Program-made: the position numbers and the translations under genes
Shown: piece after piece, positions 1 through 59,173 of the stretch
Layout: each line of letters starts with the position of its first letter
Numbering within the stretch: position 1 is the stretch's first letter
The notes under the pieces: generated by a model
Database searches by the model: none
The model's input: the letters and a program-made list of their open reading frames with translations, nothing else
Told to the model about the DNA's origin: nothing
Assembly: GCA_021158525.1 (NCBI GenBank)
Contig: JAGGUL010000021.1
Span: 1 to 59,173, forward strand
Length of the DNA: 59,173 nt
Reading direction: 5' to 3'
DNA from: Candidatus Hydrothermota bacterium
Lineage (GTDB): Bacteria; Hydrothermota; Hydrothermia; B15-G9; DRBW01

Positions 1-501
1 GGCTTCACTCTGGTGGAGCTGGCAATAGTTCTCGTGATAGTGGGATTGCTCCTCGGAGCTGTCCTCAGAGGCTCCGAAATGATCAGAAACGCCAGAATCA
101 AATCAATACAGAACGACCTCAGAGGATACTATGCCGCCATCTATACCTTCCTCGACAGGATGGGCAGGCTGCCCGGCGACACCGACAGAGACGGCAGGAT
201 CGATGAGACCGATCCCTTCAACGAGCTGGAAGCCCAGAACATCGCTGTGAGGAAATCAAGCCCCTTCGGAGGCAACTACAACATATGGTGGAGGACGGGC
301 ATACCCGATACCCACGGTACCACATCGGCAAACTGCATTTATGTGGGGAACATCCCCGTTCAGGTGGCAAGGACCATCGACGACCAGATCGACGATGGCC
401 TCGCTGACAACACTCCTCAGAACGATTCTGGAAGAAGGTCCGGAAGCTTCCGTTATAGCGGCACCTCCGGCAGGGTCACGATCTACTACATCATCGACTG
501 A
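1..501 (+). CDS. Prepilin-like protein, 5' end cut by window
   Basis: The frame is open from base 1 and begins inside a class III prepilin signal: GFTLVEL is followed by a hydrophobic stretch of about 20 residues. The Glu at +5 after the Gly/Phe cleavage site is present. The leader and start codon lie upstream of the window. The globular part carries an Asp-rich loop (GDTDRDGRIDETDP) that resembles a calcium-binding loop. PilD-type peptidase would process it before assembly as a pilin or pseudopilin. A terminator follows directly, and the next gene downstream is another prepilin. Its place just ahead of the MSHA-like genes suggests a pilin of that system; whether major or minor is unclear. 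Confidence 0.85.
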   Translation, partial: GFTLVELAIVLVIVGLLLGAVLRGSEMIRNARIKSIQNDLRGYYAAIYTFLDRMGRLPGDTDRDGRIDETDPFNELEAQNIAVRKSSPFGGNYNIWWRTGIPDTHGTTSANCIYVGNIPVQVARTIDDQIDDGLADNTPQNDSGRRSGSFRYSGTSGRVTIYYIID

Positions 502-515
502 AGTCCCGCCTGATG

Positions 516-557
516 GGGCCCCTCCCTTCTCCCTCCGGGGAGGGGCCCTATTTTGTT
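516..557 (+). terminator. Rho-independent terminator
   Basis: GGGCCCCTCCC (516-526) pairs with GGGAGGGGCCC (538-548) and is followed by the T-rich run TATTTTGTTTT. It lies 15 bases after the stop of the first prepilin gene and separates it from the sigma-54 promoter of the next operon. Confidence 0.9.
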
Positions 558-568
558 TTCCCTTTTCT

Positions 569-598
569 TTGCACTTTGCATTTCAATTGCAAGTTGCA
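569..598 (+). promoter_or_regulatory. Candidate activator sites (TTGCA repeats) upstream of sigma-54 promoter
   Basis: Two copies of TTGCA-N2-TTGCA lie at 569-580 (TTGCACTTTGCA) and 587-598 (TTGCAAGTTGCA), 18 bp apart and about 55-80 bp upstream of the sigma-54 element at 651. A matching pair lies upstream of the major pilin gene. Binding by an NtrC/PilR-type enhancer-binding protein is inferred. Confidence 0.6.
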
Positions 599-650
599 AG
601 TGAAATGGGGCTAAAAAGCCCTTTTGGGCGCCTTAAAAGCCCGCTTCAAT

Positions 651-666
651 TGGCACAAAGTTTGCA
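651..666 (+). promoter_or_regulatory. Sigma-54 promoter (-24/-12)
   Basis: TGGCACAAAGTTTGCA matches the sigma-54 consensus TGGCAC-N5-TTGCA with correct GG-to-GC spacing. It is 31 bp upstream of the TTG start at 698 and would drive the prepilin and MSHA-like operon. The expected start of transcription is near 678. Confidence 0.85.
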
Positions 667-697
667 ATAACTTCGGGATGAAAGGAGGCGGGATCGT

Positions 698-1588
698 TTG
701 TTAAAAGCGAGGTATACGCAAATTATGAGGAAAACCGGAAACAGAAAAGGCTTCACCATACTGGAAATGGCGGTCGTGCTGGCTATAATGGGGATAATCA
801 TAGCGACGCTTTACCCCCTGTATACGCTCTTGATGAAAAAACAAAAAATCGCTGAGACCAGAAACGAAGAGCTCAAGATAAAAGAGGCCGTCATCACATA
901 TTACAGGCAGAATTTCACGCTTCCCTCGCCGGTGTCGGACGGTTCCTTTCAATATGCAGTGCCGGCCTCGACCCTCGGGCTTTCTCCTTCGGTCAAATAC
1001 GATCCCATCAAGGGCACGAGGTATCTCTATTTCGTGACGAACTCCGGCTCCCCTGTGAGCGAGATCAGAGTTGATGGGAACTCCATAGGTAATACAGCAG
1101 CCGTGATAGTGAGCCCCGGCTTTAACGGAGCTTTCGACGGCGAGAATGCGACCCCGGCCGACGGACGTTTCAACGAATACGGATCGGGTGGATTTGACGA
1201 TATCCTCGTCTACATTTCTGAGTCGGAGCTCCAGTCAGAAACCTCCTGGAGGCGAAAGATAGATGAGGACATCGCGATCCTCAATCAAGCAGCGCAGATA
1301 TTGGCCGCGAACGACGACGATGTTGACGGAAGGGTGGATGAGGACCCTTCAACGAGCCCCTGTGGGCCAATGGATCCCCCAGGCGATTGCAACGGAATGG
1401 AGGACTGGTCCCTCATGAACTCACAAGGGCTCAATGCAATAACGAGAGCTGGCCTCGTGAACGGAGCAGAACACCTGGTAGATCCCTGGGGAACACCTTA
1501 CATATGGAATTCCTCGACACACAGGTTTCACTCCGCCGGGCCCAACCGCCACGACGATAGCTGCGGCGGAGATGACATCTGTCCGTGA
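698..1588 (+). CDS. Type IV prepilin, large
   Basis: A 296-residue prepilin with leader, cleavage site (RKGFTILEM, Glu +5) and hydrophobic helix, then a long globular domain. The TTG at 698 is preferred because AAGGAGG lies 9 bases upstream (682-688). An ATG at 725 would give a shorter, more typical leader (MRKTGNRKG) but has a weaker ribosome site. Near residue 210 is an Asp-rich loop (DDDVDGRVDEDP) of calcium-binding type, followed by Cys-containing segments. It is the first gene after a sigma-54 promoter and its stop overlaps the start of the PilM/N-like gene, so it is probably a pilin subunit of the MSHA-like system. Confidence 0.85.
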   Translation: MLKARYTQIMRKTGNRKGFTILEMAVVLAIMGIIIATLYPLYTLLMKKQKIAETRNEELKIKEAVITYYRQNFTLPSPVSDGSFQYAVPASTLGLSPSVKYDPIKGTRYLYFVTNSGSPVSEIRVDGNSIGNTAAVIVSPGFNGAFDGENATPADGRFNEYGSGGFDDILVYISESELQSETSWRRKIDEDIAILNQAAQILAANDDDVDGRVDEDPSTSPCGPMDPPGDCNGMEDWSLMNSQGLNAITRAGLVNGAEHLVDPWGTPYIWNSSTHRFHSAGPNRHDDSCGGDDICP

Positions 1589-2937
1589 GAGCCATGAGAA
1601 TCGCACTAATAGTTGAACACGTGAACAAAAAGGTCGCTTTCGCCATCGGCGATGAGGGCAAAGGGATCGTCCAATCGGGACAGTTCCCGCTGGCGGACCT
1701 GCCGCTCTTTTTGAGCGAACTCAAGGGGAAAAAGGACGTCAGGGTGGCTCTGATCTCCGACAAGATGATCAACCGCAAATTCCTCATGCCACCGACAAAG
1801 GAAAAACTGATTAAAGAACTGATAAGACGTCAGCTCGTTCAACTCATAAAGGCCGAAGCCATATTCCGCTTTAGGGAGATAGGCACCGCCCTCCTCGAGG
1901 GAGTCACGAAAAAGGTCTTTCAGGTCATCGGCACTGATTTCGGCCTGGTTGAGGAGATCTATGCCCTTCTCGAGAGGAACGGGGCGAGGCCGAGCATCAT
2001 AACAACTTACCCCGTACCCCTTTCCCACTTTCTCCGCTCCAGATACGGCGAGGACAAGGTTATCGCCTTTGTGGAGCTCAACGAAAGTTATTACATAACG
2101 GTCATAAAGGGGCAAGAAATAAGAATATTTCGTCATCTCGGCAAGAAGAGTCTCGACGAGCTCGAGCCGGGGATGGGCGTCGAGATGTTCGTGAAGGCCC
2201 TGCTCCAGACGCTGTTTTATCACAAGCAGGAATTCCGCGGGGAAAACATCGACATTCTGGTGCTCAGCGGAAAGGGCGCGGAAAAATTGAGAGATGCCCT
2301 CAAGGAAGAGCTCCAGCTGGAGGTTCTCATCCACGAGGACGACCAAGAGATACCGCTCAAAGGGCTCCACGGCCTACTGGAAATCGATCGGAGAACCTGT
2401 AATTACAACTTGCTCCCGCCCGAAGCCATAGAAAAAGAAAAGGTCAAAAAAACCTTTCTTTCGGGGTCAGCTGTCCTTCTCCTGCTTATTGCTGTGATAA
2501 CCTTCCAGCACGCTAGGCTTACCGCTCATTATCAGAACCTCAACTATTTTAGGAAGGAACTTGAAAAAAGCGTGACAAAAAAGGAAATGGCGCTCAAAAA
2601 GCTCTCAAAAGAATTTATAGCCTTTCAGGTGGAAAAAGCCCAGCCGCCCTGGCCCGAGGTCCTCTTCGAGATGTCAGCCCTGGTGCCGGGACGCATCATC
2701 CTTACCTCCTTGTCCATCGAGAGGAAGGGAGAGCTGTTCCAGGGTGAGGCTGAGGGCAAGATCGTCTGCGAAAACGAAATAGAGGGCGTCGAACTCCTCG
2801 AAGAGATGAAAAGGAGATTTGATCTCTCCCCCTATTTTGAGAACGTAAGGTGCGAGGAAGATATAGACGAAGAGGGCATGGGTTTTAAGTTGCAGTTCAG
2901 TGTGCCGGTGAAAGGGAAACTGAACTATGGGTTTTAA
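1585..2937 (+). CDS. mshI: MshI-like PilM/PilN-type pilus assembly protein
   Basis: Residues 1 to about 285 look like a divergent actin-like PilM/GspL cytoplasmic domain. A single membrane segment follows at about 292-309 (LSGSAVLLLLIAVITF), then a coiled-coil and a periplasmic PilN-like domain. PilM and PilN parts are thus on one chain, as in MshI/GspL-type proteins. It would link the cytoplasmic ATPase to the periplasmic alignment complex. Start is GTG 1585, overlapping the previous stop; ATG 1594 is an alternative. Assignment rests on this architecture and on gene order (PilO-like, PilP-like, secretin, ExeA-type ATPase, TPR, MshE, MshG follow). The actin-like nucleotide motifs are weak. 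Confidence 0.75.
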   Translation: MRAMRIALIVEHVNKKVAFAIGDEGKGIVQSGQFPLADLPLFLSELKGKKDVRVALISDKMINRKFLMPPTKEKLIKELIRRQLVQLIKAEAIFRFREIGTALLEGVTKKVFQVIGTDFGLVEEIYALLERNGARPSIITTYPVPLSHFLRSRYGEDKVIAFVELNESYYITVIKGQEIRIFRHLGKKSLDELEPGMGVEMFVKALLQTLFYHKQEFRGENIDILVLSGKGAEKLRDALKEELQLEVLIHEDDQEIPLKGLHGLLEIDRRTCNYNLLPPEAIEKEKVKKTFLSGSAVLLLLIAVITFQHARLTAHYQNLNYFRKELEKSVTKKEMALKKLSKEFIAFQVEKAQPPWPEVLFEMSALVPGRIILTSLSIERKGELFQGEAEGKIVCENEIEGVELLEEMKRRFDLSPYFENVRCEEDIDEEGMGFKLQFSVPVKGKLNYGF

Positions 2938-3463
2938 GTCGACGCTTTCGATATTCATAGCAGCGGCTGCGCTGATCTTGTATGCCGGCAACAAAACGCT
3001 GGCGAGGATAGACAGCCGCATCAGGGAGACGGAAAAGGAAATCATGAAACTGGAGGCGAAGAGACGCTCACTCTGGATCTTCGAGAGGGTCCTCACGGAG
3101 AAAAAGGAAAAACTGTCGGCAATCCAGACCGTCTCGACCGACAACAAATTCGTTGCAAAGGCTGTGGCCACCGACCTTTTGGAAAGCACATTGAAACTCA
3201 CCCGTCTCGACGGCAAGGTCTATGCGATCAGCTTCGATCAGAGCAAGGATTTTCCGAACCTCCTTGGAATACGTGAGGTGAGCATACAGATCGGCATCCG
3301 CGATTACCCGACCTACATGAACCTCGTGAACTTCATGGAATACCTGTCGAAAGGGCCTTTCTTCGTTGAAGGGCTTTACATGGGAGGAGCTGCGCCCTCC
3401 AACCTCGCTGTCGGGGGCATTTTCAAGCTGCAGCTCAAATTTTACGCGACACCAGAGGATTGA
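2927..3463 (+). CDS. mshJ: PilO/MshJ-like inner-membrane alignment protein
   Basis: A 178-residue bitopic protein: N-terminal membrane helix (about residues 5-21), a coiled-coil (RIRETEKEIMKLEAKRRS) and a small ferredoxin-like periplasmic domain. This is the PilO/GspM plan, usually 150-210 residues. It overlaps the end of the PilM/N-like gene by 11 bases, implying translational coupling. PilO-type proteins dimerise with PilN-type domains in the periplasm and contact PilP. Sequence identity to known families is low, so the call rests on topology and position. Confidence 0.7.
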   Translation: MGFKSTLSIFIAAAALILYAGNKTLARIDSRIRETEKEIMKLEAKRRSLWIFERVLTEKKEKLSAIQTVSTDNKFVAKAVATDLLESTLKLTRLDGKVYAISFDQSKDFPNLLGIREVSIQIGIRDYPTYMNLVNFMEYLSKGPFFVEGLYMGGAAPSNLAVGGIFKLQLKFYATPED

Positions 3464-3465
3464 CC

Positions 3466-4047
3466 ATGTCTATTTTAAAGAGCAAAAAGCTGAAGATAGG
3501 CCTCGGAATCTTGGTCCTGCTGGTTGCAGTCTATTTCATGGGATTCAAATCGAAGGGCGGCCAGGTGGGGCCCGTGGAGGAGGAGAGAATCCCCTCGCTT
3601 ATGAGAACCGGGGGATCGAATACATCCAGTGCTCCCCTCTACACGCAGATCAGAAATCTCCGGGACCCCTTCAAGGACATGGAAATGAACGCCTGGAAAC
3701 TCGAAAACCTCGTGACGCTCAAGAAGAAAGAGGTAGAACTTCTCAAAGCGACCCTCGAGGAAAGCAAACTCAGAAAGGCCATCAAGGAACTGGGCGGCAA
3801 CATCGAGAAACCATCGATAGCGGATGGAATAAAATCCGACGGGACGGAAAAAGATAACAGGCCCAGGCTGCTGGCGGTGGCAATAGGCGAAAACTCAAGA
3901 AAAGCCCTGATTAAATTTGGATCTGAAAGCTACTGGATCACAGAAGGGCAGGCGGTGAAGGGTCTCCGGCTCGAAAAGGTGACAGATGAGTGGGTCTCTC
4001 TGTCATATAGGGGCAAAAAATACAAGATCAGACGGAGGGAGGGCTGA
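3466..4047 (+). CDS. mshK: PilP/MshK-like protein
   Basis: About 193 residues with one N-terminal membrane helix (KIGLGILVLLVAVYFMGF), a linker, the RDPF segment typical of PilP, a coiled-coil (about 70-110) and a C-terminal beta domain (WITEGQAVKGLRLEKV) of the PilP/GspC homology-region kind that touches the secretin. ATG 3466 is chosen over the in-frame TTG at 3460 because AGAGGA lies at a good distance. It follows the PilO-like stop by 2 bases. It likely ties the inner-membrane alignment complex to the secretin encoded next. Confidence 0.7.
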   Translation: MSILKSKKLKIGLGILVLLVAVYFMGFKSKGGQVGPVEEERIPSLMRTGGSNTSSAPLYTQIRNLRDPFKDMEMNAWKLENLVTLKKKEVELLKATLEESKLRKAIKELGGNIEKPSIADGIKSDGTEKDNRPRLLAVAIGENSRKALIKFGSESYWITEGQAVKGLRLEKVTDEWVSLSYRGKKYKIRRREG

Positions 4048-4048
4048 G

Positions 4049-5461
4049 ATGGTGAACAGGAAAAACCTTTTAATCCTGATATTGTTTCTGACAGGCTGCA
4101 CAGGAGTTGAGACGGGCAAGGGACCTCTGATAAAGGAGCCGCTGACCGAAGCGCCACCTCCTCCTCAGATAGGCCTCGCGCCGGAGAGAGAGGAGAGCAC
4201 TCTCGACAGAAAGCTTTTCACCTTTCATGCGAAGGACGTTCCCCTCTTCCAGGTCCTATCCCCTATCGCGGAGGAAGCGGGCCTCAACCTGATTTTCGAC
4301 CCCGATGTGGACCAGAGCGCACTCGTGACCGTTGATTTCAACAACGTCACCCTCAAAGAGGCGCTGGACTATATCTTGGAGCCCCTCGATTTGCTCTACA
4401 GGATCGACGGGACGAACCTGAGGATCAAGGTGTTCGACACGGTCATATTTGAGCTGGGCTACATCACACAGCCCAACATGGTGACGGTGAAGGTCGGGGG
4501 CGATGTCCTCGGTTCCGCCCAGGAGGAAGGTGGGCTCCTCGGAGACGTGGAAGTACAGGCAAAAACGCCGGAAGAGGCTCAGGACATATGGAAATCCGTG
4601 GAAACTGGTCTGAGTAAGCTCATCTCCAGCGAGGGCACTTACGTGATCAATTCTTTCAGCGGGACGATAATGGTCACCGATAGGAGAAAGAATCTCGAGA
4701 GGATCCGACAATTTATCGATTCGGTCCGCGAATCCCTCGGCAGACAGGTCCTCATCGAGGCAAAGGTCATCGAAGTGGCGCTTTCCGACGAGGGATCTTA
4801 CGGAATCGACTGGTCGCTGATAACAAGCAACGGCTCGAAGACAACATGGAACCTGTCCCAGAAACTGGGCCTCGCTCAGCCTGTGTTCGAGCTGAACCTT
4901 TCGGCGGGAGAAGTGAACGCCATCCTGGGGCTCCTCCAGAAGGAGGGCAAGGTACGGGTTCTCTCCCAGCCCCGCATCAGCGTGATAAACGGCCAGACGG
5001 CGGTTTTCAGCGTCGGAAAAGTGCAGGCTTACTGGGAACTGACGGCACAGGGAGGCGGAAGCCAGGTGGGCACGCCCATGGTATATCCGGAGAAAAAAGA
5101 GGTACTTGTGGGGCTTCTGATGGGCGTCATTCCCTTTATATCCTCAGACGGGACCATAATCCTTCACGTTGCACCCATCGTGTCGGATGTAACCGCATGG
5201 GAATCATACACCTGGCAGGGTCAGGAACTCATGGCACCTAACGTCAACATAAGGGAAACCTCAACGGTGGTGAGGGTTGAAGACGGTAACACGGTGGTGA
5301 TCGGCGGACTGATCACAAACCGCAGGAAAAAAGAGGTCAGCTCAATCCCCGTGCTGTCCAGCATCCCGCTTCTGGGCAACCTCTTTCGGAAGGTAGAGGT
5401 CAAAAACGAGAGGGCCGAGCTCGTGATATTTCTGACGCCCCACATAAAAAAGGCAGGTTGA
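4049..5461 (+). CDS. mshL: MshL-type secretin, lipoprotein
   Basis: A 470-residue outer-membrane secretin. The N-terminus is a lipoprotein signal with lipobox LTGC. A periplasmic N0/STN-like domain follows (LFTFHAKDVPLFQVL onward), then an N1-like domain, and a C-terminal secretin core ending in VVIGGLITNRRKKEV, VPVLSSIPLLGNLFR-like and ELVIFLTPHI motifs. ATG 4049 has a GGAGGGAGGG site just upstream. There is no AMIN domain. It forms the pore for the pilus and is one of two secretins in this window; the other (53867-55084) is shorter and not a lipoprotein by sequence. Length and plan match MshL. Confidence 0.9.
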   Translation: MVNRKNLLILILFLTGCTGVETGKGPLIKEPLTEAPPPPQIGLAPEREESTLDRKLFTFHAKDVPLFQVLSPIAEEAGLNLIFDPDVDQSALVTVDFNNVTLKEALDYILEPLDLLYRIDGTNLRIKVFDTVIFELGYITQPNMVTVKVGGDVLGSAQEEGGLLGDVEVQAKTPEEAQDIWKSVETGLSKLISSEGTYVINSFSGTIMVTDRRKNLERIRQFIDSVRESLGRQVLIEAKVIEVALSDEGSYGIDWSLITSNGSKTTWNLSQKLGLAQPVFELNLSAGEVNAILGLLQKEGKVRVLSQPRISVINGQTAVFSVGKVQAYWELTAQGGGSQVGTPMVYPEKKEVLVGLLMGVIPFISSDGTIILHVAPIVSDVTAWESYTWQGQELMAPNVNIRETSTVVRVEDGNTVVIGGLITNRRKKEVSSIPVLSSIPLLGNLFRKVEVKNERAELVIFLTPHIKKAG

Positions 5462-5462
5462 T

Positions 5463-6383
5463 ATGAAAAGGTTCGGAGAAGGAGGAGACTTCGGGAATTC
5501 AACCAGCATAGTCAAGAGCTACATGGAATATTTCGGGTTCGAGAAGAGGCCCTTTTTCATAACGCCCGACACGGAGTTTTTCTTCCTCTCAAATTCGCAC
5601 AGGGAAGCCCTGAATCACCTGCTTTACGGCATCCACGAGGGTATGGGCTTCGTCATGATCACCGGCGAGGTCGGAACTGGAAAGACCCTCCTCTCGAGGT
5701 ATTTCGTCGAAAACGCGGAGAAAAAAATTGAGACAGCCCTGATATTGAACCCGAGGGTATCGGAGAAGGAACTTCTCTGGCTCATACTCACTGACCTCGG
5801 CCATATCTTCTCCAGGAGCTACCGAAGCCTGACAAAGGCGGGGCTTCTGGAGCTTTTCAACAGGAAGCTGCTTGAATCCTACAGCCAGGGGAAAAGGGTC
5901 GCAGTCATAATAGACGAGGCTCAGGACCTGGAAGACAGGGTGCTCGAGTTTCTGAGGCTGCTCTCGAATCTCGAAACTCACAAGGACAAACTCATGACGA
6001 TAGTCCTTCTGGGGCAGCCCGAGCTTGAGAGGAAACTGAAGAACCGCAACCTCCGTCAGCTGAAACAGCGGATACTGGTCAGACACAGGCTCGAGCCCTT
6101 GGAGAAAGACGAGATCGGAGTTTACATTGACCACAGGATAACCCTCGCCGCTCCGACGGAAAGGCCCTATTTCGACGGCGCTGCCCTGAATCAGCTGTAC
6201 AGGTATTCCGGAGGGATCCCGAGGCTCATAAATGCTGCAGCGGAGCTGGCCCTCATAGCGGCCTATATAGATGGACAGCACAGGGTCGAAAAGAGGCACG
6301 TGGCCAAGGCCACAGACACTCTCGAGGGCACGGACAGATCAGATGGAAGAAAAAGCTGGATAAGGAAAATCCTGAGGTTCTAA
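5463..6383 (+). CDS. mshM: ExeA/MshM-type AAA ATPase
   Basis: An AAA+ ATPase of the GspA/ExeA family. The family start is visible (MEYFGFEKRPF at residue 21), then Walker A GEVGTGKT, Walker B VAVIIDEAQDL, and a C-terminal lid. There is no peptidoglycan-binding domain or membrane helix, unlike ExeA, so it resembles MshM. ATG 5523 is an alternative start and would give the family's usual N-terminus. In MSHA loci this ATPase lies between the secretin and the TPR protein, as here; in type II secretion its relatives help place the secretin through peptidoglycan. Confidence 0.85.
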   Translation: MKRFGEGGDFGNSTSIVKSYMEYFGFEKRPFFITPDTEFFFLSNSHREALNHLLYGIHEGMGFVMITGEVGTGKTLLSRYFVENAEKKIETALILNPRVSEKELLWLILTDLGHIFSRSYRSLTKAGLLELFNRKLLESYSQGKRVAVIIDEAQDLEDRVLEFLRLLSNLETHKDKLMTIVLLGQPELERKLKNRNLRQLKQRILVRHRLEPLEKDEIGVYIDHRITLAAPTERPYFDGAALNQLYRYSGGIPRLINAAAELALIAAYIDGQHRVEKRHVAKATDTLEGTDRSDGRKSWIRKILRF

Positions 6384-7385
6384 ATGAGCCTTATAAACGA
6401 AGCGCTGAAAAAGGCCGAAGAATCTAAAAAGAAACCCGATCCCCTCTGGAATCCCATCAAGAGGGAAAGGAAGGGATCCCGGAAAAAGTATTACTTGATT
6501 GCGGCAGCCGGGGCACTCCTCATCGTCGCGGTTATAGCCCTGAAAGCTTTCCTTTTCAAGGAAAGCCCCGCCATCGAACAGGAGCCACCACCTGTTGTGA
6601 TGGAGGAGAAAGCGGACGAAGGGACGAAGCCGCCGGCCTCTGCCCTCCTCGGCAAACCTGCGGGGAATTTCAGCGAAGGAGGAACCAGGGAGCCCGCAAA
6701 ACCCTCTGAAACCGGGGACATAAGGAAAACCAGGAAAATCAGGACTGAGAAAATAAACCCGACGAGAAAAAGGCCTCTGCCAGCCAAAGAAAAAGAGCTT
6801 CCTGCAGCGAAAAACGGCGAGGCTGAGCGCTATTTCCGGTTCGCCATCGCGAAGGAGAGGGCGGGAGAAATCGCCCTCGCCATGGACGCATATAGAAAGG
6901 CTCTCCTTCTGAATCCCGATCACGAACAGGCCCGCCTCAACCTGAGTGCCCTCCTTATCGACCGCGGGCTCTACAAGGAAGCGGTGAAGGTTCTCTCCGG
7001 AATAAGAAAGGGCGACGAAAACCCCAAGGTGCTCTTCAATCTGGCTCTGGCAAACTACGGCGCCGGGAACCTGAAAGTAGCGATCGAATACGCAAGGAGG
7101 TCCCTCGCCATAAGCCCCGACAACTTCAGGGCCTACCTGCTCCTCGGCGACATTACAGATGCGACTGGAAACAGGGAGGCAGCGCTGGCCAACTACAGAA
7201 AGGCTGCCGCCCTGGCCCCTGATTCACCGGAGGTCCTCTACAAATTGGGCAGAGAGCTCGACCTCCTCGGAAACAGGAAAGATGCCATCGCCTGTTACAG
7301 GGCTTTCCTGAACAAGAGCAGGGACAGAGAAAAGAGAACGCTGGTCCTGAGAAGGCTCGCTTATCTCCAACAGGGAGGGAAGTGA
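6384..7385 (+). CDS. mshN: MshN/GspB-like membrane TPR protein
   Basis: A 333-residue protein beginning MSLINEALKKAEE, the hallmark N-terminus of GspB/MshN partners of ExeA-type ATPases. One membrane helix follows (about 34-54, YYLIAAAGALLIVAVIALKA), then a Lys/Pro-rich linker and at least five TPR-like repeats to the C-terminus. The start codon abuts the ATPase stop, and the gene ends by overlapping the MshE start (TGATG). It probably pairs with the ExeA-type ATPase, anchoring it at the inner membrane while the periplasmic TPRs contact pilus parts or peptidoglycan. Confidence 0.8.
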   Translation: MSLINEALKKAEESKKKPDPLWNPIKRERKGSRKKYYLIAAAGALLIVAVIALKAFLFKESPAIEQEPPPVVMEEKADEGTKPPASALLGKPAGNFSEGGTREPAKPSETGDIRKTRKIRTEKINPTRKRPLPAKEKELPAAKNGEAERYFRFAIAKERAGEIALAMDAYRKALLLNPDHEQARLNLSALLIDRGLYKEAVKVLSGIRKGDENPKVLFNLALANYGAGNLKVAIEYARRSLAISPDNFRAYLLLGDITDATGNREAALANYRKAAALAPDSPEVLYKLGRELDLLGNRKDAIACYRAFLNKSRDREKRTLVLRRLAYLQQGGK

Positions 7386-9016
7386 TGGGCATGAAACCTC
7401 TCGGGCAGATGCTCATCGAAGCGGGTTTCATCACCGAAGAACAGCTCGAAATCGCCCTGAGGGAGCAGAAGAGGACCGGCGAGAAACTCGGTGAGATACT
7501 GCTGAGGATGGGCTTTGTGACCCGGGAGGACATCCTCAAGGTACTCAGCAGGCAGTGGGGAGTCCCATACGTAGATCTCAAAAAAGCTTTTGTCGATCCC
7601 AACGTTATAAAACTTGTCCCCGAAGAAACGGCCCGCGAGCATAAATTGATCCCCATCGAGGCCAGGGAAGGCACGCTTGTGGTGGCCATGGCCAACCCCA
7701 ACGACATATACGCGATCGACCTCATCGAGTCGATCACCGGCTACAAGGTCGAGCCACGCCTTTCCGACGAAGAAAGTATCTTCAAAGCGATAGAGGTCTA
7801 CTACGGGGTAGCAAAGTCCCCCGATCAGGTTATCGAGGAGAGCGTCAAGCTCGCCCTGACGGAGGAAACCGCCGAGGGAACGCCTCCCATTGCTCAGCTC
7901 GTCGATATGATCGTCATAAAGGCGGCCATAGAGAGAGCTACCGATATACACATCGAGCCCGATGAAAGGGTCGTAAGGGTGCGATACAGGATAGACGGGA
8001 TACTGCGATCTTACTACACGCTGCCCCGAAAGATATACGGAGCAGTGGTCACAAGGGTCAAGATCATCGCGGGCCTCGACATATCGGAACAGAGAATACC
8101 TCAGGATGGAGCTTTTACTATTCCATTTGGTCTCAAAGAGATAGCCATCAGGGTATCCACTTACCCCACCATTTACGGCGAGAGCATCGTCATGAGGCTC
8201 CTCAACAAGGCGAGCCTGCTCTCGCTGGATCAGCTGGGATTTACCCCGGATCATCTGACCGTTCTCCGGCGCATTATCAATAAGCCTTACGGCATGATAG
8301 TGGTTACGGGCCCCACGGGAAGCGGTAAGACCACAACCCTCTACTCGATTCTGAGCGTCCTGAATGCGCTTGAGAAAAACATAATGACAGTGGAGAACCC
8401 CAGCGAGTACCGCATTCCCCTGATAAAGCAGTCCCAGGTAAACGAAAAGGCGGGCTTTACCTTCGCCAGGGCGCTGAGAGCGATGTTGAGACATGACCCC
8501 GACGTCATATTGATCGGGGAGATGAGGGACCGGGAAACGGCCGAGATGGGGTTCAGGGCGGCGATGACGGGACACCTGGTTTTCTCCACAGTCCATGCCA
8601 ACACCGCGGCGGCCGCCATCCCGCGGCTTATCGACATGGGAATAGAACCTTTTATCGTAGCGAGCTCCTTACTCGCCGTGATAGCTCAGAGGCTGGTCCG
8701 CAGGATCTGCCCGCGATGCAAAGAGGAATACAAACCAGACAAGGAAACCCTCCAGCTTCTCGGGCTCAGGGAAGACGAAGGGCCCTTTTTCAAAGGAAAG
8801 GGATGCGAATACTGCAAGAACAGCGGTTATAAGGGAAGGATAGGAATCTACGAGATCCTCGAGATAACTCCCGAGATAGCCAAGATGATCGCCATGAAAG
8901 CTTCGGCATATGACATCGAGCTTGCGGCTGGATTGAAGAAGATGAAAGAGGACGGAATAGAAAAGGCGAGGGCGGGCATCACGACCATCGAAGAAATTCT
9001 CAGGGTGGTAGGATAA
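7385..9016 (+). CDS. mshE: Pilus assembly ATPase, MshE/PilB type
   Basis: A hexameric GspE/PilB-family extension ATPase of about 543 residues. The N-terminus holds an MshEN domain (LGQMLIEAGFITEEQL and KLGEILLRMGFVTRED), the fold that binds cyclic di-GMP in Vibrio MshE. Next come the N2D region, Walker A GPTGSGKTTT (about 308-317), the Asp box TVENPSEY, Walker B DPDVILIGEMRD, the His box HLVFSTVHAN and a four-Cys zinc site (CPRC and CEYC). The Asp box has Asn where Asp is usual. It is the only extension ATPase gene in the window and precedes the platform gene. Confidence 0.95.
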   Translation: MGMKPLGQMLIEAGFITEEQLEIALREQKRTGEKLGEILLRMGFVTREDILKVLSRQWGVPYVDLKKAFVDPNVIKLVPEETAREHKLIPIEAREGTLVVAMANPNDIYAIDLIESITGYKVEPRLSDEESIFKAIEVYYGVAKSPDQVIEESVKLALTEETAEGTPPIAQLVDMIVIKAAIERATDIHIEPDERVVRVRYRIDGILRSYYTLPRKIYGAVVTRVKIIAGLDISEQRIPQDGAFTIPFGLKEIAIRVSTYPTIYGESIVMRLLNKASLLSLDQLGFTPDHLTVLRRIINKPYGMIVVTGPTGSGKTTTLYSILSVLNALEKNIMTVENPSEYRIPLIKQSQVNEKAGFTFARALRAMLRHDPDVILIGEMRDRETAEMGFRAAMTGHLVFSTVHANTAAAAIPRLIDMGIEPFIVASSLLAVIAQRLVRRICPRCKEEYKPDKETLQLLGLREDEGPFFKGKGCEYCKNSGYKGRIGIYEILEITPEIAKMIAMKASAYDIELAAGLKKMKEDGIEKARAGITTIEEILRVVG

Positions 9017-10215
9017 TGCCCGAATACACCTATCTCGCTGTTGATCAGGGCGGAAAGGAGATAAAGGGAGAGCTCGTCGCATACTCCGCCCAGGAAGTGC
9101 AAAAGAGGCTGACCGAAATAGGCCTGATACCCGTCGACGTCAGGCGGAAAACAAAGGGCGGTTTCTCCCTCTTCAAGGGGAAAAAAGTAAAAAGAAGGGA
9201 TCTCTTAACATTTACCATCCAGTTTTTCACAATCGCCGACTCGGGGGTGCCCATAGTCAGGGGACTGGAGGAAATCGGCGCCCAGATGAAAAACCCCTAT
9301 TTCAAAAAGGTCATCTTCGACATCAAACAGAGGATCGAGCTCGGTGAATCGCTGTCGCAGGCCCTTTCCCATTATCCGAAGATATTCCCCAACTACTACC
9401 TCGGAGCAATAAAGACCGGGGAGGAAAGCGGAAAGCTGACGGAGATCCTCAGGGACCTCATCGTCTTTCTCGAAAAACAGGAAGCCCTCGCCGCCGAGCT
9501 GAAGCAAGCCATGACATACCCGATCTTCGTGACCTTTGCACTGGGCGGCGTGGCCATCTTCTACGTCTTTATAATCCTTCCTAAGGTCCTGGAACTCGTG
9601 AGCCAGCTGAACCAGAAAATTTCAGGTCCAACCCGGTTGCTGATGGATTTCACCAACACAGCGAGGCAGTACTGGTACCTGCCCCTCATAGGCATCTTCC
9701 TCCTCGTATTTGCAGTCCTTGTCGCCAGGAAACACGAGCGCGGCAGGTACTACCTGGATCTCATCAAGATCAAGATACCGATTCTGGGAAACATAGTGCT
9801 CAAGGCTATCCTGGCACGCTTCGCGGCAAACCTCGCCCTTCTGCTTCGTTCGGGCGTGGAAATCGTGGGGGCCTTCCAGATGCTCGGCCAGACAATAGGA
9901 AACAGCGTCATAAGGGAAGGCATCCTCCTGGCCATGGAAAACCTGAAGGGCGGCGCCTCCATCACCGAAGCCATAGCTGGCCTCCCCCTTACTCCTTTCA
10001 TCCTCAGCATGATAACCATCGGGGAGGAAACGGGACGCCTCGAGGAAGAACTATCGAAAGTAGCCAACTACTATGAGAAAGACGTGGAAAGGGCGACAAA
10101 ACAGGCCATCACACTCCTCGAACCGATGATGCTCATAATTTTCGGAATTGGAGCCGCCGGCGTCTTTATCGCCGTTCTCACCCCCATTTACGACGCCATA
10201 TCAAAACTCCAGTGA
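9016..10215 (+). CDS. mshG: Pilus platform protein, MshG/PilC/GspF type
   Basis: A 399-residue inner-membrane protein with two T2SSF domains (about 65-190 and 270-390), each with the GxSLxxAL-type start (GESLSQALSHYPKIF and GGASITEAIAGLPL) and membrane helices between and after. It would couple ATPase rotation to insertion of pilins at the base. The start overlaps the last base of mshE. It ends the plus-strand operon, and its last 15 bases overlap the 3' end of the oppositely oriented rmlB gene. Confidence 0.95.
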   Translation: MPEYTYLAVDQGGKEIKGELVAYSAQEVQKRLTEIGLIPVDVRRKTKGGFSLFKGKKVKRRDLLTFTIQFFTIADSGVPIVRGLEEIGAQMKNPYFKKVIFDIKQRIELGESLSQALSHYPKIFPNYYLGAIKTGEESGKLTEILRDLIVFLEKQEALAAELKQAMTYPIFVTFALGGVAIFYVFIILPKVLELVSQLNQKISGPTRLLMDFTNTARQYWYLPLIGIFLLVFAVLVARKHERGRYYLDLIKIKIPILGNIVLKAILARFAANLALLLRSGVEIVGAFQMLGQTIGNSVIREGILLAMENLKGGASITEAIAGLPLTPFILSMITIGEETGRLEEELSKVANYYEKDVERATKQAITLLEPMMLIIFGIGAAGVFIAVLTPIYDAISKLQ

Positions 10216-11409
10216 GGAATACCAGGACTCCAGAAACTTCCTCGTCTCTTCGTCCTCGCGCTTGATCTTTTCCCACCACTCGGAATTATTCCTGTAAAAT
10301 TCCACGGTGACCCTGAGGCCCCTGTCAAAGTCCCATTCCGGTACAAATCCGAGCTCTTCCCTGATCCTAGAGGAATCCATGGCATACCGCCTGTCGTGGC
10401 CCGGCCTGTCCTTTACGAACTTGATGAGGTCGCGCGGCTTACCCAGAAGCCCGAGGATCTTATCGATGACCTCGATGTTCTCCATCTCGCAGCTTCCAGA
10501 GATGTTATAAGCTTCTCCCGGCCTTCCCTTCTTTAGAAGGAGGTAAAGGGCGCGCGCCGTGTCCTTTACGAAAAGCCAGTCCCTGCGCTGACGGCCGTTG
10601 CCGTAAACCGGCAGTGCCCTGCCCTCGATGGCATTGGTTATCATAAGCGGTATGAATTTCTCGGGGTGCTGGTAAGGGCCGTAATTGTTGGAAGGCCTTG
10701 CCACCACGACGGGAAGGCCATAGGTGGTGTGATATGCCCTGGCAAGCATGTCGGCCGCGGCCTTGGAGGAAGAATAGGGATTGCGGGGCATGAGGGGATA
10801 ATTCTCCGATGCATGGCCGCTTTTTATCTCGCCGTATACCTCATCGGTGGAAACGTGCAGAAACCTCTTTTTCTTAAAATTTTTCCAGTGTCTCCTCGCC
10901 GCTTCCAGAAGGGAGAAAGTCCCGTGAACGTCCGTCCTTATAAAGGCTGAGGGGTCCATGATTGACCTGTCGACATGGGTCTCAGCAGCAAGGTGAATCA
11001 CCGAATCCACGTGGGGAAAAAGATGGGCGAGCAGCCTCCCGTCATTTATGTCGCCGAGGACGAAATGGAGCCCGTCCTCCTGGAGAAGCTCGTCCAGTTC
11101 GTCGAGCTCATCGATCCACCTGAAACCAAAAGATTCGATCTTATTGTATGCCGAGAACGGGAGGGAGATCTCACCGGAATAGAGACTCTCCCTTCTTACC
11201 CTGAAGGGGACCTCATGCAGCCTCAGCGACTCCTTGGGCACGTATATCCTCTCGGGGGTCAGCACCCCTCTCAGGTTCTCGAGATGCCCCGCATAGGTCA
11301 GGAGATCCAGAACCACGATCCTTTCGGGGGCATCCCCGGCCTCGAGGAGATAGCGGATCAGGTTGCTTCCTATGAAACCGGCGCCGCCGGTGATCAGCAG
11401 TGTTTTCAT
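10201..11409 (-). CDS. rmlB: dTDP-glucose 4,6-dehydratase
   Basis: An extended short-chain dehydrogenase that converts dTDP-glucose to dTDP-4-keto-6-deoxyglucose. The NAD site GGAGFIGSN, the catalytic set STDEVYGE and YSSSKAAAD, and the family motifs HLAAETHVDRS and RPSNNYGPYQ are intact. At 402 residues it is about 50-60 longer than usual. The extra sequence lies at about residues 50-110, between the LTYAGHLENL strand-helix and FVLGDIND, and is rich in Arg/Glu and aromatic residues. It follows rmlA with a 4-base overlap, so both serve the dTDP-sugar pathway; rmlC and rmlD are not in the window. Confidence 0.9.
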   Translation of the reverse strand: MKTLLITGGAGFIGSNLIRYLLEAGDAPERIVVLDLLTYAGHLENLRGVLTPERIYVPKESLRLHEVPFRVRRESLYSGEISLPFSAYNKIESFGFRWIDELDELDELLQEDGLHFVLGDINDGRLLAHLFPHVDSVIHLAAETHVDRSIMDPSAFIRTDVHGTFSLLEAARRHWKNFKKKRFLHVSTDEVYGEIKSGHASENYPLMPRNPYSSSKAAADMLARAYHTTYGLPVVVARPSNNYGPYQHPEKFIPLMITNAIEGRALPVYGNGRQRRDWLFVKDTARALYLLLKKGRPGEAYNISGSCEMENIEVIDKILGLLGKPRDLIKFVKDRPGHDRRYAMDSSRIREELGFVPEWDFDRGLRVTVEFYRNNSEWWEKIKREDEETRKFLESWYSSLEF

Positions 11410-12467
11410 TGAAGCTCCACTATGGAATGGTCTCCGAGAACAAGCCTGAGGCTTCTCGGTTTCTTATCCCGCCTGAGCAGTACAGTCTCATTGCCCAGAA
11501 TGCTGCCCTCTATCCTGCCGGGGACGTCTTTTATCCTGACGCCCTTGAGTATCACGGAATCCTCTATCTCGGTTCCCTCGATGACGGCGTCGTGGTAAAT
11601 AGAGGTGAAAGGGCCTATGAAGGAGTTGATCACCTTCACGTTGTCGCCGATAACCACAGGACCTTTGATCACGCTGTCTTTTATGAGGCTGCCCTCCCCG
11701 ATCTGAACCCTTCCTCTGACCTCGGAATTGACGACCTCGCCCTTAATAACCCTGGGTATGTCCTCGAGAATCAGCCTGTTAGCCTCGATCAGGTCATCGG
11801 GCTTACCGGTATCCTTCCACCAACCGCTCGTCACATTAGCCCTGACATAAAATCCGTTATCGATGAGCCACTGAATGGCATCGGTGATCTCGAGCTCTCC
11901 CCGCCCCGAAGGCTTTATGTTCCTGGCAGCTTCGAAAATCCTGGAGGAAAAGAGGTAAACGCCCACAAGTGCGTAATCGCTTGGAGGTACTTTCGGTTTC
12001 TCCACAAGCCTGACTATTCTCTTTCCGTCGAGTTCGGCCACTCCGAAGTCCCCGGGATTGGGAACACGTGCCAGGAGGATGAGGGCATCGGGCTTTTCCT
12101 CTTCGAATTCCTCTATCAGCTCCGAGAGAGGCTGTTTCAGGATGTTGTCGCCAAGGTACATTATAAAGGGCTCATCCTTCAGAAAATCCTCTGAAACCAG
12201 AACGGCGTGAGCCAGCCCGAGGGGTTCCGGCTGGTGTATATATGTGACATTTATCCCCCACCTCGATCCATCTCCGACTGTCTCCATGACCTCTTCTCTC
12301 GTGTAACCCACGACGATCCCCACATCCCTGATCCCAGCTTCGGCGAGCATCTCTATGCCGTAAAAGAGGATGGGCTTGTTCGCAACGGGTATGAGCTGCT
12401 TGGCCGAGGTGTGCGTTATGGGACGGAGCCTCTTCCCTTTGCCTCCCGAGAGGACGAGACCTTTCAT
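11406..12467 (-). CDS. rmlA: Glucose-1-phosphate thymidylyltransferase, long form
   Basis: A nucleotidyltransferase that makes dTDP-glucose from dTTP and glucose-1-phosphate. The signature LSGGKGKRLRPIT and KQLIPVANKP are at the N-terminus. The chain is 353 residues because a left-handed beta-helix (hexapeptide-like: IGEGSLIKDSVIKGPVVIG and following) is added at the C-terminus, as in the long RmlA group common in archaea, actinomycetes and some thermophiles. The start overlaps the fumarase beta gene stop by 4 bases. It works with the adjacent rmlB. Confidence 0.88.
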   Translation of the reverse strand: MKGLVLSGGKGKRLRPITHTSAKQLIPVANKPILFYGIEMLAEAGIRDVGIVVGYTREEVMETVGDGSRWGINVTYIHQPEPLGLAHAVLVSEDFLKDEPFIMYLGDNILKQPLSELIEEFEEEKPDALILLARVPNPGDFGVAELDGKRIVRLVEKPKVPPSDYALVGVYLFSSRIFEAARNIKPSGRGELEITDAIQWLIDNGFYVRANVTSGWWKDTGKPDDLIEANRLILEDIPRVIKGEVVNSEVRGRVQIGEGSLIKDSVIKGPVVIGDNVKVINSFIGPFTSIYHDAVIEGTEIEDSVILKGVRIKDVPGRIEGSILGNETVLLRRDKKPRSLRLVLGDHSIVELQ

Positions 12468-13024
12468 TTTGCCTTTCTGTATTTCTTTTTCTCCTCCTCG
12501 AAGATATCGCCTCCGTGAGCATCGTTAGCAACTATGACCGGAAACTCCTCTACATAAAGCCTCTTTATGGACTCCGGTCCCAGATCTTCATAGGCAACGG
12601 GCTCCACCGATTTTATGCTTCTCGCCAGAAGGGCTCCTGCCCCACCGACTGCGACGAAGTAAACGGCCTTGTACTTTTTCAGGGCCTCTCTCACCTCGGG
12701 TCCCCTCTGTCCCTTGCCTATTGAGCCCTTGAGGCCCAGTTCATGCAATTTAGGGGTGTACTTGTCCATTCTGTAAGAAGTGGTCGGCCCCGCAGAGCCT
12801 ATAACGTGTCCCGGTTTCGCGGGGGCAGGACCCACGTAGTATATTATCTGGCCCTGAATGTCGATGGGCAGCGGCTCTCCTTTTTCTATGAGCTCGAAGA
12901 GCCTCTTATGAGCGGAATCTCTGGCTGTATACAGATATCCGGTGATTAAAACCCTATCGCCGACCCTGAGGTCCAGGACGACCTCGTCGGTCAAGGGGGT
13001 CTTGATCCTCTTATAGTCGCTCAA
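12464..13024 (-). CDS. fumB: Class I fumarate hydratase, beta (C-terminal) subunit
   Basis: About 186 residues matching the C-terminal swivel domain of class I fumarases: LRVGDRVLITGYLYTARDSAHKR, VGPAPAKPGHVIGSAGPTTS and the KGQRG segment are recognisable parts. With the alpha subunit it interconverts fumarate and malate using a 4Fe-4S cluster. TTG 13024 is taken as the start because AAGGAGG ends 6 bases upstream (13037-13031); the frame stays open further upstream but without better initiation signals. It lies 14 bases after the alpha gene. In this listing the symbol means the beta subunit, not E. coli FumB. Confidence 0.88.
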   Translation of the reverse strand: MSDYKRIKTPLTDEVVLDLRVGDRVLITGYLYTARDSAHKRLFELIEKGEPLPIDIQGQIIYYVGPAPAKPGHVIGSAGPTTSYRMDKYTPKLHELGLKGSIGKGQRGPEVREALKKYKAVYFVAVGGAGALLARSIKSVEPVAYEDLGPESIKRLYVEEFPVIVANDAHGGDIFEEEKKKYRKAK

Positions 13025-13038
13025 GGCAATCCTCCTTT

Positions 13039-13881
13039 CTAAAGTTCCCTTTCCATGTGCCTGTTGGCATGGCACTGGATATTCACCGCCACGGGGAGAG
13101 ATGCTATGTGACAGGGATAGGTCTCGATATGGACGTCGAGAGCTGTGATCCTCCCGCCGAGCCCCATCGGCCCTATGCCCAGTTCATTGACCCTCCTCAA
13201 TATCTCCTCCTCCATTTCCGCATAATAGGGATCAGGGTGTCTCTCACCGACCTTTCTGAGAAGGGCCTTCTTGGCTATTATGGCCGACATCTCGAAGTTC
13301 CCGCCGATGCCAACTCCTATAACGATGGGGGGACAGGGATTGCCGCCTGCTTTGTCCACGGTGTCCACGACAAAATCTATGATCCCCTCTCTCCCGATAG
13401 CGGGCGCAAACAGCCTCGCGACGCTCATGTTCTCGCTCCCACCGCCTTTCGGCGCAAACCTTATCTTCAGCCTGTCTCCGGGAACGATATCGAAATGAAT
13501 TATGGCTGGGGTGTTATCGCCGGTGTTGACCCTGCGCAGGGGGTCCTTTACCACCGACTTTCTCAGGTAACCATCGATGTAACCTCTCCTGACTCCTTCC
13601 GTCAGGGCATCTTTGAGGCTTCCGCCCTTAACCCTGACCTCCTCGCCCACTTCCACGAAAAGAACGGCGATCCCCGTATCCTGACAGATGGGCATCATCT
13701 CTTCTTTGGCTATCTCGTCATTCTTCAATATCTGCGACAGGACCTCCTTGCCCACCGGGGATTCCTCCTCCTCGTAAGTTTTTTTCAGGGCGTCGTACAT
13801 CTCGGGAGGCAGGATGCTGTTGGAGACGATAGCCATCTCCTTCACTGCCTCGACGATGTCTTCAAAAGGTATCTCCCTCAT
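13039..13881 (-). CDS. fumA: Class I fumarate hydratase, alpha (N-terminal) subunit
   Basis: A 280-residue alpha subunit of the two-part iron-sulfur fumarase. Conserved features are CQDTGIAV, the GSENMS segment, and three candidate cluster cysteines in PICQDTG, GNPCPP and the NIQCH region near the end. KGGGSENMSVARLFAPA is characteristic of the family. It works in the TCA cycle or its reductive form. The start overlaps the ymdB-like stop by 4 bases, so it is in the same operon as RNA and cell-division genes, an association that looks opportunistic. Confidence 0.92.
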   Translation of the reverse strand: MREIPFEDIVEAVKEMAIVSNSILPPEMYDALKKTYEEEESPVGKEVLSQILKNDEIAKEEMMPICQDTGIAVLFVEVGEEVRVKGGSLKDALTEGVRRGYIDGYLRKSVVKDPLRRVNTGDNTPAIIHFDIVPGDRLKIRFAPKGGGSENMSVARLFAPAIGREGIIDFVVDTVDKAGGNPCPPIVIGVGIGGNFEMSAIIAKKALLRKVGERHPDPYYAEMEEEILRRVNELGIGPMGLGGRITALDVHIETYPCHIASLPVAVNIQCHANRHMEREL

Positions 13882-14654
13882 GAGATAAACCTCCTTATCC
13901 TTTCAATTCTGGTTGCTTTTCCCGTCTTCGGGTCAACTTCAAGATAAACGCCCTCAAGGCCGATCATATCCTTGGAGGGCTCAAAGCGCTGAGGGATCTG
14001 GTAAAGGAACCGATCGATTGCCTGTTCCTTCTTGATCCCGATAACACCATAGAGGCCACCGCTCATGCCCGCATCGGTGATATAGGCAGTCCCGCCCTTT
14101 AAAATGCGCTCATCGGAAGTCTGAACGTGAGTGTGAGTGCCGATCACCGCTGAAACCCTCCCGTCGAGGTAGTGCCCCAGCGCCTGTTTCTCCGAAGTGG
14201 TCTCGGCGTGAAAGTCAACGAGAATCACTCCGGGCTCGAGCGATTTCAATATCTCGTCTGCCTTTCTGAATGGACAGTCGAAGGACCCGACGAAAAGCCT
14301 CCCTATAAGGTTGACCACCGAGACTTTCAGACCGGTATCGGACGTATAGACTCCAAAACCCTTTCCGGGCACGCCTTCAGGGTAATTGGCCGGCCTCAAA
14401 AGCCATTCGTACTTATCTATAAAGGAAAGAACCTCCCTCTTGTCCCATGTGTGATTCCCCCCCGTCATCACATCGATCCCGTAATCCCTGAGCTCCCTGA
14501 CTATCTTCTCCGTCAGACCGGCGCCCCCAGCGGCGTTCTCAACGTTCGCCACCGTAAACTCTATCCCCATCTCCATCTTCAGACGGGGAAGGACCTCTCG
14601 CACCGCTTTTCTGCCCGGATTTCCCACCACATCGCCGATAAAGAGTATCCGCAT
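13878..14654 (-). CDS. ymdB: YmdB-family metallophosphoesterase
   Basis: A 258-residue metal-dependent phosphoesterase of the TIGR00282/YmdB family, which in Bacillus hydrolyses 2',3'-cyclic nucleotides and affects biofilm decisions. Metal-binding motifs are GDVVGNPGR, NVENAAGG, GGNHTWDKRE, DFHAETTSEK and GTHTHVQT, all in the expected order. It lies 15 bases after rny, a pairing conserved widely in bacteria. The phosphodiesterase role is family knowledge; substrates in this organism are unknown. Confidence 0.92.
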   Translation of the reverse strand: MRILFIGDVVGNPGRKAVREVLPRLKMEMGIEFTVANVENAAGGAGLTEKIVRELRDYGIDVMTGGNHTWDKREVLSFIDKYEWLLRPANYPEGVPGKGFGVYTSDTGLKVSVVNLIGRLFVGSFDCPFRKADEILKSLEPGVILVDFHAETTSEKQALGHYLDGRVSAVIGTHTHVQTSDERILKGGTAYITDAGMSGGLYGVIGIKKEQAIDRFLYQIPQRFEPSKDMIGLEGVYLEVDPKTGKATRIERIRRFIS

Positions 14655-14669
14655 CTACTTGTATCCTTT

Positions 14670-16235
14670 CTACCTCGCGAACTCTATGGCCCTCGTTTCA
14701 CGAATAACGGTCACCTTGATCTGACCGGGATATTCTAAATCCTCCTCTATCCTCTTTGCAATCTCCCTGGCCAGTTCAAAAGCCTCCACATCCGAGATCT
14801 TGCCCGATTCCACCATTATTCTGACCTCTCGCCCGGCCTGGATAGCATAGGCCTTTTCAACGCCGGAGTAGCTGTTTGCTATATCCTCGAGCCTCTCGAT
14901 CCGCTTGATGTAAGCCTCCAGGCTCTCGCGCCTCGCGCCCGGCCTCGAGCCGGAAATCGCATCGGCCGCCGCCACCAGGACAGCAATGGGGGACGTGGGC
15001 TCGACCTCCTCGTGATGTGCTGCGATGGCATTGACGACTATGTCGTTTTCCCCGTACCTCTTGGCTACCTGGGCGCCCACCAGTGCGTGAGGCCCCTCGT
15101 AGCCCTGGTCGGCCGCCTTGCCGATGTCGTGAAGGAGTCCCGCCCGCCTTGCGAGCTCCACGTTGAGATCGAGCTCTCCGGCCATGAGCCCCGCGAGATA
15201 AGCCACCTCTTTCGAGTGCTGAAGTAGGTTCTGCCCGTAGCTGGTCCTGAATTTCATCTTCCCAATGAGGGCGAGAAGCTCGGGGTGAACACCGCCTATG
15301 CCGAGCTCGAGCACGACCTCTTCGCCTATTCCCTTGATGTATTCCTGGAATTCCTCTTTTACTTTCTCCACGACCTCCTCTATTCTGGCGGGATGTATTC
15401 TGCCATCCTGGATCAACCTCTCGAGAGCCATCCTGGCGATCTCTCTCCTGATGGGATCGAAAGCCGATAGGGTCACGGCCTCGGGTGTGTCATCGATAAT
15501 GACCTCCACGCCGGTGGCGGCCTCAAAAGCCCTGATATTTCTTCCCTCTCTACCGATAATCCTTCCTTTCATATCATCGGAAGGAAGCGGAACCACCGAC
15601 ACGGTGGTCTCGGCAGTGTGAGACGTAGCACACCTCTGGATGGCCATCGCTATTATCTCCTTGGCGGCTTTGTCGGCCTTCTCCTTCGCTTCTTCCTTCA
15701 CCTTGTAGATGAGCTGAGCTGCCTCATACCTCGCCTGGGCCTCGAGGCTCCTCAACAGTTCGGCCTTCGCCTCTTCCCTCGTGAGCCTCGCGACCTCCTC
15801 GAGTTTCTTCGTTTCCTCGTCGATGAGAGCTTGAAGTCTGTCCTCTTTTGCCTTGATACCGCGCTCCCGGTCTCTCAGAGTCTTCTCCAGCTGCCTCAGC
15901 TCCTTCTCTTTTCTCTGAAGGGCATCGGCCTTCTTGTTCAACTGAGCTTCCTTTTCCTCGAGCTTCCTCTCGGTCTTCGTCAGCTCCTTCCTGACGTCCT
16001 GGGTCTCCTTCTCGAACTTGCGCTTCTCCTTGTACCAGTGTTCTTTTGCCTTCAGTTCGGCCTCTCTCTTGATCTCCTGCGCCTCTTTCTTGGCCGCCTC
16101 GAGTATGTGCTCGGCGCTTCCCTTCGCTTCCCTGATTTTTCTCTCAAAAGAGCTCCTGAACCTCAAAAATACCAGAATTCCTATTCCAAAACCCGCAACT
16201 ATCGAAATAAACAAAAATATGGTGAGCCTGATCAT
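14670..16235 (-). CDS. rny: Ribonuclease Y
   Basis: A 521-residue membrane-anchored endoribonuclease that starts mRNA decay. An N-terminal membrane helix ([18 protein letters not shown]) is followed by a long charged coiled-coil (about 35-200), a KH domain with [15 protein letters not shown], and an HD domain with [10 protein letters not shown] and AAHHEEVEP. Length and domain order are normal. The start overlaps the rarA stop by 4 bases (ATGA). Confidence 0.97.
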
Positions 16236-17533
16236 TTTTTCTCAACCTCCCCTTCTTTTCTTTTTGCCCGGTCGAGAATCTGCTTCTCATAACCGATTCC
16301 TCGAGGGTCAAAGATCCTCACATCTCTGATGCCTTCAGGAAGATAATCCTGTTTGACGTCCTTCTTTCCGTGGGGGTAAATGTACCCCTTTCCCCTTCCC
16401 AGTAGCTTTGCCCCGCTGTAATGCGAGTCACGTAAATGGTCGGGAACTTCGTAAATCTCTTTCATTTTCAAAACCTCCCTTGCTTTGTGCAGTGCCCTGA
16501 GCACCGTGTTGGACTTGGGAGCCGTCGCGAGATAAAGCACCGCTTCCGCGATAATGAGATCTCCTTCTGGCCTGCCCACCATCTCGTAAGCGCTCAGCGC
16601 CGCTGACGCCACCTTGAGCGCCTCGGGATCAGCCAGACCTATATCCTCCGCTGCAAAAATCAAAAGTCTCCTCAATATATATCTGGGGTCCTCCCCAGCG
16701 TCGAGCATCCTGACGTACCAGTACATGGCCGCATCGGGGTCAGACCCCCTCAGGGACTTGATAAAAGCCGAAATACAATCATAGTGTTCATCGCCCCGCG
16801 AATACCTGAGATGCCTGACCGAGAGCAGGTTCTGAAGGTCCTCAATACCTATGCTGTCCCCCTTGCTCTTCGTGAGAGCCAGGATCTCAAGGTAATTCAG
16901 GGCCCTCCTCGCGTCGCCGTCGGAAATAACGGCGATTGCCTCTATCACCTCATCATCGACCTGAAGGTCCATCCACCCAAGCCCCCTCTCCTCGTCCTCG
17001 AGAGCTCTCCCCAGGAGGACCTTGAGCTCATCCCGGGTGAGTGGCTTGAACTCGAAGACCAGGGTCCTCGAGAGAAGGGCCTTGGAAAGGGCAAAGAAAG
17101 GATTCTCAACGGTGGAACCGAGAAAAATAAAATCTCCGCCCTCCACATAGGGCAGAAGAAACTCCTGCTGAAGTTTGTTAAACCTGTGAACCTCGTCGAG
17201 AAAGAGCACGGCCCTTCGTCCCGCGGCCCTCCTCCATTCCGAGGCCTGCTTGATAACTTTCTTTATCTCCCCGCGCTCGGCTCTTGCTGCATTGAGCTGA
17301 ATAAAGGGAGATTTTGTCTTCTGGGCTATTATCCGGGCGAGAGCCGTTTTGCCACAACCCGGCGGTCCATAAAAAATCGCGGAAAAAAGCCTGTCTTCCT
17401 CAATGAGCTTTAACAGGGGCTTCCCCGGGCCCAGAAGGTGTTGCTGCCCAACAAATTCGGAAAGATCCCTCGGCGACATCCTTCGCGCCAGAGGGGCCTT
17501 GATGTCGCTCTCCTTAACCTCAAAAATCTCCAA
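16232..17533 (-). CDS. rarA: Replication-associated recombination protein A (RarA/MgsA)
   Basis: A 433-residue AAA+ ATPase related to clamp-loader subunits that acts at stalled replication forks. [17 protein letters not shown], Walker [13 protein letters not shown], Walker [12 protein letters not shown] and sensor GSTVENPFF are present. The C-terminal tetramerisation domain ends with [18 protein letters not shown], typical of RarA. The start is TTG 17533 with AGGAGG (17548-17543) 9 bases upstream. It follows the 6S-like RNA. Confidence 0.95.
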
Positions 17534-17556
17534 TTGTATTCACCTCCTAAAAACAA

Positions 17557-17689
17557 AATCCCCCGCGAGTGCCGCACCGGGATAAACCCATTAGGTCCTT
17601 TCATCAACGTGGGAACTTCGAGAAGCTCCCCTTTGTGAAATGCTGGCCTTGGGCTTATCCCTGTTAATGCACGGGCACCGCAGGGGATT
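17557..17689 (-). ncRNA. ssrS: 6S-like regulatory RNA
   Basis: On the minus strand, between zapA and rarA, a rod-like hairpin of about 133 nt can be folded. AAUCCCCUGCGGUGCC (17689-17674) closes with the 3' arm 17573-17557, with one bulged U. After an open central bubble, GGGAUAAGCCCA (17661-17650) pairs fully with UGGGUUUAUCCC (17590-17579). Further short helices lead to an apical stem with a CUCG loop (17630-17611). A U-rich run follows the 3' arm. Rod with central bubble and position after zapA are hallmarks of 6S RNA, which binds sigma-70 RNA polymerase as a promoter mimic. It is shorter than the usual 160-190 nt, so true ends may lie outside. A TATAAT at 17692-17687 overlaps the 5' arm. 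Confidence 0.68.
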
Positions 17690-17720
17690 ATAAATTCCGT
17701 TATTTTCCGAAAAATGTCTC

Positions 17721-17990
17721 TCATAAGAGCAATGTCTCCACCCGTTTCTCCAGTTCTCTCAGCCTGTCCTCGGCAGCACCTCTCAGCTTCCTCTCCTGAT
17801 GGAGTTCCAGAGCGAGATGCAATGCAGCGAGCAGCAGAAGCTTCTCCCGGGGCATCCCGACGGTGCTCTTCTCCAGCATGTCCAATTTGTCCTCGAGATA
17901 ATTGACCACTTCTCGAAGCTCCTCATCGCTGAGATCCGTGCGCATCCAGTAATCGCGACCATCCACAGTTATTTTCACCGTTCTCTCCAT
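17721..17990 (-). CDS. zapA: Cell division protein ZapA
   Basis: An 89-residue ZapA-family protein, which bundles FtsZ filaments at the division ring. The start VKITVDGRDYWMRTDLSDEE gives the small globular head, and the rest is a helical coiled-coil tail with LLLLAALHLALELH in the middle, as in the family. It overlaps the preceding coiled-coil gene by one base and is followed by the 6S-like RNA, the usual genomic order. Confidence 0.85.
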   Translation of the reverse strand: MERTVKITVDGRDYWMRTDLSDEELREVVNYLEDKLDMLEKSTVGMPREKLLLLAALHLALELHQERKLRGAAEDRLRELEKRVETLLL

Positions 17991-18187
17991 TACTCCAGGA
18001 GCTCCAGCCTCTCCAGTATCTTTTTAAGCCTCCCCTCAAGGGTTTCTAGCTTCGCCTTGAGTTCTGCTCTTTCCTGCTCGAGCGATCTTATCTGATCCTT
18101 GAGCCTGCCGTTTTCCTCCCTCAGGCTCTCATATTTAGCAAAAAGCTTATTAAGTTTCTCCTCAAGATCGTCTAATGCCACCTTCAT
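17990..18187 (-). CDS. Small coiled-coil protein, ZapB-like
   Basis: A 65-residue protein that is almost wholly a predicted coiled-coil with heptad leucines (LEEKLNKLFAKYESL onward). There is no signal or membrane segment. It lies between pheT, which it overlaps by 26 bases, and zapA, the position where short ZapB-like proteins occur in other bacteria. A role in organising the division ring with ZapA is inferred from place and shape; coiled-coil composition alone is not specific. Confidence 0.6.
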   Translation of the reverse strand: MKVALDDLEEKLNKLFAKYESLREENGRLKDQIRSLEQERAELKAKLETLEGRLKKILERLELLE

Positions 18188-20534
18188 ACCCTCTTATTAT
18201 ATAACCCTCTTTCGCCAAAATCTCAACAATCTTCTCCACCTCCCCATCCACCTCCTCGTCCTGAAGGGTTCTCTCTCTGTGCAGGAAGACGAGCCCCACA
18301 GTGATGCTCTTCTTGCCCTCGGGCAGGGGTTTTCCCCGATACACATCGATAACCCTGATCCCGGTGAGCAGGGGCGAATCGACTTTATAAATCAGCCTCT
18401 CCAGCTTGGCATAGGGAACATCCTCGTCCATCAGGACCGATATGTCCCTCTTGACCGGCGGATACCTGGGTATCTCCACGCGGCCCTTCTCGCAACCCTC
18501 GAGGACAGCTATCTCCACCTCCAGCGCAAAAAGCGGGAACTTGAGATCGTAGAGTTCAGCGATTTCCTCCTTCAACCTTCCGATCCATCCGCACTTCTTT
18601 CCGTTCACAGTGACCGAGGCGCCGTAATCGAGGTAGGGTATCTCCGACTCCTCGATTTCGTATTCGCAGCCCAGCTCATCCAGCAGACGGGAGAGGAGCC
18701 CTTTTATGTCGTAAAAATCCAGCTCTCTCTCCTTCTCAAGCCAGTTCTTCTCGAGACGCCCGCTTGCTATGGCACATAGTACCTCGCGCTCCTCGGGGAG
18801 CTCGTCGGGGCCCCTGTAAATGAACTCCTTCCCAACCTGAAAGGCGCGCACGTCTCTGACCCCGCGACGCTGGTTTATGGAAGCCACGTTGAGGAGCCCC
18901 ATCAAAAGGAGCGGCCTCACATAAGAGAACTGCTCGGTCAGGGGATTCATGATCTTCGCGGCGAATTCTTCTGCGGAGAAAGCCTTAACTTCCCTTTCGC
19001 TCACGAACTCCAGCGACTGAACCTCCTGAAAACCGAGCCTGGCCACGATGTCTCTAACCCTGTGACGTAGATCCCGCGGTTTCCTTCCGAGAAACCCGCC
19101 GGAGCTCTCAACCCTCCCCGGTATGTTCCCATATCCGTATACCCTGCCCACCTCCTCAACCAGATCGGCCTCTATGGAAATGTCCCTCCGCCTCATGGGG
19201 ATTTCCACGTAAAAGGTCTCTCCCCTGTCTTCCACCTTGAACCCAAGGCCCGTCAGCACTCCGAAGGTCTTCTCCGACGATATATCCACTCCCAGCAATC
19301 TGGACGGGTAATCCTTTCTGAGGAGGACTCCGGTGGGACGGGGCAGCTCACGGAAGTCGTCCTTTATGGGGCCGGCAATGCCGCCTGCAAGCTGTAGCAG
19401 GAGCTGAGCGACACGGGCCGAGGCGTCGGGAGGAAATCCGGGATCAGCCCCCCTCTCGAACCTCTGGGAGGATTCGGTGCGGACACCAAGCTTCTGACTC
19501 CACATCCTCACGAGTTCCGGACGGAAATAGGCGCTTTCCAGGAGAACTTCTCTGGTTTCCTCGCTCACAGCCGAGTGTTCCCCGCCGATTATTCCGGCTA
19601 ATGCCTGCGGGCCCCTGGAATCCGCAATGACGGGAACTCCCTCGGGCAGCTGACGCTCGACCCCATCGAGGGTGAGTATCTTCTCCCCCTTTCCGGAGCG
19701 CCTTATAACGAGATTGCCCTCTATTTTCGCCGCATCGTATATATGGGTGGGATGTCCCGTCTCGAAAAGAACGTAATTCGAAACGTCAACGACATTGTTA
19801 AGCGGCCTCTGTCCGATAAGATAAAGCCTCCAGCGGAGCCAGTCGGGGGACTCTCCCACCTTGATCCCATTTATCCTCCTCAGGGTAAAACGGGGACAGG
19901 CCTCGTAATCAGCTATCTCGAAGTCCGGGACGCCGGCTTCTTCACTTTCCTCCACCTCAAAAGAAGGAAGGCGAAGCTCCCCGCCGCAGACTGCCCTCAG
20001 GTCAAATGCAATGCCGATTACCCCGAGCAGGTCAGGCCTGTTGGGGGTTATGTAGAGATCGTAAAGCCAGTCATCCAGCCCGAGGTGGGGAAGGGGATCA
20101 TCGCCCGCCCTGAAGTTCCGGGGCAGAATGAGCACCTCATCGGCTTTTTCGCCGATACCCAGCTCCTTCTCGGAAAGAGGCATGCCATACGAGGGGAAAC
20201 CTCCTATCTCCCTCTTCTCCACAACCAGCCCGCCGGGCAGCTGTGCGCCCTCGAGGGCGAAAACCGCCTTAACGCCGACATCCATCCCGTGAGCACCCGT
20301 CACCATTTCCACGGCTTCTCTCCCCACCGCCACCTTTATGAGCCTGAGGCCCTTTCTTTCCGGATGATCGCGGGCTTCGAGTATCTCACCGACCACCACT
20401 TTCCCCCGGAGCCCCTGGCCCAGGTATCTGTACTCCTCCACCTCCATCCCGAGGTTCTCAAGTACCTCCACGAGCTCCTCGGGACCGTAGGGGATGTCCA
20501 CGTACTCCCTGAGCCAGTTATAGAGAAGCTTCAT
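18162..20534 (-). CDS. pheT: Phenylalanyl-tRNA synthetase beta subunit
   Basis: The 790-residue beta chain of bacterial PheRS. Domains in order: N-terminal B1, an EMAP-II-like tRNA-binding domain (about 40-150, VVVGEILEARDHP), B3/B4 editing region (RPLNNVVDVSNYV), B5 domain, a catalytic-like core without activity, and a C-terminal FDX-ACB anticodon-binding domain (RYPPVKRDISVLMDEDVPY onward). Length is normal. It overlaps pheS by 4 bases, and the two form an alpha2-beta2 enzyme charging tRNA-Phe. Confidence 0.97.
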   Translation of the reverse strand: MKLLYNWLREYVDIPYGPEELVEVLENLGMEVEEYRYLGQGLRGKVVVGEILEARDHPERKGLRLIKVAVGREAVEMVTGAHGMDVGVKAVFALEGAQLPGGLVVEKREIGGFPSYGMPLSEKELGIGEKADEVLILPRNFRAGDDPLPHLGLDDWLYDLYITPNRPDLLGVIGIAFDLRAVCGGELRLPSFEVEESEEAGVPDFEIADYEACPRFTLRRINGIKVGESPDWLRWRLYLIGQRPLNNVVDVSNYVLFETGHPTHIYDAAKIEGNLVIRRSGKGEKILTLDGVERQLPEGVPVIADSRGPQALAGIIGGEHSAVSEETREVLLESAYFRPELVRMWSQKLGVRTESSQRFERGADPGFPPDASARVAQLLLQLAGGIAGPIKDDFRELPRPTGVLLRKDYPSRLLGVDISSEKTFGVLTGLGFKVEDRGETFYVEIPMRRRDISIEADLVEEVGRVYGYGNIPGRVESSGGFLGRKPRDLRHRVRDIVARLGFQEVQSLEFVSEREVKAFSAEEFAAKIMNPLTEQFSYVRPLLLMGLLNVASINQRRGVRDVRAFQVGKEFIYRGPDELPEEREVLCAIASGRLEKNWLEKERELDFYDIKGLLSRLLDELGCEYEIEESEIPYLDYGASVTVNGKKCGWIGRLKEEIAELYDLKFPLFALEVEIAVLEGCEKGRVEIPRYPPVKRDISVLMDEDVPYAKLERLIYKVDSPLLTGIRVIDVYRGKPLPEGKKSITVGLVFLHRERTLQDEEVDGEVEKIVEILAKEGYIIRGYEGGIRRS

Positions 20535-21514
20535 CGAAGGTACCTCCTGAGGAAACGCAGGTCGTTCTCATAGAAAAGCCTGATGTCGTCGATGCCGAGC
20601 TTTATCATGGCGACCCTGTCGACGCCGACTCCGAAGGCATAGCCGGTCCACTCGTCGGGATCAAGCCCAACGGCATTGAAAACAGCAGGATGAACCATCC
20701 CACAACCGACAAGCTCAAGCCATCCCTTGCCCCAGTTCACCGACATCTCGGCCGAGGGCTCGGTGAATGGAAAGTAGGAGGGCACGAACTTAACGCGGGT
20801 ATTGGAGCCAAAAAGTTCCCTCGCGAAGAGCTCTAAAGTCCCCTTCAGGTCGGAAAAGGTGACCTTCTTGTCGACATAAAGCCCTTCAAGCTGGTAAAAA
20901 GCGGGAGAGTGGGAGGCGTCAAAGGCATCCTTCCGGTAGACCCTTCCCGGCGAAATGAACCTCAAGGGCGGTTTTTCCCTCTCCATGACCCTCACCTGTA
21001 CCGGGGACGTGTGGGTCCTGAGCATCATCTTCTCGGTGATGAAAAGCGTGCTCCACATGTCCCTCGCTGGATGATGTGGCGGTATGTTGAGGGCTTCAAA
21101 ATTGTAAAAATCCCACTCTATCTCTGGTCCCTCCTCCACCTTAAAGCCGAGCCCCACAAATATCTCTATCATCTCCTCGAGAACGGCGGTAAGGGGATGA
21201 AGACCTCCCAGGGAATACTCACGGCCGGGAAGTGTCAGGTCGACCTTCTCCCTGCCGCGGGCCTTCTTCAGCTCCTCTTTTTTGAGGTTAAGGGCCTCCT
21301 GAACCTCCTCCTTCAGGGTATTAAGGAGAGCGCCGGCCTCCCGTCTCTCATTGGGGTCGAGCTCTTTCAAAAGTTTGAAGAGAAGCGTGATCTCCCCCTT
21401 CCTTCCAAGATATCTCACCCTCAGCTTCTCGAGTTCCTCCAATCCCCTGACGGAACCGAGAGCTTCCCGGAAGCTTTCTCTCAGGACCTCGACTTTTTTC
21501 TTTAAATTCTCCAT
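20531..21514 (-). CDS. pheS: Phenylalanyl-tRNA synthetase alpha subunit
   Basis: The 327-residue catalytic chain: N-terminal coiled-coil that binds tRNA (about 1-85), then the class II core with motif 1 near LHPLTAVLEEM, DMWSTLFI, motif 2 RFISPGRVYRKDAFDASHS, FVPSYFPFTEPS and motif 3 GVGVDRVAMIKLGIDDIR. The ATG at 21514 is preceded by a GGGGG that is part of the 3' arm of the hairpin at 21525-21562 rather than a normal ribosome site, suggesting control of both termination and initiation. Confidence 0.97.
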   Translation of the reverse strand: MENLKKKVEVLRESFREALGSVRGLEELEKLRVRYLGRKGEITLLFKLLKELDPNERREAGALLNTLKEEVQEALNLKKEELKKARGREKVDLTLPGREYSLGGLHPLTAVLEEMIEIFVGLGFKVEEGPEIEWDFYNFEALNIPPHHPARDMWSTLFITEKMMLRTHTSPVQVRVMEREKPPLRFISPGRVYRKDAFDASHSPAFYQLEGLYVDKKVTFSDLKGTLELFARELFGSNTRVKFVPSYFPFTEPSAEMSVNWGKGWLELVGCGMVHPAVFNAVGLDPDEWTGYAFGVGVDRVAMIKLGIDDIRLFYENDLRFLRRYLR

Positions 21515-21519
21515 AATCG

Positions 21520-21562
21520 AAAAACCCCCGATTGCCCTTTCTCGCGAAAAGGCACCGGGGGG
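21520..21562 (-). terminator. Terminator-like hairpin before pheS, possible attenuator
   Basis: On the minus strand CCCCCCG and GCCTTTTC pair with GAAAGGGC and CGGGGG around a GCGA loop, then TTTTT follows. It sits between rplT and pheS, only 5 bases from the pheS ATG at its T-run, and its 3' arm holds the only G-rich sequence that could act as ribosome site. No Phe-rich leader peptide is seen. Confidence 0.75.
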
Positions 21563-21581
21563 TCCTCCAATTTTTCTATTT

Positions 21582-21938
21582 TCAGGCTTTTAAGGCTTCT
21601 CTTGCCGTGTCAACAAGCTTTGAGAAAGCCACTCTGTCCCTGACGGCTAAATCGGCGAGCACCTTCCTGTTCAACTCCACCCCGGCCCTTTTGAGTCCGG
21701 AGATAAAGGTCGAATAATTCATCCCTTCTTCCCTGCAGGCCGCATTGATCCTTATGATCCAGAGCCTTCTCATATCTCCCTTTTTGTCTTTCCTGTGAGC
21801 ATAAGCGTATTGTAGCGATCGAATCAGAGCTTCCTTCGCCTTCCGGAAGGTCCGGCTCTTCTGGCCGTAATAGCCTCTGGTGGATCGAATTATTTTCCTG
21901 TGCTTTCTCCGCCTTACAACTCCTGTCTTAATTCGCAT
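21582..21938 (-). CDS. rplT: Ribosomal protein L20
   Basis: A 118-residue L20 of the large subunit, with the family's basic N-terminus ([18 protein letters not shown]) and [18 protein letters not shown]. Length is normal. It usually follows infC and rpmI; here it is first in its operon, with its own consensus promoter and GGGAGG ribosome site, and neither partner gene is in the window. Confidence 0.98.
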
Positions 21939-21975
21939 TTTTTCCTCCCTTCAAAGATTACTCAGAAATCGCCTA

Positions 21976-22005
21976 ATTATACGAAAGACGGGCCTCGCAT
22001 GTCAA
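21976..22005 (-). promoter_or_regulatory. Sigma-70 promoter for rplT-pheST operon
   Basis: On the minus strand TTGACA (22005-22000), an 18-base spacer and TATAAT (21981-21976) are both perfect consensus hexamers. Transcription would start near 21969, giving a leader of about 31 nt to the rplT ATG. This is the best sigma-70 match in the window. Confidence 0.92.
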
Positions 22006-22053
22006 GCAAACGGCAATTTTCTTGCCAGGGTAACGAAGGAGAAAAAAGAGCCG

Positions 22054-22071
22054 TGTCACCTTTCTGTGACA
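22054..22071. promoter_or_regulatory. Palindromic operator candidate
   Basis: TGTCAC-N6-GTGACA is a perfect 6+6 inverted repeat of the size bound by helix-turn-helix dimers. It lies between the rplT promoter and the repeats upstream of the major pilin's sigma-54 promoter. It is not the CRP consensus (TGTGA-N6-TCACA). The binding protein is unknown. Confidence 0.5.
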
Positions 22072-22080
22072 AAAATGAAA

Positions 22081-22113
22081 TTGCAAAATGCAAGAGAAAA
22101 TGGCAAAATGCAC
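22081..22113 (+). promoter_or_regulatory. Candidate activator sites upstream of pilA
   Basis: TTGCAAAATGCA (22081-22092) and TGGCAAAATGCA (22101-22112) are repeated exactly 20 bp apart, two helical turns, 70-100 bp upstream of the sigma-54 element. They resemble the TTGCA-N2-TTGCA pair at 569-598 ahead of the other sigma-54 promoter, as expected for a shared NtrC-family activator. Confidence 0.6.
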
Positions 22114-22182
22114 GGGATTTTTCGGCATTTTTTTAACAACTAATGTCCTGAATACCAATAAGTTAGAAAGTTCAGCCCTTTC

Positions 22183-22198
22183 TGGCATCGGTTTTGCA
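22183..22198 (+). promoter_or_regulatory. Sigma-54 promoter (-24/-12) for pilA
   Basis: TGGCATCGGTTTTGCA has GG and GC at the required spacing and differs from the best consensus only at the sixth base. The start of transcription would be near 22210, leaving a leader of about 38 nt with AAGGAGG at 22235-22241 before the ATG at 22248. Confidence 0.85.
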
Positions 22199-22247
22199 AT
22201 AAAAAGAAGAGGTATAGGTCTGCGAAATCAACGGAAGGAGGTTTGAC

Positions 22248-22766
22248 ATGTTAAAGTTAAGAGAGAAGAGGGGATTCACCCTCATAGAGCTGATGATAGT
22301 GGTGGCTATCATAGCCATACTGGCTGCAGTGGCTATACCTCAGTACAGGAAATTCCAGCTGAGAGCCAAGACATCCGAGGCGAAGGCCAACATAGGAGCC
22401 ATCAGGTCGGTGGAAGAAGGATGGTCTGCTGAGCACGATTACTACTATGCGGCCGGGCCCAATCCCACAAATAATCCGGGAGCCTCTCCCGCCGATTGGC
22501 CTACCGGGACCAATTTCGACAAGCTCGGCTTCAAGCCCGCAGGTAAAGTCTACTATCGATATGCGGTACAGTCAGCAACATCAACCTTCAACGATGACGG
22601 CGTCCCTGATCTTTCTGGCGGGACCGGCACGATCGTCGCTCACGACAACAGCGTCGATATAGCCATCCTTGCCGAAGGCGACCTCGATGGCGACGGCACC
22701 GGAAGCAAGTACGGCTGTGTGGATGAAGATCCTTCAATCAAGGGACCTTCTGGAGACGACTTCTGA
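22248..22766 (+). CDS. pilA: Type IV major pilin PilA
   Basis: A 172-residue type IVa prepilin: short leader MLKLREKRG, then [20 protein letters not shown] with Glu +5, the classic pilin helix, and a globular domain. An Asp-rich loop ([19 protein letters not shown]) near the C-terminus resembles a calcium site. It has its own sigma-54 promoter, strong ribosome site and strong terminator, as expected of an abundant monocistronic major pilin. Genes just downstream look like glycosylation enzymes, so the pilin may be modified. The promoter type fits PilS/PilR-like control, although those genes are not in the window. Confidence 0.92.
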
Positions 22767-22782
22767 GGAAGGGGGCTTTTTA

Positions 22783-22822
22783 GGGGCGGGGGGAATTTCA
22801 TTCCCCCCGCCCCTTTATATTC
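22783..22822 (+). terminator. Rho-independent terminator after pilA
   Basis: GGGGCGGGGGGAA pairs perfectly with TTCCCCCCGCCCC (22783-22813) around a five-base loop, followed by TTTATATT. It insulates pilA from the downstream glycosyltransferase gene. Confidence 0.92.
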
Positions 22823-22882
22823 TGGAGGAGAGAAAACCGCTGCTTTGGAGGAAGCCCGTCCCTGCCCAATCAAAATCACGAG

Positions 22883-24625
22883 ATGAGTAAATCCTGGAAA
22901 TACGCTCTCGCCCTCTTTTTTATCACCCTCGCAATCTACATCCCTTCTTTAAACAACGGCTTCATCTGGGATGACAACGTAATTATAGACCACCAGATAC
23001 ACACTCTCCGGGATGCCAGGACTTTCTTCTTCCCGGTGAGGACGCAGGAGAGCACCCCGGCGTATTACAGGCCGGCGGTGGGGCTCTCCCTGGTTCTGGA
23101 TTATTCGCTCCATTATAAAAATCCCAGGGGTTATCACCTCACCAACATACTCATAAACCTCTTCAACGTCCTCCTGGTATTTCTTCTGAGCCTGAATCTC
23201 TTCGAGCTGATGGAGGTGAGACATCGGCATCTCCTCTCCTTCATGGCCGCTCTGCTCTTCGCCTTACATCCCCTCCATGTGGAATCGGTGTCATGGATAG
23301 CCGGCAGGACCGACCTTGTTGTGGCTTTCTTCTCACTCCTCGCCTTTCTCTCCTATGTGTTGTTTCGGAAGGAGAAAAACATCCCCGTGCTGCTCGCGGG
23401 ATTTGTCTTCTATTTCTTCGCGCTTCTCTCAAAAGAAAACGGCATAGGCCTGCTTCTGCTCTTCCCCCTCTTCGACCTCCTCGTGCTCAGAAAGAAGCTG
23501 TATAAGACGCTGCTCCCCTTTGTCTTTTTTCTGCTTATCACTGCTTCCTATTTTTATCTCCGCTACAGGGCAGGCTGCCTTGTGGCTCCCCCTGGAGCTG
23601 GAGAGGAGCCCACGTTGTTCTCAAAGGCGATCACCCTTATTTATGCCTTCGGTTTCTATCTGAGGAAACTCGTCTATCCCCTGCCCCTCTCCATGTTCAT
23701 AGACAAAGTGCCTCACGAACTGTACATAGGACTGCTCCCCCTTCTTTACCTTTTCATCCTCGCGATCTCCCTCATGAAAAGGGGGCGCGCGGCTTTTTTG
23801 CTCCTCTGGATACTTCTAACGCTGGGCCCTTCCCTTCTGATCGCCATTTCTCGGCTCGCGTCGACACCCCTCGCTGAGAGGTATCTCTACCTGCCATCGG
23901 TCGGCTTTGCCCTTCTCGTGCCCTATGGCCTGTACAGGATCGGAAGGCCTATTAAAAAGGAGGTACTTCTTCTATACCTGCTCGTTCCCTACCTCCTCTG
24001 GTTTGCCATCGAAACCCTCGACAGACAGCGGGTCTGGAAGGATGACCTGAGCCTCTGGGCCGATGCGGTGAAAAAAGCTCCCCGTTCTGCCCTTCCCCAC
24101 AACGAATACGGCATGGCCCTGAGAGAGCGCGGCTTGATCGAGGACGCCGAGAGGGAATTCCTCACCGCCCTCACTTCCGACAGCAGGGAGAGCAAGAGCT
24201 GGAAAGCCTATGCGGCCACAAACCTCGCCCTGATCTATATGGACAGAGATGAATACGATGCAGCTGAAAAATATCTCAGGGAAGCCCTGGAATTCTATCC
24301 GAATTATCCCATTGCCCTTTACGATCTCGGCCTGCTCTACCTAATAAGGGCAAAAAACGAGGGCGAGAACGGAGAACCAAACAGGGCACTCCTCATAAAG
24401 GCGGGCAAGACCCTCAAGAGGGCCGTGAGGGCCGACCCGAACTTCATCAGAGCCCACCTCATGCTGGGAGAAGCATACTACCTTTACGGTAAGCCCGAAA
24501 AAGCGAAGGAGCATCTGGAAAAAGTCATAGAGCTCGATCCTAAGAGCCCCGAGGCCCAGGACGCCGTGAAGCTGCTCTCAAAAATAGAAACCGCGGGGGA
24601 AAGCAGGGATGAAAAAGTGGATTGA
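22883..24625 (+). CDS. TMTC-like GT-C membrane glycosyltransferase with TPRs
   Basis: A 580-residue protein. The first 380 or so residues hold about nine or ten membrane helices, with NNGFIWDDNVII in the first loop, where GT-C enzymes carry acidic catalytic residues, and HPLHVESVSWIAGRTDL in a later loop. Both motifs are typical of the TMTC/PMT-like TPR proteins. The C-terminal 180 residues form about four TPRs. Such enzymes transfer sugars from polyprenyl-phosphate donors to proteins outside the inner membrane. Directly after pilA it is a good candidate for pilin O-glycosylation; acceptor and sugar are inferred. No clear promoter or ribosome site was found before the ATG. Confidence 0.75.
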   Translation: MSKSWKYALALFFITLAIYIPSLNNGFIWDDNVIIDHQIHTLRDARTFFFPVRTQESTPAYYRPAVGLSLVLDYSLHYKNPRGYHLTNILINLFNVLLVFLLSLNLFELMEVRHRHLLSFMAALLFALHPLHVESVSWIAGRTDLVVAFFSLLAFLSYVLFRKEKNIPVLLAGFVFYFFALLSKENGIGLLLLFPLFDLLVLRKKLYKTLLPFVFFLLITASYFYLRYRAGCLVAPPGAGEEPTLFSKAITLIYAFGFYLRKLVYPLPLSMFIDKVPHELYIGLLPLLYLFILAISLMKRGRAAFLLLWILLTLGPSLLIAISRLASTPLAERYLYLPSVGFALLVPYGLYRIGRPIKKEVLLLYLLVPYLLWFAIETLDRQRVWKDDLSLWADAVKKAPRSALPHNEYGMALRERGLIEDAEREFLTALTSDSRESKSWKAYAATNLALIYMDRDEYDAAEKYLREALEFYPNYPIALYDLGLLYLIRAKNEGENGEPNRALLIKAGKTLKRAVRADPNFIRAHLMLGEAYYLYGKPEKAKEHLEKVIELDPKSPEAQDAVKLLSKIETAGESRDEKVD

Positions 24626-25460
24626 GACCTTCAGAATCAGGCACTGGGTCAAGAACATCCTGGTCTTCGCTGCCCCCTTTTTCGGAGGCAGAATCGGCGA
24701 GGGCAGGTACCTGCTGCTCTCCCTTATAGCCTTTCTCGCCTTTTCCTTCGCGGCAAGCTTCACCTACATAGTAAACGACCTCGTAGACAGAAAGAGGGAC
24801 AGACTCCATCCTCGAAAGAGAAAAAGGCCCATAGCCTCGGGCGAAGTCAAGACAAATTCCGCCATTCTTTTCTCGGGCCTTTTTCTGGTGGCTTCCATCC
24901 TGCTTTCCCTCACCCTGAGCTTTGCCTTCCTGCTCTTCGTGATTTCCTACATAATCCTGAACCTCCTTTACAGCACTCTGCTAAAAAATTATCCCCTTTT
25001 TGACATATTTGCCATATCGCTCGGCTTCATCCTGCGGGTTTATGGCGGCGGTGCCGCTACTGCAATCCACATATCATCATGGCTTTTTTCGACCGTCTTT
25101 CTTCTCGCCCTGCTCTTCAGCACCGGGAAAAGGCTTGCCGAGGAAAGGGCGCTGGGAAAGGACGCACTCAACCACAGGAAAACTCTGGGGAACTACCCAG
25201 AGGGTTTTCTGAGGGGCGTTCTCTGGGCAATGCTCGCCGCCTCCCTGGTGACCTATGCCCTGTATACCGTTGAAAAGGGATTCTCCCTTTTCCTGACCGT
25301 ACCCGTGGCCGCCTTTGGTCTCATGAGATATGCCTATCTCGTCGAATCCCAGAGGGAAGGAGACCCCACTGAAGCCCTTCTGGGAGACCCGCTTCTCCTT
25401 ATCACGTCGCTTTTCTGGGTTCTCTTTTCTTACTTTCTCGCTTACGGAGGGAAAATATGA
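24609..25460 (+). CDS. UbiA-family polyprenyl-phosphate phosphoribosyltransferase
   Basis: A 283-residue membrane enzyme with about eight helices. The substrate motif NDLVDRKRDRLHP followed by KRKRPIASGEV matches the decaprenyl-phosphate phosphoribosyltransferase branch (Rv3806c-like) rather than ubiquinone or heme prenyltransferases; NDxxDxxxD binds Mg and phosphate. The expected reaction moves phosphoribose from PRPP to a polyprenyl phosphate, making a lipid-linked pentose donor. Overlap of 17 bases with the TMTC-like gene suggests the product feeds that or another transferase. No DprE1/DprE2-like epimerase genes are in the window. Confidence 0.8.
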   Translation: MKKWIETFRIRHWVKNILVFAAPFFGGRIGEGRYLLLSLIAFLAFSFAASFTYIVNDLVDRKRDRLHPRKRKRPIASGEVKTNSAILFSGLFLVASILLSLTLSFAFLLFVISYIILNLLYSTLLKNYPLFDIFAISLGFILRVYGGGAATAIHISSWLFSTVFLLALLFSTGKRLAEERALGKDALNHRKTLGNYPEGFLRGVLWAMLAASLVTYALYTVEKGFSLFLTVPVAAFGLMRYAYLVESQREGDPTEALLGDPLLLITSLFWVLFSYFLAYGGKI

Positions 25461-26449
25461 AAGGCGCTATCCTCTACACGATGTTCTCGGGGCTCGGCGA
25501 TTTCATAGTGATGTACAACGCGAAGAAAATGGCCGAATCTTCTCTGGGGATGCGAGTTTTCATAGCCCATCGCAGAAACCCATATATTTACAATCTCGAC
25601 ACCAGGGCGAGAAGGGATTACTTCAACATATATTCGCCCCTCCAGCTCCTGTCTCTCAAGAAAGTCCTCACGCTGGATGTCTCTGGCGAGAGGTTCGGAA
25701 TACAGCAGGCCCCTGGCTCCATACAGGGCTATACCTTTCTCAACTTCATGAGGAAGATCGACGCCATCGACTATATCGTCGATTTCAACCTGATAAACGC
25801 TGACATACGGACTCCGCCTCGAGGAGAGTACATCCTGGAAATCCACAGAAATCAGCTGAAGACCCTCTTCAAGAGAGAAATCTCCTTTTCACCGGAGCTG
25901 CCCTTTAAGCCCGAACCCGTGGACTTGCCTGACGGCGACCCGCTGATCGCCATCAATCCCCTGAGCGGACGCGCTGGATGCAACACATATACGTGGCCCT
26001 ATTATAAATGGAAAGACCTCCTCTCCGACCTCATCGAAATTGAAAAGGAAGCCCGATTCCTGCTTATACTCAAGGGGGAAAGAGGAAAAGTCTACAGGGA
26101 GTTAGAGAAAGCCTTTCCCGAAAGGCTCAGCGTGTATTCCCAGCTAACGCTGGGCCAGCTCACCTATATTCTTGAAAAATGCGATCTTTTCCTCACCGTC
26201 AACTCGGGGCCAGCGCACATGGCCCACTTTCTCGGGAAAAAAACGGTTATCTTGAGCGGCCCAACCCTTGGCTTATGGAACCCATCGGGCCCTCACATAA
26301 GGGTAGTGAGGGATGAAGGAGCCCGATTCCCACCTTCGGAACAATGCAGAAGGGCTCCCGGCGTCCCCTCGGTATGCAACATCTGCACGAAGGACGTCTT
26401 CGGAGCTATCACCGACCTCCTGGGCAAGAGGTCATTGGCCGAACTATGA
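25457..26449 (+). CDS. Glycosyltransferase family 9 protein
   Basis: A 330-residue GT-B enzyme of the heptosyltransferase family. The N-terminal half has FSGLGDFIVMYNAKK, the family's GxGD donor/acceptor site. The C-terminal half has LTVNSGPAHMAHFLGKK followed by VILSGPT, the ADP-heptose-type nucleotide-sugar site. Several Cys residues lie near the C-terminus (QCRRA, VCNICTKDV). It overlaps the UbiA-type gene by 4 bases. The family builds LPS core or other glycans; the sugar used here cannot be told from sequence. Confidence 0.82.
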   Translation: MKGAILYTMFSGLGDFIVMYNAKKMAESSLGMRVFIAHRRNPYIYNLDTRARRDYFNIYSPLQLLSLKKVLTLDVSGERFGIQQAPGSIQGYTFLNFMRKIDAIDYIVDFNLINADIRTPPRGEYILEIHRNQLKTLFKREISFSPELPFKPEPVDLPDGDPLIAINPLSGRAGCNTYTWPYYKWKDLLSDLIEIEKEARFLLILKGERGKVYRELEKAFPERLSVYSQLTLGQLTYILEKCDLFLTVNSGPAHMAHFLGKKTVILSGPTLGLWNPSGPHIRVVRDEGARFPPSEQCRRAPGVPSVCNICTKDVFGAITDLLGKRSLAEL

Positions 26450-26450
26450 A

Positions 26451-27581
26451 ATGAAAAGCGGCGAAGAGAAACTCCTGAAAATGCTCGATTCCACCCTCGG
26501 GGTGGTCCTCACGGAGGTCCTCGGCCTCTTAGGCTCTGGGCAACCCGAAACGGGGTCCATTCGGAGAGTTCTCGTGGTGCGTCCTGGTGGAATAGGGGAC
26601 GCCGTTCTCCTCTGCCCTGCCATCAGGAGAATGAAAGAAGTCCTCGATGCTGAGATCGATGTCCTGGCTGAAAGGAGAAACCGCGAAGCCTTTGGTCTCT
26701 GCCCCGGCCTCAGAAAGGTCTTCACCTACGACGAGGATCTGAACCTTCTGAGGCCCCTCTTCAGGGACTACGACCTCATAATCGACACGGAACAGTGGTA
26801 CAGGCTCTCAGCCCTTTTTGCCAGGTTGGCGAGAGGAAAGCTCAGGGCCGGCTTCTCCACGAACAACAGAAGGAAGCTCTTTCACCGAAGCGCCGGATAT
26901 GAGATAGACGCCCACGAATCCCTGAACTTCCTCAGGCTCGTAGCCCTCGCGACCGGCACCGAATACAGGCCCTATTACGACATACCCTTCCTTGAGGTGC
27001 CGTCTCCCTATAGAAGATGGGCGAGGGCTCTCTTTCGCAGGCTCAAGGCTGAGAGAATACCTATCGTCATGATCTTCCCCGGCTCTGCGAGGCCCGAAAA
27101 GAGGTGGGATCCCGACAGATTTGCTGAACTGGCGGGAAGGCTCGAGAAAAGGGGAGCCAAGATAATAATCGTGGGAGGACCCGATGACAAAGAGGCTGCT
27201 TCGATGATTTCCCGGTCCCTGAGCGATCCCATGGACTTCTCAGGCCTCACCAACCTGGCTCAGACGGCCGCCCTGATAGAACAGGCTGACGTCTTCGTCT
27301 CTGTGGACTCCGGGCTGATGCACATCGCCTACGGCCTCGGAACGCCTTCCGTATCCCTGTTCGGCCCCGGAAACAGAGCCAAATGGGCGCCGAAAGGAGA
27401 CATTCACAGGACGGTCTACCGTTCTTTCTCGTGTTCGCCCTGTTCCCTTTTCGGCAAAATCCCGAGATGCCCTTATAATTATCGCTGCATGAAATCTATA
27501 GAGGTCGGAGAAGTCGAGGAAGCTGTCTTATCGGTTCTCGGGAGAAAGAGATGGAAAGAGTTATCGTCACTGAAAGCCTGA
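26451..27581 (+). CDS. Glycosyltransferase family 9 protein (heptosyltransferase-like)
   Basis: A 376-residue GT9 enzyme. VLVVRPGGIGDAVLLCPAIR is the classic N-terminal site, and VSVDSGLMHIAYGLGTPSV with LFGPGN is the C-terminal donor site. The C-terminal Cys group (CSPC, CPYNYRC) is common in the family. ATG 26451 is chosen because it follows the preceding stop by one base; the frame is open further upstream but overlaps the other GT9 gene. Its own 3' end overlaps the ABC ATPase gene by 31 bases. It likely extends the same surface glycan as its neighbour. Confidence 0.85.
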   Translation: MKSGEEKLLKMLDSTLGVVLTEVLGLLGSGQPETGSIRRVLVVRPGGIGDAVLLCPAIRRMKEVLDAEIDVLAERRNREAFGLCPGLRKVFTYDEDLNLLRPLFRDYDLIIDTEQWYRLSALFARLARGKLRAGFSTNNRRKLFHRSAGYEIDAHESLNFLRLVALATGTEYRPYYDIPFLEVPSPYRRWARALFRRLKAERIPIVMIFPGSARPEKRWDPDRFAELAGRLEKRGAKIIIVGGPDDKEAASMISRSLSDPMDFSGLTNLAQTAALIEQADVFVSVDSGLMHIAYGLGTPSVSLFGPGNRAKWAPKGDIHRTVYRSFSCSPCSLFGKIPRCPYNYRCMKSIEVGEVEEAVLSVLGRKRWKELSSLKA

Positions 27582-28465
27582 CAAAGATCTACAAAAGCGG
27601 AAAAAGGAGGACAGAAGCCGTCAGGGATCTCTCCCTGGAAATTAAAAGGGGCGAGGTCTTTGGTTTCATAGGGCCCAACGGCGCCGGAAAAAGCACCACC
27701 ATAAAAATGCTTCTCTCCATCCTCTACCCCACCTCCGGAAAGGCCTGGGTCTTCGGAGTCGACATCAGATCTCCTGACGCAAGAAAAAGGGTGGGCTATC
27801 TTCCGGAAAACCCCCGGTTTTACGATTACCTGAGCGGCGAAGAATTCCTGCGTTTTGCCGGGATGCTGGCGGGTCTCAGCGGATCGAGACTCGAAAAGAA
27901 AGTCGAGAGCCTCCTCAAGTACGTGGGCATCTACGACGCGAGAAAGAGAAAGCTCCGAAAGTATTCAAAGGGAATGATTCAGCGAATTGGCCTGGCCCAG
28001 GCTTTAATGGGAGACCCCGATCTTATAATCCTTGACGAGCCGACCTCGGGCCTCGATCCCCTGGGGCGGAAACTGACCCTGGATCTGATAAGGTCTCTGA
28101 GGTCGAGGGGAAAAACCGTCTTTTTCAGTACACATATATTGAAAGACGTGGAAGAAGTCGCCGATAGGGTGGGAATCCTCTTCAAGGGAAGGCTCCTGAA
28201 GGTCTTTTCCCTGGACGAGGAAAGACAAAGAGAGAACGACTATCAGATCGAAATCGAAAACGCGGGGATTGACCTTTTCATCGCCGCTGAGAAACTGGCT
28301 GAGCTGATGGAGAAAGACGAGAAAAGGGTCACCTTCCTCGTGAGAGAAGACAACCTGTTCGAGTTTCTGGAGGCCGTGAGGGACAAAGGAGGCAGAATAA
28401 TCACGCTGACGAGGAAAAAGAGAAACCTCGAGGAAATTTTCCTGGAAACGATAGGAGAGGGATGA
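27551..28465 (+). CDS. pilH: ABC transporter ATP-binding protein, PilH-like
   Basis: A 304-residue ABC ATPase: Walker A GPNGAGKSTTIK, signature YSKGMIQRIGLAQAL, Walker B DLIILDEPTSGLDP and H-loop STHIL are intact. A C-terminal extension of about 80 residues is like ABC-2 type exporters. It is followed by a permease, a membrane TPR-like protein and pilT. In Myxococcus xanthus the pilH, pilI and pilG genes encode a similar set needed for pilus assembly and social motility; the name here is by arrangement and class, and ABC ATPases alone are not diagnostic. Confidence 0.8.
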   Translation: MERVIVTESLTKIYKSGKRRTEAVRDLSLEIKRGEVFGFIGPNGAGKSTTIKMLLSILYPTSGKAWVFGVDIRSPDARKRVGYLPENPRFYDYLSGEEFLRFAGMLAGLSGSRLEKKVESLLKYVGIYDARKRKLRKYSKGMIQRIGLAQALMGDPDLIILDEPTSGLDPLGRKLTLDLIRSLRSRGKTVFFSTHILKDVEEVADRVGILFKGRLLKVFSLDEERQRENDYQIEIENAGIDLFIAAEKLAELMEKDEKRVTFLVREDNLFEFLEAVRDKGGRIITLTRKKRNLEEIFLETIGEG

Positions 28466-29229
28466 GATCGATAATAGCTATCTTCGGCGGCACGCTCAAA
28501 GAAGGGGTGAGGAGTAAACTTTTCTGGGGCATCCTCGTTTTCGCCCTGCTTCTGTTTCTCAGCACTATGGTGGTGAGCGAGCTGTCCTTCGCCGAGAAGG
28601 AAAAGATAATAGCTGACCTGGGGCTGTCTCTGATTTCCGCCTTCGGCCTGATCGCCGCGGTCATACTGGGCACAGACCTGATCTACAGGGACATCCAGAA
28701 CGGAACCGTACAGATCATACTGGCCCGTCCTGTGAAAAGGTGGAAATACGTGGCCGGTAAGTACCTCGGCCTCATGGCGATAATCGGCGTAAACCTGCTC
28801 CTCCTCTCGTTGATGCTCCTCTTTGTGCTTCTCATATACGTGGGCAAACCCTGCATCTACCTGCTCCGCTCGCTCTATACGATCTTCCTTGAGCTCAGTC
28901 TGATCGCTTCGATAGGAGTCTTCTTCTCCACCTTCTCCACGTCGCAGCTTCTTTCATCCCTTGTCACCCTCGGCCTTTTCATCATCGGCCATTCCCTCGA
29001 CATCCTGAGGATGTCAGCCGGAAAAAGCGGAAAGTTCCTCGGCTTTCTGCTCAAATCGCTCGCAGTGATCTTTCCGGACCTCGATTTCTATGACATAAAA
29101 ATCAAAGTTATCCACGGGCTCCCTCTGGAAAGTAGTTATTACGGCGAGATCCTCCTCTACACCTTGGGCTACGTGATCTTTATCCTCTTTCTCGCTTCCC
29201 TCATAATGGAAAGGAGGGAATTCAGGTGA
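28462..29229 (+). CDS. pilI: ABC-2 type permease, PilI-like
   Basis: A 255-residue integral membrane protein with about six helices and the amphipathic N-terminus usual for ABC-2 permeases (TLKEGVRSKLFWGILVF). The motif DIQNGTVQIILARPVKRW is the coupling region seen in copper/Nos-type and gliding-type permeases. Overlaps of 4 bases at both ends show tight co-translation with the ATPase and the next gene. It would form the channel of the PilH/PilI-type transporter; the cargo is unknown even in Myxococcus. Confidence 0.8.
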   Translation: MRSIIAIFGGTLKEGVRSKLFWGILVFALLLFLSTMVVSELSFAEKEKIIADLGLSLISAFGLIAAVILGTDLIYRDIQNGTVQIILARPVKRWKYVAGKYLGLMAIIGVNLLLLSLMLLFVLLIYVGKPCIYLLRSLYTIFLELSLIASIGVFFSTFSTSQLLSSLVTLGLFIIGHSLDILRMSAGKSGKFLGFLLKSLAVIFPDLDFYDIKIKVIHGLPLESSYYGEILLYTLGYVIFILFLASLIMERREFR

Positions 29230-30077
29230 GGAAAGAGGGGAAGATCCTCCTCATTCTCCTCTGCCTTTTTCTGATAACCCTCTCAAAACCAGGTTTGCTG
29301 CTCGAAAAGGAAAGAGCCTATCAGCTAAAAACCTGGCTTCTCCCCAGAGTGGACATGATTGAGCTCCTCGCGGATGGTTACAAAGAAGCCGTGGCCGATT
29401 ATTTCTGGATGCGGGTCACCCTCTATTATGGCGACGAAAACTGGAGGAAAAGGGCCGACGATGAGGATTGGGGGTACCTCCTGAAACTGACGGACCTCGT
29501 CGCCAGACTGAACCCCTATTTCTTCATGCCCTACTATTTCGCAGGAGTCGTTTTCCCCTGGGAGAGCAATTACAAAAAAGAGGTGATACCGATCCTTGAG
29601 AGGGGAATGAAATACCTTCCTGACGAGTGGAGGATACCTTTTCTGATAGGCTTTATCTACTTTTATTTCCTGGACAGCAAAAAAAGAGCGGCCTATTACA
29701 TACAGCTCGCCAGCGAAAAAAAGGACAGCCCCGAGTATCTGATCAAACTCGCAGCACGCCTCTACTATGAGGCAGGAGAAGAGGAAAGCGCCCTGCTCTT
29801 TCTCGAGCAGATGGAGAGATCCACCAGTGAACCGGAACTGAAGAAGGAGATAAAACGGAGGATTAAAGTTCTAAAAGATATCCTTTTTCTGAAGGGTGCT
29901 GTCCAGAAATACATAGAGACAACGGGGAAAGAGCCCGAAGATCTGGAAGATCTCGTCCGAACAGGTATCATAAAAGAGGTACCTCGAGAACCTTACGGGG
30001 GCAGGTACTATTACGACCGAAAAGATAAGAGGGTAAAAACTAGCTCGGAGCTGGGAAAAAGGAGGAAAGAAAAATGA
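29226..30077 (+). CDS. Membrane-anchored TPR-like protein, PilG-like
   Basis: A 283-residue protein with one N-terminal membrane helix (ILLILLCLFLITLSKPGLL), then helical repeats of TPR character (LAARLYYEAGEEESALLFLEQM), and a C-terminal segment (LVRTGIIKEVPREPYGGRYYYD) that resembles the last part of GspG-type pilins. It lies between the permease and pilT, where Myxococcus has the poorly understood pilG product. A role as periplasmic partner of the transporter is inferred. I do not recognise a catalytic motif. Confidence 0.65.
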   Translation: MRKEGKILLILLCLFLITLSKPGLLLEKERAYQLKTWLLPRVDMIELLADGYKEAVADYFWMRVTLYYGDENWRKRADDEDWGYLLKLTDLVARLNPYFFMPYYFAGVVFPWESNYKKEVIPILERGMKYLPDEWRIPFLIGFIYFYFLDSKKRAAYYIQLASEKKDSPEYLIKLAARLYYEAGEEESALLFLEQMERSTSEPELKKEIKRRIKVLKDILFLKGAVQKYIETTGKEPEDLEDLVRTGIIKEVPREPYGGRYYYDRKDKRVKTSSELGKRRKEK

Positions 30078-31309
30078 AATTCGACATCAGGGAATTGTTG
30101 AGGAGCGCCCGGGAAGACGACGTCTCTGACATTCACCTCAAGGTGGGAGCCCCGCCCGTTTTGAGGAAGGACGGGAGGCTGATGCCCGTAAAGGATATAC
30201 CAGCTCTTACTTCCGAAGACCTATGGAACGTGGTCAAAGTCATGACCGACGAGAAACAGCGAAAAACACTGGAGAAAATGAAGGGCCTCGATATTGCCTA
30301 CGAGCTGGAAAATGCGGGGAGGCACAGGGTCAACATATTCTTTCAGAAGGGCGAATTAGCTGTCGCCATCAGGATCATACCCTCAGTCATAAGAACCATC
30401 AGAGAACTGAATCTGCCGCCAGTCATAGAGAGGCTGGCTCTGGAGGACAGGGGGCTGATCCTGGTGACCGGCGTGGCGGGGATGGGAAAGTCGACTACCC
30501 TTGCCGCGATGATCGATTACATCAATGAAAACAAAAGCTCAAGAATCCTGACCATTGAGGACCCCATAGAATACGTCTTCACCGACAAGAGGAGCTTTAT
30601 CTCCCAGAGGGAGGTGGGAATCGATACGCCCTCCTTTCACCAGGGCCTGAAGGAAGCGCTGCGTCAGGATCCCAACGTCATAATGGTGGGCGAGATGAGG
30701 GACCTGGAGACAATCCAGACCGCCCTCCAGGCCGCCGAGACAGGACATCTGGTCCTGTCCACGCTTCATACCCTGGACGCCAAAGAAAGCATAAACAGGA
30801 TAATAAGCGTCTTCCCGGGACAGATGCAGAACGAGGTGAGGATCCAGCTGTCCTCGGTGTTAAAAGCCGTCATCTCGCAGAGGCTCGTCCCGACGGCAGA
30901 CGGAAAAAACAGGGTCCCGGCTGTAGAAATCATGGTATCCACTGCCAGAATAAGGGACATGATCCTGCGCGAAGAGAGACTCGGGGAGCTCAAGGAGGCC
31001 ATTGCCGAAGGCTACATTCCCTACGGAATGCAGACTTTCGAACAATCCCTGTTCTACCTCTGGAAGAAGGGGCTGATAACAGCCGAGATGGCACTGGACT
31101 ACGCCACCAACAGGGAGAACCTCGAGCTCAGAATGAAGGGGATAACCACCGACCAGGAAAGCCGTTACTGGAGGATCTTCGAGGAGATGGCCCTCAGAGA
31201 ACTGGGACAGCTGCCCGAGGAAGATTCTACGACCCTGAAAAAAGTCGAGCAAACCGGCAACAAGGTCGAAAAGAAGATCAAAAATCTCCTCAAGGAACTC
31301 AATATCTAA
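30074..31309 (+). CDS. pilT: Pilus retraction ATPase PilT
   Basis: A 411-residue GspE-superfamily ATPase without MshEN domain. Features: SDIHLKVGAPP near the start, Walker A at about 133-141, Asp box TIEDPIEYVF, Walker B QDPNVIMVGEMRD, His box GHLVLSTLHT and GMQTFEQSL of the PilT C-terminal region. The P-loop reads GVAGMGKST where most PilT proteins have GPTGSGKST; Gly, Lys and Ser/Thr needed for ATP are kept. The C-terminus is about 40 residues longer than usual. It ends the plus-strand operon and overlaps the start of none; its 3' end overlaps the converging TgpA-like gene by 4 bases. Confidence 0.93.
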   Translation: MKFDIRELLRSAREDDVSDIHLKVGAPPVLRKDGRLMPVKDIPALTSEDLWNVVKVMTDEKQRKTLEKMKGLDIAYELENAGRHRVNIFFQKGELAVAIRIIPSVIRTIRELNLPPVIERLALEDRGLILVTGVAGMGKSTTLAAMIDYINENKSSRILTIEDPIEYVFTDKRSFISQREVGIDTPSFHQGLKEALRQDPNVIMVGEMRDLETIQTALQAAETGHLVLSTLHTLDAKESINRIISVFPGQMQNEVRIQLSSVLKAVISQRLVPTADGKNRVPAVEIMVSTARIRDMILREERLGELKEAIAEGYIPYGMQTFEQSLFYLWKKGLITAEMALDYATNRENLELRMKGITTDQESRYWRIFEEMALRELGQLPEEDSTTLKKVEQTGNKVEKKIKNLLKELNI

Positions 31310-33159
31310 CGCCTTTTCTTGAGCTTAAGGTACAAGAGACGAAATTCTTCCATGCTGGGGCTATCGACGGTGGGGGAGAATCTGATCCTGTAGTAAATCC
31401 CGGTAAAACGAGAAAAAGTCACATCCTGAAGCCTTCGGGCAAACTGGAGGGGCGTCTCTCCGGGTTTTCTCACAAATCCCTTTCTGGACAGGCCCTGGAG
31501 GATCTCCAGGTACATCCTGGAAACATGGCCCAACCTGCGGGAACCCGACCTTCTCCTTTTTTTACGATATTTAAAGGCAACCCTCAGCGCAAAAACGAGG
31601 AAAAGCGAGAAGAGGAGAATGTATTTCCACTTGAGAAGGGCCTCCACAAAAAGATGAAGCTGCTCCTCCATCGAGTAACTCAGAAAGTATCTGCTCCATT
31701 CAAAGCTGAGCAATTCCACCAAGGATGCCAGAGCGAAGATAGGCCCCTTCCCGGAGGCAACTCTCCTCGTGGGGGTAGGATCAAACCTCAACCATCCCCT
31801 GTCAGGCACGTAAACCTCAGCCCAGAGATGTGCGTCTCGCTCCCTCACCGTGTAAAATTTTCCATAGGGATTGAAATCCCCTCCCCTGAAACCGCCCACA
31901 GCTCTCGCAGGGATGCCGATAGACCGCAGGAGCAGTACGAAAGCCGTCGCGAAGTGTTCACAATACCCTCTTCTGGACCTGAAAAGGAAATTCAGAACTT
32001 CATCACCACCAGCTCCCTTGGCTTCCGGGTCATACCTGTAATTTTCAAGTAGATAGCCCTTTATCTTTCTGGCGGCTGATTCTGGGTCAGGGGAGTTACC
32101 AGCCACCGCGAGGGCGAGGGGCCTCAAGCTCTCCCTGAGTTCGGGCTCAAGCTGAAGATAGAGCTCAGGATCGCCGTCCTTCAGAGGCCCCCTGGCCGAT
32201 TCAAAGCGATAGGAGAAACGCTCTTTGGGGTTCTCACCGAGAAGAACTGCTCTGCCAGGGCCGGCTTTCAGGGACCCTTCGGGAAGGTAAACCGCCACAG
32301 GCACGTCAAGCAGGTAAACATATGGGGAGAAATAGTTCTCCGCGAAAACCCTTCCCCTTATGCGTCCTGCTCCCCTGCCCCAATGTAGCTTTTGTCCGGT
32401 TTCTCTCAGACAGGGAAGGGCTATCCAGTTTCCCTTCCTGTAGGAGGAAAACACAACCCCTCTCCAGTAAAGGCTGTCCTTAGAAAAATCCCCCTCTATC
32501 ATGGCCCTGAAAATCGGTTTTTTTGAGCTGTAGCGGGCTCCTGACTCGCCTATTTGGAGCACATCGCCATACGCCGAAACCTCGGTCCCCGCGAGGGAAA
32601 AAGGGAACAGCCTCAGCGCAGGACGGGGGAGTACCAGAAAAAGCACGATGAAAATGGTGAAGTAGAGCGCAAAGAGACGAAGGTGTCTCCTCAGGGCAAT
32701 GGAAGCGCCCACGCTCACCGCAGGGAAACCGGGCATACTCAGGAGAAAGAGACAAAGAGTTAAAAAATAGAAGAAAGGCAAAAGGAGAAAAGAAAAAGGC
32801 GTTCCCCCGGTCAGGGCACCGGTAAAAAAGAGAAGAAAGGAAAGAAGCAGTATCTCGTAATAATCGATCTTTTTCTTCGGGGAAAAGAACTTTATGAAGA
32901 GAAGAAGAACCAGGAGGAGAGAAAAACTCTTCGATTTCGGCGAAAGAAAAATGACGAAGACCACAACGAGCAGCCCGAAAAGAGCAAGATATTTCGAAGA
33001 AAGGGGATAACGCTTTCGGAGGTCCAGCGAGAAAGCGACGCCGAGAAGGATCAGAGAGGCAAGAAGAAAGAAAGGCACCTCGCTCGTCACCGCGAGAAGA
33101 CTCAGAAGAGCACAGACATAAAAGGGCACAGAACTGAGACTCATCCTGGACTCTCTCAT
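31306..33159 (-). CDS. TgpA-like membrane transglutaminase
   Basis: A 617-residue protein: six or more N-terminal membrane helices (to about 190), a periplasmic transglutaminase-like domain, a further helix near 530 and a cytoplasmic DUF4129-like tail. The catalytic triad is visible: Cys in RGYCEHFATAF, His in RDAHLWAEVYV, Asp in LRFDPTPTRR. This is the TgpA/DUF3488 architecture. It overlaps the DUF58 gene by 4 bases, the common moxR-DUF58-TgpA operon. The substrate is unknown; a role in envelope protein processing or crosslinking is inferred from the family. Confidence 0.88.
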   Translation of the reverse strand: MRESRMSLSSVPFYVCALLSLLAVTSEVPFFLLASLILLGVAFSLDLRKRYPLSSKYLALFGLLVVVFVIFLSPKSKSFSLLLVLLLFIKFFSPKKKIDYYEILLLSFLLFFTGALTGGTPFSFLLLPFFYFLTLCLFLLSMPGFPAVSVGASIALRRHLRLFALYFTIFIVLFLVLPRPALRLFPFSLAGTEVSAYGDVLQIGESGARYSSKKPIFRAMIEGDFSKDSLYWRGVVFSSYRKGNWIALPCLRETGQKLHWGRGAGRIRGRVFAENYFSPYVYLLDVPVAVYLPEGSLKAGPGRAVLLGENPKERFSYRFESARGPLKDGDPELYLQLEPELRESLRPLALAVAGNSPDPESAARKIKGYLLENYRYDPEAKGAGGDEVLNFLFRSRRGYCEHFATAFVLLLRSIGIPARAVGGFRGGDFNPYGKFYTVRERDAHLWAEVYVPDRGWLRFDPTPTRRVASGKGPIFALASLVELLSFEWSRYFLSYSMEEQLHLFVEALLKWKYILLFSLFLVFALRVAFKYRKKRRRSGSRRLGHVSRMYLEILQGLSRKGFVRKPGETPLQFARRLQDVTFSRFTGIYYRIRFSPTVDSPSMEEFRLLYLKLKKRR

Positions 33160-34019
33160 AGAAGCGCCAGCTCCCTGAGGATCTTCCTCTTATGGTAAAT
33201 CCCCGCCCCGAATCCTATTCTCTCCTTCCCATCTACAAGAAGCCTCACCTTGTAACCGTTGTCTATGAAAGCGGAGACATAAGAAGCGGCCGTATCTATA
33301 TCATTCTCCCCGCTCGAGCTGTCCACTTCAACGGTGACCTTGCCTGTTTCGAGGGCTGAGAACTGCTTAACGAGGAGCTTTCCGGAGCTGAAAATGCCGC
33401 GCCAGTAAATTCTTTTCGGATTGTCCCCCTTGCGGAACTCGCGTATGCCGATGAAATCCCCGCCCGTCCCCTCTTTTCCCTCGAAATCATGAGCCCCGGG
33501 GAAACCGCTTCCACCGGGGAATACTTCAACCCTTTTGACGGCCGGAAAAACAATGACGTCATTCTCGCACTCGAAGATCCTGAATCGCTCGAAAAGGCCG
33601 AAGGGATAACGACTTTTCACGGTCACTCTTTTTTTCATTACCTCTCCGCGTTTCTCAAAAAGGAAGGTGAGACGGACCGAACGATCGGCATACAGATCGA
33701 AAAAATCGCAGCTTTTGACCTTCTCATCGAGCTCCACCTTTATATCGAGATTTCTGACGAGGAAATCGGGAATCTCCCTGAAACGCAGGAGAAATTCAGC
33801 GGGTTTTCTCCTATAGATCTCCGGAGGCGGAATGAATTCTGCCTCTAACCTTCCCAATCCCCTCCAGGACAGAAGACTCGAGACGAGAAAAACCGACATC
33901 AAAGCCGAAAGAAGTATGTAAGCATGCCCATTCCCCGTATTGAGCGCGATCAGGAAAGTTATCAACAGGAAAAAGAGAAAAACCCAACCGGTTGCCGTAA
34001 CGCGAATATCGGACTTCAT
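33156..34019 (-). CDS. DUF58 family protein
   Basis: A 287-residue protein with two N-terminal membrane helices and a C-terminal vWA-like DUF58 domain with the diagnostic IREFRKGDNPKRIYWRG segment. DUF58 proteins are paired with MoxR ATPases, which are thought to act on them as chaperones. Here the moxR gene is 3 bases upstream and the transglutaminase overlaps downstream. The biochemical role is not known. Confidence 0.88.
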   Translation of the reverse strand: MKSDIRVTATGWVFLFFLLITFLIALNTGNGHAYILLSALMSVFLVSSLLSWRGLGRLEAEFIPPPEIYRRKPAEFLLRFREIPDFLVRNLDIKVELDEKVKSCDFFDLYADRSVRLTFLFEKRGEVMKKRVTVKSRYPFGLFERFRIFECENDVIVFPAVKRVEVFPGGSGFPGAHDFEGKEGTGGDFIGIREFRKGDNPKRIYWRGIFSSGKLLVKQFSALETGKVTVEVDSSSGENDIDTAASYVSAFIDNGYKVRLLVDGKERIGFGAGIYHKRKILRELALL

Positions 34020-34022
34020 GGT

Positions 34023-34940
34023 TCAAAGGGGAATTTCCGTCCTCTCCAGGATGTCGAGGACGGCCCTGACGGGGTCAAGGCCCTCGCCGGAGAGCCTGAT
34101 CCTGTGTGTGACAACATAGGGAGCCACTTCCTTGATATCGTCGGGAACCACGTAGTCCCTTCCCTCTATGTAGGCCCATGCTTTGGCTGCCTTGAGAAGA
34201 TGAAGCGCACCCCTGGTGCTAAGTCCCAGGCTGAAACGAGGGTCCCGGCGGGTCGCCTCAGCGATATCGAGTATATACTGAACTATGACCTCCTCGGCCC
34301 ATACTTTTTCAACCTCGAGCTGCATTTTCTCTATCTCATCGGGAGAGGAAACTGGCTGAAGCCGATGGGCCTTCTCCCTCAGAGAGCCATCTTTCAGAAC
34401 CTGAGCTTCAGCTTCCCTGGGAGGATAACTTATCACGATCTTCAGGAGGAAACGGTCAAGCTGAGAATCGGGAAGAGGAAATGTGCCATACAGGTCCAGG
34501 GGATTCTGAGTGGCGATCACGAGGAAGGGCTGAGGAAGGCGAAATGTCCTCCCCTCGATGGTTACCTGTCCCTCCCCCATGGCTTCCAGAAGGGCGCTCT
34601 GGGTCCTCGGAGTGGCCCTGTTTATCTCATCGGCCAGGACGATGTTGTTGAAAACAGGCCCCGGCTTGAAAGTAAACTCCCCCGTTTTGGGGTCATAGAC
34701 CGAGAACCCCAGTATGTCAGCGGGAAGAAGGTCCGACGTGAACTGGGTACGCTGAAAGGATAGCCCGAGGCTTCTGGCGAGGGCGAGAGCCAGGGTGGTC
34801 TTGCCGACTCCGGGTACCCCCTCAAGAAGCAGGTGCCCTCTGGCAAGAAGCGCCGTCATCGCCAGTTTTAGCACCTTCTCCTCGCCTTTGACCACCGTGG
34901 AGACGTTTTCTATCACCTTCGAGAGCGGCCTTTTATTCAT
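34023..34940 (-). CDS. MoxR-family AAA+ ATPase
   Basis: A 305-residue MoxR ATPase: Walker A GVPGVGKTTLA, Walker B NIVLADEINRA, sensor IATQNPLDLYGTFPLP and the C-terminal lid. MoxR proteins act as chaperones for vWA-domain partners, here most likely the adjacent DUF58 product. No ribosome site precedes the ATG, and a promoter-like pair lies 9 bases upstream, so the transcript may be leaderless. Confidence 0.93.
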   Translation of the reverse strand: MNKRPLSKVIENVSTVVKGEEKVLKLAMTALLARGHLLLEGVPGVGKTTLALALARSLGLSFQRTQFTSDLLPADILGFSVYDPKTGEFTFKPGPVFNNIVLADEINRATPRTQSALLEAMGEGQVTIEGRTFRLPQPFLVIATQNPLDLYGTFPLPDSQLDRFLLKIVISYPPREAEAQVLKDGSLREKAHRLQPVSSPDEIEKMQLEVEKVWAEEVIVQYILDIAEATRRDPRFSLGLSTRGALHLLKAAKAWAYIEGRDYVVPDDIKEVAPYVVTHRIRLSGEGLDPVRAVLDILERTEIPL

Positions 34941-34949
34941 ACAGTCTAC

Positions 34950-34978
34950 CAGATAAGCGATAACGGCCTCAAATTCAA
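34950..34978 (-). promoter_or_regulatory. Weak sigma-70-like promoter for moxR operon
   Basis: On the minus strand TTGAAT (34978-34973), 17 bases, TATCTG (34955-34950), then 9 bases to the ATG. The -10 is poor, but the geometry equals that of four better promoters in the window. Confidence 0.45.
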
Positions 34979-35030
34979 CCCTGAAAGATATAAGCCCATT
35001 ATTTCATGCACGATGGGGACACGAGAAACC

Positions 35031-35059
35031 TTGACCTCCCCCATCCTTTCTTTTAAAAT
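35031..35059 (+). promoter_or_regulatory. Sigma-70 promoter, leaderless start
   Basis: TTGACC (35031-35036), 17-base spacer, TAAAAT (35054-35059), then only 7 bases to the HIT gene ATG at 35067. Transcription should start at or next to the ATG. No ribosome site is present. Confidence 0.75.
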
Positions 35060-35066
35060 CACCTCA

Positions 35067-35564
35067 ATGAAAAAGCTCTGGGCTCCCTGGAGAATTGAAT
35101 ACATATTACACGTGGACTCCGAGGAGGAAGGCTGTATCTTCTGCAACAAACCCCGGGAAAAGAAGGACGAGGAAAACCTTATACTTTACAGGGGCAAAAA
35201 CTGCTTCATCATCATGAACCTTTTTCCCTACAATACCGGACACATAATGATAGCTCCTTATTCCCACAAGGCCACCCTGGAGGAGCTGACCGAAGAGGAA
35301 ATCCTTGATATGTTCATGCTTGCACAGAAGAGCCTCGCTATCCTGAGGGAAACCATGGAGCCTGATGGGTTCAACCTCGGGATAAATGTAGGGCGCGTTG
35401 CAGGTGCGGGATACGAGGGGCACGTACACCTGCACATCGTACCACGCTGGAATGGAGATACAAACTTCATGCCGGTTATAGCCGACGTAAAGGTGATACC
35501 GGAAGGGCTTAAATCCACCTATAAAAGGCTACTCCCCCATTTCTCCCGGATTCGCTCCGATTAA
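35067..35564 (+). CDS. HIT family hydrolase
   Basis: A 165-residue histidine-triad protein. The motif HVHLHIVPR contains the three His, and the start MKKLWAPWRIEYI with CIFC and NLFPYNTGHIMIAPY is the Ap4A-phosphorylase/FHIT-like branch. Such enzymes split dinucleoside polyphosphates or nucleotide conjugates. ATG 35067 is chosen since the family N-terminus starts there and the promoter -10 ends 7 bases before it. It lies 4 bases ahead of the SpoIID-like gene. Confidence 0.92.
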   Translation: MKKLWAPWRIEYILHVDSEEEGCIFCNKPREKKDEENLILYRGKNCFIIMNLFPYNTGHIMIAPYSHKATLEELTEEEILDMFMLAQKSLAILRETMEPDGFNLGINVGRVAGAGYEGHVHLHIVPRWNGDTNFMPVIADVKVIPEGLKSTYKRLLPHFSRIRSD

Positions 35565-35568
35565 AGCC

Positions 35569-37041
35569 ATGGACTCATCGGAGATCAGAGTCGGCCTTCT
35601 CGCGGGCGCCCGGGTCATAAAGCTAAAATCAAGTGAGGGGCTTCTTGTGCAAAGCCGCGACCGTTCGATCCGTTGCAGAAAGCTCGAAATACATTCAGAC
35701 GACGTATTCCCCGTAAAACGCCTCTATAGGGTTTTCACCGATGATTTCGAGAGGCTCGAGGACGCTCTCGATGCAGCCCTGAAATCCGACGAATCGCCGA
35801 TAAGGGGAGCTGTCGAGGTGGGAAGGGAGATCGAGCCCTATTCACGCTCAGGTTACCACAACACGGGTTTCTGGGCTTTTGCCGGAGAATTCGAGGGAGA
35901 AGAAGAGGCTCTGAGTTTCGCGAGGCACCTGGAGGAAAAGGGCAAAAGGCCCTGGATCAACAGCGAGCTCAGGGGGAATTCCCCCGGTAAAGTCGAGATC
36001 TCCACCGAAAAGGGCGAATTCGAGTTCGAGCTTCCCCTCAAGATCCTTCCCGCAGGCGATGGAGCAACGGTTCTCGATGTCCCCGTGGGAGAAGGTTTCC
36101 ACTGGGAGCACAGGGAAAATCTCCCATACAGGGGGAGCTTTGAGGTCCTCGGGACTCCCGGCGGCGGCCTTTATCTGATAAACACGGTCTCCCTCGAAGA
36201 CTACCTCAAGAGCGTCGTCTCATCGGAAATGGGCGAGGCGCCCCTGGAAGCATTGAAGGCCCAGGCCGTCGCCGCCAGGAACACCCTGCTCTCGACCCTC
36301 AAAAGACACCATTATTATGACCCTTTCGATATCTGCGCCACCGATCACTGTCAGGTTTACCTCGGAGTCAAGGGCGAAAATGCTATGAGCTCCAGGGCCG
36401 TTGAGGAGACTTGCGGGGAAATCCTTGTTCTCGACGGGAAGATCTGTGACACCCGCTTTGCCAAGGTCTGCGGAGGCATAACAGAGAATTTCGAGAACGT
36501 GTGGGGAGGCGAAGGACGGGATTACCTGATTTCTCACAGGGACAGCGATTCCGACGGGCTGGTCCTGCACAACGAGGAAGAGGTCAGGAATTTCATCGAC
36601 GACCCCCCGCCTTCTTTTTGCTCCGACCACGAATTGTTCAGGTGGAAAGTCCGGGTAGATCGAAAAAAACTGGAATCGATTGTCAGGGAAAAAACGGGAA
36701 CGGCATTGGAACTGGTCGCCATAGAGCCGGTGAAAAGAGGGGCTTCGGGGAGGATAACCGAGATAAAACTCATCGGAACGAAAAGGGAGCTCATCATCCG
36801 GGGGGAGCTCCGCATAAGAAAGGCCCTCTCGGAGAGCCACCTTTTTTCATCCCTGTTTTACGTGGTGAGGCTGGGAGAAAAGGACGGCCTGCCCGACGCC
36901 TATGAGTTCAGGGGGGGCGGGTTCGGCCACGGAGTCGGGATGTGTCAGATAGGAGCCATTGGCATGGCGAGGAAGGGCTATAATTACCGCGAGATCCTCG
37001 CCCACTACTATCCAGGAACTGAGCTCGTGAAGGTAGAATAG
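35569..37041 (+). CDS. SpoIID/LytB domain protein
   Basis: A 490-residue protein with a SPOR-like middle part and a C-terminal SpoIID domain. Conserved segments are NTVSLEDYLKSVVSSEMG, LKAQAVAARN, CATDHCQVYLG, the Cys-containing CGGITENFENVWGG and the closing GGGFGHGVGMCQIGAIGMA. SpoIID in sporulating bacteria is a lytic transglycosylase for denuded peptidoglycan; its relatives in non-sporulating Gram-negatives probably trim septal or surface glycan. No signal peptide is obvious at the ATG, which is odd for such an enzyme, but the frame allows no better start close by. Confidence 0.87.
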   Translation: MDSSEIRVGLLAGARVIKLKSSEGLLVQSRDRSIRCRKLEIHSDDVFPVKRLYRVFTDDFERLEDALDAALKSDESPIRGAVEVGREIEPYSRSGYHNTGFWAFAGEFEGEEEALSFARHLEEKGKRPWINSELRGNSPGKVEISTEKGEFEFELPLKILPAGDGATVLDVPVGEGFHWEHRENLPYRGSFEVLGTPGGGLYLINTVSLEDYLKSVVSSEMGEAPLEALKAQAVAARNTLLSTLKRHHYYDPFDICATDHCQVYLGVKGENAMSSRAVEETCGEILVLDGKICDTRFAKVCGGITENFENVWGGEGRDYLISHRDSDSDGLVLHNEEEVRNFIDDPPPSFCSDHELFRWKVRVDRKKLESIVREKTGTALELVAIEPVKRGASGRITEIKLIGTKRELIIRGELRIRKALSESHLFSSLFYVVRLGEKDGLPDAYEFRGGGFGHGVGMCQIGAIGMARKGYNYREILAHYYPGTELVKVE

Positions 37042-37072
37042 AGGTGCTCTTTTAAAACAAAAAGGAGGCACT

Positions 37073-38008
37073 ATGAAACTGTCCGAAATCAAAAAATTAA
37101 TAGAAAAATATGGACTGCCCGGTGAAAATCCCAAACCCGCACCGAGCTCCGAAAAAAGGTTTCCCGACGGAGCTCACTACAGGATGGAGGTCTCCGGGGT
37201 CGAAAGGCCTGAGGTCATCGGCGCCCTCCTCGATGAACGTGAGAAAAGGGGCGTCCCCATTCACAGACTGATCAGCACCGTCATGGGCTCGACCCTGCTG
37301 GACAAGGAGGAACTCAAGAGCTTCGCCAGAATGGCCCACGACGCCAGGGTGGAGGTAATATTGACTCCAGGGCCCAGATCCTCCTGGGACACAGGCAGAC
37401 AGCTGGCCACTCCGGAAGGTGCGCTCTGCGGTCTCAGGTTCCGGGGAGTCGACAACGTGGTCCGCTATATAGGCGACGTGATGCGGGCAATTGATATCGG
37501 ATTTCGAGGCTTTCTGGTATGGGATGAAGGAGTCCTATGGCTTCTCTCCAGAATGAGAGAGGACGGCATTATTCCCAAAGAGACCGTTTTCAAGGTGTCC
37601 ATATTCGCCGGGCACGGCAATCCCTTCGGTGCCAAAGTCGTCGAGAACCTCGGTGCCAACACCATCAATCCGCTGGGCGACCTCTCCATCGAGATGTTCG
37701 CCGCCATCAGACAGGCCATCGACATCCCTATGGACGTGCATATCTTCCTTTTCGACTCCTGGGGTGGTTTCAACCGGTTCTGGGAGGCACCTGAACTGGC
37801 CAGAGTCGCTGCTCCCTGTTACTTCAAACTCGAGCCGGGTACCTCGATGGGGTTGTATAAACCGTGGGTATCCCCCGATTCCCTCGCTTTCCTCGCCCGC
37901 GAAAAGGTGAAATACGCGCAGATCATCAAGGAGATCATAGAGGAGAACAATCCGGAGCTGAAACTGTCTGAACAGGGCCCCGAGGATCTGGCCATACCGC
38001 AACCCTGA
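37073..38008 (+). CDS. Conserved alpha/beta-barrel-like protein of unknown function
   Basis: A 311-residue soluble protein with alternating strands and helices suggesting a TIM barrel (VEVILTPGPRSSWDTG, GFLVWDEGVLWLL, FKVSIFAGHGNPFGAKVVE, NTINPLGDLSIEMF, DVHIFLFDSWGGF are probable strand-loop units). I do not recognise the family with confidence. AAGGAGG precedes the ATG. It lies 11 bases before a PLP aminotransferase, so a joint amino-acid or keto-acid step is possible but unproven. The HGNPFG and DSWGGFNRFWEAPE segments are candidate active-site loops. Confidence 0.8.
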   Translation: MKLSEIKKLIEKYGLPGENPKPAPSSEKRFPDGAHYRMEVSGVERPEVIGALLDEREKRGVPIHRLISTVMGSTLLDKEELKSFARMAHDARVEVILTPGPRSSWDTGRQLATPEGALCGLRFRGVDNVVRYIGDVMRAIDIGFRGFLVWDEGVLWLLSRMREDGIIPKETVFKVSIFAGHGNPFGAKVVENLGANTINPLGDLSIEMFAAIRQAIDIPMDVHIFLFDSWGGFNRFWEAPELARVAAPCYFKLEPGTSMGLYKPWVSPDSLAFLAREKVKYAQIIKEIIEENNPELKLSEQGPEDLAIPQP

Positions 38009-38019
38009 GGAGGAGAGAG

Positions 38020-39210
38020 ATGGAAATCCCTTTTTCTGAGATGGCGAGGAGAGCTCGCCAGACCGAGATCATAAAGATTCTTGCCAAATCGTCGAAAATC
38101 CCAGATTTCATCTCCTTCGCCATAGGCATACCGGCGCCCGAGACAGTTCCCGTGGAAACCCTGAAAAAGATAGCCAACGAAATCCTCGAAAAAGAAGGAC
38201 TCAGGGCACTCCAATACTCCGACACAAAAGGAAACATACAGGCGATACTGGTGGATTTCCTCGAGAAGGACAACATCAGGGCGAAGGAAGAGGAGATAGT
38301 GATTACAACCGGAGCCATACAGGGGACTTTTCTCGCGACGCTCGCACTCTGCGATCCGGATGACATAATCGTCTCGGAATTTCCAGTCTATCCCATCAAC
38401 CTTCAGACCTTCAGGATGAACGTGAGGGAGATAATCCCGGTATCTATGGACTCGGAGGGAATGATCGTCGACGAACTCGTGGAGAAGGTGAACTCCCTGA
38501 GCAAAAAACCTAAATTCATATACACAATCCCCGATTTTCAGAATCCCAGCGGCATAACAATGAGCCTCGAGAGGAGAAAAAAGCTTGTGGAGTTCGCCCA
38601 GGAGAAAGGCATTTTTATCCTCGAGGACACCCCTTACCGGTACATGAGATATGAGGGAGAGAGGCTTCCCTCCCTGAAAGAGCTCGGTGGAGACATCGTG
38701 ATCCACATCAACGGCTTTTCGAAGACCATCTCCACGGGACTGAGAGTGGGCTATGTCGTGGCGCCCCGGGAGCTGGCCGAGAAAATGGTTTCCATAAAAC
38801 AGGGAGCCGACTTCTCCACTCCCCTCCTCAACCAGCTCATGGTCTCCTACTTCCTGGAGAAAGGACTCTGGGAAGAACAGATGGAGAGGATCAGGAGCAT
38901 TCACACGTCGCGTCTACATGCGGTCCTCAAAGCGCTGAAAGAGCACTTTCCGGAGAACGTGACCTGGACCGAACCCAGAGGCGGCACCTTCATCTGGGTG
39001 ACTCTTCCTCCGAAAACCGACATAAAGGAACTGCTCGATAGGGCACTGGAAAACAGGGTGGGATTCGTGCCCTCAAGTGACTTCTACCTCCCGGAGATAG
39101 AGAAAGATTATCCCCCGGCCATGAGACTTAATTTCCCTTATTACGGAGAGGAAAAAATCGACGAAGGCATAAAACGACTTGCAAAGGCCCTGAGGGAAAC
39201 CTTGGGATGA
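38020..39210 (+). CDS. PLP-dependent aminotransferase, class I/II
   Basis: A 396-residue fold-type I aminotransferase of the 2-aminoadipate/MocR-domain group. Visible are TTGAIQGTFLATLAL, YTIPDFQNPSGITMS, EDTPYRYMRYEG, the PLP lysine in INGFSKTISTGLRVGYV and the Arg in PPAMRLNFPYY that binds the substrate carboxylate. There is no N-terminal DNA-binding domain. It is co-transcribed with the barrel protein. Likely amino donors or acceptors are aromatic or 2-aminoadipate-type acids by family, not by direct evidence. Confidence 0.9.
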   Translation: MEIPFSEMARRARQTEIIKILAKSSKIPDFISFAIGIPAPETVPVETLKKIANEILEKEGLRALQYSDTKGNIQAILVDFLEKDNIRAKEEEIVITTGAIQGTFLATLALCDPDDIIVSEFPVYPINLQTFRMNVREIIPVSMDSEGMIVDELVEKVNSLSKKPKFIYTIPDFQNPSGITMSLERRKKLVEFAQEKGIFILEDTPYRYMRYEGERLPSLKELGGDIVIHINGFSKTISTGLRVGYVVAPRELAEKMVSIKQGADFSTPLLNQLMVSYFLEKGLWEEQMERIRSIHTSRLHAVLKALKEHFPENVTWTEPRGGTFIWVTLPPKTDIKELLDRALENRVGFVPSSDFYLPEIEKDYPPAMRLNFPYYGEEKIDEGIKRLAKALRETLG

Positions 39211-39228
39211 AATTAGGGACGGTGAAAT

Positions 39229-39257
39229 TTGACGGAGAGACCCGAGGAGCTTAAAAT
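39229..39257 (+). promoter_or_regulatory. Sigma-70 promoter, near-leaderless start
   Basis: TTGACG (39229-39234), 17-base spacer, TAAAAT (39252-39257), then 9 bases to the ATG at 39267. The transcript would have at most two or three bases before the start codon. Confidence 0.7.
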
Positions 39258-39266
39258 CTAAGAGGC

Positions 39267-40178
39267 ATGAAGGTATCCCTTCTTGTACCCGCCTATAACG
39301 AGAGGGAAAACGTCGAGCCCCTCCTCCGGACTTTTTCCCGATTTATAAAGGAGCGCGACCTCGACTGGGAGCTCGTATTGATCGACGACGGCTCTACGGA
39401 TGGCACCTACGAGACTGCTGAAAGGCTAAAATCCCGGTTTCCCTTTTTAAAGCTCCTCCGCCACAAGAGGAACTACGGGAAATCAGAGGCACTTCTTACG
39501 GGCGCTCGCGCCGCTTCGGGGGACGTGGTCGTCATTTACGACGCCGACATGCAATTCACGCTGGCCGATGCCCAGAGGTTGGTCGAGCTCCTGGAGAAAG
39601 AAAACCTCGACATAGTCGCGGGCCGCAAAAGGGGCAAATACGAGAAAAAATTCGTATCCACAATCTACAACACACTGTCACGCTGGCTCTTCAAGATACC
39701 GGTTCACGACATGAACGCGATGAAGGCCCTAAGGCGGGAGATCCTCCTGAAAATACCCATGCGAAAGGACTGGCACCGCTACATAATACCTCTTGCTCAC
39801 GACATGGGATATCGCATAGGGGAAGCCGATGTGAAGTTATTGCCCCGAAAGTACGGCAAAAGCAAGTATTCCAATCCTTTCAGGATCTTCATCGGTTTCT
39901 TCGACCTGGTTGCGGTCAAATTTCAGCTGACCTTCATGAGGAAGCCCATGCTCTTCTTCGGGAGCCTGGGTCTGGGTTCTCTTTTCCTCGGGCTCGTCGT
40001 GGGATTGATCGCCCTGTATCTGCGCTATGTCAGAGGTATCGGGTATAGACCGCTGCTGTATCTCGTGATACTTTTCGTCCTGGCAGGACTTATTTTGTTC
40101 ACAATGGGACTCCTGGGCGAATTAATCGCCGGTCTCTATGACAGGCTCGAAAAACTGGAAAAGGGAGGGCAAAAATGA
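39267..40178 (+). CDS. GT2 family glycosyltransferase, DPM1/GtrB-like
   Basis: A 303-residue enzyme: soluble GT-A domain with SLLVPAYNERENV, LIDDGSTDGTYE and VIYDADMQFTLADA (DxD), followed by two C-terminal membrane helices. This is the plan of polyprenyl-phosphate mannose/glucose synthases. It probably loads a sugar onto a lipid carrier at the inner face of the membrane, which could feed GT-C enzymes such as the one at 22883. It overlaps the peptidase gene by 4 bases. Confidence 0.88.
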   Translation: MKVSLLVPAYNERENVEPLLRTFSRFIKERDLDWELVLIDDGSTDGTYETAERLKSRFPFLKLLRHKRNYGKSEALLTGARAASGDVVVIYDADMQFTLADAQRLVELLEKENLDIVAGRKRGKYEKKFVSTIYNTLSRWLFKIPVHDMNAMKALRREILLKIPMRKDWHRYIIPLAHDMGYRIGEADVKLLPRKYGKSKYSNPFRIFIGFFDLVAVKFQLTFMRKPMLFFGSLGLGSLFLGLVVGLIALYLRYVRGIGYRPLLYLVILFVLAGLILFTMGLLGELIAGLYDRLEKLEKGGQK

Positions 40179-42073
40179 ACCTCCTCGTTATGGCGGTTTT
40201 TCTATTAACTCCGAGGGATTGTTATCCCGGAAAACTGGCCCGCACGCCTCCGCCCCCCGAGTTCGACACGACCCACGAATACGACGTGATAAAGTACTCG
40301 TTGGAGCTCTATCTCGATATAAATGGGGCACAGATCGAAAGGGGCATCGCGAAAATCACCCTTCTTCCCTCCGGGGTGCTGGATTCCCTCTATTTCCATT
40401 TTGCCGATCTCAGCGTCGACTCGGTCCTCCTCGGGGGCGTTCCCCTTCAATACGCACTCAGGGACACCGGCGATCAGCGAAAGCTCTGGATTCGCTTTTC
40501 GTCCCCCATAAACGACACTATCGAGACCAGGATCGTCTATCACGGATCACCTTCGACGGGCCTTTTCTTCGGCTCCATCACCTATGTGATGAACATACCG
40601 CCGCCATCCTGGAAACCGACAGGAGCAAGGCACTGGTTCCCCTGCTATGACGAGCCTTACGATAAGGCTTTTTCAGAGATAACATTACACCTTCCTCAGG
40701 GTATAAGGGCTGTCGCAAACGGAGCCCTCGTTTCCTGCGACACGAGCGGCCAGGAATGGGTCTTCGATTGGGAGGAGAACTACCCCATTGCCACCTATCT
40801 CGTCTCCTTTGCGGCCGCTGACTACACCGTGATCCACGACACCCTCTATTACCAGGGACATGTAATGCCCATCCTTAATTATGTTCCTCACTCGGATTCC
40901 GCCCTTGCTGCGGAGGATTGGAGCAACCTGCCGGAAATACTCTCCTTCTTTTCGGACCTCTTTGGCACTTATCCCTTCATCGAGGAGAAATACGGAATGG
41001 CGAAGCTTCCCTATATGGGATGGGCCATGGAAAACCAGACCAACACCTTCTGGGCGATAACGACTCCCGGCAACCACCACTTTGAGGCCACCGTCGCCCA
41101 CGAGGCCTCACATCAGTGGTGGGGAGACATGATCTCGCCAGCTCACTGGAAGGACATCTGGCTCAATGAAGGTTTCGCCACGTACTGCGAGGCGCTATAC
41201 ATGGATCACTGGTCCGGGGGTGTGTCCTACGAGAACTATATGGTGGAACTCATGTATTACTATCTGTCTCACGAAAACGACCCGATGGGCTATCCCATAC
41301 CGATATATGATCCCCCCGATCTCTGGAATGCCACGACCTATGAAAAGGGTGCCTGTGTTCTCCACATGCTGCGCATGATCATTGGCGACAGCACCTTCTT
41401 CGAACTTCTCAGAGCCTACGCCGACAGTTTCAGATATGGAAACGCCGAAACCTCCGATTTCACATCCCTCGCGGAAAGTGTCTCGGGAATGGACCTGAAC
41501 TGGTTCTTCGACGAGTGGCTCTATCATCCCGGCCATCCCTTTTACAGGGTCCACTGGTTTAAGGAGGGAGTCGCTCCCTGCACCCTTTCCATTCAGATCG
41601 AACAGGTTCAGAGCCACAATTACGGAGTGCCAACATACAAGATGCCGATCGAGTTCCTGGCAAAGTCGGGGAATCAGGAATTCCAGTTCACCCTCTGGGA
41701 TAGCCTGGACTATCAGGAATTTACCGTGGAAGTCCCTTTCTCCCCCGACAGCCTGAAGATGGATCCCCACCATAAGGTGCTCTGCCAGTATATCGTCACA
41801 TCGGTCGGGGAAGATCAATTGTCGTCAGCCGAATTGCCCAGGGTGAAGTGCAACGCCGGGGGCGAGCTCGTCCTCGAGCTCCCGCTTTCCTGCCGTCACA
41901 ATGGCATTCTGAAATTATTCAACACATCGGGCGCGCTCCTGTGGAGACATGATTTCAGAGGGGCAAAGCGCATCAGATTCAGGCCTCATGAGGAAATTCC
42001 ATCGGGTCTGTATCTGTACGAGGTAGATCTCGGTAGGAAAGCATTTACCGGCAAATTTATCTATCTGAAATGA
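40175..42073 (+). CDS. M1-family metallopeptidase with C-terminal sorting-like tail
   Basis: A 632-residue exported zinc aminopeptidase. A short hydrophobic N-terminus is followed by the M1 beta domain, the substrate loop GWAMENQTN, the zinc site HEASH (about 309) with the third ligand in WLNEGFATYCEAL, and the catalytic domain ends near 480. The last 75 residues form a beta-rich module ending SGLYLYEVDLGRKAFTGKF, which resembles the T9SS type A sorting domain, so the protein is probably secreted or surface-attached. It sits between a GT2 and an alcohol dehydrogenase gene with 4-base overlaps. Confidence 0.88.
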   Translation: MNLLVMAVFLLTPRDCYPGKLARTPPPPEFDTTHEYDVIKYSLELYLDINGAQIERGIAKITLLPSGVLDSLYFHFADLSVDSVLLGGVPLQYALRDTGDQRKLWIRFSSPINDTIETRIVYHGSPSTGLFFGSITYVMNIPPPSWKPTGARHWFPCYDEPYDKAFSEITLHLPQGIRAVANGALVSCDTSGQEWVFDWEENYPIATYLVSFAAADYTVIHDTLYYQGHVMPILNYVPHSDSALAAEDWSNLPEILSFFSDLFGTYPFIEEKYGMAKLPYMGWAMENQTNTFWAITTPGNHHFEATVAHEASHQWWGDMISPAHWKDIWLNEGFATYCEALYMDHWSGGVSYENYMVELMYYYLSHENDPMGYPIPIYDPPDLWNATTYEKGACVLHMLRMIIGDSTFFELLRAYADSFRYGNAETSDFTSLAESVSGMDLNWFFDEWLYHPGHPFYRVHWFKEGVAPCTLSIQIEQVQSHNYGVPTYKMPIEFLAKSGNQEFQFTLWDSLDYQEFTVEVPFSPDSLKMDPHHKVLCQYIVTSVGEDQLSSAELPRVKCNAGGELVLELPLSCRHNGILKLFNTSGALLWRHDFRGAKRIRFRPHEEIPSGLYLYEVDLGRKAFTGKFIYLK

Positions 42074-43212
42074 GGATCACCGAGATAAAGTTCCCCCGCA
42101 TGATCGCGGGGCCGGGTTCCATCGGCAGGCTCGGTGCCGAGGCTAGCAAAATAGGCAGGTCAGCCCTGCTTGTGACAGGCAAAAAATGGCTTCGGGAGTC
42201 AGGGCTTCTCGAGAAAATCGCATCTGACTTGCGGGACAACGATGTCAATATCCACATCTTCGAGGGCACCGAGCCAAATCCCAAGTATGACTTCATAGAC
42301 AGGGGAGGAAGAGAAGCGAGGGATAAGGGCTGCGACCTTGTAATCGGAGTCGGTGGGGGCAGCGTCATGGATGCCTCCAAAGGAATCGCACTGGTGGCGG
42401 CCCAGGGAGGAAGCATCTGGGACTACGTCCATTACGGGACTGATACATCGAAAAAACCCGAGAGGGCCCTGAAGATCATCCTGGCCCCGACCACCGCCGC
42501 GACGAGCTCCGAATCCAACAGTTCTCTCGTCGTGAGCAATCCCGAGAAGAGACAAAAAATGCCTGTTTTCGGGCCTCCCCTCCTGCCGACCCTCTCCATA
42601 GTTGATCCTGAGCTCACGCTCTCTCTCACATCAGAGCTCACCGCACTGGGAGTTGTGGACATCCTCTGCCATGTCATCGAGCCATACCTGACTTCCCGTG
42701 AGCCTCAATTCCTCTCCGATCGGATCGCAACCTCCCTGATAGAAACGGCTCTGATCTATTCGACCGTCGCCATGAAAAAACCCGATGACATCTACGCCAG
42801 GACCCAGCTCTCCTACGCAGCCAGCCTTGCCCTTTCTCCCTTTCCACGAGCCATGAGGAAAGGAGGACTCCGCCTTCACTGGATAGAACATGTCCTTTCA
42901 GGGTATTATGACTCCATTCCCCATGCGAGAGGCCTCTCTCTCCTCCTGATCCCCTGGCTAAGGCGCAACATGGAGCCCTTCAGGCGAAGGCTGGAAAATT
43001 TATCCGACGCTATCTTCGGCAGGGCGGATGCCGAATTTTTCGTGGAAAAACTGGAAGAATGGCTTAACTCATCGGGGCTGACAGGCCGACTGAGAGACTT
43101 CGGCGTCAAGGAAAGCGAACTGGAATCCATGGCTTCCGATGTGGAGAGACTATATGGATGGGGAGGCGGCGATAGGACTGAAGCAATAGAAGTTCTCAGA
43201 AAAGCCTACTGA
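42070..43212 (+). CDS. Iron-containing alcohol dehydrogenase
   Basis: A 380-residue group III alcohol dehydrogenase. The NAD(P) site is GVGGGSVMDASKGIAL; candidate iron ligands are Asp and His in VVDILCHVIEPYL, His in LHWIEHVLSGYY and His in SIPHARGLSLL. It oxidises an alcohol or reduces an aldehyde; related enzymes include butanol dehydrogenase and glycerol dehydrogenase types. It is the third gene of the unit starting at 39267 and is followed by a hairpin at 43237-43268. Confidence 0.92.
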   Translation: MRITEIKFPRMIAGPGSIGRLGAEASKIGRSALLVTGKKWLRESGLLEKIASDLRDNDVNIHIFEGTEPNPKYDFIDRGGREARDKGCDLVIGVGGGSVMDASKGIALVAAQGGSIWDYVHYGTDTSKKPERALKIILAPTTAATSSESNSSLVVSNPEKRQKMPVFGPPLLPTLSIVDPELTLSLTSELTALGVVDILCHVIEPYLTSREPQFLSDRIATSLIETALIYSTVAMKKPDDIYARTQLSYAASLALSPFPRAMRKGGLRLHWIEHVLSGYYDSIPHARGLSLLLIPWLRRNMEPFRRRLENLSDAIFGRADAEFFVEKLEEWLNSSGLTGRLRDFGVKESELESMASDVERLYGWGGGDRTEAIEVLRKAY

Positions 43213-43236
43213 TGGGAGATGTGAAAATTTTCTATT

Positions 43237-43268
43237 CTTCTCTGCCTCAGGGTGTTAGAGGGGAGAAG
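43237..43268 (+). terminator. Hairpin after alcohol dehydrogenase gene
   Basis: CTTCTC and CCTC (43237-43248) pair with GAGG and GAGAAG (43258-43268). The following T-run (TGTTTTTG) comes 6 bases later and overlaps the next promoter, so termination would be imperfect. Confidence 0.5.
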
Positions 43269-43269
43269 C

Positions 43270-43298
43270 TTGACTGTTTTTGAGAGAAAAGTTATATT
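43270..43298 (+). promoter_or_regulatory. Sigma-70 promoter, leaderless start
   Basis: TTGACT (43270-43275), 17-base spacer, TATATT (43293-43298), then 8 bases to the ATG at 43307. No ribosome site lies in between. Confidence 0.75.
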
Positions 43299-43306
43299 GA
43301 TAACGG

Positions 43307-44365
43307 ATGGCTGATTTCAGGCTCTACATCGAAAAGGATCCCTCCTCTTTCTGGAGCCTGAAGGACGATTGGACGTCCTTCCTGAATGAAATCCCCGGCG
43401 CGAATCCTTTCCTCACTCCTCACTGGATAGGAATTTCTTACGAATTTTTCTCCAGCGATCGCGAGCTCTTCCTCGTGGTCGTGAGGGACCAGATGGACCG
43501 CTTCACAGGTGCCGTGCCCTGGGCCCTCCGAAAGGTCGATGACCACGTGGAAATCGAGCATGCCGTTCCTGAAGATGTCTGCCTTTATCTGGACTTTCCC
43601 ATCGATCAGCGTTTTCGCTCTGAAGTCCTGAAAGGGTCGCTCGAACTGGTTGGAAGGGAGTACCCGGGGGCCAGGTTATCCATCAGGTTCCCCTATATCA
43701 GGGAGGACTCTCCGAGCCTCTGGTCACTCCAGAAGCTCCTGGACGAGAGAGGGATCGAAAGCGAAAAAATCGAGGCAGGCAAGCTTTACTACATGGACCT
43801 TCCTGAAAACTACGAGGACTTTCTCTTCTCCCTCAAGAAACGCGAGAGAACACAACTTCAGAAAACCGAAAAAAGGGCCCGGAGAATCGCGGATCTCAAC
43901 GAGCTCGAGATGCGCTCTCCTGAGGAGATAAACAGGGGACTCGACGTCTTCATGAGGCTTTATCGCCTTCAGAAGGAAGACTCAGGCGATACCCTCACTC
44001 CTGGTTACGAGGCTTTCCTTCGCGAGATCTTCCTGGTCTTTTCCCAGCAATCCTGGGCTGCCCTATATATCCTCAACGCCGACGGCTGGAACGTCGGCGC
44101 TCTCCTGGCACTCGAATTCCGCGGCAAGGCTTTTGTTTTCGCAGGCGCAGAGGATCCACAGGCGAAGGAGATCGCTCCACTTGCCCTGCTCATGAACGGT
44201 CTGATAAAAAGCTCGATTTCAAGGGGAATCAGAAGAATAGAGATCCTTCAGGACAGCTTACCGACCGAGCACTATCCTCTGAAACAGGTGCGTTACTACA
44301 TTTTTAAAGCAGAAGAGAGACCCGTTCCCTCTCCCCGCGGGGAGAGGGAACGGGTCTCTCGTTAA
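43307..44365 (+). CDS. GNAT/FemAB-like (CelD/BioF2 type) acetyltransferase
   Basis: A 352-residue protein of the BioF2-like GNAT group: NPFLTPHWIGISYEFF at the start, the central SLKKRERTQLQKTEKRARR helix and LLALEFRGKAFVFAGAEDP, then EILQDSLPTEHYPLK. Such enzymes add acyl or aminoacyl groups to polysaccharide or wall precursors. The last 17 codons are made by a perfect 46-base palindrome, giving an Arg/Pro-rich tail (RPVPSPRGERERVSR), so the terminator doubles as coding sequence. Its promoter indicates a leaderless mRNA. Confidence 0.8.
   Translation: MADFRLYIEKDPSSFWSLKDDWTSFLNEIPGANPFLTPHWIGISYEFFSSDRELFLVVVRDQMDRFTGAVPWALRKVDDHVEIEHAVPEDVCLYLDFPIDQRFRSEVLKGSLELVGREYPGARLSIRFPYIREDSPSLWSLQKLLDERGIESEKIEAGKLYYMDLPENYEDFLFSLKKRERTQLQKTEKRARRIADLNELEMRSPEEINRGLDVFMRLYRLQKEDSGDTLTPGYEAFLREIFLVFSQQSWAALYILNADGWNVGALLALEFRGKAFVFAGAEDPQAKEIAPLALLMNGLIKSSISRGIRRIEILQDSLPTEHYPLKQVRYYIFKAEERPVPSPRGERERVSR
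44315..44360. terminator. Bidirectional 23-bp perfect palindrome between converging genes
   Basis: GAGAGACCCGTTCCCTCTCC and following bases form a perfect 23+23 inverted repeat centred at 44337/44338 with no loop bases. It ends 19 bases before the 3' end of the minus-strand surface protein gene. It can fold from either strand and probably terminates both transcripts, though the flanking T-runs are short. Confidence 0.75.
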
Positions 44366-44378
44366 ATCGCTTTTCTTT

Positions 44379-47147
44379 CTACCTTACTATAAGGAGCTTG
44401 CCTGTCTTCGTGAATGTACCTGCATTGAGGCGCAGGAAATAAATTCCGCTATTGAGATTCCCCACATCTATCGGTATCACGTGCTCGCCAGCCTCCAGGT
44501 TGCCGGAATAAAGAGGTAAAAGGAGACGGCCAGAGGCATCGTATATGTTCACCTCGACCCGTGACGAATTTCTGAGAGAAAAGCGCAGGCTTCCCTTCTG
44601 TGTCAGGGGGTTGGGTATCAGGGTAAAGGCGACTCCGGGAGAGAGAAGGTCGGACTCCTCTACCCCCACGCAATTCATGTCGAGAGCGAGGATGCAACCA
44701 TCCGACGTGGCTACATAACCGTAATAGCTGGAAAAGCCGAAACCGGTTATGGTGGGATCTACATTGATATGGCCCACCTCAGCGGGCGATGACGGATCGG
44801 AAACATCAAAGACGCGAAATCCTGCCTGATCGCTGAGTACAAAGAGATAATTGCCCTTTATCTTAACCCTCTTGACCATACCTGGTACATCGATCGCCGT
44901 CACCTCCTGGGGCGATGCGGGATCACTGACGTCGGCTATGAAGACGCCGCCGTTTCCGTCGGCGATAAAGGCGTAATTGCCCGACACCACCACATCGTAA
45001 GGGGCACCGTTTGTGGCGATGGACCCGAGTTCCTGTATGTTATTTATATCGGAAAGATCGAGGATATGAAGACCTGTGGAAAGAGAGGTGACATAGGCTT
45101 TGTTTCCGACAACATCCACAGCAAAGGCGGCGGTGAGATCGGGATACTGAGAGACCTCCGTTGGCGAAGCCGGATTAGAGACATCCACAACCCTCAGTTT
45201 CTGAAGCCTCGCGGCGAGGATAGCGTAATTACCGTAAAGGTCCACTGTGAGAACCTGATCGCCAGGAGAATAGTGGCCAACCTCCTGAGGATTTTCCGGA
45301 TCAGAGAAATCAACCATCCTCAGGCCGTAGGTCTTACTGGCAATGTAAGCCATATTATCCCGGACCATGATGAAATTATCGGCATCCCCCGATTCAGAAA
45401 ACCCGAGAACGCTGAGATCGGAATTATCAGAAACATCTATGACCGTGAGGCCATCGGTTCCCGCGGCGAGGAGAAGGTCTCCGGTCCTTTCGATATCATA
45501 GATGGGATAGCCGATGGACAGGAAGGACAAAGGCGTCACATGGGACGTATCCGACAGTGAAGTAATTATAAGATTATCCTCGGAGGCGTCGGCAGCGAGA
45601 AGCTGACCCGAAGAGTTATAGAGCTCTATTTTGACCCTCCCATCGGAGGTAGCCGCTTCCACGGCGAAACTGAATGTCTCGTCGGGCAGCACATGATTGC
45701 CCACAAGGGTCCATGACTGGGCGTTATCTCCGCTGAAATAAACATTAACGTAGTCCCCGGCAGTACCGGTTAGAGTCCAGCTCACCACGAAAGGAAGAGA
45801 GGTATAGAGCGGAGTTCCACCGTGGGGAAAATCGAGGAAGATATTGTTCGAGTCCGCGCCTCCCGGCACGAGGGTGACGACCCTGCTTTCATAATTGGTA
45901 TTGGGAGACAGATCCCAGTCCCATTCTCCGTAATCCCACGTGTTGTGGACCTTGACGTAATAATTCGATCCATCAGTCGAGTAGCCCACAGCAGCGACAG
46001 AATGGTTTATATACTCTCCGCCATAAAGATAGTTCAAAACAGCCCAGTGTGTGGGCCTGCCGTTGTCAATCTCACTAACTATCCAGCCCCAGTTCCAGTT
46101 ATTACCCTGATACCCGGCGGGGGAAACCTGTGCCCCGAAGATATATCCGTTGATTGTGTTCGCCACATAGGTATGGCCGTAAGGGATATTGTATATGGTG
46201 GTTCCGCCTGTGATGGTATCGGTGAACATCCCCAGGGCGAGCTCAAGCTGAACGTTGGGCACGTTTTCTACGAGTTCGTTGCTCGCCACATCCCAGTGAT
46301 CGAAGTAATAATCTACGAGCCTTCCATAGCCTCTGGAATCCCAATAACCCATGAGCATGGCTGAAGTCGTAGGGGAGCAGCCGTAACTCCAGATGTAAAA
46401 CGGAACTCCGGAGACATACCCGCTGTCCATCGATTTGAGCAGTTCTCCGGCATCGGTTTTCTCCACCGCTTCCCATTTTTTCCTCATCAGGGCAGCGAAC
46501 TCCGAAAGACCCTTCTCGCTGGGACTGAATTCCTGCAGTTTCTCTGCGGGATAAACCTTGAGAGAGAAAGGATCCACTATGACGCTTCGGCCGCTCTTTC
46601 CCCTGAACTCATACCACTTGTCGGGAGGCCCCACATAATATATTCTCATCAGCAGGACTTCCTCTCCCAGATATTCCTCTGCTTTTCTCAGAGCCTTTTT
46701 GCCGACAGTATAATACCTTGGAAGCAGAGCGCCTCTCTCTATAACGGGCGGACGGCTATACCTCGCCCCGACGACAATGCTTCCATATCTTTTATACCCG
46801 AAATAAGACGAAAGGGCTCTGTTTAAAAGATCCCGATCACCTTTTGCTCTCGCCCGTTCGATGAGCAACTCCGCTTCAGTCCTTTCCCTCTCTATCTCAC
46901 TTACAGGAGGGAAAACGGAGCTGCCTATCTTAAAGGTAAACAGATAGGCCACGACATTCCCATCAAAGTCCACATAGGGTATCACGGGACCATAGGACTC
47001 TGTGTTCCACAGAGCACGGGCCTCTTCCACAGCCACTTTTTCGACCAGGGAAAAAGGAACCGCATCCTTCACGCCTTTCGTGTTAGCCCCGGGAATTCCT
47101 ATGTACCACAGTAGATTCAAATATAGCAGGCCTTTCAAAAACATCAT
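44379..47147 (-). CDS. Surface protein: C39-like peptidase, LVIVD propeller, T9SS-like tail
   Basis: A 922-residue exported protein. After a signal-like N-terminus and a prodomain-like region (to about 240) comes a papain-fold C39-like domain with Cys about 257 (YGCSPTTSAML), His about 381 (NHSVAAVGY) and Asn in VKVHNTWDYG. A beta-sandwich follows (to about 545), then about six LVIVD repeats (YAFIADGNGGVFIADVSDP type) that form a beta-propeller (about 555-820), and a C-terminal module (FTLIPNPLTQKGSLRF to the end) of T9SS type A sorting type. ATG 47147 has AGGGAGG upstream. Role: probably a secreted peptidase or adhesin on the cell surface. Confidence 0.85.
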   Translation of the reverse strand: MMFLKGLLYLNLLWYIGIPGANTKGVKDAVPFSLVEKVAVEEARALWNTESYGPVIPYVDFDGNVVAYLFTFKIGSSVFPPVSEIERERTEAELLIERARAKGDRDLLNRALSSYFGYKRYGSIVVGARYSRPPVIERGALLPRYYTVGKKALRKAEEYLGEEVLLMRIYYVGPPDKWYEFRGKSGRSVIVDPFSLKVYPAEKLQEFSPSEKGLSEFAALMRKKWEAVEKTDAGELLKSMDSGYVSGVPFYIWSYGCSPTTSAMLMGYWDSRGYGRLVDYYFDHWDVASNELVENVPNVQLELALGMFTDTITGGTTIYNIPYGHTYVANTINGYIFGAQVSPAGYQGNNWNWGWIVSEIDNGRPTHWAVLNYLYGGEYINHSVAAVGYSTDGSNYYVKVHNTWDYGEWDWDLSPNTNYESRVVTLVPGGADSNNIFLDFPHGGTPLYTSLPFVVSWTLTGTAGDYVNVYFSGDNAQSWTLVGNHVLPDETFSFAVEAATSDGRVKIELYNSSGQLLAADASEDNLIITSLSDTSHVTPLSFLSIGYPIYDIERTGDLLLAAGTDGLTVIDVSDNSDLSVLGFSESGDADNFIMVRDNMAYIASKTYGLRMVDFSDPENPQEVGHYSPGDQVLTVDLYGNYAILAARLQKLRVVDVSNPASPTEVSQYPDLTAAFAVDVVGNKAYVTSLSTGLHILDLSDINNIQELGSIATNGAPYDVVVSGNYAFIADGNGGVFIADVSDPASPQEVTAIDVPGMVKRVKIKGNYLFVLSDQAGFRVFDVSDPSSPAEVGHINVDPTITGFGFSSYYGYVATSDGCILALDMNCVGVEESDLLSPGVAFTLIPNPLTQKGSLRFSLRNSSRVEVNIYDASGRLLLPLYSGNLEAGEHVIPIDVGNLNSGIYFLRLNAGTFTKTGKLLIVR

Positions 47148-47192
47148 GCTAAACCTCCCTTGTGGATATTTTTCTGAATTTCGCGCTTTTTA

Positions 47193-47221
47193 AAAATAAA
47201 GGTAACACGGGATTTATGCAA
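47193..47221 (-). promoter_or_regulatory. Candidate sigma-70 promoter for surface protein gene
   Basis: On the minus strand TTGCAT (47221-47216), 17 bases, TATTTT (47198-47193). This gives a leader of about 40 nt with a good ribosome site, unlike the leaderless promoters nearby. Confidence 0.5.
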
Positions 47222-47261
47222 CCCCTTCAAAAGGCCCAACAGCGCTTAGACTTAAAACGGG

Positions 47262-47290
47262 TTGAAATGGGGAAGCAGAAGCAGTATATA
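47262..47290 (+). promoter_or_regulatory. Sigma-70 promoter of pilD, leaderless start
   Basis: TTGAAA (47262-47267), 17-base spacer, TATATA (47285-47290), then 7 bases to the ATG at 47298. The in-frame TTG at 47262, which could be taken for a start codon, is the -35 element. Confidence 0.7.
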
Positions 47291-47297
47291 CCAATTC

Positions 47298-48041
47298 ATG
47301 TTTTTCGCCTTCGCTTTCGCGCTGGGCCTCGCTTTCGGAAGTTTCCTGAATGTGTGTATATACAGGATTCCGAGGGGAATGTCCATCGTCTATCCTCCAT
47401 CCCATTGTCCTTCATGCGGACACAGGTTAAGTCCCCTCGACAACATTCCCCTTCTATCTTACCTGTTGCTCAGGGGCAAGTGCAGATACTGCGGTGCCAG
47501 GATCTCACCGCGATATCCACTTGTAGAACTCCTCACGGGCTTCCTCCTCCTGTTCCTCTACGCTAAAATTGGGCTGAAGCTGGATTTTCTGTTTTATCTT
47601 CCTCTCGTGGCCTGTCTCGTAGCCCTCTCTTTTATAGACATCGACACGGGGAGACTTCCCGACAGCCTCACACTCCCCCTAACAGCCATTGGGCTCGCCC
47701 TTTCCTTTCTTCCCGGCGCTATTTCCCCTCCTGCCTCCGTCCTCGGCATAATCTCAGGACTCCTGACGATGTACCTGGTGGCGATTCTGGGGAAGGCCCT
47801 TTTTAAAAAGGAAGCCCTGGGTGGAGGAGATATAAAGCTTATGATGGCCGTGGGAGCCTTCCTCGGAGTGGGAGGGGTTTTCTTCTCCCTTTTCTCCGGC
47901 TCTATCCTGGGGAGCATCGTCGGAATCGGCGTTATGGCGAAGAAAAAGGAGAACATAATACCTTTCGGTCCTTTTCTCTCTGCAGGAGCTCTGCTCTACC
48001 TCTTCGCGGGAAAATTCACCCTGAGCTTACTCGGCTTTTGA
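47298..48041 (+). CDS. pilD: Prepilin peptidase PilD
   Basis: A 247-residue aspartic membrane peptidase that cleaves and N-methylates prepilins. The N-terminal domain has GLAFGSFLNVCIYRIPRG and two zinc CxxC pairs (CPSC, CRYC), so the methylase part is present. The catalytic Asp residues are in FIDIDTGRLPD and GGGDIKLM. About seven membrane helices follow the family plan. ATG 47298 is chosen because the promoter -10 ends 7 bases before it. It is the only prepilin peptidase seen and would serve all prepilins in the window. Confidence 0.95.
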   Translation: MFFAFAFALGLAFGSFLNVCIYRIPRGMSIVYPPSHCPSCGHRLSPLDNIPLLSYLLLRGKCRYCGARISPRYPLVELLTGFLLLFLYAKIGLKLDFLFYLPLVACLVALSFIDIDTGRLPDSLTLPLTAIGLALSFLPGAISPPASVLGIISGLLTMYLVAILGKALFKKEALGGGDIKLMMAVGAFLGVGGVFFSLFSGSILGSIVGIGVMAKKKENIIPFGPFLSAGALLYLFAGKFTLSLLGF

Positions 48042-48093
48042 TCTCCCCTGGATTCCCGATACCTTCAGAATTGACCCGTGCAAAGGATAATAC

Positions 48094-48122
48094 TTGACAA
48101 CACAGTCATTGCAAAATATCAT
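48094..48122 (+). promoter_or_regulatory. Sigma-70 promoter of second pilus operon
   Basis: TTGACA (48094-48099), 17-base spacer, TATCAT (48117-48122). Transcription would start near 48129, leaving about 19 nt with GGGGA before the ATG at 48148. Confidence 0.85.
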
Positions 48123-48147
48123 AACTAAAACGAATGGGGACAAAAAG

Positions 48148-49272
48148 ATGAGGGCTCGTGTCGAAAAAGATGCCCTGAAGTACCTTGCTCTCGGGGATTA
48201 CGACAGGGCGATCGAGGAATACAAGAAGATCATAAGAGAGGGGATAGAGAATCCTGAGATCTTCAATTCCCTTGGCGATGCATATCTAAGGAAGGGAGAC
48301 GTCCCCAATGCCCTCAGCAATTACTGGAAAGCCCTTGAAAAATTTGAGGCCGATGGCCTTCCCGAAAACGCCTATGCCCTCGCCAAGAAGATCGGGCGCT
48401 ATGAGAATTCAAAAAGAGTCTACATCAAACTGGCGGAGCTATCGTCACTTCTGGGCTACCACGATGAGGCCGTCGATTATCTCAACAGATGCCTCGATAT
48501 GGGGCTTGGCCGGGACGAAATAGACAGGGTCATGAACAGTTTCAAGAAAGTAGCATCGGAGATCTCAAAGGACATGATAAACGAGCCCCGCTTCGAGAGG
48601 CTTTTCCTCCGGCTACAGGAAATAGTTGAAGGATTCGGGGATCTCAGCCTGGCCCACGGTATAGGGTCTGAAGTACTTGAAGAAAAAACTCTTGACCAGA
48701 TACAGGAAGAAGAAAAGAAAAAAACCGAAGAGAAGAAAAAAGCAAAAGAAGAAGCCAGGAAAAGAACACCACGGCCCGTCCAGAGGAAAGAGGAAGCTCC
48801 TCAAAAAGCCCCAGATAAGGAAATCAACACGAAGTCCAGAGCCCATCTGATCTCCCTTCTTATGAGCATAAAAGAAAATCTCGGCGCCTCCGACAGCCAG
48901 GGCTTCGAGGAGCTTCTTGAGGAAGGAAAAGAACTTTTCGACATGGGTCTTCACGAAGCGGCCATATCGAGCTTTCAAAAGGCCCTTTCCATCAAAGAAA
49001 CTCCGGCCGCTTATGCTCTTCTGGGCAGAGCTTTCCTCGAAAGAGGCGAAGCGGAACTGGCGCTGATGGCCTTCGAAAGAGGCCTGGGACTCGCAAAGGA
49101 TGTGAATGACCAGGTCGTGCTCAATTACTGGAAGGGCCTCGCCCACGAGAAGCGGGGCGAAGTCAAGGAATCCCTGGAAGCTCTTAGAAGGGCCTATTTG
49201 CTCGACAGGGATTTCGGAGAAATCAGGGAAAAAATGGAAGAGATCTCCGGGAAACAGAGGAGAAGAAGCTGA
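48148..49272 (+). CDS. TPR protein of pilus operon
   Basis: A 374-residue soluble protein. About four TPRs lie in the N-terminal 160 residues (ALGDYDRAIEEYKKIIREG is the first), then a very charged Lys/Glu linker, then about three TPRs (LHEAAISSFQKALSIKE, ERGEAELALMAFERGL). No signal or membrane helix is present, so it acts in the cytoplasm. ATG 48148 is chosen because the promoter lies over the upstream in-frame sequence. It is the first gene of the operon and is followed after one base by the MshEN-AAA+ gene, which suggests a scaffold for that ATPase or for the pilus motor. Confidence 0.82.
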   Translation: MRARVEKDALKYLALGDYDRAIEEYKKIIREGIENPEIFNSLGDAYLRKGDVPNALSNYWKALEKFEADGLPENAYALAKKIGRYENSKRVYIKLAELSSLLGYHDEAVDYLNRCLDMGLGRDEIDRVMNSFKKVASEISKDMINEPRFERLFLRLQEIVEGFGDLSLAHGIGSEVLEEKTLDQIQEEEKKKTEEKKKAKEEARKRTPRPVQRKEEAPQKAPDKEINTKSRAHLISLLMSIKENLGASDSQGFEELLEEGKELFDMGLHEAAISSFQKALSIKETPAAYALLGRAFLERGEAELALMAFERGLGLAKDVNDQVVLNYWKGLAHEKRGEVKESLEALRRAYLLDRDFGEIREKMEEISGKQRRRS

Positions 49273-49273
49273 A

Positions 49274-50449
49274 ATGACAAAGACCGCTGAAAAATACAAA
49301 AACCTGAGCCAATTGCTCCTCGAGGAGGGCTATCTAAAGAGAGCTGACTACGAAAAGGCCCTGAAACGCCAATGGGAAAAAGGAGGTTCACTGGAGGAGA
49401 ACCTGGTGGACCTGGGATTCCTCTCCGAGGACGACCTGATTAAACTTCTGGTAAAACATTTCGGCGTCCATTACCTCGATCTCTCCAGGCTCGAGATAGA
49501 TCCCGAAGCTGTCTTTCACATTCCTCTCAGAGTCGCTCTCGCCCACAAGGCGATCGCCGTCAGGAAGAGCAAAAACTCCCTCGCCGTTGCCATGGCCAAT
49601 CCCCTCGATGCCACAGCTCTGGCAGAAATAAAGAAAGTAACCGACCTTCGAATTTATCCCTTTGTGAGCCGGATCTCAGATATCGAAAAAGCGATTTCCA
49701 CCATCTATTCCGAAACCCTGGGCAAAAGGCCATCCGGGGACCATGAGCTCCCCTTCAGGATATCCAGGGATGAGGGAATGAATTTCGGCGGCTTCATTGA
49801 AGACGAGACCAACTCCCTCGTCCTCTCAATGGCGAAAAGCTTCATCGAGGGAAAAGACGTCAAGTATCTGGCTATAGTCGGCGAGCCTGGAACGGGGAAA
49901 ACCCACATCCTGCAGGCTATAGCCGGTGCTCTAAAAGAAAAAAACGAGCCCTTTGAATATCTCAGTGTCCCCATCCTCGCCCTCACGGCGGAGAGCCAGA
50001 GGAGCAACATGATAGCTCTTCTCGAGGCTCTCGAGGGGAAAACCCTGCTCCTCGACGATTTTGAAGCCGTCGGGGATAGCAGGCCATCTCAGTCTTTCAT
50101 GTCCCTCCTGCTCGACAGGGCTTCGAGGGACGGGATAAAGGTAGTCCTGGCCACTTCAAAACCTCCCAAGAACATAGAATCCCTCGATCCCTCGCTCAGG
50201 GCGAGGGTCTCGGGCTTTGTGGTGGCCCAGCTGGGCTCCCCGAGCGCTGATCTCAAGAAAAAGCTCCTCAGGAGACTGCTCGGAAAGAACAAACCTGGAG
50301 ACGACATCGAAGATCTCATAGCTCGTAATACGTCGTCAAACCTGCGGGAGATTTTCGCTATAGCCCAACAGCTTAAGGCGCTCTCCAGAAACGGCGAAGT
50401 CGAGATTACTCTCGGTCTTGTAGAACAAATACTCAGTAATTTTCGTTAA
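49274..50449 (+). CDS. MshEN domain fused to DnaA/Hda-like AAA+ ATPase
   Basis: A 391-residue fusion. Residues 1 to about 145 match the N-terminal MshEN/GspE-N domain of pilus ATPases, both halves present (LLLEEGYLKRADYEKALKRQ and ENLVDLGFLSEDDLIKLL) and ending VAMANPLDATAL as in MshE. The GspE motor domain is absent. From about 175 there is a DnaA-like AAA+ module: Walker A GEPGTGKTH (203-211), Walker B LLLDDFE (257-263), sensor 1 VVLATSKPP, an Arg in LDPSLRARVSG and lid SNLREIFAIAQQL. No DnaA DNA-binding domain IV follows. The LG dipeptides of the cyclic-di-GMP motif, kept in the window's MshE, are replaced. Likely a cytoplasmic regulator of the pilus machine. Confidence 0.85.
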   Translation: MTKTAEKYKNLSQLLLEEGYLKRADYEKALKRQWEKGGSLEENLVDLGFLSEDDLIKLLVKHFGVHYLDLSRLEIDPEAVFHIPLRVALAHKAIAVRKSKNSLAVAMANPLDATALAEIKKVTDLRIYPFVSRISDIEKAISTIYSETLGKRPSGDHELPFRISRDEGMNFGGFIEDETNSLVLSMAKSFIEGKDVKYLAIVGEPGTGKTHILQAIAGALKEKNEPFEYLSVPILALTAESQRSNMIALLEALEGKTLLLDDFEAVGDSRPSQSFMSLLLDRASRDGIKVVLATSKPPKNIESLDPSLRARVSGFVVAQLGSPSADLKKKLLRRLLGKNKPGDDIEDLIARNTSSNLREIFAIAQQLKALSRNGEVEITLGLVEQILSNFR

Positions 50450-50461
50450 AAGGGGGAATAG

Positions 50462-52129
50462 ATGACCTTAGACCTGTTTAAAAAGGGAAAAGGGAGTCCG
50501 GGAAAGGGGAAAACTTTTCTCGGACTCGACATAGGAAGTCGATTTCTAAAACTGGTAGAGGTAAAGAGGGAATCGAGGGGCTATAGACTCCTCTGCTACG
50601 GAGTGGAAGAGCTTCCACCCGAGGCAATAGTCGGCAAGGAGATAATGGACCGACAGGTCGTCATCGACAAGCTCAACGAACTCCGGGAAAGATGCGCTCC
50701 CACATCGAACAGGGTAGTGATAAATATCGCCGGCAGAGGAGTCATCGTCAAAAAGATAACCATGCCCCTGGTCAGCGACAAGGAGATCCACGAGTCAGTA
50801 CAGTGGCAGCTCCGCGAAAACATTCCCTTCGACCTCTCCGATGTAAGCTGGGACTATAAAGTCCTGCGAAAAGACGAAGTCACCGAGGAGATGGAAATCC
50901 TCCTGGTTGCGGCCAAAAACGACGCTGTCTACAACCTGCTGGACATAGTGCGCAGTTCGGGGTTCAAGCCGGTAGTTATAGACCTCGACCCGATGGCCCT
51001 CCTGAATCTCCTCGCCGCCATCGACTACATCAACGAAGAGGAGCGCTATGCGGTGATCAACGTGGGATACGAGAGCACAAGTGTGCTTCTGGTGTCCGGT
51101 GGAACCTATGCAGCCAACAGAGAGATTCCGATCGCTTCCAAGGTATACATCGAAGCTCTCATGAGATTCATGGACCTCACCAGTGAAAAAGCCAGTTCGG
51201 TTTTGCTCGGAGATGAGGAAAATGGCTTTGACCCCGAAGATGTCAAAAGGATCGCCGAGTCGATCCACGAGAAAATGGCCGAACACCTGGAGAGGCTCTT
51301 CCCGGTTTTCAGGCCCGAATCCAGCAACGGAAATCACCTCGACAGGATTTACCTCTCTGGCGGCGGCGCCACCATAGTTAACCTTCGGGAATTTCTATCT
51401 AAACGCTACAACAAGCCTGTCGAGATAGTGGATCCTCTATCCAGGTTCAAAGTCGACGATGGGGTAATCTCGGAAGAGGACCAGAGCAAGCTATCTCCCC
51501 TCTTCTCCACCGCCCTCGGCCTGGCCCTTCGGAAGGCAGGAAAACCGCGAATCGCCATAAACCTTTTGCCCTTCGAGGAAAGGGAACTCGAAAAACCGCC
51601 CTTCATGACGGTACCGGAGGCCGTCCTGACCGTGATTCCACCGCTGCTCGTGGCCGCTTTCGTCGTGGGAACTTCCATCAAGGTATCTTCCCAGACCAGA
51701 AAGCTGAAAGCCCGTCTTGTTGAGGTCAAGGCAGAACAGGAAATCTACAGGAAAAAAGTCGGCGAACTGAAGGTCGTCGAGACAAAAAGAAACGAGATCA
51801 AGCAAAGGATTCAGCTTCTCGGGCAGCTCGCTGAAGGCCGATACGTGCCCGTGAAGGTTCTCAACGAACTGAACAGAATTCTCCCCGACGGGGTGTGGCT
51901 CACGCAGATCGCCGTCGAGGAAGAGATGATGTCGGGCTCCCAGCGATTGAGGATCAAGGGAGCCGCTCTTTCCTTCTTCGACCTGACTGATTTACTGGAC
52001 ATCCTGACGAAATCCAGGGCATTTGGAAACGTCGACCTCGTCCAATCTTCCAAGGAAGAGAAAGAAGGCCAATCCGTGATCAACTTTGAACTCGTCGTCG
52101 TTACAAATCCCGAGCTTAAAAGGAGGTAA
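50462..52129 (+). CDS. pilM: PilM-PilN fusion protein
   Basis: A 555-residue fusion. Residues about 15-360 are PilM, actin-like, with FLGLDIGSRFLKLVEV, the WQLRENIPFDLSDVSWDY region and the phosphate loop LSGGGATIVNL. The PilN part begins at INLLPFEERELEKPP (about 362), the motif by which separate PilN proteins bind PilM, then one membrane helix (about 385-405), a coiled-coil and a periplasmic PilN domain. In most bacteria these are two genes. The protein would span the inner membrane and connect the cytoplasmic motor to PilO and PilP. It is the clearer of two PilM/N chains in the window. Confidence 0.92.
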   Translation: MTLDLFKKGKGSPGKGKTFLGLDIGSRFLKLVEVKRESRGYRLLCYGVEELPPEAIVGKEIMDRQVVIDKLNELRERCAPTSNRVVINIAGRGVIVKKITMPLVSDKEIHESVQWQLRENIPFDLSDVSWDYKVLRKDEVTEEMEILLVAAKNDAVYNLLDIVRSSGFKPVVIDLDPMALLNLLAAIDYINEEERYAVINVGYESTSVLLVSGGTYAANREIPIASKVYIEALMRFMDLTSEKASSVLLGDEENGFDPEDVKRIAESIHEKMAEHLERLFPVFRPESSNGNHLDRIYLSGGGATIVNLREFLSKRYNKPVEIVDPLSRFKVDDGVISEEDQSKLSPLFSTALGLALRKAGKPRIAINLLPFEERELEKPPFMTVPEAVLTVIPPLLVAAFVVGTSIKVSSQTRKLKARLVEVKAEQEIYRKKVGELKVVETKRNEIKQRIQLLGQLAEGRYVPVKVLNELNRILPDGVWLTQIAVEEEMMSGSQRLRIKGAALSFFDLTDLLDILTKSRAFGNVDLVQSSKEEKEGQSVINFELVVVTNPELKRR

Positions 52130-52132
52130 AAG

Positions 52133-52540
52133 ATGAAAACCAGATTCTATTTGGGGTTGTTGGCTTCGCTCATCATCGCCCTCCTGGTAGGGGGCTGCCA
52201 ACAGAGCGAAGATAATCCTGTAAACACGGTGGTCAGAGGGTATGTCTACACCGATAGTACCTTTACCGAGCCAGTGGAGAGCGTCTACGTCATCGTGAGG
52301 GTAGACGATGCGAGCCTCGTTCCCGACTACACCTCTTATACCGATTCGACTGGCAAATACGATATCGCCTTCTACCTCGGACACACCTTCGAGTGCTCTT
52401 TTTCCTATAAGTATTACGCCAAAGTGAACTTGATCTTCACCTACGAGGGCAAAACCTATATGACTCCCGACTATTACCTGGAGCTCGGAGAGGAATACGA
52501 CCTTCCACCTGTACATCTGGGCCTGTTTGCTTCACCATAG
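52133..52540 (+). CDS. Small lipoprotein with Ig-like domain inside pilus operon
   Basis: A 135-residue predicted lipoprotein (lipobox LVGGC at about 22-26) with a beta-sandwich of carboxypeptidase-regulatory/Ig type (VVRGYVYTDSTFTEPVESVY and YTDSTGKYDIAFYLGHTF). AGGAGG precedes the ATG. It is placed between PilMN and PilO, 3 bases and 8 bases from its neighbours, where PilO normally follows PilN directly. It is too short and all-beta to be a TPR pilotin such as PilF/Tgl. A role as a periplasmic or outer-membrane partner of the secretin is inferred from position only. Confidence 0.8.
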   Translation: MKTRFYLGLLASLIIALLVGGCQQSEDNPVNTVVRGYVYTDSTFTEPVESVYVIVRVDDASLVPDYTSYTDSTGKYDIAFYLGHTFECSFSYKYYAKVNLIFTYEGKTYMTPDYYLELGEEYDLPPVHLGLFASP

Positions 52541-52548
52541 GAGAGAAT

Positions 52549-53133
52549 ATGGATTTTAAAAAGGCGTCGTTCAGGAATACGTTTCTCGTCGTTCTGATCC
52601 TGTCAGTGGTCCTGGCTTTCTTCTATAACAGCATGGTATACAGTTCCAAGAAGAAGAACCTCACCAAACTCAAAACTGAGCTGAAAGAAGCACAGGCAAA
52701 TCTTGATGTGCTGAAAGCCAGGGCCATGAATATAGACAGGGTAAAAGCCGAACTCGATTCACTCACGCGGATGTGGAATGTGCTCAAGAAATACCTTCCA
52801 ACCGAACAGGATCTGCCGGAGTGGCTCAGGGAGATAGCCGATGCGGGCAGGCGTTCGGGCATAGATTTCCTCCTCTTCAAACCTCAACAGCCGGTGAGTC
52901 ACGAGCTTTACACAGAGTATCCAGCGGAAATCCGCGTCAGATCGGGTTATCACGAACTCGGCACCTTCTTGAGCTTTCTGGTCAACCTTCCGAGGCTCAC
53001 GAAAATAAGTCACCTCAGCATGAATTCTTTCAAGAATCCCAAAGTGCCCGCCCAGACGATGGAGGTGAGCTTCACGGCCTCCACCTTTATCTATACGCCC
53101 AAACCGGCTCAAGCTGAGGAGGAGAAAAAATGA
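52549..53133 (+). CDS. pilO: Pilus alignment protein PilO
   Basis: A 194-residue bitopic inner-membrane protein: membrane helix (FLVVLILSVVLAFFYNSMVY), a coiled-coil (KKKNLTKLKTELKEAQANL) and the PilO ferredoxin-like periplasmic domain with LPTEQDLPEWLREI and YHELGTFLSFLVNLPRL, both diagnostic for PilO. It forms a heterodimer with the PilN part of the upstream fusion. It overlaps the AMIN-PilP gene by 4 bases. Confidence 0.92.
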   Translation: MDFKKASFRNTFLVVLILSVVLAFFYNSMVYSSKKKNLTKLKTELKEAQANLDVLKARAMNIDRVKAELDSLTRMWNVLKKYLPTEQDLPEWLREIADAGRRSGIDFLLFKPQQPVSHELYTEYPAEIRVRSGYHELGTFLSFLVNLPRLTKISHLSMNSFKNPKVPAQTMEVSFTASTFIYTPKPAQAEEEKK

Positions 53134-53870
53134 GAAACAAATCGAAAGTGATGCTTCTGACCGTGTTATTGGTCCCTCTCTTTCTCTCTGCGGAGCCCTT
53201 CCTGAACGTGAAGGAGATCAAATTCGAGCGAACAGGCGAGATAAGAGAGGTCCTCATAATCGGTTCCGCCCCGATCACCCGTTACAGGGATACTCTGAAG
53301 GCCGATGAGAAAATCCTGACCATCGACATCGACAGCGCCCTGTACAAGGCTTCCTTCAGAAACCTGAAAATCAATGACGATTGCGTCGCCTCCATTTCGG
53401 GCGCTCAGTTCAAAGTAACCCCCGCCCCCACGGTGAGAATCAACATAAAGTTCAAAACTAACGTGGAATATGCACTGCTGCCCAAAACCGATACACTCAC
53501 CATTATAGTGGAGAAGGCAAAGGAGACTATAAGAATAAGTCCGGTGCTCGGCACCTTCTTTTTCTACAACAGTTACGGCAGAAGGGATCCCTTCGAGCCC
53601 CTGCTCTCGCAGGAAAAGAGCGATACTCTTCTAAACGTGGGAAGCGCCATGCTCGTCGGAATCATCCATCAGGGAGATACCAGCCTTGCCCTCCTCAAAG
53701 ACGTCAATGGTATGGGTTTCGTCCTCAAGAAAGGGGACAGGGTGCGGGGCGGATCTGTTCTCGACATAAAGGACAACGAAGTAGTGTTTCTTTTGAGCGA
53801 TTACGGATTTAACCGAAAGGTTATCCTGAAATTAGAAAAAGACCAATCGTTGGAAGGGAGGTCGCAATGA
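53130..53870 (+). CDS. pilP: AMIN-PilP fusion protein
   Basis: A 246-residue exported protein with a signal peptide ending near LFLSAEP. Residues about 24-135 look like an AMIN domain (VKEIKFERTGEIREVLIIGS onward), the peptidoglycan-binding module usually found at the N-terminus of PilQ. After it, YGRRDPFEPLL starts the PilP part, with the beta-domain AMLVGIIHQGDTSLALLKD and GYRVRGGSVL-like sequence. The PilP lipobox is missing; anchoring may be by the AMIN domain instead. It overlaps pilQ by 4 bases, and that PilQ lacks AMIN. Confidence 0.85.
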   Translation: MRNKSKVMLLTVLLVPLFLSAEPFLNVKEIKFERTGEIREVLIIGSAPITRYRDTLKADEKILTIDIDSALYKASFRNLKINDDCVASISGAQFKVTPAPTVRINIKFKTNVEYALLPKTDTLTIIVEKAKETIRISPVLGTFFFYNSYGRRDPFEPLLSQEKSDTLLNVGSAMLVGIIHQGDTSLALLKDVNGMGFVLKKGDRVRGGSVLDIKDNEVVFLLSDYGFNRKVILKLEKDQSLEGRSQ

Positions 53871-55084
53871 AGGCTATGATCGTTAAGAGCTTCATTTTGA
53901 TGGCCCTTATAGGTTCGGGGCTGTACAGCCAGGAAATCCATGGAGAGCGTCTCGTCTCCATGGATTTCGAGAACGCAGACATAAGGACTGTATTGAGGGC
54001 TTTCGCCGATATCGGCGGCGTGAACATCATCGCCACAAAAGGCGTTCAGGGCACAGTAACCCTCAAGTTAAGGAATCTCCCGTGGAAACAGGCTCTAAAA
54101 GCAGTGCTTGAGATCAACGGGTTCTCCATGATCGAAGAGGACAACATCATAAAGGTGATGACGGCGGCGGAGATGGAGGACAGCAAAAAGGCGATGAAAC
54201 TCGAAACGCGGATTTTCAACGTCAAGTTTGCCAAAGCCGACAAGCTGGAAGGGGTCATTTCCGGCATGCTTTCTTCTCGGGGATCGATAAAGGTGGAATC
54301 CAGAACTAACTCCCTTATCGTGACAGATATCCCCATGGTGATGTCGAGGATCGAGGACATCCTCGCCCGTGTCGATAACCCCACGCCTCAGGTCCTGGTC
54401 AAAGCAAAGCTCGTCGAAGTAAATTACGGGGCCCTGCGGGAGCTGGGTGTCGTATGGAGAGCGGGAAATATGGAGGATGTCAGGACATCCACCCATTCGG
54501 GCGCCGAGCTCTCCGTTCCACCGCCCGCGTCGAATGCCGCCTTTTACTTCGGCAAACTTCTATCTCAGGCCCAGCTTGACCTCGTTATCTCCACACTCGA
54601 AGACGAGAACAAGGCCAATGTCCTCTCTGAACCCAGCATACTGGTGGCAGATAATCAGGAAGCCATGATCCTGTCAGGCAAGAAGATACCCATAGTAACG
54701 AGAGATTTCGCCGGAAACCAGATCATTCAGTTCTTCGATGTGGCCCTCAAACTGACGGTCACGCCGCACATAAGTCCCGACGGCAAGATCGTAATGGACC
54801 TTCACCCAGTGATAAGCGATATAGCAGGCGAAGCCCCCGGAGCAGTCGGACCGGTGATCTCTTCTCAGGAGGCACAGACGAAGCTGACCGTGAACAACGG
54901 CGAAACTGTTGTGATCGGAGGCATAATCAAGACCCAGTCCCAGGATGTGAAGAAAGGTGTTCCCCTTCTTTCCAGCATCCCGATCATCGGCAACCTGTTC
55001 AAGTATACAAAGCACGAGGTGAACAAAACGGAGCTCATGATTTTTGTCACGCCACAAATAGTGGAGACAACGGCTTCGGAGTGA
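53867..55084 (+). CDS. pilQ: Secretin PilQ, short form
   Basis: A 405-residue secretin with a signal peptide (ILMALIGSGLYSQ). Domains: N0/STN (SMDFENADIRTVLRAFADI), N1 (IFNVKFAKADKLEGVIS to IEDILARVDNP), then the secretin core (EPSILVADNQEAMILSGKK, LTVTPHISPDGKIVM, VVIGGIIKTQS, VPLLSSIPIIGNLFK, LMIFVTPQI). Typical PilQ proteins have 600-900 residues because of N-terminal AMIN repeats, which are absent here and appear instead on the PilP gene. It is the last gene of the operon. Confidence 0.95.
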   Translation: MKAMIVKSFILMALIGSGLYSQEIHGERLVSMDFENADIRTVLRAFADIGGVNIIATKGVQGTVTLKLRNLPWKQALKAVLEINGFSMIEEDNIIKVMTAAEMEDSKKAMKLETRIFNVKFAKADKLEGVISGMLSSRGSIKVESRTNSLIVTDIPMVMSRIEDILARVDNPTPQVLVKAKLVEVNYGALRELGVVWRAGNMEDVRTSTHSGAELSVPPPASNAAFYFGKLLSQAQLDLVISTLEDENKANVLSEPSILVADNQEAMILSGKKIPIVTRDFAGNQIIQFFDVALKLTVTPHISPDGKIVMDLHPVISDIAGEAPGAVGPVISSQEAQTKLTVNNGETVVIGGIIKTQSQDVKKGVPLLSSIPIIGNLFKYTKHEVNKTELMIFVTPQIVETTASE

Positions 55085-55140
55085 AAAACTGATAAGAAAA
55101 CTCGCAGCCTTTCGCTTTACGCCCTTTCGGGGATCTTGTG

Positions 55141-55169
55141 TTGACAACCCCTCTTCTTGTACATATTTT
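55141..55169 (+). promoter_or_regulatory. Sigma-70 promoter of minor pilin operon
   Basis: TTGACA (55141-55146), 17-base spacer, TATTTT (55164-55169). Transcription would begin near 55176, followed by GAGGGG as ribosome site before the GTG at 55194. Confidence 0.75.
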
Positions 55170-55187
55170 AAAGATAAAAAGAGGGGT
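55147..55187. repeat. Inverted repeat spanning the fimT promoter
   Basis: ACCCCTCTT (55147-55155) and AAGAGGGGT (55179-55187) are perfect 9-bp arms that bracket the -10 element, with 23 bases between. Only the right arm would be transcribed, so a DNA operator is more likely than an RNA hairpin. The right arm also contains the ribosome site. Confidence 0.6.
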
Positions 55188-55193
55188 GAAAAA

Positions 55194-55820
55194 GTGAGAA
55201 AGGCCGAATTCGGCTTCACTCTCATAGAGATTCTCATTATTGTAGCGCTGATAGCTATAATAGCGGGTCTGAGTTATCCGAGCCTGAAGGGAACCGTTCG
55301 GCGAGCTGCTCTCAACCGCTCGCAGGATGCCGTTTTCTCCGCGCTGGAATATGCGAGGATAAAGGCTATGGAAACCGGAAACGATTGGGTCGTCATTTTT
55401 TTCCCCTCCGACTCTTCCTATACGGTGTTTAGCGATAACGGAATAACGTCACCGGGTCCCGACGGAGTTCTTTTCACCGACGATGACATAATAACCCCCT
55501 CTTATAGAAACAACGGGACGCTCGATGGCAGCGCCATCGGTGAAACTTCTACTCAAAGAAAATACTGGCTCGATAAAGGCGTCTATTACGGTTCATCGCC
55601 CGATGTCGACAAACTCGCTTGTTCCAATCAGAGCGGCACACCCCCTTCCGACGGCATCAGTTTTGATAACAATCGAGCGAGATTCAACTTATGGGGTATC
55701 CTCCGCGGGAATGACGGTGCAGTATACCTTACAGAGGGCAAAAATACCAGGGCCGTATCTGTCCGAGCGGCCACCGGGAGGATCAAGGCATGTCTCTGGC
55801 GGGGAACGATATGGCAATAA
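55194..55820 (+). CDS. fimT: Minor prepilin FimT/GspH-like
   Basis: A 208-residue prepilin: VRKAEFGFTLIEILIIVALIAI gives the leader, cleavage site, Glu +5 and helix. The part after it, with NRSQDAVFSALEYARIKAMETGN, is the GspH/FimT family signature. GTG 55194 has GAGGGG at 7 bases. An Asp-rich stretch (GPDGVLFTDDDI) is present. FimT-like pilins take part in the priming or tip complex and in some species bind DNA. It overlaps pilV by 31 bases. Confidence 0.88.
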   Translation: MRKAEFGFTLIEILIIVALIAIIAGLSYPSLKGTVRRAALNRSQDAVFSALEYARIKAMETGNDWVVIFFPSDSSYTVFSDNGITSPGPDGVLFTDDDIITPSYRNNGTLDGSAIGETSTQRKYWLDKGVYYGSSPDVDKLACSNQSGTPPSDGISFDNNRARFNLWGILRGNDGAVYLTEGKNTRAVSVRAATGRIKACLWRGTIWQ

Positions 55821-56314
55821 ACGACAGGGGATTTTCTCTCATCGAGGTGATGGTGGCACTCGCCATCCTGGCCATCGGTCTCCTCGGCCTCTTGAACCTC
55901 AGCTTTTATGCTATCAGGGCGAATAAACAGAACAAAGAGATAGTCTGGGCGCGCCTCCTCGCTGAGCAGACAGCCCAGGACCTCCAGCTTGCAGATTACG
56001 ATGATGCTCTGCTTCAGGACGACGGCGACACCACTGACCTCGACGACTCATCTAACCCCGATCACAGCTCGATACTCGTCGGGATCGACGATGACGGGGA
56101 TGGAAGAACTGACGAGGAAATCGCTGATGGCCTTGACAACGACGGAGACGCCCTGATCGACGAAGACCTGCGTAACTACAGCATCGTCTGGAATGTGGCC
56201 GATAACGTCCCGGCGGATCAGATGAAAACGATAAGGGTCATAGCGATCTGGACGAAAAATAATTACCGGCATACCGTTAAAGTGGACCTGGTAAGGGGGA
56301 GATACAAATGGTAA
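55790..56314 (+). CDS. pilV: Minor prepilin PilV-like
   Basis: A 174-residue prepilin: GFSLIEVMVALAILAIGLLGLL is the classic PilV/GspI start. ATG 55790 has GGGAGG 8 bases before it; ATG 55811 would give a shorter leader and is possible. The centre carries two Asp repeats (DDDGDGRTDEE and LDNDGDALIDED) like thrombospondin type 3 calcium loops, more than in the other pilins. It lies between fimT and pilW, the usual minor pilin order. Confidence 0.9.
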   Translation: MSLAGNDMAINDRGFSLIEVMVALAILAIGLLGLLNLSFYAIRANKQNKEIVWARLLAEQTAQDLQLADYDDALLQDDGDTTDLDDSSNPDHSSILVGIDDDGDGRTDEEIADGLDNDGDALIDEDLRNYSIVWNVADNVPADQMKTIRVIAIWTKNNYRHTVKVDLVRGRYKW

Positions 56315-57240
56315 GGAACGAAAGGGGAATTTCCCTCATCGAGCTGCTGGTTGCAGTGGCCATCACTTCGGTGATTCTGATCGGCGCTCTGTACGTTTTT
56401 CTAACTCAGATGCGCCACTCCCACACTGAGAGAAAGATCGCCCAGGCCCGTTCCGAAGTGCAAGTGGGCGAAAACCTGATGAAAAGGGACATCCTCCTCG
56501 CCGGCTACGGCCTGCCCAACAACCTCAGGGCCATAATCGCGGGTAATTCCTCATCCTCGCACGACTCCGTGACTTTCATCGGCAATGCCTTCGATGCATC
56601 CACAGGTTACGGCAAGTGGACCTTTGTGATGGAGAGGGCGCAATTCTCCCATACGGTGAAAGTCCGAAGGTGGAATCAGGACAACATAAGTGTGGGCGAC
56701 AACCTCATTTTTCTCAACGACGACAAGACCCTGATAGACGGCCCAGCACAGGTCACAAATCTCGTCGAAACTGTGGGACAGGATCTGGATGGCGACGGAA
56801 GTCCCGACCCCGCCTATGACGTCACATTGAACAGTTCGGTATCGGTGGCCAGAGGAAGCTTTGCTTACGTGATACCTGTCGGAGGAACGCCCGCCGTGGT
56901 AACCTATACCCTGGACAGCCTGGTCTTAAAGCGAAACGGTGTTCCTTTCCTCGAGCCTGTAGAGGACTTTCAGCTCGCTTACGGGCTCGATACTAATGAG
57001 GACGGAAGGGTCGATCTATGGACAAACGACGTCAACAGCTACAATTATGGGACGCTCAGGAAACAGCTCAAGCTCGTGCGTTTTAACATACTCCTCCGAA
57101 CAGGGAAATATGATCCACGTTATGTCTACCCCCACGACCAGATAACGCTGGAGGACCGCACCATAGACGTCGATTCCTTAGGGAGACATTATAGAAGGGC
57201 CGTTTTAAGAACCCTTGCCATACCGAGGAATTTAAAATGA
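56308..57240 (+). CDS. pilW: Minor prepilin PilW-like
   Basis: A 310-residue large minor prepilin: ERGISLIELLVAVAITSVILIGAL start with Glu +5, then an extended globular domain, as PilW/GspJ proteins have. Asp-rich loops DLDGDGSPDP and DTNEDGRVDL are present. It overlaps pilV by 7 bases and pilX by 4. PilW-type pilins belong to the tip complex that supports PilY1. Confidence 0.9.
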   Translation: MVRNERGISLIELLVAVAITSVILIGALYVFLTQMRHSHTERKIAQARSEVQVGENLMKRDILLAGYGLPNNLRAIIAGNSSSSHDSVTFIGNAFDASTGYGKWTFVMERAQFSHTVKVRRWNQDNISVGDNLIFLNDDKTLIDGPAQVTNLVETVGQDLDGDGSPDPAYDVTLNSSVSVARGSFAYVIPVGGTPAVVTYTLDSLVLKRNGVPFLEPVEDFQLAYGLDTNEDGRVDLWTNDVNSYNYGTLRKQLKLVRFNILLRTGKYDPRYVYPHDQITLEDRTIDVDSLGRHYRRAVLRTLAIPRNLK

Positions 57241-57698
57241 CGGTAAAAAGAGACAAAGGCATAGCCCTGATCACGGTACTGCTCCTGCTTGCAGCGGCGA
57301 TGCTCGTCGGGATATATGCGATCTACATGGCTACAAAGGGCCTTGAGATAACCGGTGGAATAAGAAGGTATACCAACGCCATGGAAGCCGCTCAGGCGGG
57401 AGTTGATCTGGGCGTTGCCGAGGTGGAGAAATCTTTCATCGAGGGAGGCGACCCCTCAGACCAGGAAACTGATCTCGGCTCATATCACGTCAAGGTCGCG
57501 ATAAAAAGGCTTTTTGCTGCCCACGTGACCGGAGGCGCCGTTGAGTTCGCAGCAGGTTACGAGGGCCTCGGAAAAGGCTCAGCTGGCGGCGGTACCGCGG
57601 TTTACTACAAAATAATATCCACCGCTCGGGGACCCCGGTCCTCGAGGGTGCAGATAGAGGCTCTTTACAAAAAGAGCATTAACATCCACGGAGGGTGA
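57237..57698 (+). CDS. pilX: Minor prepilin PilX-like
   Basis: A 153-residue protein: short leader, GIALITVLLLLAAAMLVGIYA helix and the segment YTNAMEAAQAGVDLGVAEVEKSF, the PilX/GspK-like signature. PilX-type pilins lack the normal Glu +5, as seen here (Thr). It is likely the pilin that contacts PilY1, whose gene follows 4 bases later. Confidence 0.85.
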   Translation: MTVKRDKGIALITVLLLLAAAMLVGIYAIYMATKGLEITGGIRRYTNAMEAAQAGVDLGVAEVEKSFIEGGDPSDQETDLGSYHVKVAIKRLFAAHVTGGAVEFAAGYEGLGKGSAGGGTAVYYKIISTARGPRSSRVQIEALYKKSINIHGG

Positions 57699-57702
57699 TA
57701 CG

Positions 57703-59173
57703 ATGAAGCGCCGCTCTTTTTATATGGTTTTAGCTATCGCCGTTACGGCAACAGCCCTCTTTTCCCAGGACATGGCCGATTATTGCTCGGTCCCTCCCTT
57801 TGTGGGGAACCTCGTCCCTCCCAACGTCCTCATAATCCTCGATAACTCAGGAAGTATGTTGTGGGCCGCATACGATAATGATGACAGCCCCAGTAATATA
57901 GCATCGGGTTATGACTCCACACGGCTCTATTACGGCATATTTGATCCCGAGAAAAGATATAACTATGTCGGAACTCACAGCGATGGATATTTCAAGGAGA
58001 ACGACCACGGAAACTGGAGCGGGAACTTCCTGAACTGGGTAACAATGATCCGATGGGACATAGCGAGAAAAGTGCTGACCGGAGGCAGGGTGGAAACAGA
58101 GGGCTCCGACATGTTCCTGGTGGCAGATCCCTATCCAAGGAGCTACCAGAACAGAAAATACCATCCCGGTTCTGGAGTATCTCCTCACCCCGAGGCGAGA
58201 TACTGGGGGAGATCCGGCCCCTATCTATACGTAGACGACGATTCCTACATGTATTCCAGCCCTATCGCCAGATACAGGGTCAGGATTAAGATAACGGAGA
58301 GCCCTCAGGGCATCCTCCAGAGAACCGCTTCGGGTGTGCGCTATGGCCTCATGTTCTTCAACAATGATCAGGGCGGGTATATCAGCACCTATATACGCGA
58401 TTCTTACGATTATTACGGCGGAATGTACCACATTGACAGGATAATATCCACCGTCAACAAAAATCTCTCCGATTATTCCTGTTCTGACTGCGTCTATTCC
58501 ACCTGGACTCCCCTCGCGGAGGCCCTCCACGAGGCTTACAGGTTTTACTCACAACAGTCCCCTTACTACTATTACAGCGATTTCACCAGAGACCCCGGGA
58601 ATCCCACCTATGATCCATATTACATCAATGACCCCATCACGGGAGCCCCCATACCCGTTCCCTGCAGAAGGAGCTTTATCATAATCGTAACCGACGGAGA
58701 ATCGACACAGGACAGAGACATCCCTTCCTATCTCCAGGACACAGACGGCGACGGGAACGATCCAGTCCCGGCAGGACAGGACCCTGGTGATTACCCATGG
58801 GCTTCCGACGGTTCGGATTACCTCGACGATGTGGCCTTCTACATACACATCAATGACATAAGGAGCGACATCGGTGGACCCTGGACTCAGAACATCACCC
58901 TGTACGCGGTGAGGGCCTTCGGGATACCGACGGTCATGACCCTGAGAGACGCGGCCATAAACGGCGGATTTATCGACAGAAACGGGAACGACGTTCCCGA
59001 TCTTCAGGAGGAATGGGATGAAGATGGGGACAGCATTCCCGATACCTACTTCGAGGCTCCCTCTGGTTATGAACTCGAGGATGCCCTCCTGAGGGTGATT
59101 ACCGACATATTGAGGAGAAACGCCTCGGGCACTGCTATTGCCGTGCTGGCAACTTCCTCAAGGGGCGAAGGAA
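57703..59173 (+). CDS. pilY1: PilY1-like tip adhesin, 3' end cut by window
   Basis: An open frame of at least 490 codons from ATG 57703 (GGAGGGTG 6-12 bases upstream) to the window edge, without stop. It begins with a signal peptide (RRSFYMVLAIAVTATALFSQ) and then a von Willebrand A start VLIILDNSGSM, the MIDAS metal motif DxSxS. Later come SFIIIVTDGEST, the second vWA strand, and several Asp loops (DTDGDGNDP, DEDGDSIPDT). PilY1 proteins sit at the pilus tip, bind calcium and act in adhesion and sensing. The C-terminal beta-propeller expected of the family lies beyond the window. Confidence 0.88.
   Translation, partial: MKRRSFYMVLAIAVTATALFSQDMADYCSVPPFVGNLVPPNVLIILDNSGSMLWAAYDNDDSPSNIASGYDSTRLYYGIFDPEKRYNYVGTHSDGYFKENDHGNWSGNFLNWVTMIRWDIARKVLTGGRVETEGSDMFLVADPYPRSYQNRKYHPGSGVSPHPEARYWGRSGPYLYVDDDSYMYSSPIARYRVRIKITESPQGILQRTASGVRYGLMFFNNDQGGYISTYIRDSYDYYGGMYHIDRIISTVNKNLSDYSCSDCVYSTWTPLAEALHEAYRFYSQQSPYYYYSDFTRDPGNPTYDPYYINDPITGAPIPVPCRRSFIIIVTDGESTQDRDIPSYLQDTDGDGNDPVPAGQDPGDYPWASDGSDYLDDVAFYIHINDIRSDIGGPWTQNITLYAVRAFGIPTVMTLRDAAINGGFIDRNGNDVPDLQEEWDEDGDSIPDTYFEAPSGYELEDALLRVITDILRRNASGTAIAVLATSSRGEG

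Follow-up and report, generated by a model that had tools for sequence, protein, structure and literature searches.

Fusion gene and its operon

The window, the whole 59,173-nucleotide stretch of DNA analyzed here, carries on its (+) strand a gene encoding a 391-amino-acid fusion of an MshEN domain with a DnaA-type AAA+ module, as judged from the reading frame, profile matches, homologues, and a structure search. The ORF begins with an ATG at 49274 and its stop codon ends at 50449. A AGAGGAGAAG-type ribosome-binding site, rated good, lies closely 5′ of the ATG, and the coordinates and frame in an earlier note on this sequence were found to be correct. The gene starts one base after the stop codon of a gene for a cytoplasmic TPR protein (48094 to 49272, +; Pfam) and ends 12 bases before that for a fused PilM-PilN protein, PilMN (50462 to 52129, +; Pfam and synteny). 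A prepilin peptidase of the A24 type (47262 to 48041, +) is the usual second gene upstream of the fusion. Downstream of pilMN on the same strand are a small conserved lipoprotein without a Pfam family (52133 to 52540), PilO (52549 to 53133; Pfam), a PilP-like protein assigned by position and lacking a Pfam match (53130 to 53870), and a PilQ-type secretin (53867 to 55084; Pfam). The lipoprotein gene is kept between pilMN and pilO in most loci of the phylum, and its product may be a pilotin or secretin partner.

Full-length homologues of the fusion were identified in 31 of the 147 genomes of the phylum (candidate WOR-3/Hydrothermota), which ruled out a one-off fusion or an assembly artefact. Two further genomes (G014 and G019) carry copies with a degenerate AAA+ module and an extra C-terminal part, and one more copy is cut by a contig end. 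The usual gene order is A24 peptidase, TPR, fusion, PilMN, lipoprotein, PilO, PilP, secretin, and minor pilins. A survey of the fusion next to pilM, as called for in the earlier note, placed the fused pilMN directly downstream and on the same strand in all 33 intact loci of the phylum (29 by neighbor reading, the locus of the window, and three more, in G002, G025, and G036, by coordinates). This pilMN type occurs in just one more genome, G018, where a contig end cuts the locus and the AAA+ back half still precedes pilMN. A TPR gene lies upstream in 26 of the 28 loci with a readable upstream gene, and two f21 loci have MnmE in its place. The position that the earlier note assigned to the fusion, between a TPR gene and PilMN, is supported. 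Inspection of further types of pilus operon in this phylum showed no fusion, and no plasmid-borne copies covering 80% of the query were found. A narrow-alignment contig scan gave matches in the WOR-3/Hydrothermota phylum only, although, as it used a single 10-residue pattern, it makes no statement on absence elsewhere.

Related genes were seen at several loci. Stand-alone MshEN genes occur between two TPR genes, just 5′ of the fusion, in three f17 genomes (L088, 7542 to 8033; L095, 5642 to 6076; L096, 4243 to 4746), and variant fusions, in which the AAA+ lid is degenerate and an additional part follows at the C terminus, lie at L090 (7209 to 8729) and L091 (9629 to 11011). The window itself has a second, MSHA-like pilus cluster (13 to 10215), comprising pilins, a PilM/GspL-like protein without a Pfam match, PilO/PilP-like proteins, a secretin, an AAA_22 ATPase (MshM/ExeA-like), a TPR protein, MshE, and a PilC-like protein. 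In this cluster, too, an AAA ATPase and a TPR protein occur together.

Domain make-up, fold, and constraint

The earlier note described an MshEN N-terminal domain followed by a DnaA-type AAA+ module in place of the GspE motor, and Pfam, NCBIfam, and fold comparisons all agree with this. The domain search it proposed placed both parts above their Pfam cutoffs. PF05157 (MshEN) matched residues 63 to 149, the MshEN_C subdomain (49460 to 49720, +), with 62.9 bits against a curated cutoff of 23.1 (E = 2.8e−17), and Bac_DnaA matched residues 169 to 314 with 38.8 bits against 23 (E = 1.4e−9). Ahead of MshEN_C lies the four-helix MshEN_N region (49301 to 49459, +). Using NCBIfam, residues 1 to 149 were assigned to PilB and residues 159 to 389 to DnaA (6e−24) or Hda (1e−20); the protein as a whole falls well below both equivalog thresholds, reaching 84.9 of 343.9 bits for DnaA (TIGR00362) and 74.4 of 194.8 bits for Hda (TIGR03420). 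The DnaA domain III-like module (residues 159 to 391; 49748 to 50446, +) carries Walker A (GEPGTGKTH) and Walker B (LLLDDFE) motifs, both intact as first read, together with a box VII arginine finger (LRAR) and a sensor II arginine (SNLRE), so that the window protein has all four. DnaA domain IV is missing, as had also been noted, and the protein stops after the AAA+ lid.

A sequence search of solved structures paired the front of the fusion with PilF, PilB, and MshE and the back with DnaA and Hda. Structure prediction of the protein alone, also suggested in the earlier note, gave an AlphaFold2 model with a mean pLDDT of 81 and a pTM of 0.56, with a disordered linker near residues 150 to 160, and the relative placement of the two domains is thus not set by the model. 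Its best fold matches were DnaA crystal structures over domain III (TM, 0.82 to 0.83 on the target), followed by Hda; the front matched MshE/PilF N domains (TM, 0.66 to 0.79). There was no Pfam match to the GspE motor (PF00437) at an E value of ≤0.01, and with the structure search led by DnaA, a degenerate GspE domain as the C-terminal half was ruled out. No description of an MshEN-DnaA AAA+ architecture was found in the accessible, open-licence literature, though it may have been described elsewhere. Hence neither of the two findings that the earlier note named as counting against a new architecture, a degenerate motor or a previous description, came to light. A role in a defense system was set aside, as only weak generic AAA matches were obtained.

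Residue counts were taken over 30 fusions of the phylum. The Walker A lysine is present in 29 and the Walker B aspartate in all 30, and the near invariance of the Walker residues indicates constraint on ATP binding. Sensor II has its arginine in 25. Only 15 of the 30, the window protein among them, still have the box VII arginine finger, which means that hydrolysis of the kind performed by a DnaA-like oligomer cannot apply to all copies. This bears on the idea that the fusion is a loader that places the hexamer of PilB or PilT on the PilM/PilC platform, much as DnaA/DnaC-type AAA+ proteins serve the DnaB helicase ring. The model shows two helices between the sheet strands ahead of Walker B, as in initiator-type AAA+ proteins, and the next gene after the fusion is pilM or pilB; however, such loading would be mere analogy, and with half of the copies lacking the arginine finger it appears improbable.

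The likeness of the AAA+ domain to DnaA and Hda could also suggest a link to DNA, either as a replication regulator or as a pilus DNA-uptake factor. Against this, domain IV is absent, the window genome encodes a separate full DnaA, and the neighbors are pilus genes only. The window fusion has lost part of the basic stretch that immediately precedes Walker B in DnaA, which argues further against a DNA role, and such a role is considered very improbable. Nor was derivation of the module from the DnaA of the same genomes supported: a tree of the AAA+ modules puts the phylum's DnaA proteins together (support, 100/99) and separate from the fusions, although with long branches. The window lineage sits on a very long branch of 2.6 changes per column, and its AAA+ module may accordingly have lost properties; such branches also leave the deep order and the relations among the fusions unsure.

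That long branch, the degenerate cyclic-di-GMP motifs, and the partial AAA+ modules of G013, G014, and G019 might be taken as signs of a decaying remnant without function. Yet the reading frame is open in 31 genomes, and dN/dS is about 0.06 for the whole gene and low in both domains, with only the short linker evolving fast. Compared with its congener, the window gene gave a dN of 0.077 and a dS of 1.24, the latter near saturation, values in the range of the neighboring pil genes. The fusion gene is under purifying selection, and a remnant is barely credible.

Cyclic-di-GMP motifs and fusions in other phyla

An MshEN receptor of cyclic-di-GMP is recognized by two RLGxx...G...LxxxLxxQ motifs with Arg, Gly, and Gln contacts. 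The window fusion departs from this in both motif I (residues 10 to 33, N-L-S...Q33) and motif II (residues 39 to 62, S-L-E...H62). Its LG dipeptides have become LS and LE, whereas the window's MshE retains PLG and KLG, and in motif II, Ser also stands in place of Arg and His in place of Gln. The NCBIfam model of the motif nevertheless scores above its cutoff (40.7 versus 38) despite the substituted contact residues. Among 30 fusions of the phylum, the motif I glycine is retained in one and the motif II glycine is replaced by Glu in 28. The earlier note's contrast with MshE stands for both dipeptides of the window fusion, but a relative of the same genus still has LG in motif I, and hence the motif II change alone is general. 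Vibrio MshE no longer binds cyclic-di-GMP when the equivalent glycine of motif I is changed, and similar changes account for the loss of binding in XpsE (PMC5013675).

Wider sampling, with two samples of several hundred genomes, added three small phyla in which fusions occur (3 of 3, 2 of 3, and 1 of 3 sampled genomes). What had been seen as a single odd protein is instead a conserved family in four phyla, whose members outside WOR-3 reach 217 bits on the Bac_DnaA profile. The fusion lies upstream of pilB in two of these phyla. In G317 it immediately precedes pilB, followed by pilT, a PilS/PilR-like pair, and pilC. The order in G294 is prepilin peptidase, four MshEN proteins (three with DnaA modules), a TonB-like protein, and pilB, and one of its MshEN-DnaA proteins has 1993 residues and two DnaA modules. 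Giant fusions at L074 (6943 to 12924) and L110 (7416 to 11339) combine MshEN, a DnaA AAA+ module, and ∼1200 residues of probable coiled coil, with a second DnaA AAA+ module in L074; both adjoin further MshEN-DnaA genes and pilB. The G317 fusion and members of the G294 phylum retain LG in both motifs, and the full receptor motif is present there. The motif loss described in the earlier note is supported: the cyclic-di-GMP contact residues are lost across WOR-3, but the motif is intact in some forms outside it, which makes the loss lineage specific. Judging from these motifs, the fusion MshEN domains of two other phyla probably still sense cyclic-di-GMP.

In the third phylum the fusion is away from pilus genes, in a cluster ordered MglA-like GTPase, MglB-like Roadblock protein, AAA_22 ATPase, DUF4388 (PATAN), MshEN-DnaA, and DUF4388 (PATAN) (G262; L113, 2949 to 10522). 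In Myxococcus, SgmX brings PilB to the pole (PMC7519303). By analogy with MglA-SgmX recruitment of PilB in Myxococcus xanthus, the fusion could act with the adjacent TPR protein as a pole or positioning adaptor of an MglA-type pathway. This would suit the G262 cluster and the adjacency of the TPR gene in most phylum loci. The best NCBIfam match of the TPR protein is SgmX, albeit weak and far below the cutoff, and the window genome has an MglA-like GTPase beside a PATAN (DUF4388) response regulator (G000, contig C23; L152, 4241 to 7144). However, the TPR similarity is unspecific, two f21 loci have no TPR gene at that place, and mglA lies outside the WOR-3 pil operon. A positioning role is considered rather unlikely. 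A PF00025 search for MglA was noisy, with matches in most control genomes. The L152 region also contains a small ORF of possible Roadblock type.

A candidate ATP switch on PilM

The reading considered best, at a probability of roughly one-half, is that the fusion is an ATP-binding adaptor docked on PilM via its PilB-like domain, where it would control assembly or motor engagement. It is the simplest reading because the protein has a PilB N domain, pilM is always directly downstream, and the ATP-binding residues are kept. The fusion would belong to the type IV pilus machine as a cytoplasmic subunit dedicated to it. Through its MshEN domain, which is homologous to the part of PilB that contacts PilM, it would dock on the ring of PilM, here fused to PilN. 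The DnaA-type AAA+ domain would bind ATP and act as a switch through a shape change or self-association, and this switch may time the completion of the alignment complex or the engagement of the PilB/PilT motor. The MshEN domain of the WOR-3 fusions would have given up cyclic-di-GMP sensing to serve as a docking module.

PilB sits in a socket formed by PilM, and the contact between N1 and PilM has been inferred from solved T2SS complexes (PMC11656802). Mimicry of the PilB N domain and contact with PilM by the fusion are plausible, given the strict pilMN adjacency and the binding of PilM/GspL by MshEN/N1 domains in relatives, though gene order by itself is no proof of contact. The shared N domain would equally allow a competitive decoy, in which MshEN, seated where PilB would bind PilM or PilC, prevents extension under a favorable ATP state. 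Full motors are separately encoded in the window genome (MshE at 7394 and a PilB-like protein on contig C74). Retention in the core assembly operon at every such locus, however, speaks more for a structural or positive factor than for an optional inhibitor; competition with the motor is just one among a number of readings, and an unlikely one. Recruitment of a DnaA-type AAA+ protein as an assembly factor or loader is likewise doubtful; here a motor-like docking domain would gather the hexameric motor or the PilMN ring in an ATP-dependent manner, under cyclic-di-GMP control in some phyla and not in WOR-3.

The core parts list of type IV pili is generally held to be largely settled. The central alignment operon of a whole bacterial group nonetheless encodes a part without a known counterpart in model systems, and the fusion family suggests an ATP-dependent control step in pilus assembly that has not been described before. 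The fusion brings the DnaA initiator ATPase family into connection with pilus assembly and places MshEN on an AAA+ output, with the second-messenger site lost in one lineage and retained in others. This lineage-wise pattern offers a direct route to separating docking from ligand sensing in MshEN.

Several known systems share parts of this arrangement. The extension ATPases PilB, MshE, and GspE have the N-terminal MshEN/N1 domain (residues 1 to 149 of the fusion) and the pilus operon setting in common with it, but they carry a RecA-like GspE motor (PF00437) where the fusion has its AAA+ module. DnaA domain III and Hda share the AAA+ core, Walker A and B, sensor II, and the box VII arginine with the window fusion, which differs from DnaA in lacking domains I and IV, in having MshEN in front, and in its pilus operon setting. 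The GSPII-A domain of Thermus PilF (PMC12002112) and XpsE (PMC5013675) provide examples of MshEN domains with altered motif residues that do not bind cyclic-di-GMP, and the fusion resembles them in its altered motifs; PilF and XpsE, however, are true motor ATPases, and the fusion is not. The MshEN regulators with REC, HD-GYP, CheA, CheX, cyclase, and kinase outputs (Wang et al. 2016, PMC5013675) resemble the fusion in joining MshEN to another output, but a DnaA-type AAA+ output is missing from the list in the main text of that study, and the WOR-3 fusion lacks the ligand contacts.
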